DNA of 64,000 bases from Artemia franciscana (taxonomy: Eukaryota > Arthropoda > Branchiopoda > Anostraca > Artemiidae): NCBI RefSeq assembly GCF_032884065.1, contig NC_088868.1, positions 9,314,234 to 9,378,233 on the forward strand, read 5' to 3'. Positions 1-64,000 of this stretch are shown in pieces (the stretch's first letter is position 1; each line of letters begins with the position of its first letter). The notes under the pieces were generated by a model. That model was not told the DNA's origin. It was given only the letters and a program-made list of their open reading frames with translations, and did no database searches. The translations under genes and the position numbers were made by a program.

Positions 1-63
1 ATCTTCTCATCTGGCAGCGCTCGCAGTAAATTCAAAATTATTTCCAAACGTGGATATTTCTTT

Positions 64-85
64 GGGTGCGTTTCTTTACTTGTCC
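64..85 (+). repeat. Left terminal inverted repeat of the 18.8-kb element
   Basis: Twenty-two bases beginning GGGTGCGTTTC match the reverse complement of 18822-18843 without mismatch. Flanking bases differ, so this is a discrete terminal repeat and not part of a longer inverted duplication. Confidence 0.75.
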
Positions 86-248
86 AATGGGATTTTTACT
101 AATCGAGGTTTAACCCCTAAAAGATAGCAACAAATACTTGTCTGGCCACGTGTCACTGAAAACGGCAAGATTAATTGCGAGAATAGCAACATTGGTCACG
201 TGTATGTCATTGACCCTGTTCAGTGTAAACAAAGCGTGAATTGATTAA

Positions 249-440
249 AGGCCTTTTTTCGCGTCAACCAGCTGGTTTAACCAATGACAGCTTTGGTTTA
301 ACCAGCTTGTATGTTTAACGCAAAAACGGAAAAAATTACATATGGTTGAGCTCAAACAAAACTGGTTCGCGAAAACACTTTTTACTTGTCGGTTTGGGCA
401 AAAAATTTCAAACATAAAACATCCGTATAGTGTTAAGAGT
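249..440. repeat. Subterminal repeat cluster, left end of copy 1
   Basis: The first ~150 bases carry several variants of GGTTTAACCA and GGTTGAGCTCAA in both orientations, for example at 270-285, 294-306 and 343-356. Clustered short inverted motifs next to a transposon end are commonly transposase binding sites; that role is inferred. Confidence 0.55.
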
Positions 441-3400
441 GTCATTCTATTATAATTAAATGATTTAGCACTGGCTTAATTTCCTCCGGATTTGACATAT
501 TTCACATTAGTTTGAGGTCAGAGAGAATTGAAAAATGATCTAGCATACTCTCTGGTATATTTGGAGAGAAAGGAAGGGTCTGAATTAGTGGAATCTTGGG
601 TTAAATTGTTCAGGTAATATATTGGAAAATGTTGTATTCATACTGTAAAAGCAAAATTATCTATTAAAAAGTCCTAAATGATAAGACTTTAGCTTTGTTG
701 AGCTACCCTAAACAGAGGATAAAATTCTAGTTTGACTTCTTTTTGTTTTGATTTGGAATTCTACTAGCCTACCAGGCTATAGATTAAATTTCCAGTCAAA
801 TTCCAGTTTAGCTACTTTTTGCTGTCTTTGATTGGGGTTATGTTAGGTGAATGAAACTTTCAGTGATTAATCCATAGCTAAAAACATACTCTGAGAAGCT
901 ATTGCTAAGCTTATGTGATTACCCTCTTCTGTTTTTAAATCTTGGAATTTTGCATACTGGACTGGTCTGTAACTATTAAAATTTTGGTAAAACAACATCT
1001 TACCTTAATTTTCAGCTAGCAGTTTCTGTTTCTCTGGTTTTAGCTCTGAAAATGCAATTCTTGTTATTTGAGTAGAATTTTAAGCCATATCAGTGTTTCG
1101 TATTTAAATATAGGGAAATGTATATCCTGAAAGTTTCCAAATCTTGGAAACTTCATAAATTGAAATTGAGCAAAGTTAGGACACTAAAAACGCTTTTTTC
1201 TTGTCATTTAAGTAGAAGATTTATTTTGCAAGGGTTTCACTTTTATAACACAAGCATTTCTAAGGGTGTGGACCAAATATTGAGATTTCCAACTGTCATC
1301 ATCACTAACCAGCAATTCTATGGGATTTAATCCTTATTTCATTAGACAATGTGATTTAAGGTAATTTAAGGCAAACGTTTTTAAGAGAGAGAAAGAGTAG
1401 AGTTAGATGCTCCAAAATACTTTCCCATGATATAGTTTAGTCTCTAGACCCATCCCTAAAAGTTTCATTTTCCTAACCTAAACCTTTTTCAAGATAATAC
1501 AAATTTATCTAAAATAGAATTTTACCAAACAGAAGTTTAACCTAATAATTTGTAATAACATATTGTTCAGGCTAGCCTTTGCAATCCCTACAAATTTTGG
1601 CTCTTCACAATAAAGCACTATTACAGGCTTAGCCTAACAAAAGAAAGTAGCAAACTGCTTAATCTTAATAAAAAATAATCCAAAGGACTTTATATTTCTT
1701 CAATACAAAATATATATTAATTTTTGTTTTCAGTAGAATACTAGTTAAGTATAAACCAGCAAATGTTTAAGAATTTTTTGAGGGGGGACAGCTGCCTAAA
1801 ATTAATAAAATATTTCTGATAAGCACAAAAATATAACAAATTAAGCTAAACTAGGAAAATAGTTTTTTTCTCACTGAACAGTTACCATAACACATAATGT
1901 GTTGTAAGATTTTTGCAGTACTTGTGCATTATAGCCACCACATTCAAGTTCTATTGAGAAGTTTAGTTTGGCTAATGTTAATGACATAAAATAAAATATA
2001 ATGAATATATAAAACTTTATCAACAAAATTATGAAAACTACAACAAAGAATCCTGGAATTTGTAAATCAGCATCATATCTAAATATATTGTATCTTACAT
2101 TGTGATAGATTGTTTTAATGCCCTACTGTACAGGGGTAAATATTTAAATTATGTATCATAGGCAATTATCTGAAGAGTAATCTATTAAAAGTCTCCTGAG
2201 CTAACTAGGGAAGTTTTTTCTTTCTTTTTTACTTGCTTTCGCCTGTATCCAGTTCCTGATTGCCATATAAATTCCATATTCATAGTTAAATAACATAAGC
2301 CTTTGTATATAGACTATACCTTGTTGCTAATTTTTCTGGGCATAGAATGTTTGATTTGGTAAAGCCCTAGAGAAGGACCTGAAGAGAAAGAAACATAATA
2401 AAAAAAAAAATTCATGCTTCATAATTTTTAGAATAATAGCTGGTAACACATTTTATATTCAACTTTGCTCTACTTTACCCCTCAATCCTCCCAATATAAA
2501 AATGTATTGCTGAAATTTCCTATTTTCCATTTGTTTTGTCAATCTGTCTCTCTAACTTCATCCCATGTAGCTGTAAATTAAACAAATGTGACAAACAATA
2601 ACTAGAAAAACAGGTGACAGGAGGTTAAATGCATTGAAAATATGAAATTTGAGCCATATTTCTGCACATTGGGAGGGGGATTGAGATAAAGCATAGCCTA
2701 ACTTAATGATTTTCTCTTGCTATATAGGGTAATTGGAAAGTCACTTGTATATCATGCTGTCCTTTTCAGTTTTAGTTGGATAGAAAAAATCCAAAGAAAG
2801 TCCCCTTTGAAAAGATAGGAGCCACAAAGTGAGATTGTATTTGTCAAAGCTTGGAGGTTTGTCCCTTCTGTCTGTTTAAACAAAACAGAATCTTAATTGA
2901 AGCTTTGTTCATTTCTATCTTAAGGGTGCACAACAATTATGATATAAGGTACTTTTCTTTATTCAATTGTCTTCTTTGTTGTCTAAAAGACTTTTTTTTA
3001 ATCTAGATGTTTCATAAATTGCTCATTTTTACCAGAAGTTCATTTGACCTACTTTGAAATCCCTGGTCTTAAAATTACATTTGACTTTGTTAAAGCTAGG
3101 AGACATAGACCTTGTGTTTGTTTAAAGAAAGTGAATAAACATTAGTAATTTGTATTGCACTAAAGCCCTAGGGCCATCACAATTCCAAACAAAAAAGAAA
3201 CTTCACTTTAGAATATTCAATATTGTCTAACATAACAGAAACAAAGAAAAAAAAAATTACCAAATTTTACTTCTGCACTCTACTGTCAACATGAGACATT
3301 GTCCACAATTTTAAAATCTTGCAAAACATTCATCCCTCATCACATTCACCAGCCATCTCTCATCAAGCCTACACTTCATTTCTCATCTCACTCAATCCTA

Positions 3401-4126
3401 CAAATGCATCAAATAACCCACTCTCTCATTAGTGCTTCCATAGATATGGTCAAAGTAAGAGCCATCTTGCTTACATTTTATTATATCTAGAGGTTTTCTG
3501 TAGCTAAGTCAGTACTTAAATATTTCATACACCTTTGTAAACAACCTTAAGATGGTAAAATAGGTTGGATTATCCAAATTTTTAGTTGCCACAATATATT
3601 TCAATCATTATTGTAATATAAAGGGCAGCCAATAGTAAAGGACCTGAATAAATATTTTAAGGTAATTAAAAAGGTTTATTACTCAAAAACTTGATAAAAC
3701 TAAAAGGGACTTCTTAATGATTGATTGCTTTAAAATATCTACATTATACACAACAATAAACCTTTGCTATAAAGGGAAAGTCAGTAAGGCCCAAAAACTA
3801 TTCAATACTAATTGTGGTTTGAGACAGTTTGCTGAATGTCTAAATGATTTTAGATAGTAATGAAGATAAAATGTGGGCAAACTCAACACCAATATGCAAG
3901 TAAGTAAGTATGGCAGCACTGACACATCAAGGTCTAAACTGGCAGTGCTAATTTCCACTTTGTGACCCTTTGGCCAAGAATTGCAATTAAGGGCTGGGGG
4001 CCAGAAATCTTGTGCTTTTGTACACCCTCCCTGCTTACCTTTTGCATATTTCTCCATTTGCCTATTTAGAGCTGGTTTAGATCTGTCTAACATCACTGAC
4101 CCCCATTTAAAACAAATAAACAGGCA

Positions 4127-4200
4127 ATACTAGGAATCAAACCTGTACCCCATGGACAAAGGATTTCTTACTAAGAGTGCTTTCCACTTAGCCAAGAACA
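4127..4200 (-). repeat. tRNA-like SINE head (A and B boxes), unit 1 in copy 1
   Basis: On the minus strand TGGCTAAGTGG (4194-4184) matches the RNA polymerase III A box TRGCNNAGTGG, and GGTTTGATTCC (4143-4133) matches the B box GGTTCGANTCC with one change. Their spacing is that of a tRNA-derived promoter. No acceptor-stem pairing is obvious, so this is tRNA-derived and not a working tRNA gene. Confidence 0.55.
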
Positions 4201-4420
4201 TTATTACAACCAGAGTAGAACAACTATTAAAAAAAAAAATATTGAAAAAAAAAACAAGATGGATTTACAGCCATTTTCACTAATCTTCAATACACATTGT
4301 ATTTTACTTAGACAAGTTATTGTAAGGCAGGTGTCAACAAAGCTCCAGCAGGGATTGCTTTACTTAAGATGCAAACTAGCATGGTGAATACTTAGCTGGT
4401 AAAAACCCAATACACTAGCA

Positions 4421-4490
4421 ATGCCAGGAATTAAACCTGTACCCCTTGGACAAAGGATTCCCAAACCAGAGTGCCAACAACTTAGCAAGG
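4421..4490 (-). repeat. tRNA-like SINE head, unit 2 in copy 1
   Basis: A diverged relative of the unit at 4127-4200, about 295 bp away. The A-box counterpart is TTGCTAAGTTG and the B-box counterpart is GGTTTAATTCC. The sequence following each head on the minus strand also matches between units, so a ~295-bp unit has been duplicated in tandem. Confidence 0.5.
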
Positions 4491-6079
4491 AACACAAATG
4501 TGACCAGAGAACTATTATTTGAAAAAAGAAATATTGAAAAAAACTCAATTCATGGTTGTTGCCATTTTCTCTACTGTCCCATAAACAATATATTTTATTT
4601 AGACAAATTAATTTTAAGACAGGTATCAACAAAACTCCATCAGGGATTGTATTTACTTAAGATACAACAAGCAATGTGATTGCATAGCTTTGTGATATTC
4701 TAGTCTTAAATAATGATAAAAAAGCAAATTTACATTTGCTATTTGCTTTCCAAACCATTTTAAGCAAAACCATTTGCAACAGCAATATGTCCATGGTTAG
4801 ATTAGTGTCTATCCAAAATGCTTTACAACAGAAGGGACACATTTCTTGCAAAGCAAATACTCAGCTTTAATGCTATTCTGTGTCATCTCTAAAAAATTAA
4901 ACTGTATCAGGTGTATTTTGATATAAGATACTTCTAAGACTTTTAGCAAGGGGGCAGGCATTTCTTCACAATTTATACAATGTGTAAAAGAGCACCAGGG
5001 GGTGAGATTGAAAAAAAAAACTTTCAGGGATGGGTCTAAAGGCTAAAGTATGTTCTGGGAAGGTCTGCTTACATGGAGTACAAAGAAACTGTTTCACAGC
5101 TTTCCTCAATCCACTTTATAAGGTTTTAAAGATATGCAAAGACATTTCCTAAATTTTGAAAAAAAAATATTGATATGGCTTAAAATGCTACTCAAATAAA
5201 AGGAATTGCATTTTAAGAGCTAAAGCCAGAGAAAAAGAAACTGATAATTAAAAATTAAGGTAAATCTTGTTTTGTCAAAATTTCAATAGTATAGGTATAG
5301 ACCTTTTGAGTAAGCAATTATCTAAGACTTAGAAATCAGAAAAGGGTTGACATAGAAGCCTGGCAGTACCTTCCCAGAGTGTTTTTGACCCTGGATTAAT
5401 TACTGAGTTTCATTCTTGTAACCTATTCCCTTTCCAAGATAATGAAAATTAGCTAAACTAGAATTTTACATATTTTTTGCTTTGGATTCATTACTGGAAG
5501 TTCTATTTTCCTGACTTAACCCATTTCTAAGATAGCAAACAGTAGCCAAACTAGAGTTTGACCTGAAAATTTATCCATGGCCCTATAGGGTAAGGCTGAA
5601 ATGTAAAGAGTTCTGACAAAGATGCAACACATCTTGAAGTATCTAGTAAGAATAGTAATTGGATTAACAATGCTTTATAACCACTAGGGTCTTGCTTCAT
5701 CAAGGTTTTATCTCTGAAGCCAAATTACCAAGCTAAGGTCAAGTCTAGGGCATCAAAAGGATGAAACAAAGATTTCCAAGTATCTACATAAGTTTTCAAA
5801 AGCATATTCAAACTCTTGACTTCCTGTATTAAGGCCTATGTGAATCAAATTGCAGGATATAACCCAACATTTATCCAAATAGCCCTAATACGAAAAAAAC
5901 AAAATTAAACCTTACTTTTGCGTGGCTAGAATTCTATTTGTCAGCTTATAATTCTTATTTTATATAGACTTATTTATAGCCTACGAATTCTTCTTTTCGA
6001 AATCTACGCCTGAAAAGATCAACCAACAATTATGAATGGTAGAACCCTACGGTTAAAAACAATGACAGTTCTGGTTAAA

Positions 6080-6228
6080 TTAGAGTTCAACCAGTCAATT
6101 GTTTCACGCAAAATCACTTTTCATGACAACCTGGTTTGTCACTGTTTCACGCAAAAACAGCGGTTGAGCTCAACCACACCGAGTGGTTGAGCTCAAACAG
6201 TCTCTTTGGTTGACGCGAAAAAAGGCCT
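6080..6228. repeat. Subterminal repeat cluster, right end of copy 1
   Basis: GGTTGAGCTCAACC and variants, plus repeated TTTCACGCAAAA motifs, are packed into the last ~150 bases before the terminal repeat. The same arrangement is mirrored at 18881-19030 in copy 2. Confidence 0.6.
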
Positions 6229-6231
6229 TAA

Positions 6232-8175
6232 CAGATCTTTAGAGGCAGCAGTAAGTAAAATTTTTATTGTGTACATCCTAAGTTACAAATACCAGGTAAT
6301 ATAGCCTTTTTTTGGGGGGGGGGAGATTCTACTTCAGCACAGCTGTTTATGTTTTAGTTACTTTTCTGCTGTTGTTGTTACGAAACTGTTATATTATGTT
6401 ACCGATTATTATTAGTTGCTTTTTAGCTAGTTCAAAATTTGTTTTCATAGTTCGTGGTAATAAACTGAGTATCCCCCTCAACAGACCCTTCCCCCATCGC
6501 AGGTGGTTGGTCTTCAATCACTTTCGACTTCTTTGAAAAGGATTAGAGCTCTGAAATTCTGATGTAGTGAGCACCCTCCGAAGTTTCTGCGAGGTGGAGT
6601 TGGGGATGGAAAGGGGAGTCTCCCTCCTATAAAGAATAAACTCTGCTCATTTTAGCGCCTAATATTTCTCTTTACTTCCATAATAACAGTATTGCCCAGA
6701 AATCGAGACGATTAAATATTAATTTTACATTTGATGTTTTTCTAAAGTTTTTTTTTTAGCGTGAATCAAACGCCCATCTCAGAATTTCATTCGGATGTCT
6801 TCAGAAGAAAAAGGGGACACTGGAAGGAGGCTAGTTGCGTGCTAGTTGATCTTTAAATAAGGATAAACGCCACATTTCCTTTCTGTCACTAAATAAAAAA
6901 CAAGTTTTTTTTTTAACTGAAAGTAAGGAGCGATATTAAAACTTGAAAAGAACAGAAACAATTCCGTACATAAAAGAGGTTGCCCCTTCCTCAACACGTC
7001 ACTCCTTATGCTAAAGTCTGTTTTCATTGTTTTAAAAAGTAGAGTTGGGTCACAGAGTCAAACTTTAGCATAAAGAATGAGGCTTTAGAGGGAAAACTTT
7101 TTTTATATACGGAATAATTTCTATTCGTTTTAAGTAACAATGTCGCTCCTTACTTTCAGTTTGAAAAACTTGTTCTTTTATTTAATTTATAAATATTTTT
7201 CAACTAATGCAGCTTTGAATTTTGGGTACTGTACATGAAAAAGTAATGAAAAATGTATATTAATTTTGGCATATTTATTCGCATATGAAGGATTGCCCCC
7301 TGTCAATACCTTGATGTTAACGCTAAAGTTATTAATAGTAAAAAAAAAATTCCTATTCTAATTAAACTGCCTCCGTGTTTCAGTTGCCGTACTTCAAAAA
7401 TTGGGACAAACTTTAGCATAAAGAGTAAGGTATTGAGGAGGGGGCAAACCTTCATATCGATAATAATTTTCGTTCATTTTGATGTTTAATGTTGCTCCTT
7501 ACTTTCAAAAAAATAATTTTGTTTTAATTTAACTAACTGTAAGTACGGAGCGACTCGGCCCAATTGCACAAAACAAAAATTAACAGTAGTTACAACAAAA
7601 GACTTAATTTTTTATACAAATTTAAAATAAATAATACTTATTATGTTTAATATTAACCTTCAAACGGCACAGGCCTGGGGAAATTAGCCTGATTATCAAA
7701 TAAGGGAAAAACGTTCCGTAAGACTTAATAAATCTTACACTCGTATTTAAAATCACACCATCAGATTCACTGTATCAGAGAACACTAATGCAGAGGTTTC
7801 AAGCTCAGATAAAAAAAAAAAAAAAAACACCTAAAAACCAAGCTTTTTGAACTGAAAATAAGTAGCAACGCTAAAACTTACAACAAACCCAAATTTCGTA
7901 TATGAATGGTTAGCCCCTTCTCGATGCCTCATTCTTTACATTAAATTTTGACCTTTGGTCCCAATTCTTTCCAAATTTTCTTTAAGAAAACTTAAAGGCC
8001 ATTTAATTAGAATTAGAAGCTTTTGTAGAAGTGCTGAAAAACTTGCCTCCTTATTTTTATTGAAAACAAACGTGCTTTTTAAAATTTATTCGTTTAGATG
8101 TGATTTTCCCCTGTTTTGTTTCACTATTCTAATTGCTCAGTTTTCTACTTTATTTTAGGTAGAACCTCTCCCAAA
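6232..8175. other. Non-coding left part of the Harbinger element, with foldback and dispersed repeats
   Basis: No gene is recognised. A foldback repeat lies at 6890-7190, and fragments of the same family ('agtaaggagcgac', 'ctttagcataaagag') at about 7400-7560 and 7850-7950. About 7640-7830 resembles the body of the repeat also seen at 28.7-29.1 kb ('aaaatcacaccatcagattca'). The transposase promoter presumably lies in 7950-8175, but no convincing TATA box or initiator can be singled out. Confidence 0.5.
6890..7190. repeat. Foldback (hairpin) repeat, 'taaggagcgac' family
   Basis: The two halves are imperfect inverted copies: 'aactgaaagtaaggagcga' near 6917 pairs with 'tcgctccttactttcagtt' near 7145, and 'ttatgctaaag' near 7007 pairs with 'ctttagcataa' near 7063. 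The family recurs at 25.8, 26.3, 27.1, 36.8, 38.0, 38.6 and 43.2 kb. Confidence 0.75.
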
Positions 8176-11852
<3,677 letters not shown>

Positions 11853-11859
11853 TTTTTAA

Positions 11860-11865
11860 AATAAA
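11860..11865 (+). terminator. Candidate polyadenylation signal AATAAA of the transposase gene
   Basis: AATAAA begins 8 bases after the stop codon. The sequence is AT-rich, so chance occurrence is possible. Confidence 0.4.
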
Positions 11866-13098
11866 TAGTTACCGTTTTTTACTTATTAGTAGGTTACTTT
11901 CTATGTTTAAACATTTGTTAGCATAATTAATTGTATCACAATCTAATATTAATCAAGAGTAAAGTGGAATTTTCTCTTGAAATTTATTTGAAGATAATTA
12001 CTTTCATAATAACAGCGTAGACCCGAAATATTCCCAGAAATCATATGGAATAAGATATCAATTTCCCGTTTTCGATGCGTTACCCAGTGAGGTATATCCC
12101 TCCCAAACTAAAAAAAAAAAAAAACAGAGAACCATATTGTAGAAGTTTAAGTGCCTTTTAAGTTTTTTAATTCAGAAACCTACGGACATATTTCGCGAGG
12201 AACTTTTCTCCAGGGGAGGAGGGGGGTGAAGGGATTGTCTATAGAATTTTCAGCGGGAAGAAAATGTTTGGGAATAATTCCTTTCACTGAAATCAAATTG
12301 TCGGGCAATAATTTTTTAATTGGAAAAATTAGAAAAATAAGGTATTTTTAACTTACGAACGGGTGATCGGATCTTAATGAAATTTGATGTTTGGAAGGAT
12401 ATTGTGTCTCATAGCTATTATTTTAAATCCCGACCAGCATTAAGCCTCTGATTTTCCTTTTAAATCAATGTATTGGTTCTTAGAATTTTGCTAGAGCTAA
12501 TATCATATGAGCTCTTGGTCTCGTCAAAAGTGCCATATGAGCTTTTAACTCTTGTTTATTTATAATAATAGCGAACTTTGTTAGTTTTACACTTCGAAGA
12601 TAAGAAAAACTACTCATAGAATTTGACAACGCTTTCGCCCATGAAACTTAAACAATTAGAATATTTTGTTCCCAAAAGCCAACTATGCTTTCAAGCAAAA
12701 TCTAAACCCTATTAAACTTTTCGGTGTTTTTTTTTTTTTGCCACCTGCTACTGCCAAAAATTGCAGATTCACATGAGTCTTTTCAACAAAAATTGGATTG
12801 CGGTTTATTTTTTTCACATACATATTGTGCGTAAATTCCTTTTTTTTTCCAATTTCCTTAGCTTTTCTCAACTTAAAAAAAAAAAAAATCTCAAATTTGG
12901 AAAACCATAATTTTTGCAGGGGGTTATTTTCTTTGGGGAAGAGGATAAATGCCTAGAACCAACCCTCATAGGCATGTCAAAACACAATAACGACACTTTT
13001 TCCCCTTGTGAGAAAGAAATACTGGAAAAAGGGAACATTACAAATTTAATAAAGAAAAAAGTAAATTCAAATAAAAGTTAAATTTAAGAAATCAACAA
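11866..13098. other. Convergent intergenic region of the Harbinger element
   Basis: No gene is seen. About 12160-12556 is a dispersed repeat ('cgggtgatcggatcttaatg' through 'catatgagctcttgg') with its best match at 40950-41218. The rest is AT-rich with homopolymer runs and would hold the 3' ends of both convergent transcripts. Confidence 0.55.
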
Positions 13099-16000
13099 CT
13101 ATTCAATTTTTTCAAATATTTTTTTCACTGTTTTTAATGCTTCTTTTTTCACTTCAAGTAATTCAAGCTTTACTTTCATTTTGTCTTGATGAACTTTCAT
13201 TCTTTCTTGATGAACTTTCTGTTCAAATCGTAATCGTTCCTCATGCCGTAAATTGGCATCATTACTGAGTTGTTGAAATCCTTCTGCGTTGCTAAAACAT
13301 CGCCGTTTGTTGGCCCTCTTAGGCTCTGCATCTTTACTGCCTACACTTGCTTCTGGCACTGGGCTTGATTGTGATGCAAAGTTACCAGGGGTTCTCAAAC
13401 TCCCCCTATTCGATGTAGTTATTGCATCAGTGCCCTCTGGCTTAGGGGCCATCAACCCTTTCATTAATTCAAAATGCTCCCAGACTACTTTCCCTGCTCC
13501 ACTCCTTCCTGCCTTGTCTTTTTGATCCCTGTACTGCCTTTTCAGGTTTTTCATTTTTGTTTGGCATTGTGCTGAAGAGTAATGTATTCCATCTTCTAAG
13601 AAAGAAGCAGAGACTCTACTCCAGAAGACAGAATTCACTGGTTTCGATGCTTCCTCCTGCTCTTGATAAAGGGCAACCAGTGTCTCAATATGCTGCCTTG
13701 GCCAAGACTTTTTATCATTAGCTGCAAAAAATAAGAATGTTCAAAAATAGACATTCATGGGGAAATCGGGAGGTTGTAGTCAGCAATGGCCCAAATTAGG
13801 GAGTTAGGGACCTTCATAACACCGAAAAAGAGACCAGATTGGGATAGCATTTAAGTTACCAGGTTAATAAACCAAAGAACAGTACCCGTCAGGATTTTCA
13901 GGTTAATATAAAAGAAACCATAATTGAACAATCCTTGAAAGTCCATGGAAAAATCTAAACACTGTTGTACCAACTAACTTGCTTATTCAAGTAGTTGATA
14001 AAGACTGCCTTGTTACTGCTGTCCCAAAATTCTACCATACTACATTCTTTTTACCATAGCTGAGACTCAAGCAGTCCTATACCTTTTAGTGTACAAGCTG
14101 CTCAAACTGTCCAATAGTGACCATGTCATGAAGCTACTGAAGAACCTATGTTTGCTGGTTCCTGTATAGCATGCAGTTAATCTTTAAATTACCTTCCTAG
14201 TACCACAAAATGCAATAGTACGAGGTATATTAAAAAAAATACGTGAAATTTTTGTCACCAAGGCATTGGTAACCGTTTTCTATGACTGTGAAGGAGATTT
14301 ACTTGTGGACTTTTTAGAAGGTTGAGGGGATGTCTAGATTTCCCTAAAAATAGTGTAAAGGAAGGAAGCATCACATAAAGAAGTTATTTGACACTGAAGA
14401 AGGTTATATTGAAAATATATTGTAATTATGGAAATTATTGTATACAGAAAGATCCATTGTAATAGAAAACAATTACAAAATTCGGCTTATTTTTTTAATA
14501 CCCTTACACTATCAGAAATGTGAACCACATTTAAATGGAACCAGCTGAGTATTCCTGGAAAACGTCAAAAAAAAAAAAAAAGTTTATAATCCATACTTTA
14601 GAAAACAATACACAATAGGCACAGAGAACTAGCTGATTGTTCTAACACTGGAATCTTTAAATTAGATTCAAGTTATCTTTAAATTAGACATCCAGAACTG
14701 CATTTTTTCCCACCATTTACTTCCAGCGTTCACAATTTGAAAACCCCAGGCCAAATATTCGGATTTTTCTTCACCAAGTCTTATAAACAGAAAAACACTT
14801 AACCACTTAACATCAAAACAAAGTATAACAAACTTTAACAACAAAATTTTAATTATTGTCCATTAGGGTTTATAGCACTTGAATACAACATTGCGTTTTA
14901 TAGGTAAAAATTAAATACTTTTCTTAATTACCCAAGCAAATTAAAGGAATTTGCTACAAGAATGATGGTTATATTCCTATATTGCTTTCAAATAGAGGAA
15001 ATCCCCTTACCAAACTAGTGGGTGAAGTGAGTCTGCTTGAGAACTGTTCTGGATACAAGTTCACCTTCGAATACCAGCAAAAACTGCATTGAATATGCTC
15101 AAGACTATCTTCTACCAATTGCAACATTTAAGAAGCGTCTGGCAAGTTATCAACCACTCAAAGTCTATTAAGATACTCCAAAAATAAATGTTAGAATGGC
15201 ATACTGTTCCATTTTTAATTTCTCACAATATTTTCTGTCATTGTACACTCAAGCTTTTTCTATTCTGTTGTTACTTCTAGTAAAAGGGCAGGAAACGAAC
15301 ACGCCTGGAAGCTTCTGGCATTCAACACAAAGCTCATAAAGAAAGCGCTTAAGCGTGGATCAAAATGAATGAGGTTTCACTGTGCTTGTCCGAAATCCAA
15401 CAAAAATATGACTCGAACCCCCGAAAAATGGGACAAAATTCTGACATCCTAGAATGAGGCTTCTCGTTTTCTCAAAAATTTATTTACCTTTGGCCTTGCT
15501 CTTTTCTATGGGAACAAGTCCAGATTGACTATCCCCTCTTAATTTATCACTTGGGAAATACTTGTACAAGCCCTTTCTCCTCTCTATTTAACATTTAGCT
15601 TTTTCACCAATATTTCTAGCAGTATTACTAATTTTCTTCCCTAAGATACAATCAACAGAGAATGTAATGTATATATTATTTATAAGTATTTTACAGACAG
15701 AGATACGAAATAAAGAAAACAAAATTCATTAAAACATTTATAGAAAACTTCAGGCTATACACAAATTAATCATACTGGTTCAGGAAATGATTTTATAACC
15801 GATAGCCATAAAGAAAAAAAATTGATGTTCAAAATAGCAACCACAAAATTTAAATAGGAGAAAAGCATACAAAAAGAGAAAACAAGAATTTAAAATATTT
15901 ACTTGTATTTTTGAAAAACCATGGTAGCAAGAGCAGGCTAATTTAACAAAAACAAATTTTGAACTAATTACCAAATGATACATCTGAAGCAGGTTCTTCA

Positions 16001-16142
16001 ACAGCAGGTATTTCTTGAACTGTGTCAGCATAAGATGAACTTGGAGTAAATTGATCTGTACAAAATTTATTTGAAATCGGATATAGACTTAAATCTACTC
16101 CCCAAGAGACAACATCAGCCATTGGCCATCTTTCAAAAGATG
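13099..16142 (-). CDS. Myb/SANT-like DNA-binding protein (second Harbinger gene); exons 16142-15972 and 13721-13099
   Basis: Predicted partner protein that binds element DNA and helps bring the transposase to the nucleus and to its ends, as known for animal Harbinger elements. The exon at 13721-13099 encodes a trihelix/Myb_DNA-bind-type domain: SWPRQHIETLVALYQEQ, then FWSRVSASF, then QCQTKMKNLKRQYRDQKDK. A Lys/Glu-rich coiled-coil-like tail follows. The upstream exon 16142-15972 is bounded by TTTCTAG|CA and TTTG|GTAATT; its single terminal base completes a codon with the CT beginning the next exon, so phases agree. From the in-frame ATG at 16122 the product is about 257 residues. A further 5' exon is possible, since the acceptor before 16142 implies one. 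No stop or frameshift is seen in either exon. It converges with the transposase. Confidence 0.75.
13722..15971 (-). other. Intron of the Myb-like gene
   Basis: 2250 bases, GT...AG on the minus strand, AT-rich, with no recognisable coding sequence or repeat family. Confidence 0.6.
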
Positions 16143-16199
16143 CTAGAAAAAAAGAAATGAGAATTATGAGGACAACCCATTGTGGTTATTTCAACAAAA

Positions 16200-17750
<1,551 letters not shown>

Positions 17751-17875
17751 AAATAGATTAAACTATTAGAAAAGCTACTTTTTGTTATCTTAGAGAGAGA
17801 TTAGGAAAAGTAATGAGTAGAGGGAAAAAATACATCTAAAATTGAGATTGTTTAAATTGAAAATTTAGGGTAAAA

Positions 17876-18526
17876 TAAGAAACAATGGTAATAGGAAATG
17901 TGCATTCCCAAGCTCTATTCCTAATAACACACCTTTCTAACTGATAAGAAACCTTTGTTCTGTGCATCAGAGCCTAGCCTACTAGCCTTTGAAAGCTAGG
18001 CCTAGCTCTCCAGAAAACCTTAATATTTTATAAGCACAGACAAGATTATGCTGCTTACAAACTCCTAAATCTGAAGTAATCTCCAATATAACTGTATTAG
18101 TATCCTCTCTGCATATGATTTTATAAGTCTTGTCAGTATGCCTATATTCCATCTGAAATTTCTGAACTGAACTTACAAACTCAATAGACAGTTCAATTGG
18201 TAAGAAACAATGGTAGTAGGAAATGTGCTTTCCCAAGCTCTATTCCTAATAACACACCTTTCTAACTGATAAAAAACCTTTGTTCTGTGCCTCAGAGCCT
18301 AGCCTACTAGCCTTTGAAAGCTAGGCCTAGCTCTCTAGAAAACCTTAATATTTTATAAGCACAGACAAGATTATGCTACTTACATCCTAAATCTGAAGTA
18401 ATCTCCAATATAACTGTATTACTATGCTCTCTGCATATAATTTTATAAGTCTTGTCAGTATGCCTATAGCCTATTCCATCTGAAATTTCTGAACTGAACT
18501 TACAAACTCAATAGACAGTTCAATTG
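17876..18526. repeat. 325-bp tandem duplication
   Basis: Two adjacent copies, 17876-18200 and 18201-18526, both starting 'taagaaacaatggta' and differing by a few substitutions and short indels. No coding function is seen. Confidence 0.85.
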
Positions 18527-18821
18527 CAAATAGAACTTGAATCCCACCCTCTTCCCAAGGGACTTGATAGGCTTCCTTAGAATTATTAATCATACTACTC
18601 CACTATAAACATAGCTTATCTACAAAACCCATAGCTTATCAACAGGTGAGTCACATGCACATGGTCGTCTGACGTCACAATCCTCAAATAATCTTTTTAT
18701 TTGGGGGTTATAAAGTGCCAGCCCACGGACAAGTAATCTTGAGCGTTTGTGGGGATAATCCGACTAACCTCTGACGTCATATGTGTCTAAAGAAACGCTT
18801 GGATTAATCAGATTAATAATC

Positions 18822-18843
18822 GGACAAGTAAAGAAACGCACCC
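18822..18843 (-). repeat. Right terminal inverted repeat of the 18.8-kb element
   Basis: Exact reverse complement of 64-85. The adjoining inner sequence repeats parts of the terminus (AAAGAAACGC at about 18790 and GGACAAGTAA at 18727), which suggests subterminal binding sites. Confidence 0.75.
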
Positions 18844-20619
18844 TATATTTTTTCATGCTGTCGATAAATGAGTTTCTTAAAGGCCTTTTTTCGCGTCAAC
18901 CAAAGAGACTGTTTGAGCTCAACCACTCGGTGTGGTTGAGCTCAACCGCTGTTTTTGCGTGAAACAGTGACAAACCAGGTTGTCAGGAAAAGTGATTTTG
19001 CGTGAAACAATTGTCTGGTTGAACTCTAATTTAACCAGAACTGTCATTGTTTTTAACCGTAGGGTTCTACCATTCATAATTGTTGGTTGACCTTTTCAGG
19101 CGTAGATTTCGAAAAGAAGAATTCGTAGGCTATAAATAAGTCTATATAAAATAAGAATTATAAGCTGACAAATAGAATTCTAGCCTCGCAAAAGTAAGGT
19201 TTAATTTTGTTTTTTTTTCGTATTAGGGCTATTTGGATAAATGTTGGGTTATATCCTGCAATTTGATTAACATAGGCCTTAAGACAGGAAGTCAAGAGTT
19301 TGAATATGCTTTTGAAAACTTATGTAGATACTTGGAAATCTTTGTTTCATCCTTTTGATGCCCTAGGCTTGACCTTAGCTTGGTAATTTGGCTTCAGAGA
19401 TAAAACCTTGATGAAGCAAGACCCTAGTGGTTATAAAGCATTGTTAATCCAATTACTATTCTTACTAGATGCTTCAAGATGTGTTGCATCTTTGTCAGAA
19501 CTTTTTACATTTCAGCCTTACCCTATAGGGCCATGGATAAATTTTCAGGTCAAACTCTAGTTTGGCTACTGTTTGCTATCTTAGAAATGGGTTAAGTCAG
19601 GAAAATAGAACTTCCAATAATGAATCCAAAGCAAAAAATACGTAAAATTCTAGTTTAGCTAATTTTCATTATCTTGGAAAGGGAATAGGTTACAAGAATG
19701 AAACTCAGTAATTAATCCAGGGTCAAAAACACTCTGGGAAGGTGCTGCCAGGCTTCTATGTCAACCCTTTTCTGATTTCTAAGTCTTAGATAATTGCTTA
19801 CTCAAAAGGTCTATACTTATACTATTGAAATTTTGACAAAACAAGATTTACCTTAATTTTTAATTATCAGTTTCTTTTACTCTGGCTTTAGCTCTTAAAA
19901 TGCAATTCCTTTTATTTAAGTAGCATTTTAAGCCATATCAATATTTTTTTTTCAAAATTTAGGAAATGTCTTTGCATATCTTTAAAACCTTATAAAGTGG
20001 ATTGAGGAAAGCTGTGAAACAGTTTCTTTGTACTCCATGTAAGCAGACCTTCCCAGAACATACTTTAGCCTTTAGACCCATCCCTGAAAGTTTTTTTTTC
20101 ATTCTCACCCCCTGGTGCTCTTTTACACATTGTATAAATTGTGAAGAAATGCCTGCCCCCTTGCTAAGAGTCTTAGAAGTATCTTATATCAAAATACACC
20201 TGATACAGTTTAATTTTTTAGAGATGACACAGAATAGCATTAAAGCTGAGTATTTGCTTTGCAAGAAATGTGTCCCTTCTGTTGTAAAGCATTTTGGATA
20301 GACACTAATCTAACCATGGATGTATTGCTGTTGCAAATGGTTTTGCTTAAAATGGTTTGGAAAACAAATAGCAAATGTAAATTTGCTTTTTTATCATTAT
20401 TTAAGACTAGAATATCACAAAGCTATGCAATCACATTGCTTGTTGTATCTTAAGTAAATACAATCCCTGATGGAGTTTTGTTGATACCTGTCCTAAAATT
20501 AATTTGTCTAAATAAAATATATTGTTTATGGGACAGTAGAGAAAATGGCAACAACCATGAATTGAGTTTTTTTCAATATTTCTTTTTTCAAATAATAGTT
20601 CTCTGGTCACATTTGTGTT

Positions 20620-20690
20620 CCTTGCTAAGTTGTTGGCACTCTGGTTTGGGAATCCTTTGTCCAAGGGGTACAGGTTTAATTCCTGGCATT
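20620..20690 (+). repeat. tRNA-like SINE head in copy 2 (counterpart of 4421-4490)
   Basis: A-box counterpart TTGCTAAGTTG at 20622-20632 and B-box counterpart GGTTTAATTCC at 20673-20683. Confidence 0.5.
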
Positions 20691-20909
20691 GCTAGTTTAT
20701 TTGGTTTTACCAGCTAAGTATTCACCATGCTAGTTTGCATCTTAAGTAAAGCAATCCCTGCTGGAGCTTTGTTGACACCTGCCTTACAATAACTTGTCTA
20801 AGTAAAATACAATGTGTATTGAAGATTAGTGAAAATGGCTGCAAATCCATCTTGTTTTTTTTTCAATATTTTTTTTTTTAATAGTTGTTCTACTCTGGTC
20901 GTAATAATG

Positions 20910-20982
20910 TTCTTGGCTAAGTGGAAAGCACTCTTAGTAAGAAATCATTTGTCCATGGGGTACAGGTTTGATTCCGAGTATT
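20910..20982 (+). repeat. tRNA-like SINE head in copy 2 (counterpart of 4127-4200)
   Basis: TGGCTAAGTGG (20914-20924) is a perfect A-box match and GGTTTGATTCC (20965-20975) a near B-box match. Confidence 0.55.
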
Positions 20983-23900
20983 GTCTGTTTATTTTATTTA
21001 AATGGGGGTCAGTGATGTTACACAGATCTAAACCAGCTCTAAATAGGCAAATGGAGAAATATGCAAAAGGTAAGCAGGGAGGGTGTACAAAAGCACAAGA
21101 TTTCTGGCCCCCAGCCCTTAATTGCAATTCTTGGCCAAAGGGTCACAAAGTGGAAATTAGCACTGCCAGTTTAGACCTTGATGTGTCAGTGCTGCCATAT
21201 TTACTTACTTGCATATTGGTGTTGAGTTTGCCCACATTTTATCTTCATTACTATCTAAAATCATTTAGACATTCAGCAAACTGTCTTAAACCACAATTAG
21301 TATTGAATAGTTTTTGGGCCTTACTGACTTTTCCTTTATAGCAAAGGTTTATTGTTGTGTATAATGTAGATATTTTAAAGTAATCAATCATTAAGAAGTC
21401 CCTTTTAGTTTTATCAAGTTTTTGAGTAATAAACCTTTTTAATTACCTTAAAATATTTATTCAGGTCCTTTACTATTGGCTGCCCTTTATATTACAATAA
21501 TGATTGAAATATATTGTGGTAACTAAAAATTTGGATAATCCAACCTATTTTACCATCTTAAGGTTGTTTACAAAGGTGTATGAAATATTTAAGTACTGAC
21601 TTAGCTACAGAAAACTTCTAGATATAATAAAATGTAAGCAAGATGGCTCTTACTTTGACCATATCTATGGAAGCACTAATGAGAGAGTGGGTCATTTGAT
21701 GCATTTGTAGGATTGAGTGAGATGAGAAATGAAGTGTAGGTTTGATGAGAGATGGCTGGTGAATGTGATGAGGGATGAATGTTTTGCAAGATTTTAAAAT
21801 TTTGGACAGTTTCTCATGTTGACAGTAGAGTGCAGAAGTAAAATTTTATAATTTTTCTTCTTTGTTTCTGTTATGTTAGACAATGTTGAATATTCTAAAG
21901 TGAAGTTTCTTTTTTGTTTGGAATTGTGATGGCCCTAGGGCTTTAGTGCAATACAAATTACTAATGTTTATTCACTTTCTTTAAACAAACACAAGGTCTA
22001 TGTCTCCTAGCTTTAACAAAGTCAAATGTAATTTTAAGACCAGGGAGTTCAAAGTAGGTCAAATGAACTTGTGGTAAAAATGAGCAATTTATGAAACATC
22101 TAGATTAAAAAAAAGTCTTTTAGACAACAAAGAAGACAATTGAATAAAGAAAAGTACCTTATATCATAATTGTTGTGCACCCTTAAGATAGAAATGAACA
22201 AAGCTTCAATTAAGATTCTGTTTTGTTTAAACAGACAGAAGGGACAAACCTCCAAGCTTTGACAAATACAATCTCACTTTGTGGCTCCTATCTTTTCAAA
22301 GGGGACTTTCTTTGGATTTTTTCTATCCAACTAAAACTGAAAAGGACAGCCTGATATACAAGTGACCTTCCAATTACCCTACATAGCAAGAGAAAATCAT
22401 TAAGTTAGGCTATGCTTTATCTCAATCCCCCTCCCAATGTGCAGAAATATGGCTCAAATTTCATATTTTCAATGCATTTAACCTCCTGTCACCTGTTTTT
22501 CTAGTTATTGTTTGTCACATTTGTTTAATTTACAGCTACATGGGATGAAGTTAGAGAGACAGATTGACAAAACAAATGGAAAATAGGAAATTTCAGCAAT
22601 ACATTTTTATATTGGGAGGATTGAGGGGTAAAGTAGAGCAAAGTTGAATATAAAATGTGTTACCAGCTATTATTCTAAAAATTATGAAGCATGAATTTTT
22701 TTTTTATTATGTTTCTTTCTCTTCAGGTCCTTCTCTAGGGCTTTACCAAATCAAACATTCTATGCCCAGAAAAATTAGCAACAAGGTATAGTCTATATAC
22801 AAAGGCTTATGTTATTTAACTATGAATATGGAATTTAAATGGCAATCAGGAACTGGATACAGGCTAAAGCAAGTAAAAAAGAAAGAAAAAACTTCCCTAG
22901 TTAGCTCAGGAGACTTTTAATAGATTACTCTTCAGATAATTGCCTATGATACATAATTTAAATATTTACCCCTGTACAGTAGGGCGTTAAAACAATCTAT
23001 CACAATGTAAGATACAGTATATTTAGATATGATGCTGATTTACAAATTCCAGGATTCTTTGTTGTGGTTTTCATAATTTTGTTGATAAAGTTTTATATAT
23101 TCATCATTTTTTATTTTATGTCATTAACATTAGCCAAACTAAACTTCTCAATAGAACTTGAATGTGGTGGCTATAATGCACAAGTACTGCAAAAATCTTA
23201 CAACACATTATTTGTTATGGTAACTGTCAGTGAGAAAAAAACTATTTTCCTAGTTTAGCTTAATTTGTTATATTTTTGTGCTTATCAGAAATATTTTGTT
23301 AGTTTTAGGCAGCTGTCCCCCCTCAAAAAATTCTTAAACATTTGCTGGTTTATACTTAACTAGTATTCTACTGAAAACAAAAATTAATATATATTTTGTA
23401 TTGAAGAAATATAAAGTCCTTTGGATTTTTTTTATTAAGATTAAGCAGTTTGCTATTTTCTTTTGTTAGGCTAAGCCTGTAATAGTGCTTTATTGTGAAG
23501 AGTCAAAATTTGTAGGGATTGCAAAGGCTAGCCTGAACAATATGTTATTACAAATTTTTAGGTTAAACTTCTGTTTGGTAAAATTCTAGTTTAGATAAAT
23601 TTGTATTATCTTGAAAAAGGTTTAGGTTAGGAAAATGAAACTTTTAGGGATGGGTCTAGAGATGAAACTATATCATGGGAAAGTATTTTGGAGCATCCAA
23701 CTCTACTCTTTCTCTCTCTTAAAAATGTTTGCCTTAAATTACCTTAAATCACATTGTCTAATGAAATAAGGATTAAATCCTGTAGAATTGCTGGTTAGTG
23801 ATGATGACAGTCGGAAATCTCAATATTTGGTCCACACCCTTAAAAACGCTTGTGTTATAAAAGTGAAACCCTTGCAAAATAAATCTTCTACTTAAATGAC

Positions 23901-25042
23901 AAGAAAAAAGCGTTTTTAGTGTCATAACTTTGCTCAATTTCAATTTATGAAGTTTCCAAGATTTGGAAACTTTCAGGATATACATTTCCCTATATTTAAA
24001 TACAAAACACTGATATGGCTTAAAATTCTACTCAAATAAAAAGAATTGCATTTTCAGAGCTAAAACCAGAGAAACAGAAACTGCTTGCTGAAAATTAAGG
24101 TAAGATGTTGTTTTACCAAAATTTTAATAGTTACAGACCAGTCCAGTATGCAAAATTCCCAGATTTAAAAACAGAAGAGGGTTATCACATAAGCTTAGCA
24201 ATAGCTTCTCAGAGTATGTTTTTAGCTATGGATTAATCACTGAAAGTTTCATTCACCTAACATAACCCCAATCAAAGATAGCAAAAAGTAGCTAAACTGG
24301 AATTTGAGTGGAAATTTAATCTATAGCCTGGTAGGCTAGTAGAATTCCAAATCAAAACAAAAAGAAGTTAAACTAGAATTTTATCCTCTGTTTAGGGTAG
24401 CTCAACAAAGCTAAAGTCTTATCATTTAGGACTTTTTTATAGATAATTTTGCTTTTACAGTATGAATACAACATTTTCCAATATATTACCTGAACAATTT
24501 AACCAAAGATTCCACTAATTCAGACCCTTCCTATCTCTTCAAATATACCAGAGAGTATGCTAGATCATTTTTCAATTCTCTCTGACCTCAAACTAATGTG
24601 AAATATGTCAAATCCGGAGGAAATTAAGCCAGTGCTAAATCATTTAATTATAATAGAATGACACTCTTAACACTATACGGATGTTTTATGTTTGAAATTT
24701 TTTGCCCAAACCGACAAGTAAAAAGATGTGTTTTCGTGAACCAGTTTTGTTTGAGCTCAACCATATGTAATTTTTTTCGTTTTCGCGTTAAACATTCAAG
24801 CCGGTTAAACCAAAGCTGTCATTGGTTAAACCAGCTGGTTGACGCGAAAAAAGGCCTTAAATTGAAATTGCTGGAACTCAAATAAGGAGAAATAATATGT
24901 AAACATATCGTACAGATAAGTAAGTTTCTGAACCGTCTCTATTTGACAATATATTCTTTATATTCTAGAAATTATATACTCCAGAAGGATATCTGCTACA
25001 ACAGAAAGATGGATAGAAGATTGCTTTGAATGACGGAGGGCT

Positions 25043-25142
25043 NNNNNNNNNNNNNNNNNNNNNNNNNNNNNNNNNNNNNNNNNNNNNNNNNNNNNNNNNN
25101 NNNNNNNNNNNNNNNNNNNNNNNNNNNNNNNNNNNNNNNNNN
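25043..25142. other. Assembly gap (100 N)
   Basis: Exactly 100 unknown bases, the conventional size for a gap of unknown length. It interrupts the LINE remnant that follows. Confidence 1.
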
Positions 25143-25773
25143 TATAGTTAATACAAAAGTTAGAGACCTAGAGTGCATGTGAATGGGGGATTTTAATGCT
25201 TATACCGGCATGGAGGCTGACATCCCAGATTTAGGTGATTTTGTCCCAATTTCTTGTAGAATACCACAAAGTAACAAGGATGAAAAAAGAAAAATAAAAG
25301 TATGGGGAATAAAGCTCCTAGTGCTTTGTGGGGAACATGGTCTGATGATTTCAAACGGTAGGTTTGAGAATGATAAGGGTAGGGGCGAGTTTACTTGTCT
25401 TTCGGGTCAAACTCCAAGTGTTGTAGATTATGTGCTAATTAATACGCAATTTGTACCTTAATCAATTAATATGGGGGTATTAAATTTAGTTGGATCTGAT
25501 TATAAACCTATTAAGCTTAAAGTGAATGTTATACAGTTTCAGGACCACGGAACACGAGAAAGAAATTTCTACAATATGGAGTATAGTAAAGTAGGTTCTT
25601 TCCTCCTGAACATTTTATACAACTTGATGAGGCTACAGCTATTTCTAATAAGAGGGGTTTTTCTCACTGGTCGAGGGAGGCTATAGAAAAACATATGTTT
25701 GCTAGTCTTTCAATAAATAGAGACATGGGGAATTTAAGTATTGACCCAATTTATGATTGTCTTTTGAAAAATT
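25143..25773 (+). pseudogene. Non-LTR retrotransposon endonuclease remnant
   Basis: The frame at 25183-25461 carries endonuclease/exonuclease/phosphatase motifs of LINE elements: MGDFNAYTG (metal-binding GDFN), NGRFENDKGRG and VDYVLI. After an in-frame TAA the same frame continues with GSDYKPIKL, the position of the final SDH motif, where the catalytic His is replaced by Tyr. From about 25560 the homologous frame shifts, giving FSHWSREAIEKHMF. A stop, a frameshift and loss of the catalytic His show it is dead. Upstream sequence is lost in the assembly gap and no reverse transcriptase follows. It is unlike the LINE at 49-53.8 kb. Confidence 0.7.
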
Positions 25774-28110
25774 AAATAAAAAAAACAAGTTTTTTAACTG
25801 AAAGTAAGGAGCGACATCAAAACTTAAAACGACCAGAAATTACTTCGTATATGAAAGAGGCTGCTTCCTCATCAACGCCCCGCTCTTTACGCTAAAGTTT
25901 GACTCTTTCTCTCAATTCTTCTTTTTAAAACAGTAAAATACTTTAGCGTAAAGAGCGGGGCGTTGATGAGGAAGCAGCCTCTTTTGCATCAATGCATGTT
26001 TTGATTTTGGCTCTCCGCAGAGGAATAATTAAAACAAAATTTGCATTTTTTTTTTTGGCTAAATGGCTTTCTCATAATTTTGATCAAATGATTTTGAGAA
26101 AAAAAGAGCGGGGGAGGAAGCCTAGTTGCCCTCCGACTTTTTGGTTAATTAAAAAGGCAACTAGAATTTTTAATTTTTTACGAATATTTTTATTAGTAAA
26201 AGATTTACGTAACTTATAAATTAGCTTACGTAAAGAACTTTTGTATTCTCATATTTTTATTACATATATGAGGAGGGGGCTCGCCCCCTTGTCAGATCCT
26301 CGCTCTTTACACTAAAGCTTAAATTTTGTCCCAATTCATTAAGAATGACCCCAGAATCACAAAAGCCGTAGAATAAATAGTTGAAATTACTAAAAATACT
26401 TTAGCGTAAAGAGCGAGGTATTAGGAGGAGGTGAGCCCCTCAAATGGGTAATAATTTCTGTTCGTTTTAAGTTTTAATGCTGCTCCTTACTTCCAGCTGA
26501 AAGAACTTTTTCATATTTATTTTTTCATATAGTTTTTTTTTTAAATAATGCTAGTAAATCCTGCACTCCCTTCATGGAGATTTTCTTCCCCCATGACAAA
26601 TTATCGATGGAAAGTTCCCCCAGCATATCCCCCTCTTCTCCCCCTCTCCCCCAACCAAAAAATACTCCTGAAAACGCCTGTACACTTCCCAATAACCATT
26701 GCTATATGTAAGCACTGGTCAAAGTTTGTAACTTGTTGCCCCTCCCACAGGGACTGTGGGGGAGTAAGTCGTCCCTGAAGACATAGTTATAAGGTTCTTC
26801 GACTACGTTGAATAAAATGGCTATCTCAGAATTCGATCCGTTGACTTTGGGAAAATAATTAGCGTGGGAGGGGGCCTAGGTGCCCTCCAATTTTTTTGGT
26901 CACTTAAAAAGGGCACTAGAACTTTGCATTTCCGTTAGAATGAGCCCTCTTGCAACATTCTAGGACAACTGGGTCGATACGATGACAGCTTGAAACTTCT
27001 ACAGTAGGGTTCTCTGATACGCTGAATCTGATGGTGCGATTTTCGTCAAGATTCTATGACTTCTAGGGGGCGTTTCCCCCTATTTTCTGAATACTTTAGC
27101 ATAAAGAGCAAGGTATTTATCTCCTCCTAAATACCTCGCTCTTTATGCTAAAGTATTTTTAGAACCCCTCATATGCGGAATAATCTCTGTTCGTTTTAAG
27201 TTTCAATGCTACTTCTTCCTTTCTTTTGAAAAAACGTATTCATGTTTATTTTTCATTGTTTTCTTATAGTAATGCTAGAGAATCCTGCGCCCTTGTCATT
27301 GAATTTTTCTTCCCCCATGACAGATTCCTCCAAGGAAAGATCCTCCAACATAGCCCCTTCTCCTCAGCCCCACCCCCAAACAAAATAAAATCCCCCTGAA
27401 AACGTCTGTACGCTTCCCAATAACCATTACTATATGTAAACACTGGTCAAAGTTTGTAACTTGCAACCCCTTCCCCAGGGATTGCGGGGGAGTAAGTCAT
27501 CCCCAAAGACATAGTTATTATGATTTTCGACTATGCTGAACAAAATGGCTATCTCAAAATTTTGATCCGTTGACTTTGGAAAAAATGAGCGCGGGAGGGG
27601 GCCTAGATGGCCACCAATTTTTTTGGTCACTTAAAAAGGGCACTAGAACTTTTCATTTCCGTTAGAATGAGCCGTCTTGCTACATTCTAGGACCACTTGG
27701 TCGATACGATGACCCCTGAAAAAAAAAACAAAAAAAAAACAAATAAACACGCACCCGTGATTTATCTTCTGGCAAAAAAATACAAAATTCCACATTTTTG
27801 TAGACAGGAGCTTGAAACTTCTACAATAGGGTTCTCTGATACACCTGATCTGATGGTGTCATTTTCGTTAAGATCCTACGACTTTTTGGGGGTGTTTCCC
27901 CCTATTTTCCTAAATAAGGCAAATTTTCTCAGGCTCGTAACTTTTGATGGGTAAGACTAAACTTGAAGAAACTTATATATTCAAAATCAGAATTAAAATG
28001 CGATTCTTTTGATGTAGGTATTGGTATCAAAATTCCATTTTTCAGAGTTTTGGTTACTATTGAGCCGGGTCGCTCCTTACTACAGTTCGTTACCACGAAC
28101 TGTTTGATGA
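25774..28110. repeat. Cluster of 'taaggagcgac' foldback-family repeats
   Basis: Several partial copies follow one another. Hairpins include a 45-bp near-perfect inverted pair around 25853-25986 and a short one at 27093-27163. Two related blocks (about 26540-27070 and 27260-27870) share 'ctccaatttttttggtcact', 'ggttctctgatac' and 'catagttat'. The terminal palindrome CAGTTCGT...ACGAACTG is at 28083-28102. No gene is supported. Confidence 0.75.
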
Positions 28111-28659
28111 ACCAATAGTCAATAAGGGAATTAAAATTTGACACAATCACCAGGGGACAAGATAAAATACTGGACAAAAAAGAGTTACTTCAATATTAGC
28201 TAACAAGGGGGTTATTTCGCAACAGAATAGTTAACTTAGTCTCAATTTTCATAATTTTTCCTCGGTTGTTTTGATGTTCTCATTGAAGTAGCTCTAATAG
28301 CTTCTTTTCCGTGCGTGGATCAGTAGCGGCAATTGTATTTATTATTACTGGTGGTGCTTTTGTTTTTAGTTTAGTAGTTTTTTTTTATCTTGTGCTGCCG
28401 ACGCCTAGTTTGGATACAGGCGAAATATCTGTGTTATTTTAGAGTTATTTTTACTTTTCTCTCTACTTGCCCCAGTCTCGTTTTTTTTTGTGGAGTTTTA
28501 TCTCACTGTTGTTTGTTGTAAAGAAGTTAGGATTTAAATTTCTCCTCCTTCTTATTACGAAATGAAGATTTTTGCCTCGCAGTTGGCTTTCGCGGTAATA
28601 CGAACAGATTCCGTTGACAAACCTAAATTTAATTAAATACTTTTTCACGATATGCGTTA
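28111..28659. other. No recognised feature
   Basis: AT-rich sequence with no convincing reading frame or repeat relationship to the rest of the window. Confidence 0.5.
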
Positions 28660-29185
28660 TTAATAAAACCTAACAAAGACCGCACAAAGAGACTAAAATT
28701 TTGTAAGTTTCATCAAGTTTAGTCTTACGCATCAGAAGTTACAAGCCTGAGAAAATTTGCCCTATTTTAAAAAATAGGGGAAAACAACCCCTAAAAGTCA
28801 TAGAATCTTAACGAAAATCACACCATCAGATTCAGCGTACCAGAACCCTGTTGTAGAAGTTTCAAGCTCCTATCTACAAAAATGTGGAATTTCGTATTTT
28901 TTGCCAGAAGACAGATCACGGATGCGTGTTTATTTGTTTGTTTTTTTTTTTTGTTTTTTTTCCAGGGTTGATCGTACCGACCCATTGGTCCTAGAATAAC
29001 GCGTGAAGGCTCATTCTAAAAAAAAATAATAGTTATATTGGCCTTTTTAAGAAACCAAAAAATTTGAGGGCACCTAGGCCCCCTCCCACGCTCATTTTTT
29101 CCAAAATTAAGAAATCAAAATTTTGAAATAGCCATTTTGTTCAACATAGTCGAAAAACATATAACTATGTCTTTGGAGCTGACTT
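28660..29185 (+). repeat. Truncated dispersed repeat, foldback-family body
   Basis: Matches the bodies at 32205-32600 and 36010-36480: 'acgagcctgagaaaatttgcc', 'aaaatcacaccatc', 'gggcacctaggcccc', 'actatgtctttgg'. It lacks the palindromic end. Confidence 0.75.
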
Positions 29186-29187
29186 AC

Positions 29188-29351
29188 TCAAGGTTAAGTC
29201 GACGATATTTAACCTCCAGGTGTAGAAGCCTCCGATTCACTCGGCCCACTTCTAGATTTTGCTCACACAATTTAATCTCAAGTTCAGCAATTTTCTTGTC
29301 TGTTTGAGAGAGTTGAGTGCATGGTGACTGGATGTCGCTAGTCAGGTTCGT
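29188..29351 (-). CDS. Candidate orphan coiled-coil (leucine-zipper-like) exon
   Basis: On the minus strand, 164 bases between a good acceptor (TTTCAG|ACG) and a strong donor (GA|GTAAGT) encode about 54 open residues including KKIAELEIKLCEQNLEVG and RLLHLEVKYRRL, a heptad-like pattern suited to a coiled coil. It lies about 280 bp downstream of a bZIP pseudogene on the same strand. That protein has a basic region but almost no zipper, so this may be a zipper exon of that gene or of an alternative transcript. No splice link is proved: the pseudogene frame ends at a stop with no donor before it. Confidence 0.35.
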
Positions 29352-29508
29352 CTGAAAGTGATTCATTAGCGATCAAAACTGAGTGGAATTTTGTTTTCCA
29401 CTCATTTTACAAAAGTTACGAGCCTGTGAAAATTTGCCTCATTTTAGAAAATAGGGGAAAACACTCAAGCAGCTTGAAAAATTCATCCAAAAGCAAACTG
29501 CAACCAAG
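29352..29508. repeat. Small repeat fragment between zipper-like exon and bZIP pseudogene
   Basis: About 29400-29465 is another piece of the dispersed repeat body ('aaaagttacgagcctg', 'aaataggggaaaaca'). The bZIP-related duplication starts at about 29509 ('gttaaggggttcaccc'). Confidence 0.55.
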
Positions 29509-29629
29509 TTAAGGGGTTCACCCACTTCCCTGTTTGAGATATAATGAAAGTAACAAAAACACGTAAATGTAACAAAACTGTCATTAGAAGGAATTCAATG
29601 TATATTACTTAAAAGTTTATCCAATATAG

Positions 29630-31058
29630 TTAATGTTCCTTTAAGATGAATCCTCTTTTTTGCATTAAAATTGATTCAAGTTGCTTAATATATTTTCTCT
29701 TTCTGTCCCGGTATCTCTTAGCTGCAAGTGCACCCCTTTTGTTCGACTTCCGTTTCTTTAAATCTTCCAAACACGTTATTTCATCATCTTCAAGGGTTTT
29801 AGTCCCTTTAGCCTTATAGAGTGGAATTTCTTCTCCCAGTTTTTCAAATTCGTTCTTCAACTGCAGAAAGTACTCCCTTTGCTTTCGTCTGTACTCTCTT
29901 GATCGGAAAGCTTCGCTCGACACTTTTAGTGAAAGTGACTTTTTTTTTAAAGTGGGGGTTCGAAACTGAGGATTTTCACCCGCTTTCTTCCTTACTATTG
30001 CTGACCCTCTAGATCTCAGAGTCGCACTGTTATCATCAGATGCATTATAGGACAAAATAGGACTTTTTAAGTCATCTTGTCGATTTACACAGGAGACTTT
30101 TTGACGTTGTAGGTTTTCCTTAGTAGTAACAGTTGGTGAAAGGCTTTTTTTCAGTTGCAGTTTTAGCTAAACTTTGATTGTGAGGGACACCATCGTATTT
30201 TACTACATCCAGAGGCTGTTTAAATCGATTTATAGTATCTAAAATGCTTTGATCTGTAGGTTTGTCTCTGACTGCACTCAAACTTTTTTCTTTATCAGTA
30301 TTTTTCATGAGCTCTGACACATCAACATCACTAGATAGATCCTGATTGCGGGTATGTTTTTGTCCAAGCTCTTTGATGTTATTTTCATATAGTTGTGGGG
30401 AAGTTATATTTAAATTCTTTTTCTTAGAACCTGAAACATAAGTAGGAGATGCACTAACAATTCTTTTTTTCTTTAGAAGAGAGTTAGAACGTGTTTTCAA
30501 TAGGTCAGCCAAGGAGTTTTCCGGATCAAAAAGCTTCACTTGCTTTCGATTAAGCACTGGTGACCTTCCAATTTGGGGTGTCTGCTTCTTCACAGCAGCA
30601 GGTCGTAAACGATGTGCTGCATGTGTTTTCTTCCGCAAGGAAGGCTTTTTTTCTTCCGCAAGTTTTTGTAGGCTTCCTTTATTATGTATTAGACTTCAAC
30701 CACCTTTGTCTTTAGCGTGATTACGCTTTTTAGTAAAGACAGGCAATGGGCTATGGCTAAGCTTCTTCTTTTTTGCTAAAGATTGAGTGTAAGCAGGTGT
30801 TCCATTTTTTTCTGGACTTTCTTCAACCTCTTTAATCTGGTTAGCAGATGAAGAAATCGGTTCTTCTTTTTTATTCGTTTCACCCTGAGTGACGATTGAA
30901 GGCAATAGTGTGGTGGGCAAACTAGGAGTTGGCTGATGGACTAGGCCAGTTCCACTCAATAAATTTGATTTACTACCAGGAGTAAAAAACGGAGTTTGGA
31001 GTAGAACATTCGACCAAGCTAAATTTGATGATAATATTTGTTGTTGCTGAGCGTTTAA
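29630..31058 (-). pseudogene. Truncated bZIP transcription-factor pseudogene
   Basis: A relative of the open gene at 32723-34048. Homology starts abruptly at 31058, so about 300 N-terminal residues are missing. The frame runs through TPSLPTTLLPSIVTQGETN to an in-frame TGA (30698-30696), then continues open in the same frame through a basic, Ser-rich stretch. A one-base shift in an A7 run near 30150 is followed by QRQKVSCVNRQDD and a region ending in the basic domain NKRGALAAKRYRDRKRKY and a short LESILMQKRG tail, stopping at 29630. Two lesions plus 5' truncation mark it as non-functional. It keeps about 330 middle residues that the other copy has lost. The relationship is seen directly; the bZIP call rests on the N-x7-R basic motif. 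Confidence 0.75.
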
Positions 31059-32087
31059 ACGCTCAGTGTGGTCTTCGAAAAATACCTATATTGTAAATAT
31101 TAAATTCAATGTTCAGTGTAGTTGATCATAACAAATCCTTACGTTTGTGTAGAGGATTGTATAACATTAACTTAGCATTGAATTTTTAGTCAATTAGTAT
31201 ATTTCTCTTTCAGTTATACTAGAAAAAAGTATAACTTTAAGAGTTAAAAGCGGAATCTCCAAATTACGAATTACTATCACAATTACAAAATATTTGTGCT
31301 AGACAAAACTGAAAGAAAATGATTCAATAATGATTTCCAAGTTCAATATAGGCTACCTTACTAAAATGTGCAAAATTACACAAATTTCTTTTGAGCTAAA
31401 ACGGTAAATTTATTCTTCAAATCACCAGATGGTTACTCATTAACCACCTTTTTAAATCATTGTTTAAAAAATAAATAAGTTTGGGAATCCCAAACTAAAA
31501 TTTTGGAGAAAGAAGATGTAGTAATAGGTGATGTTGCTTTCTTTTGTTTATTTGCTTGTCTTGTTTTTGCTTATATACTTTATTTATAGGTGCCTGGGTT
31601 TAATAAAAGTATAGTCTCAAAAACATTAAACACTAGAGCCAGCTGAAGGACTCAACAGTCGCCACTCCCTCGATTCAGTCATTCAAACAACATCTTGACA
31701 AGAAATGGGTGTAAAAGCAATGGCAGTTTAACTAAGACCAACTAGCTCAAAAGCACTACAGGTCTGAAGAATCTTACAGTTCTTAAATGGATTAGAATTA
31801 GGCAAAATCAAGAGGTAATGGGCATATTTCGAAAAGGTACCTATTGACAATCCTGGATTTTTTGGTTCAGTAAACTTTATAATGCTTACATCATTTGGTA
31901 TCAATAAATGAATAATACAATTTTTTACAGCTGATCTGCCTATCCAGTTGCCTAGTGTAACACTGGTAGGAGGGTCGATCTTCCAACAAAAAAATAAAAC
32001 TGCAAGATTTTGGAGTATTTTTTTCTTTATTTATCTAGGTCTAGAGGATTTTTTTCGCACCCTGTACTATCACATGCATTAACTTTC
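31059..32087. other. No recognised gene
   Basis: AT-rich sequence between the bZIP pseudogene breakpoint and a dispersed repeat. No domain or repeat family is seen, apart from a chance-like pyrimidine tract near 31540-31600. Confidence 0.5.
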
Positions 32088-32602
32088 AAACAGTTCATTG
32101 TACGAACTGTAGTAAGGAGCGACCCTGCTCAATAGTAAACGAAACTCTAAACATGGAATTTTGATACTAATAGATGCATCAAAAGAACCGGATTTGTATG
32201 CTGATATTAAATATATGAGCTTCATCAAATTTAGTCTTGCTCATCAAAAGTTACGAGCCTGAGAAACTTTGCCTTATTTTGGAAAATAAGGGGAAACACA
32301 CCGTAAAAGTCATAGGATCTTAGCGAAAATCACACCATCGCATTCAACGTATCAGAAAACCTTACTGTAGAAGTTTCAAGCTCCTATCTACAAAATATGG
32401 AACTTCGTATTTTTTGCCAGAAGACCGATCTTCTGGTCTGCGTGTTTATTTGTTGTTTTTGTTCGTTTTTTTTTCCAGGGTTGATCGTACCGACCCAGTG
32501 GTCCTAGAATAACCCGTGAGGGCTCATTCTAAAAAAATTAATAGTTATATTGGCCTTTTTAAGTAACCAAAAAATTTGAGGGCAGCTAGGCCCCCTCCCA
32601 GT
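32088..32602 (+). repeat. Dispersed repeat (foldback-family body with palindromic end)
   Basis: Starts with AAACAGTTC and the CAGTTC...GAACTG palindrome and 'gtaaggagcgac', and runs through the standard body to 'ctaggccccctccca', where it abuts the 3' flank of the bZIP gene at 32602. Confidence 0.8.
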
Positions 32603-32722
32603 TAAGGGGTTCACCCACTTCCCTGTTTGAGATATAAGGAAAGTAACAAAAACACGTAAATGTAACAAAACTGTCATTAGAAGGAATTCAATGTATATTA
32701 CTTAAAAGTTTATACAATATAG

Positions 32723-34048
32723 TTAATGTTCCTTTAAGATGAATCCTCTTTTTTGCATTAAAATTGATTCAAGTTGCTTAATATATTTTCTCTTTCTGTC
32801 CCGGTATCTCTTAGCTGCAAGTGCACCCCTTTTGTTCAACTTCCGTTTCTTTAAATCTTCCAAACACGTTATTTCATCATCTTCAAGGGTTTTAGTCCCT
32901 TTAGCCTTATAGGGTGGAATTTCTTCTTTAATCTGCTTAGCAGATGAAGAAATCGGTTCTTCTTTTATATTCGTTTCACCCTGGGTGACGATTGAAGGCA
33001 ATAGTGTGGTGGGCAAACTAGGAGTTGGCTGATAGACTGGGCCACTTCCACTCAATAAATTTGATATACTACCAGGAGTAAAAAACGGAGTTTGGAGTAG
33101 AACATTCGACCAAGCTATATTTGATGATAATATTTGTTGTTGCTGAGCGTTTAAACTTTCTGCATTGGAAGCTGGTCTCTGCTCTGTGTTTGGTTGTCCC
33201 TGAGACGCAGCTGAATTTGGGATAAACGTGGACAGTATCAATGTTACTGCTTGTCGCACGCAATTCTCAAAATTTTGGGGAGTAAACAATTGATTCGAAT
33301 TTGTTTCATCATTCACTTTCACAGAATTACTTTGGATAACAGCACCGAGGTTCTTACTACTAGACTGAATTGGTGAAAATAAATCACTAAGTTCTTGTGG
33401 TTTTGGGGGAACTACTCTGTTTGGTGTGCTACTTGCGGTTCGTACAGTCCCGTTCTTAGCATATTCTGACATATTCGTAAGGCGCCCCTTGTTATTTACT
33501 TTACGAGGCTTAACACTAGTGAAAATTTGAGTTGGAGCTTCAGACAACACACTAATTGAGTCTGGCGATTGGTCAGACGTTTCATTTGGAAACAGTGATG
33601 CAGAAGTTGATAATGAAAGGGAAGAAGGCTTCAAAGCTGCAACAGGTGTGCAGGTTGCGCGAAGGCGTGACCTTGTAATACGTTTCCCAGAACTGTCAGA
33701 AAGTATTTTTTCATCTAACAGCGAGAGTACGTCATTAAGTTCGCGGCCCTTGACAGAAGTCGAGTCATCCTTCAGTTTCAGCACAGAAGTGTATCTCTTA
33801 TACTTTTGTGATTGCGAAACAGCCCCCGTCTCACTGTTGACAGAAACAGTAACTTCACTTGAGCTACACTCTTTCCTCACATGTCTTTTTTTTATGTCAT
33901 TATCATCTGCATCACGGTTTTCTAATACTGAACCTTTATTTTCATCAACTTCCCATAATCCAGAAGGTGTTTTCACAGCTTCGTCACCATTTTCTTTGGT
34001 TTGAAAGGAGTCCCTTGATTTATCTTTTCCTTTCTGTTTAGAAATCAT
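32723..34048 (-). CDS. bZIP-domain protein, open copy with internal deletion
   Basis: A 441-residue open frame from ATG at 34048, with an in-frame stop shortly upstream. The first ~380 residues are Ser/Thr/Asn-rich and low in order, with a QAVTLILSTFIP hydrophobic patch and PTPSLPTTLLPSIV. The C-terminus has an acidic TLEDDEITCLEDL and a bZIP basic region NKRGALAAKRYRDRKRKY (N-x7-R), then only about two heptads before the stop, too short for stable dimerisation. Against 29630-31058 it lacks about 1.0 kb between QIKE and EIPPYKAKG; frame is kept and the junction shows a TCT microhomology. No introns are seen in the homologous parts. A DNA-binding nuclear role is inferred; I do not recognise the orthologue. 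It may be a gene fragment carried by repeats. Confidence 0.6.
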   Translation of the reverse strand: MISKQKGKDKSRDSFQTKENGDEAVKTPSGLWEVDENKGSVLENRDADDNDIKKRHVRKECSSSEVTVSVNSETGAVSQSQKYKRYTSVLKLKDDSTSVKGRELNDVLSLLDEKILSDSSGKRITRSRLRATCTPVAALKPSSLSLSTSASLFPNETSDQSPDSISVLSEAPTQIFTSVKPRKVNNKGRLTNMSEYAKNGTVRTASSTPNRVVPPKPQELSDLFSPIQSSSKNLGAVIQSNSVKVNDETNSNQLFTPQNFENCVRQAVTLILSTFIPNSAASQGQPNTEQRPASNAESLNAQQQQILSSNIAWSNVLLQTPFFTPGSISNLLSGSGPVYQPTPSLPTTLLPSIVTQGETNIKEEPISSSAKQIKEEIPPYKAKGTKTLEDDEITCLEDLKKRKLNKRGALAAKRYRDRKRKYIKQLESILMQKRGFILKEH

Positions 34049-35833
34049 GCTGTTACCAACAGATCATCCGATTCAAGGTCCTAGAATGAGTCAAAATGCA
34101 ATGTATATAATTGAAAAGAGTTTAGCATAAGAAGACAAAGATTAGCCTTTGCCATTTTTAAAGTTGGAAAGATGACATTATGTGCAAATAGTGAAATAAG
34201 GTCAAGGAATTACTGAGCAAAGTAAGAATGAGGTGGGAGCTATTAAGTCAAGAAAACCGATCTGATATGATTTTAGAGCCGACACGACAAAGCTCCATTT
34301 TAAAATGAAGTTGATTAACGAAATATTGTCGATTATAGTGTCTTGGTATTTTCTTTCCAGACAGGCTCTTCTGAATAAATTATCTCTTAAAACAATTCCT
34401 ACTCTCCAATATCATCCCCTGTCATACTGAAGCTTTATCGATGAAGTTTGTAATGTCCGTTATTGCCTTGCTCTTAGAAACCAGAAAACCTGACACAGAA
34501 TACAACAGAGAACCAAATAAAATTAAATTAATGAAAAATTAATCAAACCTATAGTAAAGTTAAAAAACAAAAATGTTCTAAAATCAAAAACCTAAAATAG
34601 TATTAATAAAAAATAGAAATAAATAAAAAAATGAATAAAACCTAGAGTAAAATCAAAAATAGTCTGAAATAGTTATAAAAATCTAAAATCATTTTATCTG
34701 GTGTGCATTGTATTCTTAGGTCTTTGCGAAAATGCTTACTGCTTGAAAACCTAGAGTCAAATCAAAAACCTAAAATACTCTAAAATAATTTTAAAAACCT
34801 AAATTAGTCTTATCTGGTGTGTACTGTATTATTAGGTCTTTGAGAAAACGCTTACTGTTTGAAAATTTAGGTAAAAAAAAGGGTCTTTTGATAATGGACA
34901 GCAAAGTAGGTGCATTTTTATGACGAAATAGTATCTTGTATATTTTTACTTCGTTTTACATTTATCAAGTATTGCAATTCTTATGTAAATTATGGATCAA
35001 TTTAGTTTTTTATTATTAGTTATCCTGTTATTAAAACAAGTTATACCTTTTAGTAGAATTATTTGTTATTTCACTTTATTTATTTCAACGTTTATTATTC
35101 ATTACTGCTTTTTACAAGTTATTTCTAATTGCTTCAATATTATGCTTAATGTTCCTTAACCCAGAGGTGGTCACCAGCTTAGAGCACATCATTAGGAATA
35201 AGATAAAATTAAGTTGAAAAACAGACAAAAAAGACAGCTAGTCAAAAAATGATATTACAATAAACTTCACTTATTCAAGACCACTTGAAAGAAACTAATA
35301 AACCATCCGTTGTATAGAATAGATTCAACCCGAAATTGGTCAAAACCAAGTTTCACTTTAGAAAGTAGCCGCAAGTTTTAAAAGCGATAAGAATATATTT
35401 AATTATATTTATAATTAATTATATAAATTATTACATTTATAATTATATTTATTGAATCAGTATATTTATTTGTATATGAATTATATTTATTGAATTATTA
35501 ATTATATTCATAATTAATTCTTTTTAACAATTTTTTACCATGTTTATTTTACTTGTAAAAACTAATATAGTCGTTTAGTCTCGTTTCAGCAATGAATGTG
35601 ATTATTATTGTGTTAGTAAGTGATTCTGATTCAATGAGGTTTAAACGTTTTTAAAAATAAGTTTAAACCAAACGAGCCTTGAGAGAAATATTGTTGAACT
35701 ATTGTGAAAGACTGCAAAACTGATAAAAGTAGAACTTTCTCCTTTTTTTGGCGTCTTTTGCAATGTAGACACCTTTATTGTCAGTGTTTTTGCCAATTTT
35801 ATACCATGTTTATTTTACTTGTAAAAACTTTTC
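34049..35833. other. AT-rich intergenic sequence with a short tandem repeat
   Basis: No gene is recognised. Two copies of a ~110-bp unit ('cctagagt...atctggtgtg...aggtctttg') lie at about 34640-34870. Low-complexity 'ttataattaatta' sequence occupies about 35395-35520. 'tttttaccatgtttattttacttgtaaaaac' occurs twice, near 35530 and 35797. Confidence 0.55.
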
Positions 35834-37195
35834 CATGATTTTAGTAAGCAAATTCTGTAAATTCTGTAAGCAAAATGGAGAAAAGTTTGGGCGGATTGTA
35901 TCAAACAGTTCGTGGTAACGAACTGTAGTAAGGAGCGACCCGGCTCAATAGTAAACGAAACTCTAAAAAATGGAATTTTGATGCTTAAAGATATATAAAA
36001 AAAATCGGATTTTTATGCTAATTTTAAATATATAAGTTTCATCAAATTTAGTCTTTGTCATCAAAAGTTACGAGCCTGAGAAAATTTGCCTGATTTTGGG
36101 AAACAGGGGAAAACATCCCCTAAAAATCATAGGATCTTAACGAAAATCACACCATCGCATTCAGCGTATCAGAGAACCCTATAGAAAAAATTTAAGGTCC
36201 AACCTACAAACATGTGGGATTTCGTATTTTTTGCCTGAAGACTAATCACGGGTGCGTGTTTATTTGTTTTTTGTTTCTGTTTTTTCCCAGGGGTCATCGT
36301 ATCGACCAAGTGGTCCTAGAGTGTTGCAAGGGGGCTCATTCTAACGGAAATGGAAAGTTCTAGTGCCTTTTTTAAGTGACCAAAAAAATTGGAGGGCACC
36401 TAGGCCCCTTTCACGCTCATTTTTTCCCCAAAGTCAACGGATCAAAGTTTTGAGATAGCCATTTTGTTCCGCATAGTCGAAAAATATAATAACTATGTCT
36501 TTGGGGTTGACTTACCCCCCCCCCCACAGTCCCTGGGGGAGGGGCTGCAAGTTACAAACTTTGACCAATGTTTACATACAGTAATGGTTATTGGGAAGTG
36601 TATCGACGTTTTCAGGGGAATTTTTTGTTTGGGTGTGGGGTTCAGGGGAGGGGGCTATATGGGAGGATCTTTCCTTGGAGGAATATTTCATGGGGGATGA
36701 GAAATTCAATGAAAAGGGCACAGGATTTTCTAGCATTACTATTAAAAAAAAAAATGAAAATATAAACATGAACAAGTTTTTTCAATTGAAAGTAAGGAGA
36801 AGCATTAAAACTTAAAACGAACAGAGATTATTACGCATATGAGGGGTTCTAAAAATACTTTAGCATAAAGAGCGAGGTATTTAGGAGCAGATAAATACTT
36901 CGCTCTTTATGCTAAATTGTTTTTAGTAATTTCAACTATTTATTCTACGGCCTTTCTGTTTCAAGGGTCATTTTTAAAGAATTGGGACAAAACTTAAGAT
37001 TTAGTGTGAAGAGCGAGGCATTAACGAGGGGACAAACCCCCTCATATATATAATCAAAAATATAAGAATATAAAAGTTTGTTACGTATGTTAATTCCTAA
37101 GTTACGTATATTTTTTACTAATAAAAACGTTCGTTAAAAATCAAAAGTTCTAGTTGCCTTTTTAAGTATCCGAAAAATTGGAGGACAACTAGGCC
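35834..37195 (+). repeat. Left arm of a 1.36-kb inverted repeat
   Basis: Near-perfect reverse complement of 38350-39711. From its outer end: about 70 bases of hAT-gene-derived sequence (35834-35902), the palindromic end AAACAGTTCG at 35903, the dispersed-repeat body, a hairpin near 36853-36925, and 'ggaggacaactaggcct'. Both arms together could form a hairpin with a 1.15-kb loop. Confidence 0.9.
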
Positions 37196-37676
37196 TCTTA
37201 ACTTCTTAAGCCTCTTAAGCCTTAGCTACACATTATGGATAATCACAAATCTCACGTATCATTTGAAGCCATCCAGGTATCAAAAGATGACCATCCGATC
37301 ATCTTAATCTTGCCTCCACATACATTACAGAAACCCCAACCACTTGATCTTGAGGTCTTCGACTCTCTGAGATACCAAAATACGCAATAGAATTATGACA
37401 TCGAGACCTTTTTGCATTTCAGGATCTCTGTATAAGATTGTCAAGCGGAAATTTTAGTAGCGAAAATCCAAACTCAATATTATGATTCATTTGGGTTTTA
37501 TTACAACTGTGTTTGACTGATGCTGAAATGTATTATCATCTAAATCAGTATTTTTGGAGCCTACAAAGCGACTTTAAAGCGACTGGGAACAAAATCGCAC
37601 GTTTCATAGGGAACAACAAATCATAAAGACTGATTGAGAAACTGTCTCATAAAGACTGATTGATCAAGGAAACTGT

Positions 37677-37955
37677 TCAAATGCACGACGCCTGATTCTT
37701 ATACAGCTGTAGTTTCCTTAGAAAAGTAGCAATAGGACTTTTACTCGATATCAGATCAGAATTGTTTTCTTGAAACTGTTTTTTAAGTGAATTAAATTTT
37801 TCAGATATATCTGATAAGTAAAACACATTTCATTTATTTGCAAGCAGTTTTGCTCCAAGTTGTGTGTCAGCAAGAAAGGAAACAATGGAATCCCAAAGCG
37901 CAATGAAACGCTTAAGACAATTCCCCTTTGATAGCCATCTCACCTCAGTATGTAA
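37677..37955 (-). pseudogene. hAT/ZBED-like transposase fragment, downstream piece
   Basis: The minus-strand translation begins LHTEVRWLSKGNCLKRF, the highly conserved block of ZBED5/SCAND3-type hAT-derived proteins, followed by ALWDSIVSFLADTQLGAKLL, a stop, then NVFYLSDISEKFNSLKKQF and IATFLRKLQLY, in the family order. One in-frame TGA breaks it. The fragment begins exactly where a foldback repeat ('cttgttttttttattt' on the minus strand) ends. The upstream coding piece lies 4.2 kb away at 42165-42345; the two ends would join in frame. hAT family membership is confident; catalytic residues are not contained in this piece. Confidence 0.75.
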
Positions 37956-37961
37956 TAAATA

Positions 37962-38175
37962 AAAAAAACAAGTTTTTTGAAATGAAAGTAAGGAGCGACA
38001 TTAAAACTAAAGTTTTTTAAAGCTAAAGTTTTTTACTGTTTTAAAAAGTAGAGTTGCGAGAAAGAATCAAACTTTAGCGCAAGGAGCGGGTTGTCGAGGA
38101 GGAAAAGCCCCTTTCATATACAGAGCAATTTCTGTTCGTTTTAAGTTTTAATGTCGCTCCTTACTTCCATTTAAA
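37962..38175. repeat. Foldback repeat
   Basis: 'tttgaaatgaaagtaaggagcgac' near 37977 pairs with 'gtcgctccttacttcca' near 38152. It sits directly against the hAT fragment. Confidence 0.75.
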
Positions 38176-38349
38176 AAAACTTGTTTTTTTTATTTAATTT
38201 CTGAAAGTTTTTGAATTAGTGCATGTCTGATTTTGGCTCTCAGTACATAAATTATTAAAATGAAATTTGCATATTAATTCTTTTTTGGCTAAATGGCTTT
38301 CTCTTATTTTTGATCAGACGATTTTGAGGAATAAGGGGTGGGGAAGGAG

Positions 38350-39711
38350 GCCTAGTTGTCCTCCAATTTTTCGGATACTTAAAAAGGCAACTAGAACTTT
38401 TGATTTTTAACGAACGTTTTTATTAGTAAAAAATATACGTAACTTAGGAATTAACATACGTAACAAACTTTTATATTCTTATATTTTTGATTATATATAT
38501 GAGGGGGTTTGTCCCCTCGTTAATGCCTCGCTCTTCACACTAAATCTTAAGTTTTGTCCCAATTCTTTAAAAATGACCCTTGAAACAGAAAGGCCGTAGA
38601 ATAAATAGTTGAAATTACCAAAAACAATTTAGCATAAAGAGCGAAGTATTTATCTGCTCCTAAATACCTCGCTCTTTATGCTAAAGTATTTTTAGAACCC
38701 CTCATATGCGTAATAATCTCTGTTCGTTTTAAGTTTTAATGCTTCTCCTTACTTTCAATTGAAAAAACTTGTTCATGTTTATATTTTCATTTTTTTTTTT
38801 AATAGTAATGCTAGAAAATCCTGTGCCCTTTTCATTGAATTTCTCATCCCCCATGAAATATTCCTCCAAGGAAAGATCCTCCCATATAGCCCCCTCCCCT
38901 GAACCCCACACCCAAACAAAAAAATTCCCCTGAAAACGTCGATACACTTCCCAATAACCATTACTGTATGTAAACATTGGTCAAAGTTTGTAACTTGCAG
39001 CCCCTCCCCCAGGGACTGTGGGGGGGGGTAAGTCATCCCCAAAGACATAGTTATTATATTTTTCGACTATGCGGAACAAAATGGCTATCTCAAAACTTTG
39101 ATCCGTTGACTTTGGGGAAAAAATGAGCGTGAAAGGGGCCTAGGTGCCCTCCAATTTTTTTGGTCACTTAAAAAAGGCACTAGAACTTTCCATTTCCGTT
39201 AGAATGAGCCCCCTTGCAACACTCTAGGACCACTTGGTCGATACGATGACCCCTGGGAAAAAACAGAAACAAAAAACAAATAAACACGCACCCGTGATTA
39301 GTCTTCAGGCAAAAAATACGAAATCCCACATGTTTGTAGGTTGGACCTTAAATTTTTTCTATAGGGTTCTCTGATACGCTGAATGCGATGGTGTGATTTT
39401 CGTTAAGATCCTATGATTTTTAGGGGATGTTTTCCCCTGTTTCCCAAAATCAGGCAAATTTTCTCAGGCTCGTAACTTTTGATGACAAAGACTAAATTTG
39501 ATGAAACTTATATATTTAAAATTAGCATAAAAATCCGATTTTTTTTATATATCTTTAAGCATCAAAATTCCATTTTTTAGAGTTTCGTTTACTATTGAGC
39601 CGGGTCGCTCCTTACTACAGTTCGTTACCACGAACTGTTTGATACAATCCGCCCAAACTTTTCTCCATTTTGCTTACAGAATTTACAGAATTTGCTTACT
39701 AAAATCATGGA
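38350..39711 (-). repeat. Right arm of the 1.36-kb inverted repeat
   Basis: Reverse complement of 35834-37195 with very few differences. Its outer 70 bases (39641-39711) duplicate hAT coding sequence also present at 42165-42210; then the degenerate tandem repeat begins. Confidence 0.9.
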
Positions 39712-41218
39712 AAACGTTTATATTGGAGGGATCGGGATGAAACTTGGTGGGATAAACAAGCAGAAGTCTTGGATATGTGATTGAAATAATTGGAACAGAT
39801 CCACTCTATTGGGGGGGGGGTAATTCTAAAAAATTAGAGAAAATGACGTATTTTAACTTACGAAGGAGTGATCGGATCTTCATGAAACTTCATATTTAGA
39901 AGGACCTCATAACTTAGATCTGTTATTTTAAATCTCAACGGGATCCAGCGTCATTGGGCGGGGGGGGGACCGGAGATCTTAGTAAATACTTAGAGAGGAG
40001 AGATCAGGATGAAACTGGATGGGAAGAATAAAAACCTGTCTAAGATACGTGACTGATATAACCGGACCGGATCTGCTCTCTTTGGTGGAGTTGGGAGGGG
40101 GGGGAGTAATTAAAAAAAAATGATGTATTGGTAACTTACGAACGGGTCACCAGATCTTAATGAAATTCGATATTTAGAAGGATCTTGTGCTTTAAAACTC
40201 TAAATTTAAATTGCGACCAGATCCAGTGACATTGGGGGGAGTTGGAGGGGGAATCTGGAATTTTTGGAAAACGTTAAAATTGGGGTATTTTTATCTTACG
40301 AATAGGTAATCGGATCTTAATGAAACTCGATATATATAGAAGGATCGTATGTCTCAGATGCTCCATTTTCGACTCGAATTGGATCCAGGGACATAGGGGG
40401 TTGGAGGAGGGAAACAGAAATATTGGAAAACGCTTAGAGTGGAGAGATCGGGATGAAACTTGATGGGAAGAGTAAGCATAAGTTCTAGATACGTAATCGA
40501 CATAATTGGAACGGATCCGTTCTCCTTGGAGGAGCTGGGGGGGTGTTAATTTGGAAAAATTAGAAAATTTGAGGTATTTTTAACTTAAGAACGGGTAACC
40601 GAATCTTAATGAAATTTGATATTTAGAAGGAATTCATGTCTCAGAGCTCTTATTTCAAATCCCGACAAGATGTGTTGACACTGGGGGGATTTGGAGGGGA
40701 AATCTTGGAAAACGCTTGGAGTGGAGGAATCGGGATAAAGCTTGGTGCATAGAATAAGCAAATGTCCTTGATACGTGATTGACGTAACCGTGCTGGATTT
40801 GATTTCTTTGGGGGAGTTGGGGGGAGGGGTTCAGTGATTTGGCGAGTTTGGTGCTTCTGGACGTGCTAGGACGATGAAAATTGGTAGGCGTGTCAGAGAG
40901 CTGCACAAATTAACTTGATAAAGTCGTTTTCCCAAGTTCGACCATCTGGGGGCTAAAGGGAGAGGAAAAATTAGAAAAAATGAAGTATTTATAACTTATG
41001 AGTGGGTGATCGGATCTTAATGAATTTTGATATTTAGAAGGACATCGGGATTCAGCGCTCTTATTTTAAATCCTGACCGGCATTAAGCCTCTGACTTTCT
41101 TTTTAAATCAATCTATTGATTCTTAGAATTTTTTAGAGCTCATACCATATGAGCTCTTGGCTCTTAGCTCTTCTTGCCTCGTCACAAGTGCCATATGAGC
41201 TCTTAGCTCTTGTTTTTG
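39712..41218. repeat. Degenerate ~270-bp tandem repeat, about five units
   Basis: Units contain 'gatcgggatgaaacttg', a G-run, 'acttacgaacgggt', 'ggatcttaatgaaa' and 'tatttagaaggac'. Starts are near 39720, 39990, 40270 (partial), 40430 and 40700. The last unit runs into 'catatgagctcttgg' (to 41218), which is also found at 12160-12556. Confidence 0.8.
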
Positions 41219-42164
41219 TGGCTAATTTGTTTTTTCAAACTTTTGATCAGATGATTTTGATCAAAAAAGGGCGGGGGAGGTAGCCTAGATTCCCTCCGAT
41301 TTTTTTTTGTTACTTAAAAAGTAACCAAAAATGCTTTTTTCAAATAATGCTGTAAAATCCAGCACCTCTTCATGGAAATGCTCTTCCCTGTGATAAATTC
41401 ATCCATAGAAACATCCTTCCACGTATCCCACATCCCCTGACCATAAAACTTTTTAAGCATAAAACGTTGGATCTCACATACATTACTGTATGTAAACATT
41501 GGTCAAAGTGTGTAACTTGCAGCCCCTCCCCCAGGGACTGTGGGGGGGGGGGGTAAGTCAACCCCAAAGACATAGTTATTATATTTTTCGACTATGCGGA
41601 ACAAAATGGCTATCTCAAAATTTTGATCCGTTGACTTTGGGGAAAAATGAGCGTGGGAGGGGCCTAGGTGCCCTCCAATTTTATTGGTCACTTAAAAAAG
41701 GCGCTAGAACTTTCCATTTCCGTTAGAATGAGCCCCCTTGCAACACTCTAGGACCACTTGGTCGATACGATGACCTCTGGGAAAAAACAAAAACAAAAAA
41801 CAAATAAACACGCACCCGTGATTAGTCTTCAGGCAAAAAACACGAAATCCCACATGTTTGTAGGTTGGACCTTGAAATTTTTTCTATAGGGTTCTCTGAT
41901 ACGCTGAATGCGATGGTGTGATTTTCGTTAAGATCCTATGATTTTTAGGGGATGTTTTCCCCTGTTTCCCAAAATCAGGCAAATTTTCTCAGGCTCGTAA
42001 CTTTTGATGACAAAGACTAAATTTGATGAAACTTATATATTTAAAATCAGCATAAAAATCTGATTTTTTTATATATCTTTTAGCATCAAAATTCCATTTT
42101 TTAGAGTTTCGTTTACTATTGAGCCGGGTCGCTCCTTACTACAGTTCGTTACCACGAACTGTTT
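41219..42164 (-). repeat. Dispersed repeat, foldback-family body
   Basis: From about 41490 it closely matches the right arm 38990-39640, ending in the same palindrome and AAACAG terminus (42164), inserted directly against hAT coding sequence. Its left part, 41230-41490, is a diverged relative. Confidence 0.8.
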
Positions 42165-42345
42165 GATACAATCCGCCCAAACTTTTCTCCATTTTGCTTA
42201 CAGAATCTAAGAAAAAGGTGGTCTCGGAGAGAATTTGATTTACTTTGGTTAACTACTTTTATTGCAACAGTAAGGGCATCATGCAGACATACACTCATTT
42301 TCTTTGCAACTAAGTGTTGGCAATCAGATGATTAGCCGTCTCGTG
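42165..42345 (-). pseudogene. hAT/ZBED-like transposase fragment, upstream piece
   Basis: The minus-strand translation reads SDCQHLVAKKMS, LHDALTVAIKVVNQSKSNSL, RDHLFLRFCKQNGEKFGRIV, matching the part of ZBED5/SCAND3-like hAT proteins just before their HTEVRWL block (His-leading helix, 'IKVVN-IK...LR..LF..LC'). It is cut at 42165 by a repeat. The missing continuation lies at 37955-37677, and the two cut ends join in frame with no residues obviously missing. Upstream of 42345 similarity fades and no start is found, so the gene is also truncated there. Confidence 0.7.
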
Positions 42346-43180
42346 GGTGATATGGTATAGAATATTTTAAACCCAACAAGGAAACAAATAATGACACTTG
42401 AAAAGACAACAGTAGCTTGTTGTCATTTCCTTTAAGGCTAATGGTCTTAATTTGTGTCCAATGCTATTTCTCCTATGATAGAAAATCATGAATAACTTCT
42501 GCGATTTTGGTGATTTTGAACTGATTTTTTTTTTGATGACTCTCGAGTTAAAAAGGAAAAAAATGTTGGTTTCACTTTTTCTGTATATGCTTTACCTATT
42601 GTGCAAAAAAAAGAAATCAAGTTATTTTAGTTTGGTGAATAAAAATTTAGTGGATGGGAAATGACAGTAGATTTTTTTTTTAGTTCATCCTGCCAGTATT
42701 TAAAAAAAAATGTTGGTTGCAGAATTTTTATATTTTTATTTTTAACGGTGCAAAAAATTATTTTTAATTTTCAACATTTTTCTTGCTAGAAGGTATGAAG
42801 TTGGCTCCAGAGGGTAGAATTTTGGATCATATGTAGATTTTATAATCTACAACCATTACAGAAAATTTCTGATGTCTATCATAAATAGTTTGAAAGCAAA
42901 ATCAGAAAAATACAATTTCAAAATGTGCTTACTTTTTACTTATTTTACCCCTGTTTCCGGCTTAATAGCGTTGTTCATCAGCCAATAGAAAAAAAGGCGG
43001 GATTCTTATCCAATTTTAGGCATTACGCCTCCAAGGCATTGTGTCTCTGATTAGTTGACTTGTCAACTGAAGTCAATAAGACATTTGAGATATGAGGAAG
43101 AAAATTATCAACAAAAGGTGGCTGAATTTAAAATACCGGTAAGTAAAAATTACATATACAAGTTTCATTCCCTCTTGTCC
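42346..43180. other. No recognised gene; possibly decayed hAT sequence
   Basis: AT-rich. Sequence next to the hAT piece may once have belonged to the same gene, but no motif survives that I can identify. Confidence 0.45.
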
Positions 43181-44695
43181 ATTAAATAAAAAAAAACAAG
43201 TTTTTTTTAACTGCATGTAAGGAGCGACATTAAACGAACAAAAATTATTCCGTTTATGAAAGGGGGTAGTCCCTCAATGTCCCGCTCTCTACGCTAAAGT
43301 TTGACTCTTTCTCACAACTATACTTTTTAAAACAATAAGAAACTTTAGCGTAAAGAGCGAGGCGTTGAGGAGGGGACTACCCCTTTCATATACGGAATAA
43401 TTTCTGTTCGTTTTAAGTTTTAATGACGCTCCTTACTTGAAGTTAAAAAAAACTGTTTTTTTTATGTAATTTCTGAACGTTTTTAAATTAATGCATGTTT
43501 TGATTTGGCTAACCGCACAACGAAATTTGCATATCTTTTTTTGTCTAAATGGCTTTCTCATATTTTCGTTCTGACGATTTTGAAGAAAATGGGGTGGGGG
43601 AGGAGGTCTAGTTGCCCTCCAATTTTTGGTAACTTATAAAAGCACCTAGAACTTTGTATATTTGTATTACATATATGAGGGGGTTTGCCCTTTCGTCAAT
43701 ACCTCGCTCTTTACACTAAAGCTTAAATTTTCTCCCGGTTCTTTAAGAATGACCCTAGAATCACCAAGTCCGTAGAATATATAGTTGAAATTACTTTAAC
43801 GGAAAGAGCGAGGTATTTAGGAGGAGATGAACCCCTCATATGCGTAATAATTTCTGTTCGTTTTATGTTTTAATGCTGCTCCTTACTTTCAGTTGAAAAA
43901 CTTCTTCATTATTATTTTTTCAGTGTTTTTTTTAATAATGCTAGAAAATCCTATGCCCCTTCATTGAATTTCTTTTCCCCCGTGACAAATTCCTCTAAGT
44001 AAAGATCCTTCAACGTAGCTCCCTCCCCTCTACCCCCCCCCCCCCCCCTCAGCCAAAACCCCTCAACCGTTGACTTTTAATTAAAAGGAATAGTTGTGGG
44101 AAAAGTCAAGTCATGGCCAATTGTAGAAAAAGCCAAGACAGATTGTCCAATTAAGTGGGCATCAGGTCAAGGTAAACACTGATCAAAGTTTATAACTTGT
44201 AGCCCCTCCCCCGGGAACTATGGGGGAGTAAGTCGTCCCCAAAGACATCTTATTATGTTTTTTGACTATGCTTAAGAAAATAGCTATCTCAAAATTTTGA
44301 TCTGTTGACTTTGAGAAAAAAAATGAAAGTGGGAGGGGGCCTAGGTGCCCTCCAATTTTTGGTCGCTTAAAAAGGGCACTGGAACTTTTCATTTTCATTA
44401 AAATGAGCCCTCTTGCGACACCCTAGGACCAATGGGTCGATACAATCACCCCTGGGAAAAAGAAAACAAAAAACAAATAAACACGCACCCTTGATCAGTC
44501 TTCTGGCAAAACAATTCTATGACTTTTAGGGCGTGTTTCCCCCTTTTTTCCAAATAAGACAAATTTTCTCAGGCTCTTATCTTTTGATGGGTAGGACTAA
44601 ATTTAATTAAAATCCGATTCTTTTGACGTATTTATTAGTATCAAAATTTCGTTTTTTAGACTTTCGTTTACTATTGAGCCGGTCGCTGTTTTGTT
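43181..44695 (-). repeat. Dispersed foldback-family repeat, near full length
   Basis: Begins 'aaataaaaaaaaacaag' and a foldback (about 43200-43450), continues through a second 'taaagagcgaggtatt' module (43690-43890) and the 'ctaggtgccctcc' body, and ends at 'actattgagccggtcgct' without the final palindrome. It abuts the Mutator-like gene. Confidence 0.75.
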
Positions 44696-44723
44696 TTTCT
44701 ATGGTTCTTTTCATTTTTTTTAG

Positions 44724-47475
44724 AAAGGTGCTGCTTGGAGAACAAGATAAAGATAATTTGTCAAATGGATCGAAAATTTCAGAAGAATTTTCAGCAAATC
44801 CTCTCATAGACGATTCAAATAAATTGGGAAACGGTAGTGGTTCTTACGGTGTTGATTGCCCCGATACGAATACTGAGATAGACTTATCCGGAATTCCAGA
44901 TGGAAACTGCATTGTGAATCTAAGGTATTTCCTTGCTGAAGTAATTTCAGCATTCAGAAACAAAATCAGTTGCGATCACGGAAAATTGATTATAAAGCAA
45001 TTAGAAAAGAAAGGCCTGAAAACTGAACTGAAAGTTAAGTGTAATAAGTGTAACTGGGAAAAGAGGATTAAAGGTGAACCAGAATGTCCAGCAACAAGCG
45101 TAAAAGAATATCTTTCAAGTTTTACGGACCAGACACAGGTTGCTTTTTCCGAAAAAAAAAATCAAATCTTAAAGGATGCTTGAATTCGAAGGCTGTTTGG
45201 GGAGCCATGGGTAGTGGAGGAGGGTATTCTACACTGTGTGAATTCTTCGGGGTGCTTGGAGTGAAACCAATGTCACGAATAGTTTATTCCCGTATTGAAA
45301 GGCAGCTTGGTAATGCTTGGATGAATAGTTTATCGGAAATTTTGCTAGAAAATGGACGAGAGGCCTTAAAATCAGCCATTCATGATGATAGGTATAAGGA
45401 GGACTCATACTGGACAAAAGTGATATGTGATGGAGGCTGGAATAAGCGTAGCAAAGGACACGATTATTCGGCCAAAGGATGTGTTGCAGTTATCATAGAT
45501 GCATTTACGAAAAAACTGTTATATGTTGGCATAAAAAATAAATACTGTTATATATGTTTTTCTTCTGCAAACGGCAAAGTAATTCCCAAAGATCATTTCT
45601 GCTTTCTGAATTATAACGGAAATTCAAGGAGCATGGAAACAGATATTCTAGTTGAAGGCTTTCGTTCCAGTGAGGAGATGCACGGATTACAGTTTTTAGA
45701 GTTTATCGGTGACGGTGATTCCAGTGTTTTTTATAAGCTAAAACAAAGTGTTTCCTACGGTTCCAACATACGGAAACATGAATGTGCAAATCACGTCACA
45801 AAAAACTATACAGCCCATCTATATAATTTGTGCAAAAATAAAAAAGGTTTGTACACAAAATGTCTTCCCCGAGGAATTATCCAGCAACTGACAAAAAATT
45901 TAAGGGGTGCGATAAAAATAAATTCTGAAAATAATGGAACAGCAGAAGAATTGAAAATCTTGTTAAAAAGAGGTCCGTACCATGTTTTCGGAAACCACAC
46001 AAAATGTGATTCTGGATGTCCTAAGATTGCTGAATTGACCGTGAATAGTAAAATAGAAGATCGGTGGAATAATTTTCCCCTGCACGTGTTTGAAGATGTT
46101 ATGACAGAGGTCGATATTGTGTGTCGAAAAGCAGAGCAGCTTCGAAATGACGCAACTACAAACTTAGCTGAAAGCTACATGTCAGTTGTTGCTAAATTCA
46201 TCGGAGGAAAGCAAATAAGCCGGTCTAAACGAGGTTCATATCATGCAAGAGTTCATGGAGCAAGTCTTGCTTATAATTCAGGTCCAAAATGGCATCAATT
46301 AGCTTGGAAAAATATTTTTGGGCTTAGTCCTTCTAGCGTAACAAAAAAATATTGTAATAAAACGGCTAAACTCCGTGTAATATCTAAACGTAATTTGACC
46401 AGTTATTATAGTGCTCTTGGAGGAAAACACGTTGTTAAGTTAAAAAATAGAAACTATAACTTTGGTAATCGTGACTATGGACCAAATTGCAATAAGCCAG
46501 ACATGACTTCTGATGAAATGAATTTGGCCATACAAAAATATACTGACGAGAATTTAAAATTGGATTTTGCCAGTATAAGCTGTTTGTTCAACAGTACCAA
46601 GGGCCAATCCAAAAATGACACTTGGGTTGAAGAAAGATCTAAGAGAATAACTAGTAGTTACTTCCCCAGAATTGCAACCAGAAAAAACAGCACCAGAGTT
46701 GCCCCAATTGTTAAGCAAATTCGAAACTTGGGACCTAGATTCTGCTCTGCCCTAATGAAAAAGGGCTTAGATTTAGAAGTAGTGGCACTAGAAGCATATG
46801 AAAACAAATTCAACTTAAAAGTCGTAAAGGGAGATCAAATAGGACTCAGTGTGCATCCACAGTATCAGTATCTTGCTGCATCTGTAGATGGGCTGCTCCC
46901 TAATGGCACACCTATAGAGATAAAAACGGTGCATAATATACCAGAGTTCAAAACCATTTATGATGTGGCCCAGTCAAAAAATTTAGTTAAAGCATTTTTT
47001 CTTGAATTATCCAGTGAAGGTCTTCAGCTAAAAAAAAATCACAGGTATTTCGCCCAGATACAAGGCCAACTCGAGATACTGGATAAAATGGTATGCCACT
47101 TAATAGTTTATACTCTATTGAGGATTGGGAAATAATTACAGTTCACCGATCGAAAGACTACTGGGAAAAAATATTTCCGAAGCTTGAAGCCTTCTGGAAT
47201 GAATCCTTACTTCCTGAAATTTTAGACTCAAGGGTTGCAAGGATATGGAAATCAGAGAACCTGTGTCTGTAAAATGTACAACAGCCCACCAACCGAAGGA
47301 CTCAAGCTTGTCTCAAGAAATAAAAAGAGGAAAAAAAAGAAGGTTGAGTCGAGTTGAAGTGAACAGCAAGAAAAAAAACGCACAGAAGGGATCGGGGGAG
47401 AACAGTGAATTTACCAGGAACTCAATGCATGAAAACAGTGATTTTGAAGAAATAATTTGGTCTGATTTGGAATAG
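44724..47475 (+). pseudogene. Mutator-like transposase fused to a YqaJ-type PD-(D/E)XK nuclease, frameshifted
   Basis: One protein spread over three frames. Part 1 (44724-45160) has a zinc-ribbon-like CNKCNW. Near an A10 run at about 45150-45160 the frame changes to the 45084-47135 frame. There residues 34-370 match the Mutator-like domain of invertebrate YqaJ proteins: CDGGWNKRSKGHDYS (D116), GDGDSSVFYKL (D210/D212), CANHVTKNY, and TTNLAESYMSVVAKF (E363). Residues ~510-683 match YqaJ-like nucleases: WVEERSKRITSSYF, ASVDGLL (D602), IEIKT (E612, K614) and FAQIQGQ. At about 47113 a second one-base shift leads to EDWEIITVHRSKDYWEKIF and LLPEILDSR, ending near 47270; a basic tail may continue in a third frame to 47475. 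An acceptor-like TTTTTTTAG precedes 44724, so earlier exons may be missing. Two shifts suggest a pseudogene, though homopolymer errors are possible. Confidence 0.75.
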
Positions 47476-49071
47476 ATAAATCTTCGTGTTTGATAAAAAA
47501 AAATGTGTTAAAAAATATTGGCAAGGAAAATTATTTTTTCCTCCATAAATTTCTGTCTCATTCTTCGTCAATGTCCAAAAATAATGAAGTTTCTTATCTG
47601 GTCTGAAGTATATTAAATACATTTAATACAAACAATTTTAGTTTTTTTCTTATAAATTTCTTGTATGTTACTTGGGCTTAGTATTTGTGATTTTTATAGT
47701 TTTTCCTACAATTATTACGTTTTCTGTACAATTCGTTCATTTTTGGTATTTAATTAAAGCGTCTTTAAGTTTCTTTCCGAAATCTTGTGCATCTCGCCCT
47801 AACACAAAATAACGTTAATGCCCTAATCTTATTACAAGGAAAATAGCTTTCATCTTATTAATTCCAAAATACTGACAAAAAAAAACCACTATAAAAATCA
47901 AGGTGACTGGAAAGATATTGAAAATGAACTGAATGTGTAATGTATAATTATTTAGTGTTTAATATACTAATTACAGGAAACATCAACAATTAAGGTTTAC
48001 AGATTCTATTTAGCGACAATTTTTTATTTTGGTTTACGGTTAGAACGGAACTCTAGTCGAACTCCTATGGGCAGTAATTTGTGTCCTTTTTGGTTTAACT
48101 TTAGCACTCATTTTAATTTTTAATCGTTTAGGATTTAATTATTTGTATATAGCAGTACCCATTTCTTTTATGTTTGGTATAATTATTTATTTTTATTTCT
48201 CTTCATTTTCAGTCAATTATGCATAGACAGTAATGTTTGACCGTTTCACATTTAGATCATTGAAGGATTTTATTTTCTGTCCGTCTGTTTCAAATGGCTC
48301 TTTAATTTTCAATTACTTAACTCACTAGCCTAATTGTATAATGTACATTCCCAGATTGCTGTGAAATCACGATCTTGTATCAGACTTAGCAGACATCTGC
48401 CATGCTTGGGATACTTATGTCATGGCACATGCTTGGCACAGATCATTCACTCTTAGTACTGTTCTCACAGTTCCGCTATGCTTGGCACACTTCTGCCATG
48501 CTTGGTACTAGCCACCTGAGGTATATGATTTCTGAGAGTGAAAAACCTCTCAAACATTCATCCTTTTTCTTTGGGTAGTTTACTTTTGCATGTGCGGACT
48601 GTTTGTTTTCGTTGTTGTATTTTAATGGGGGCAGATACGATGGACAAGGGTTTTTAAATTCCTTTTGGGAAATCCCAAACTTTTTACTGCTATCGCTTTT
48701 CTTCTATTTCAATAAAAATTCTTTTTTATGTGCTTTAACCCGTATGCGCCTGAGAGGCTATATTTCTTCCAAAATAAGTTCATTAGTACGGGTATGCATT
48801 GAGTTTTTCGTTTTACACAAACTTTTCCTCTTGTTATCTTCCCAATAAATTAGTTTTATTTCCATCAATTCTGTTTATGTGCTACTTTTTCATAGTAAAT
48901 TTATGATGGAATGGCGGATTAGTCTTCTTAGTTATTTAGCAGGATGAGATTGAGGAGCACAAAAACACAAACGTACGCAAACACAGGAACAAGTCTACAC
49001 ACACACATCAAATTACCAATTACGCACTTATTGTTTGATGCAAGCTGTGCTAGAGTTTTGTTCGCAGGAAT
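47476..49071. other. No recognised gene
   Basis: AT-rich. 'catgcttgg' with C, G or T following recurs about five times between 48400 and 48510. An 81-codon frame at 48603-48848 has no recognisable feature and is not called. Confidence 0.5.
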
Positions 49072-49171
49072 TCTTCAATTCAATTCAATGATATATATTT
49101 AAATAAAAACCCATAATTCCATGTACATAATCTGCCAGGAAAGCACAAAAGTGCTTGACTAGGGCAGAAAC

Positions 49172-49271
49172 NNNNNNNNNNNNNNNNNNNNNNNNNNNNN
49201 NNNNNNNNNNNNNNNNNNNNNNNNNNNNNNNNNNNNNNNNNNNNNNNNNNNNNNNNNNNNNNNNNNNNNNN
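49172..49271. other. Assembly gap (100 N)
   Basis: One hundred unknown bases directly at the end of the 17-bp minisatellite. The assembly probably broke on this repeat, so its true length is unknown. Confidence 1.
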
Positions 49272-49938
49272 AAATCTCTTGTGTGTGTAAATCTCTTGTG
49301 TGTATAAATCTCTTGTGTGTGTAAATCTCTTGTGTGTGTAAATCTCTTGTGTGTGTAAATCTCTTGTGTGTGTAAATCTCTTGTGTGTGTAAATCTCTTG
49401 TGTGTGTAAATCTCTTGTGTGTGTAAATCTCTTGTGTGTGTAAATCTCTTGTGTGTGTAAATCTCTTGTGTGTGTAAATCTCTTGTGTGTGTAAATCTCT
49501 TGTGTGTGTAAATCTCTTGTGTGTGTAAATCTCTTGTGTGTGTAAATCTCTTGTGTGTGTAAATCTCTTGTGTGTGTAAATCTCTTTTGTGTGTAAATCT
49601 CTTGTGTGTGTAAATCTCTTTTGTGTTTAAATCTCTTGTGTGTGTAAATCTCTTTTGTGTGTAAATCTCTTGTGTGTGTAAATCTCTTGTGTGTGTAAGT
49701 CTCTTGTGTGTGTAAATCTCTTGTGTGTGTAAATCTCTTGTGTGTGTAAATCTCTTGTGTGTGTAAATCTCTTGTGTGTGTAAATCTCTTGTGTGTGTAA
49801 ATCTCTTGTGTGTGTAAATCTCTTGTGTGTGTAAATCTCTTGTGTGTGTAAATCTCTTGTGTGTGTAAATCTCTTGTGTGTGTAAATCTCTTGTGTGTGT
49901 AAATCTCTTGTGTGTGTAAATCTCTTGTGTGTGTAAAT
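49272..49938 (-). repeat. 17-bp minisatellite inside the LINE reverse transcriptase
   Basis: About 39 head-to-tail copies of 'aaatctcttgtgtgtgt', nearly identical, with a few G-to-T variants between 49570 and 49650. Because 17 is not a multiple of 3, one frame passes through all three phases; on the minus strand none contains a stop, giving a 17-residue repeat THTRDLHTQEIYTHKRF. Confidence 0.97.
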
Positions 49939-52169
49939 CCCAGGTCCGTAACCAAATCATTAATATAAAGGAGAAAAAGTATTGGACCAAGAACAGAGCC
50001 TTGTGGGACGCCCCTTCGGACAGGTAGGGGATGTGAAGTCAACCCGCCCAGACTCACACTCTGTACTCTACCAGAGAGATAAGAGCCAAACCATGAGAAA
50101 GGAACTCCACGAATCCCTAAGTTGTTGAGTTTACTTAATAGAACACTGTGATCAACCATATCAAAGGCCTTAGAAAAGTCCAGAAATAAGCCCAATACAG
50201 TATTTTTAAGGTCAAGTTGGGAACGTATAAACTGTGTGGCGTCTATTAGTGCATGAGCAGTTGAAAATTTGGAACGGAAGCCATATTGATGAGGAGAAAT
50301 CAACGAATCTGAAGAATGAATCCCAAATAAAAAGGGAGAAAGACGTCGGAATACAATTCTCTCGAGCACTTTAGATATAACTGGGAGAAGTGAGATTGGA
50401 CGATAATTACTTATCTCAGACGGATCGCCTTTTTTATGAATCGGGATAACAATTGCTGATTTAAATATTTCTGGGAAGACTCCATTGGTCATAGACAGGT
50501 TTGCTATGTGCACAATGGGTTCACAAACATAGGAAGATACGGTCCTAAGAAGCTTATTACTTATGCCAAAGAAGTCAGGTGTACTACTATTAGAGAGACA
50601 ATTGATAACTTGAAGCACCTCTTTACGATCAGTTGGAGAGAAAAACATAGATCCAGGATTCTTGCTAGGTTGAACTGACTGGGAGAAGGAACAGGAGTTA
50701 GCATTTGGAATATTAGTGAAATAATTATTAAAAGCATCCGGTACTGAACTTGGGTCAATTAATCTGCCACTGATGTCCTTAAGGTTAAGAGGTACAGATC
50801 TTGAACTTCTTTTTTTTGAAAGAATTTCATTTATTGTTGACCAAATTTGTTGCAAGTTCCCTTTGCAATGAGAGATTTTCGAATAATAATAATTTTTTTT
50901 TGCTTCCCGGACAAGTTTGGTATATAAATTTTTGTATTTTTTATAATTAGTCAGGTCAATAACGTTACTGGTTTTGCAAGCTAACTTATATAGGTCATTT
51001 TTTCGATATGAAGAGATTATCAGGCTATTTGACATCCAGGGACGTATATGGCTAGTTTTTCGGTTTGATTTACGAACTGGAAAGGTTGAACTGATAAGAT
51101 CACTCAGTCCTTGTGTAAAACCATTTGTGGCTGAATTAACATCCTGACAATCCAAAACCTTGGACCAGTCAAAGGATTTCAAACGATCCGTGAACCTGTT
51201 CATATTCACAGTATTATATATTCTATTATACGTAGGGGTTTTAGTTCTAGAGGGCTGAGTAGTTGGTAGGGAGGGTAGCGAGAGATAGATTGGAAAGTGA
51301 TCTGACAGGTCAGAAAATATTATTTTGGAGGACAGGTGGTTTCCCAGGGAAGTGGATACAAAAATGTTGTCAATTACAGTAGCTGTAGACCTCACAGGAT
51401 CAACTCTAGTAGGAAAAAGGATTGTGGGAAGAAGACCACTTGAGGTGAATGTTTCAAAAAAGGTATCACAATCATTATTATTGCTAACATTTAGTAAATT
51501 ACAATTGAAGTCCCCAAAAACTATTGCCTTCTTTTGTGGTAAATTAATAAAACTAGAAAAATCATCAAATAGGTTACAAAAGAAAGGGGTCGGAAATGAG
51601 GGGGGCTTATAAAATAATGAAAAAATAAGAGAATTCTCGTCAACACTTATGTCTACGATTATTGAATAAATGCATCTATTATTTATAGGTTGCGAGAATA
51701 AGGATTCACAGTCTAATAGCCTGGTGAATTTCAGACTTGACCGGATGTAAAGAGAAATGCCGCCAGAGGACTTGGTTAATTTTCTTTCAATATGAATAGC
51801 TTGAAAACCAGGGAGGGAAAATTCATTCTTATCATCAATTTCTGAAAGCCATGTTTCCGTTATTCCAATTACGTCGAAAGGGCAGTAACCATTAATTAAA
51901 ACTAAGTCTTTAAAATTAGCCCACTTATCCCGTATACTTCTGATGTTAAAGCAAATTACATTAAGTTTGGTCTCTTCCATTAGCTTAGGTTTCACATTTT
52001 TTACAAAATCAAAAGTGTCGAGATATTCACAGTTAATTTGGTTTAAAGGGCTATCGGGGCTAGCTAAGGGGCTGGTGGGCAAATTATTTTGGTCATCGTT
52101 ATAGTTAAAGACAACATTATTACACAGTGATAAATTCGTGAGAAACGTAAAATCTTGTACGGTGCACAT
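49939..52169 (-). CDS. LINE ORF2: AP endonuclease plus reverse transcriptase (truncated at 3' end)
   Basis: Catalyses target-primed reverse transcription in this class of element. ATG at 52169 follows the ORF1 stop directly. The N-terminal endonuclease has NVICFNIRSIRDKW, ITETWLS, KAIVFGDFNCNLL, IDNIFVS and SDLSDHFPIY, with catalytic positions kept. RT motifs follow: SNYRPISLLPVISKVLERIV, HQYGFRSKFSTAHALID, GLFLDFSKAFDMVDHSVLL (the catalytic Asp of motif A is within FSKAFD), RRGVPQGSVLGPILFLLYIN. The domain stops at INDLVTDLG, just before the expected FADD motif, where the 17-bp minisatellite begins. The frame stays open through the repeat to a stop near 49080, but that extension is not RT. 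About 743 residues of real LINE sequence remain. As assembled it cannot make a complete RT. Confidence 0.85.
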
Positions 52170-52172
52170 TTA
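52167..52172 (-). promoter_or_regulatory. TAA-ATG stop/start junction between ORF1 and ORF2
   Basis: The minus strand reads TAAATG, with both ORFs in the same frame and no spacer. This suggests ORF2 is made by termination-reinitiation or by stop readthrough. Coupled stop/start translation is documented for the SART1 LINE (UAAUG); applying it here is inference. Confidence 0.6.
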
Positions 52173-53807
52173 AACATCCATTGTGGTCTGAGTTTCATCA
52201 TCTCCTTGATTAGAATATTGGAAATCTTCTTCAGCCGACGAAATATCATTGGTGGTAATTTTGGACTGGGATGGAAAGTTTGCCGTTTTTTTCTTAGATT
52301 TCTTGCCTTTGACTAGGGCAGTGGCATCGATTACCGTCTTGGGGGTTGTGGCAATTTCAGAGCCTGCATTGATTTGATTTGCAGTTGAGTCTACAGACTT
52401 AACTAGCTTTGATGTGGAATCTATGTCCTTCTTCATGGAGGATAATTGAGCCATAGCTGTTTCTAATATGTCATCACCTAGGAGTTTAGTGATAGCTTTC
52501 TTCTTGAGAGTATTTTTGGTTTCCTCAGCTTCATTACTAACCTCAATTAAGTGACTGACTGTGAGATAAGTTGCAAGCCTTTGCCATTCTTGGCTATTTT
52601 TAGATGAATCTTTTGGAGGGCAGGATGTTGAAGTAAACTTAGGTAAGGGATGGGGGGAATGACTAGAACCTTGAGTATGAACATTATTTGCCTCTTTTGG
52701 AAATGATACTGTCTTTGCATCTGCTACAGCAACTGTTGCTTGGCTTCTACTGGGCCGATGGGGTGTGGGTTGCCAAGGGATTCTTGCAGCTACAACTGAG
52801 TAGGGTAGGTTCATTTTATCAGATGTTCTAAGGATTACAACTCGCTTTTGGTGAGCTGGGCAAGATTGTTTTTGGAGGGCTGTGTGTCCCTTCCGGTTAC
52901 AATTTCTGCAGAAAGGTTCTGACTCAGGGCATTCACTAATTGCGTGGCCTGTTTTCCCACACTTAAGGCAAGACGGATGGGACTGTTTGCAGTGTTTTTT
53001 GCTGTGGCCGTGGGCTAGACAAGTGGAGCATTGTAGGGGCTTAGGCTTATAAATCTTGTAAAAAAGAGACATACCGTACAAGAATATTTCTCCGCTTAGC
53101 TCAACTTTGCAGCAAATGAGGATTGAACGGCTAGGGTGAAGAAAACCTTCTTTGTTTAAACTTAGCCTTGTAGCAGTTGAAGGATTGATGAGAAGACCTG
53201 AAGAATCTATTAGTTCAGTTTGTATTTCCTCCACTTTTACACTGGTATCAACACCATACAGCACATACTTGTGTAACTTTTCCACATCTTTTTTTGTGGC
53301 TAAAATTTTTGAGCCATCAAGAATTATTTCTTTGGATTTTGACAGGACATGGTCTGCCGCCTGAGAAGACGTAAAGTAAATATCAATAGACTCGTCCTGC
53401 TTGAAAACAAGTTCAAAATTCACCTTGGTGATCAGAAAGACAGCTTTCCTAATTTGCATTATTCGATCTTTTGAAAAGGGTTGGCCATTGGTTTTCTTGA
53501 TTGAGACAGTATAATAATTGGGGTGATCGTTAGCACTTGTTTCTGGGACACTTGAAGAGAGGGGTTGCACTATCGTTGGTGAACGAGTTTCATCCTTTTT
53601 CCTCTTTTTGCCAGGCGTCTCACCTCTTTCATTAGAGTTAGTTTCGGCTAAGGCCTGAATTCCTGACAAGTGGCTAACAGTTTTGGATCGCGTAGTTGGG
53701 GGGGTTCTAGGAAGAGTTTTATAGGTAGGTTGGAATGGTGACCGGCTAAGGGTTTCAGTGGGAGTATCCTTCTCGGGTGGTAGCCTTAGGGGCTTTTTCC
53801 CCGTCAT
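52170..53807 (-). CDS. LINE ORF1: gag-like RNA-binding protein with zinc knuckles
   Basis: A 545-residue intact frame from ATG (53807) to TAA. The first ~90 residues are basic and Pro/Ser/Thr-rich with a KKRKKDE nuclear-signal-like patch. Residues ~95-245 form a folded region (NYYTVSIKKTNGQPF onward) of the type found before zinc knuckles in insect LINE gag proteins. Residues ~255-305 hold CCHC-type knuckles: CSTCLAHGHSKKHC, CLKCGKTGHAISEC, and CRNCNRKGHTALQKQSC with longer final spacing. The tail is Ser/Lys-rich with a possible coiled coil. It should coat element RNA in a ribonucleoprotein. Its stop codon is followed immediately, in the same frame, by the ATG of ORF2. Confidence 0.85.
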   Translation of the reverse strand: MTGKKPLRLPPEKDTPTETLSRSPFQPTYKTLPRTPPTTRSKTVSHLSGIQALAETNSNERGETPGKKRKKDETRSPTIVQPLSSSVPETSANDHPNYYTVSIKKTNGQPFSKDRIMQIRKAVFLITKVNFELVFKQDESIDIYFTSSQAADHVLSKSKEIILDGSKILATKKDVEKLHKYVLYGVDTSVKVEEIQTELIDSSGLLINPSTATRLSLNKEGFLHPSRSILICCKVELSGEIFLYGMSLFYKIYKPKPLQCSTCLAHGHSKKHCKQSHPSCLKCGKTGHAISECPESEPFCRNCNRKGHTALQKQSCPAHQKRVVILRTSDKMNLPYSVVAARIPWQPTPHRPSRSQATVAVADAKTVSFPKEANNVHTQGSSHSPHPLPKFTSTSCPPKDSSKNSQEWQRLATYLTVSHLIEVSNEAEETKNTLKKKAITKLLGDDILETAMAQLSSMKKDIDSTSKLVKSVDSTANQINAGSEIATTPKTVIDATALVKGKKSKKKTANFPSQSKITTNDISSAEEDFQYSNQGDDETQTTMDV

Positions 53808-54016
53808 TTATTCCGACGAGATACTGCAGATTCACAAACTTAATCACAGTTTTTAATCAGCGATAACACCAATATATTCAATTATACACTAATAATAACT
53901 CACTGTGTATGAAGTGAGCAATCCCTCACAATTAAGTCCGCAAGTTAATTGCGCAATCACAATACAGTACAAAAAGTAATCCGGTTAGGTTCATAAGCTA
54001 GTTCCTTTTAGTTCAG
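53808..54016. other. LINE 5' flank or 5' UTR
   Basis: About 210 bases between the ORF1 start and the first module of the satellite array. No promoter motif can be assigned with confidence. Confidence 0.4.
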
Positions 54017-54183
54017 ATACTAAATTCATACAGTCTATATCAATATCAATAGAGTCTATCTATAGATAGAGTCTATATCGATATCAATAGAGTCTATCTA
54101 TTGATAGACTAGCTAGAATCAATAAAACTTTTAATAGATTCAGCAGTGAAAGTTTGATTCTAGCTAGTCTGTCTACTATTTCT

Positions 54184-54192
54184 ATGAGTCAT
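54184..54192. promoter_or_regulatory. First of many ATGAGTCAT (AP-1/GCN4-type) motifs in the array
   Basis: ATGAGTCAT is the high-affinity consensus for AP-1/GCN4 bZIP dimers. It recurs throughout 54-64 kb in both orientations, usually as ATGAGTCAT-ATGCAA-GACGTCAT, where the last part is one base from a CRE (TGACGTCA). The first copy is followed by GAATATAA instead of GACGTCAT. Binding is untested. Confidence 0.45.
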
Positions 54193-54626
54193 ATGCAAGA
54201 ATATAATATCGGTAGAAATAGACAATAATATCGGCCACTGCGCGTCTTTTCTAAAATGACGTCTTGCATATGACTCCGTTTAATAAATGACTTTTAAAGT
54301 CATTAGAAAAAAAAGAAATTTTTTCAGCTATGAATCTAGTAAGCAAGAGTCATATGCAAGACGTCATTTTAGAAAAGACGCGCAGTGGCCGATATTATTG
54401 TCTATTTAATAGACAATAATATCTTGTATATCGGAATAGTAGATAGTTTGATTCTAGCTAGTCTATCTACTATTTCTATGAGTCATATGCAAGACGTCAT
54501 TTTAGAAAAGACGCGCAGTGGCCGATATTATTGTCTATTTCTATTTCTACTCCGTTTAATAAATCTATCTACTCTTGTATGCAAGACCTTTCATTTCATT
54601 CATAACATAAATAGTAGATAGACTGG

Positions 54627-57089
54627 CTAGAATAGACAAATAAAACTCATAGAAATAGTAGATAGACTAGCTAGAATCAAAATATTTTGCACAAGGACTT
54701 GCATATGACTCATAGAAATAGTAGATAGACTAGCTAGAATCAAACTTTCACTGCTGAATCTATTAAATCTATTTGAATATCGGCCACCTAGAGGCCTAGA
54801 GGAAAATATTTTGCACAAGGCCGCAAGCCTTCACTAGAAACAGTGAAAGTTTGATTCTAGCTAGTCTATCTACTATTTCTATGAGTCTTTGTTGTAAAAT
54901 ATTGTAGTACTATTTCTATGAGTCATATGCAAGAATATAATATCGGTAGAAATAGACAATAATATCGGCCACTGCGCGTCTTTTCTAAAATAACGTCTTG
55001 CATATGACTCATAGAAATAGTAGATAGACTAGCTAGAATCAAACTTTCACTGCTGAATCTATTAAAAGTTTTAATAGATTCAAAACTTTTAATTCTTAAA
55101 GATTCAAAACTTTTAATAGATTCAGCAGTGAAAGTTTGATAAGTTTCTAAGAATACTTAGAGTAGATAGATAGAATAGAATAGATAGAGATAATAAGTTT
55201 TCTATGAGTCATATGCAAGACGTCATTTTAGAATCTATTAAAACTTTTAATAGATTCAGCAGTGAAAGTTTGATTCTAGCTAGTCTATCTACTATTTCTA
55301 TGAGTCATATGCAAGACGTCATTTTAGAAATCTATTTGAATCTAGAATCAAACTTTCACTGCTGAATCTATTAAATCTATTTGAATATCGGCCACCTAGA
55401 GGCCTAGAGGAAAATGTCCAGAATCAAAGTTTTATAAAATTTTATTTCTATGAGTTTTATTAAAGTTTCTTGTATTCTAATTGATTTTAAAAACTTACTA
55501 TTGATTCTAGACCAGCTAGAATCAATAGTAGATAGACTAGCTAGAATCAATAAAACTTTTAATAGATTCAGCAGTGAAAGTTTGATTCTGGCTAGTCTGT
55601 CTACTATTTCTATGAGTCATATGCAAGAATATAATATCGGTAGAAATAGACAATAATATCGGCCAATGCGCGTCTTTTCTAAAATGACGTCTTGCATATG
55701 ACTCCGTTTAATAAATGACTTTTAAAGTCATTAGAAAAAAAAAAAAAAATTTTTCAGCTATGAATCTAGTAAGCAAGAGTCATATGCAAGACGTCATTTT
55801 AGAAAAGACGCGCAGTGGCCGATATTATTGTCTATTTAATAGACAATAATATCTTATACAATAAAATCAATTAGAATACAAGAAAGTTTGATTCTAGCTA
55901 GTCTATCTACTATTTCTTATCAATCTCTACTATTTCTGTTCGTGGATTTGCTTACTAGGTCAGAGATCTACTCATCTAGATCTCTAGATGAGATCTAGTC
56001 TATCTACTATTTCTATGAGTCATATGCAAGACGTCATTTTAGAAAAGACGCGCAGTGGCCGATATTATTGTCTATTTTTACGATATTATTGTCTTGCATA
56101 TGACTCATAGAAATAGTAGATAGACTAGCTAGAATCAAACTTTCACTGCTGAATCTATTAAAAGTTTTATTGAAGTTTTATTAAACGGGGCGGTGTTCGT
56201 GGATTTGCTTACTAGGTCAGAGTTATGGACTTGCATATGAGAATATGCGTAGGACTCATAGAAATAGAATCAAACTTTCACTGCTGAATCTATTAAAAGT
56301 TTTATTGATTCTTGCTAGTCTATCTACTATTGATTCTAGCTGGTCTAGAATCAATAGATTAGAATTCTAGAACCATATGCAAGACGTCACATACGAACTA
56401 GTGCTATTCTATTGATTCTATTAGAATCAAACAGAAAGTTTGATTCTAGATTCAAATAGATTTGAATCTATTTATTGAATAGTGAAAAAGTCTTTTCTAA
56501 AATGACGTCTTGCATATGACTCATAGAAATAGTAGATAGACTAGCTAGAATCAAAATATTTTGCACAAGGACTTGCATATGAGAATATGCGTATAACTCA
56601 TAGAAATAGAATCAAACTTTCACTGCTGAATCTATTAAAAGTTTTATTGATTCTAGCTAGTCTATCTACTATTGATTCTAGCTGGTCTAGAATCAATAGT
56701 AAGTTTTTAAAATCAATTAGAATACAAGAAAGTTTGATTCTAGCTAGTCTATCTACTATTTCTATGAGTCATATGCAAGACGTCATTTTAGAAAAGACGC
56801 GCAGTGGCCGATATTATTGTCTATTTAATAGACAATAATATCTTGTATATCGTAATAGTAGATAGTTTGATTCTAGCTAGTCTATCTACTATTTCTATGA
56901 GTTTTATTTGTCTATTCTAGCTAGTCTATCTACTATTTCTATGAGTCATATGCAAGACGTCTTTTTAGAAAAGACGCGCAGTGGCCGATATTATTGTCTA
57001 TTTCTATTTCTACTCCGTTTAATAAATCTATCTACTCTTGTATGCAAGACCTTTCATTTCATTCATAACATAAATAGTAGATAGACTAG
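54627..57089. repeat. Array unit 1 (2463 bp)
   Basis: Full-length unit. It shares diagnostic variants with the unit spanning about 58620-60946 (for example 'tttgttgtaaaata' and 'ccaatgcgcgtc'). Confidence 0.85.
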
Positions 57090-58619
57090 CTAGAATAGAC
57101 AAATAAAACTCATAGAAATAGTAGATAGTCTAGCTAGAATCAAAATATTTTGCACAAGGACTTGCATATGACTCATAGAAATAGTAGATAGACTAGCTAG
57201 AATCAAACTTTCACTGCTGAATCTATTAAATCTATTTGAATATCGGCCACCTAGAGGCCTAGAGGAAAATATTTTGCACAAGGCCGCAAGCCTTCACTAG
57301 AAACAGTGAAAGTTTGATTCTAGCTAGTCTATCTACTATTTCTATGAGTCTTTGTAGTAAAATATTGTAGTACTATTTCTATGAGTCATATGCAAGAATA
57401 TAATATCGGTAGAAATAGACAATAATATCGGCCACTGCGCGTCTTTTCTAAAATAACGTCTTGCATATGACTCATAGAAATAGTAGATAGACTAGCTAGA
57501 ATCAAACTTTCACTGCTGAATCTATTAAAATGTTTAATAGATTCAAAACTTTTAATTCTTAAAGATTCAAAACTTTTAATAGATTCAGCAGTGAAAGTTT
57601 GATAAGTTTCTAAGAATACTTAGAGTAGATAGATAGAATAGAATAGATAGAGATAATAAGTTTTCTATGAGTCATATGCAAGACGTCATTTTAGAATCTA
57701 TTAAAACTTTTAATAGATTCAGCAGTGAAAGTTTGATTCTAGCTAGTCTATCTACTATTTCTATGAGTCATATGCAAGACGTCATTTTAGAAATCTATTT
57801 GAATCTAGAATCAAACTTTCACTGCTGAATCTATTAAATCTATTTGAATATCGGCCACCTAGAGGCCTAGATGAAAATGTCCAGAATCAAAGTTTTATAA
57901 AATTTTATTTCTATGAGTTTTATTAAACTTTCTTGTATTCTAATTGATTTTAAAAACTTACTATTGATTCTAGACCAGCTAGAATCAATAGTAGATAGAC
58001 TAGCTAGAATCAATAAAACTTTTAATAGATTCAGCAGTGAAAGTTTGATTCTAGCTAGTCTATCTACTATTTCTATGAGTCATATGCAAGAATATAATAT
58101 CGGTAGAAATAGACAATAATATCGGCCACTGCGCGTCTTTTCTAAAATGAAGTCTTGCATATGACTCCGTTTAATAAATGACTTTTAAAGTCATTAGAAA
58201 AAAAAAAAAAAATTTTCAGCTATGAATCTAGTAAGCAAGAGTCATATGCAAGACGTCATTTTAGAAAAGACGCGCAGTGGCCGATATTATTGTCTATTTA
58301 ATAGACAATAATATCTTATACAATAAAATCAATTAGAATACAAGAAAGTTTGATTCTAGCTAGTCTATCTACTATTTCTTATCAATTTCTACTATTTCTG
58401 TTCGTGGATTTGCTTACTAGGTCAGAGATCTACTCATCTAGATCTCTAGATGAGATCTAGTCTATCTACTATTTCTATGAGTCATATGCAAGACGTCATT
58501 TTAGAAAAGACGCGCAGTGGCCGATATTATTGTCTATTTCTACGATATTATTGTCTTGCATATGACTCATAGAAATAGTAGATAGACTAGCTAGAATCAA
58601 ACTTTCACTGCTGAATCTA
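57090..58619. repeat. Array unit 2, cut short by a 1069-bp deletion
   Basis: Shares variants with the unit at 60947-63406 ('tttgtagtaaaata', 'gatgaaaatgtcc', 'aatgaagtcttgc'). At 58619 it jumps from one context of the module ending 'tgctgaatctattaaa' to another, skipping about 1.07 kb relative to unit 1. Confidence 0.85.
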
Positions 58620-60946
58620 TTAAATCTATTTGAATATCGGCCACCTAGAGGCCTAGAGGAAAATATTTTGCACAAGGCCGCAAGCCTTCACTAGAAACAG
58701 TGAAAGTTTGATTCTAGCTAGTCTATCTACTATTTCTATGAGTCTTTGTTGTAAAATATTGTAGTACTATTTCTATGAGTCATATGCAAGAATATAATAT
58801 CGGTAGAAATAGACAATAATATCGGCCACTGCGCGTCTTTTCTAAAATAACGTCTTGCATATGACTCATAGAAATAGTAGATAGACTAGCTAGAATCAAA
58901 CTTTCACTGCTGAATCTATTAAAAGTTTTAATAGATTCAAAACTTTTAATTCTTAAAGATTCAAAACTTTTAATAGATTCAGCAGTGAAAGTTTGATAAG
59001 TTTCTAAGAATACTTAGAGTAGATAGATAGAATAGAATAGATAGAGATAATAAGTTTTCTATGAGTCATATGCAAGACGTCATTTTAGAATCTATTAAAA
59101 CTTTTAATAGATTCAGCAGTGAAAGTTTGATTCTAGCTAGTCTATCTACTATTTCTATGAGTCATATGCAAGACGTCATTTTAGAAATCTATTTGAATCT
59201 AGAATCAAACTTTCACTGCTGAATCTATTAAATCTATTTGAATATCGGCCACCTAGAGGCCTAGAGGAAAATGTCCAGAATCAAAGTTTTATAAAATTTT
59301 ATTTCTATGAGTTTTATTAAAGTTTCTTGTATTCTAATTGATTTTAAAAACTTACTATTGATTCTAGACCAGCTAGAATCAATAGTAGATAGACTAGCTA
59401 GAATCAATAAAACTTTTAATAGATTCAGCAGTGAAAGTTTGATTCTGGCTAGTCTGTCTACTATTTCTATGAGTCATATGCAAGAATATAATATCGGTAG
59501 AAATAGACAATAATATCGGCCAATGCGCGTCTTTTCTAAAATGACGTCTTGCATATGACTCCGTTTAATAAATGACTTTTAAAGTCATTAGAAAAAAAAA
59601 TAAAATTTTTTCAGCTATGAATCTAGTAAGCAAGAGTCATATGCAAGACGTCATTTTAGAAAAGACGCGCAGTGGCCGATATTATTGTCTATTTAATAGA
59701 CAATAATATCTTATACAATAAAATCAATTAGAATACAAGAAAGTTTGATTCTAGCTAGTCTATCTACTATTTCTTATCAATCTCTACTATTTCTGTTCGT
59801 GGATTTGCTTACTAGGTCAGAGATCTACTCATCTAGATCTCTAGATGAGATCTAGTCTATCTACTATTTCTATGAGTCATATGCAAGACGTCATTTTAGA
59901 AAAGACGCGCAGTGGCCGATATTATTGTCTATTTTTACGATATTATTGTCTTGCATATGACTCATAGAAATAGTAGATAGACTAGCTAGAATCAAACTTT
60001 CACTGCTGAATCTATTAAAAGTTTTATTGAAGTTTTATTAAACGGGGCGGTGTTCGTGGATTTGCTTACTAGGTCAGAGTTATGGACTTGCATATGAGAA
60101 TATGCGTAGGACTCATAGAAATAGAATCAAACTTTCACTGCTGAATCTATTAAAAGTTTTATTGATTCTTGCTAGTCTATCTACTATTGATTCTAGCTGG
60201 TCTAGAATCAATAGATTAGAATTCTAGAACCATATGCAAGACGTCACATACGAACTAGTGCTATTCTATTGATTCTATTAGAATCAAACAGAAAGTTTGA
60301 TTCTAGATTCAAATAGATTTGAATCTATTTATTGAATAGTGAAAAAGTCTTTTCTAAAATGACGTCTTGCATATGACTCATAGAAATAGTAGATAGACTA
60401 GCTAGAATCAAAATATTTTGCACAAGGACTTGCATATGAGAATATGCGTATAACTCATAGAAATAGAATCAAACTTTCACTGCTGAATCTATTAAAAGTT
60501 TTATTGATTCTAGCTAGTCTATCTACTATTGATTCTAGCTGGTCTAGAATCAATAGTAAGTTTTTAAAATCAATTAGAATACAAGAAAGTTTGATTCTAG
60601 CTAGTCTATCTACTATTTCTATGAGTCATATGCAAGACGTCATTTTAGAAAAGACGCGCAGTGGCCGATATTATTGTCTATTTAATAGACAATAATATCT
60701 TGTATATCGTAATAGTAGATAGTTTGATTCTAGCTAGTCTATCTACTATTTCTATGAGTTTTATTTGTCTATTCTAGCTAGTCTATCTACTATTTCTATG
60801 AGTCATATGCAAGACGTCTTTTTAGAAAAGACGCGCAGTGGCCGATATTATTGTCTATTTCTATTTCTACTCCGTTTAATAAATCTATCTACTCTTGTAT
60901 GCAAGACCTTTCATTTCATTCATAACATAAATAGTAGATAGACTAG
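58620..60946. repeat. Array unit 3 (start replaced by the deletion junction)
   Basis: Nearly identical to unit 1 from about 54767 onward. Confidence 0.85.
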
Positions 60947-63406
60947 CTAGAATAGACAAATAAAACTCATAGAAATAGTAGATAGTCTAGCTAGAATCAA
61001 AATATTTTGCACAAGGACTTGCATATGACTCATAGAAATAGTAGATAGACTAGCTAGAATCAAACTTTCACTGCTGAATCTATTAAATCTATTTGAATAT
61101 CGGCCACCTAGAGGCCTAGAGGAAAATATTTTGCACAAGGCCGCAAGCCTTCACTAGAAACAGTGAAAGTTTGATTCTAGCTAGTCTATCTACTATTTCT
61201 ATGAGTCTTTGTAGTAAAATATTGTAGTACTATTTCTATGAGTCATATGCAAGAATATAATATCGGTAGAAATAGACAATAATATCGGCCACTGCGCGTC
61301 TTTTCTAAAATAACGTCTTGCATATGACTCATAGAAATAGTAGATAGACTAGCTAGAATCAAACTTTCACTGCTGAATCTATTAAAATGTTTAATAGATT
61401 CAAAACTTTTAATTCTTAAAGATTCAAAACTTTTAATAGATTCAGCAGTGAAAGTTTGATAAGTTTCTAAGAATACTTAGAGTAGATAGATAGAATAGAA
61501 TAGATAGAGATAATAAGTTTTCTATGAGTCATATGCAAGACGTCATTTTAGAATCTATTAAAACTTTTAATAGATTCAGCAGTGAAAGTTTGATTCTAGC
61601 TAGTCTATCTACTATTTCTATGAGTCATATGCAAGACGTCATTTTAGAAATCTATTTGAATCTAGAATCAAACTTTCACTGCTGAATCTATTAAATCTAT
61701 TTGAATATCGGCCACCTAGAGGCCTAGATGAAAATGTCCAGAATCAAAGTTTTATAAAATTTTATTTCTATGAGTTTTATTAAACTTTCTTGTATTCTAA
61801 TTGATTTTAAAAACTTACTATTGATTCTAGACCAGCTAGAATCAATAGTAGATAGACTAGCTAGAATCAATAAAACTTTTAATAGATTCAGCAGTGAAAG
61901 TTTGATTCTAGCTAGTCTATCTACTATTTCTATGAGTCATATGCAAGAATATAATATCGGTAGAAATAGACAATAATATCGGCCACTGCGCGTCTTTTCT
62001 AAAATGAAGTCTTGCATATGACTCCGTTTAATAAATGACTTTTAAAGTCATTAGAAAAAAAAAAAAATTTTCAGCTATGAATCTAGTAAGCAAGAGTCAT
62101 ATGCAAGACGTCATTTTAGAAAAGACGCGCAGTGGCCGATATTATTGTCTATTTAATAGACAATAATATCTTATACAATAAAATCAATTAGAATACAAGA
62201 AAGTTTGATTCTAGCTAGTCTATCTACTATTTCTTATCAATTTCTACTATTTCTGTTCGTGGATTTGCTTACTAGGTCAGAGATCTACTCATCTAGATCT
62301 CTAGATGAGATCTAGTCTATCTACTATTTCTATGAGTCATATGCAAGACGTCATTTTAGAAAAGACGCGCAGTGGCCGATATTATTGTCTATTTCTACGA
62401 TATTATTGTCTTGCATATGACTCATAGAAATAGTAGATAGACTAGCTAGAATCAAACTTTCACTGCTGAATCTATTAAAAGTTTTATTGAAGTTTTATTA
62501 AACGGGGCGGTGTTCGTGGATTTGCTTACTAGGTCAGAGTTATGGACTTGCATATGAGAATATGCGTATGACTCATAGAAATAGAATCAAACTTTCACTG
62601 CTGAATCTATTAAAAGTTTTATTGATTCTTGCTAGTCTATCTACTATAGATTCTAGCTGGTCTAGAATCAATAGATTAGAATTCTAGAACCATATGCAAG
62701 ACGTCACATACGAACTAGTGCTATTCTATTGATTCTACTAGAATCAAACAGAAAGTTTGATTCTAGATTCAAATAGATTTGAATCTATTTATTGAATAGT
62801 GAAAAAGTCTTTTCTAAAATGACGTCTTGCATATGACTCGTAGAAATAGTAGATAGACTAGCTAGAATCAAAATATTTTGCACAAGGACTTGCATATGAG
62901 AATATGCGTATGACTCATAGAAATAGAATCAAACTTTCACTGCTGAATCTATTAAAAGTTTTATTGATTCTAGCTAGTCTATCTACTATTGATTCTAGCT
63001 GGTCTAGAATCAATAGTAAGTTTTTAAAATCAATTAGAATACAAGAAAGTTTGATTCTAGCTAGTCTATCTACTATTTCTATGACTCATATGCAAGACGT
63101 CATTTTAGAAAAGACGCGCAGTGGCCGATATTATTGTCTATTTAATAGACAATAATATCTTGTATATCAGAATAGTAGATAGTTTGATTCTAGCTAGTCT
63201 ATCTACTATTTCTATGAGTTTTATTTGTCTATTCTAGCTAGTCTATCTACTATTTCTATGAGTCATATGCAAGACGTCATTTTAGAAAAGACGCGCAGTG
63301 GCCGATATTATTGTCTATTTCTATTTCTACTCCGTTTAATAAATCTACCTACTCTTGTATGCAAGACCTTTCATTTCATTCATAACATAAATAGTAGATA
63401 GACTAG
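60947..63406. repeat. Array unit 4 (2460 bp)
   Basis: Full-length relative of unit 2, differing mainly in the length of an A run near 62057. Confidence 0.85.
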
Positions 63407-64000
63407 CTAGAATAGACAAATAAAACTCATAGAAATAGTAGATAGACTAGCTAAAATCAAAATATTTTGCACAAGGACTTGCATATGACTCATAGAAATA
63501 GTAGATAGACTAGCTAGAATCAAACTTTCACTGCTGAATCTATTAAATCTATTTGAATATCGGCCACCTAGAGGCCTAGAGGAAAATATTTTGCACAAGG
63601 CCGCAAGCCTTCACTAGAAACAGTGAAAGTTTGATTCTAGCTAGTCTATCTACTATTTCTATGAGTCCTTGTAGTAAAATATTGTAGTACTATTTCTATG
63701 AGTCATATGCAAGAATATAATATCGGTAGAAATAGACAATAATATCGGCCACTGCGCGTCTTTTCTAAAATGACGTCTTGCATATGACTCATAGAAATAG
63801 TAGATAGACTAGCTAGAATCAAACTTTCACTGCTGAATCTATTAAAAGTTTTAATAGATTCAAAAGTTTTAATTCTTAAAGATTCAAAACTTTTAATAGA
63901 TTCAGCAGTGAAAGTTTGATAAGTTTCTAAGAATACTTAGAGTAGATAGATAGAATAGAATAGATAGAGATAATAAGTTTTCTATGAGTCATATGCAAGA
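63407..64000. repeat. Array unit 5, truncated by the window end
   Basis: The first ~594 bases match units 1-4. Confidence 0.9.

Follow-up and report, generated by a model that had tools for sequence, protein, structure and literature searches.

The 64,000-nucleotide stretch of Artemia franciscana DNA analysed here (the window) ends in a tandem array without genes, which spans approximately position 54033 to the window end and has a unit of 2463 or 2460 bp. An earlier note on this DNA had described tandem units of ~2.46 kb and no gene, and both statements were borne out (the array holds no ORF of at least 120 aa). Its array start, 54017, was a few base pairs off: identity with the opposite arm of the array on the same scaffold (C6) starts at 54033. 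The array edge (54033..54697, + strand) is a variant unit (E) with internal deletions. Path alignment assigns its segments 54103-54346, 54347-54450 and 54451-54697 to unit positions 834-1079, 2069-2172 and 2217-2463, all on the + strand; 54033-54102 gives no alignment to the unit, yet is part of the same edge variant, and 54033-54800 is 100% identical to the opposite C6 arm over 768 bp. There follow, all on the + strand, units L1a (54698..57160; 2463 bp), S (57161..58554; 1394 bp), L1b (58555..61017; 2463 bp, our reference unit, with position 1 at 58555), L2 (61018..63477; 2460 bp) and the partial unit P (63478..64000; the first 523 bp). Beyond the window the array extends as far as C6:9392455, where an N gap interrupts it, and resumes, mostly inverted, up to a second N gap at 9429585. 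On the other side a LINE (49971..54032, - strand) adjoins the array by its 5' side as a neighbour outside the satellite. Its ORF2 (49971-52169) contains endonuclease and reverse transcriptase domains (Pfam), and its ORF1 (52170-53807) shows CCHC knuckles by eye and has no Pfam match; the LINE is missing at the matching place of the opposite C6 arm. Within the window no Rfam structured-RNA family reached its gathering score, and viral contigs gave zero exact matches to a 24-mer.

Comparison of the units revealed two classes. L1a and L1b differ at 2 of 2463 columns, S and L2 at none of 1392, and L1 and L2 at 23-25 of 2460. Because S matches L2 at all 1392 columns, the second unit is of the L2 type minus 1066 bp; the truncation lies at a 70 bp module repeat, where path alignment places a junction from unit position 1395 to 1 with 70 bp of homology. 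The alternation of variants claimed earlier is correct in that the L1 and L2 classes are real, but the second unit is a truncated L2 and unit P is a poor fit to both classes (4 mismatches to L1 and 5 to L2). The 3857 bp higher-order period that went with it is local: a full and a truncated unit (2463 + 1394 bp) are duplicated in tandem. On the far side of the scaffold gap, the near-identical arm carries L1-L2 once, without the duplication, and at 22 other loci, each exceeding 8 kb, identity at offset 3857 was 0.27-0.30, which equals the baseline; blocks in register and more alike than the units themselves were not found at these 22 loci. A general 3857 bp higher-order repeat was rejected. The truncating junction was found once more, on scaffold C19.

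Internally the unit is a self-inverted mosaic, as the earlier note had read it. In unit L2, 62% of the 16-mers recur on either strand, compared with 0.0065% in shuffled sequence (mean of 100 shuffles), with direct repeats accounting for 53% and inverted repeats for 49%. The modules are more numerous than the dozen first proposed: a greedy parse yielded 37 copied blocks covering 81% of the unit. The consensus unit contains 31 inverted pairs of at least 40 bp, intra-monomeric inverted segments of the Tribolium type, and 17 perfect hairpins (arm at least 12, loop at most 60), as against none in 20 shuffles. Examples on the + strand are a hairpin with perfect 38 bp arms and a 58 nt loop (59852..59985; consensus 1298-1431) and one with perfect 35 bp arms and a 33 nt loop (58895..58997; consensus 341-443). 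Predicted folding gave z scores of -31 for 998 nt as DNA and -28 for 1000 nt of the opposite strand folded as RNA (20 shuffles each), in keeping with the many hairpins per unit noted before. AP-1-like TGASTCA sites, of which each unit has 11, and CRE-like sites reflect the copying of a few modules.

Approximately 59% of the 2463 bp unit consists of 33 fragments of a simple 116 bp satellite, 17 forward and 16 reverse, and the remainder includes a few hundred base pairs of other sequence. The longest stretch above 95% identity in L1b (98.9%) lies at 60319..60412 (unit 1765-1858, - strand). The 116 bp satellite has 25,240 exact 30-mer matches in the assembly, and on contig C715 an array of it (53.1 copies, 98% matches) passes unbroken into the mosaic. 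The consensus modules differ from the 116 bp consensus at none of 483 test sites. From its simplicity, its abundance and the remnant joints, rather than from an outgroup, we infer that the 116 bp form probably preceded the mosaic. This origin, and the relatives elsewhere in the genome, lie beyond what the letters of the window alone could reveal.

A sister mosaic with a unit of 1017 bp is built from the same modules. A core 24-mer of the mosaic has 9328 exact matches and a 202-base probe has 500, a copy number typical of satellite DNA; both probes also occur in the 1017 bp unit, so the approximate totals, 4.7 Mb and 2.9 Mb, count both mosaics together, which fill ~3-5 Mb. The 202-base probe is found in local clusters within large scaffolds and in many unplaced contigs. 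Among the matches listed (in contig order, to C444), the only large scaffolds with an exact probe match are C6, C7, C14, C15 and C19, and matches on C14 were not counted as 2463 bp arrays since the probe is shared with the 1017 bp unit. Full 2463 bp units at ~98.5-99% identity, head to tail in long arrays as expected of a satellite, were read on C6 and on unplaced contigs (C715, C744, C1526 and C562 among others); C19 yielded substantial portions of units. The two C6 arms agree to 99.89% over 4592 bp. All three large strand flips examined (C6, C19, C14) fall at 100-N gaps, and the chromosome-scale palindromes that they suggest, a macro-dyad organisation of the Tribolium madens type, are not proven. 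Gap-free strand changes are few (two on C1900, and one each on C1803, on C3133 with a ~105 bp insert, and on C19 near 24152942), and just one was found in two contigs.

Rearranged units have their junctions in shared modules. We located junctions by path alignment, which was preferred over an anchor-based catalogue because variant modules hop between positions. Of 85 junctions, 10 proved to be fits within the 116 bp array and were removed; at the remaining 75, median homology was 29 bp (20 bp before removal), with at least 20 bp in 43 of them. Counted by type, 27 of 50 junctions have at least 20 bp of homology, as do 0.14% of 20,000 random pairs. Three junction types are common to C6 and C19; their flanks are 1.36-1.58% apart, the background level, and these shared junctions could be older than the amplification proposed below.

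Divergence between modules nearly vanishes when the unit is reconstructed. Modules of the consensus unit differ at 4 of 3252 test pairs, a count free of the bias toward perfect matches that its settings gave a second list (61 pairs, 2 mismatches in 3987 bp). Within single present-day units the modules differ by 1.0-1.5%, equal to the difference between units, which are ~1.2% apart, mostly through singletons. Singletons make up 574 of the 800 variant alleles (72%, vs ~20% expected at neutral equilibrium), though the ratio of transitions to transversions (567:684) indicates that some may be assembly error despite the close agreement of the two C6 arms; only 5 sites have a minor allele at 10% or more. 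Mean unit distance is 0.0106 within contigs (181 pairs), 0.0118 between contigs (1893) and 0.0112 for neighbours (37). In a tree of 37 units, internal branches contribute 16% of tree length. Its star shape is imperfect: support reaches at least 0.9 at 13 of 34 nodes, and some neighbours are near-identical. The sample leans toward typical copies, since its loci are the best matches to one query (of 1239 candidates, 40 were scored) and the surroundings of these matches.

We favour, as the somewhat more probable course of events, a short episode of scrambling of a 116 bp satellite, followed by a burst of amplification and by recombination between modules that continues to reshape the product. The 2463 bp unit would have been assembled from direct and inverted 116 bp-satellite fragments plus some other sequence; that the fragments are almost identical in the reconstructed consensus suggests that shuffling took little time and happened not long ago. 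The simplest mechanism would be template switching or fold-back while a hairpin-prone array was being replicated; repeated recombination is the other possible source, and our findings do not separate the two. The finished unit would then have multiplied in a burst and spread to more than one chromosome (C6, C19), consistent with the star-like divergence of sampled copies, perhaps by rolling-circle amplification of excised circles. Afterwards, to judge from junction homology, like-oriented modules would have exchanged, deleting or duplicating parts of units, and the 3857 bp period of the window would be one such event. More tentatively, a single catastrophe-like episode may have given birth to the mosaics: a 116 bp array prone to hairpins would have run into difficulties during replication, fold-back template switching would have yielded mosaic units with identical modules in direct and inverted orientation, and at least two products (2463 and 1017 bp) would have been amplified quickly, probably via circles. 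If so, one genome displays the simple satellite together with the shuffled products that came from it and are still decaying.

An old mosaic might instead have been held uniform by long concerted evolution (gene conversion, unequal exchange), in which case identity would be uninformative on age; efficient module-level gene conversion could equally hold the modules identical. Modules clearly exchange, as junction homology attests, and their distance is nearly the same at different unit places (0.0125) as at the same place (0.0120; 3987 bp). The excess of singletons argues against this, and so does the finding that a unit resembles its neighbours scarcely more than it resembles units of other contigs. 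No polymorphism common to module positions was seen, a weak argument given that frequent sites number only 5 and that, of the 12 pairs, several were misaligned. We consider such a history unlikely.

Inverted modules would also suit a foldback or MITE-type transposable element turned tandem, and on C5 an island made of these modules stands alone, flanked on each side, by eye, by an 11 bp direct repeat (ATTGTTAGATA). This island stops inside a module, however, 59% of the unit is simple satellite, there is no ORF of 120 aa, and one array end and one island examined by eye have no common terminal repeat, so that a transposon origin seems improbable. The earlier note had held that a known transposon family or an assembly error would overturn its reading; no family was recognised in the unit by a search through ORFs, Rfam and ends inspected by eye. 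The mosaic is a satellite without coding function. A structural role in heterochromatin is possible, and hairpin or cruciform DNA, or hairpin RNA, might have been selected to act in (peri)centromeric chromatin: folding is extreme, clusters are local within chromosome-size scaffolds, and dyad-rich pericentromeric satellites are known in Tribolium (PMC13081366). Such selection is improbable, however, with the exact probe on just five large scaffolds among the matches listed, ~1.2% unit variation throughout, and gap-free inversions that are few and seldom shared. A simpler satellite collapsed or chimerically joined in assembly, as strand flips at gaps and a 3857 bp duplication in one contig only might suggest, is very improbable for the unit itself, which is read in many contigs. 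The assembly combined long reads from PacBio with 10x and Hi-C data (PMC11492255).

Scrambling followed by a burst would make this array a good case for studying the birth of complicated satellite DNA. The origin of complex satellite monomers from simple ones has so far mostly been inferred from decayed sequences. Here the likely 116 bp parent, two shuffled offspring and recombination products coexist, with almost no divergence predating amplification. Direct reading of the switch points, of the succession of events and of how fast modules exchange is therefore possible, and related brine shrimps offer a test. A search of titles and abstract openings in the open-licence literature found no mosaic satellite of Artemia, and the 2463 bp mosaic is a new and unusually elaborate form of complex satellite DNA. 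An Artemia satellite with an AluI repeat of ~113 bp was reportedly described by Cruces et al. in 1986. Each 116 bp copy has one AluI site, so AluI would give a ~116 bp ladder, and the 2463 bp unit has 18 such sites, irregularly spaced; the 116 bp monomer may belong to that family, the likeness being one of ladder length. In alpha-satellite-type higher-order repeats a multi-monomer unit is amplified as a block. The Artemia unit is likewise a multi-monomer block amplified whole, but its modules are truncated, lie in both orientations and keep no head-to-tail monomer order.

Close counterparts are known among insect satellites (PMC13081366). The 1061 bp major satellite of Tribolium brevicornis has ~470 bp inverted segments (Mravinac et al. 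2005, via PMC13081366); it too is a complex monomer whose inverted segments can fold into a hairpin, whereas the Artemia unit has ~37 short direct and inverted blocks. The Trichogramma brassicae satellite also has inverted repeats within its monomer, but they are 80 bp long and the monomer is short (385 bp). In Tribolium madens, TmSat1 and TmSat2 derive from a ~110 bp element, TmSat2 monomers carry ~300 bp inverted segments, and the inversions are attributed to ectopic recombination between similar subunits (PMC13081366). The Artemia unit resembles them in deriving from a short element and containing inverted segments; the T. madens satellites comprise a few lettered subunits, whereas the Artemia unit is longer and finer-grained, with modules almost identical in the consensus.

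The tandem array spans window positions 54033 to 64000, the window end, and comprises an edge variant unit with internal deletions (54103–54697), units L1a (2463 bp), S (1394 bp), L1b (2463 bp) and L2 (2460 bp), and 523 bp of a partial next unit that runs up to the window end. In assembly coordinates the window is C6:9314234–9378233. No ORF of at least 120 aa was found over this interval, in line with an earlier note's statement that the array carries no gene. Unit S is the L2 unit minus 1066 bp, with the break at a 70 bp module. The note had also proposed a higher-order period of 3857 bp, the sum of L1 and S; this does not hold as a general period, since 22 further loci of more than 8 kb show no more than baseline identity at that offset.

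Within unit L2, 62% of 16-mers are repeated on either strand (53% direct, 49% inverted), compared with 0.0065% on average over 100 shuffles, and the modules are thus reused in both orientations, as claimed previously. Parsed greedily, with the 116 bp monomer of a simple satellite added as an extra source, the consensus unit (a reconstructed 2463 bp unit) resolved into 37 copied blocks at 81% coverage and 461 unique bp. Predicted single-strand folding is far above that of shuffles (20 in each case), with z of −31 for 998 nt folded as DNA and z of −28 for 1000 nt of opposite-strand RNA, consistent with the hairpin-forming units described in the earlier note.

The mosaic is related to the 116 bp satellite. 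Of the 2463 bp unit, 59% consists of monomer fragments, 33 in all (17 in forward and 16 in reverse orientation), and at the start of contig C715, 53 copies of the 116 bp repeat run unbroken into the mosaic. A 30-mer that occurs in the 116 bp arrays and is absent from both mosaic units matches the assembly searched (1,270,528,402 bp in 6468 contigs) exactly at 25,240 places, and its reversed control at none. The 116-to-mosaic joint, which is absent from the 2463 bp unit itself, led to the discovery of a sister mosaic, built of the same modules in units of 1017 bp. The joint occurs at 137 exact places; among the first 100, those listed, 43 are on scaffold C14, scattered across 14.79–15.10 Mb, and others are on contigs such as C1201, C1251, C1442, C2501 and C2906. 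We read this sister mosaic at three loci (L035, C14:14830501–14833500; L036, C2501:8001–11500; L037, C1251:26001–30000). Alignment to the 2463 bp unit accounts for 99% of its unit, in pieces of 75–93% identity, and 116 bp fragments account for 63%. We infer that the order was from 116 bp satellite to mosaic. A brief shuffling episode would have turned the one into the other, possibly seeded by fold-back at a 13 bp inverted repeat contained in the monomer, and a putative vehicle would have amplified the product.

With the 116 bp array set aside, path alignment of 24 sequences yielded 75 junctions; 71 are direct and four inverted, and together they fall into 50 types (four inverted). Homology is present at the junctions, with a median of 29 bp, and reaches at least 20 bp in 43 of the 75 junctions and 27 of the 50 types, compared with 0.14% of 20,000 pairs of unit positions drawn at random. 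Homology is shorter than 10 bp in 17 of the 50 types, so some junctions were not homology-driven. The consensus unit holds direct and inverted module pairs in equal measure (30 and 31), yet the junctions are mostly direct, which suggests unequal exchange or slippage over free recombination in all orientations. Ten types are common to at least two contigs or arms. C6 and C19 share three of these, with flanks 1.36–1.58% apart, as different as any two units, indicating recurrence or events that predate the burst (the proposed rapid amplification of the 2463 bp unit). For others, flanks less than 1% apart in at least some pairs indicate descent.

Diversity among sampled units is 0.0119 (23 loci plus the window, median depth 82), in a sample drawn around the best matches to one query and so biased towards typical units. 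Singletons are in excess within this sample, accounting for 574 of 800 variant alleles; five alleles are present more than ten times. In the consensus unit, 4 of 3252 centred test sites distinguish paired modules, which indicates that the founder, as reconstructed, had nearly identical modules; in single present-day units the modules differ by 1.0–1.5%, equal to the difference between units. Units from one contig are on average 0.0106 apart (181 pairs), hardly less than units from different contigs (0.0118, 1893 pairs). Internal branches make up 16% of the length of a tree of 37 units, and 13 of its 34 nodes have support of at least 0.9, indicating some structure among units, such as C6 with C715.

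The two mosaics together are highly abundant. A 24-mer of the core has 9328 exact matches in the assembly (4599 + 4729) and none in the control; at one 24-mer per 500 bp, a rate taken from 23 loci, this corresponds to ~4.7 Mb. By the same rule, the 500 matches of a 202-base probe correspond to ~2.9 Mb. Each probe is likewise present in the 1017 bp unit, so the two figures cover both mosaics combined. Among the first 100 of the 500 probe matches, those listed, 10 are on C6, 1 on C7, 17 on C14, 9 on C15 and 8 on C19, and the remaining 55 are spread over contigs C169–C444. Direct reading showed the 2463 bp type on C6, C19 and nine unplaced contigs (C562, C586, C704, C715, C744, C1526, C1803, C1900 and C3133); a match spacing of 2464 bp suggests it on C15 also, and the C14 arrays look like the 1017 bp type. 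The only 24-mer match before C6, among those listed, is one small island on C5 (L032:3197–3850; C5:2764197–2764850) with two cores and rearranged modules, flanked on both sides by an 11 bp direct repeat, ATTGTTAGATA (by eye).

On C6 the array continues past the window as far as an N gap at 9392455; beyond this gap it runs on, mostly in the opposite orientation, to another gap at 9429585. Two inserts of non-array DNA interrupt it between the window end and 9429585. A MITE-like, non-satellite insert of 1.75 kb, in which inverted repeats are visible by eye, lies at L009:3973–5718 (C6:9381973–9383718), and a ~5 kb LINE is inserted in the mosaic at L013:4921–9948 (C6:9422921–9427948), with a PWWP domain in its ORF1 product (Pfam E 7.9e-8) and (TCTTA)n repeats at its 3' end. 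The opposite-arm stretch C6:9409862–9415561 copies the window array at 99.88–99.89% (4592 and 5035 bp aligned). L1-L2 is present only once in that stretch, and the LINE that borders the array in the window is absent from the corresponding place of the opposite arm. The opposing arms may form a true palindrome; alternatively, the gap may mark where two haplotypes were joined head to head.

The window holds further elements. A 17 bp minisatellite of 39 copies (49272–49939), in frame with ORF2 of the LINE adjoining the array, starts at an N gap (49172–49271). A pair of 6 kb copies in inverted orientation (244–6229 and 18880–24862; 98.2% identity) encloses 12.6 kb with a DDE_Tnp_4 (HARBI1-like) transposase ORF at 10890–11852. 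One ORF at 45084–47135 combines a Mutator-like transposase domain and a YqaJ-type domain. Two related ORFs (29630–30055 and 32723–34048; 98.5% DNA identity over 331 bp) have a basic C-terminus, bZIP-like by eye, and the larger has no Pfam match.

We found no earlier description of this mosaic satellite in searches of open-licence papers. Its coexistence with parent and sister arrays appears unusual. Complex satellites with inverted segments have already been described in Tribolium and Trichogramma (PMC13081366); relative to these, the degree of modular shuffling in the A. franciscana mosaic appears unusual.
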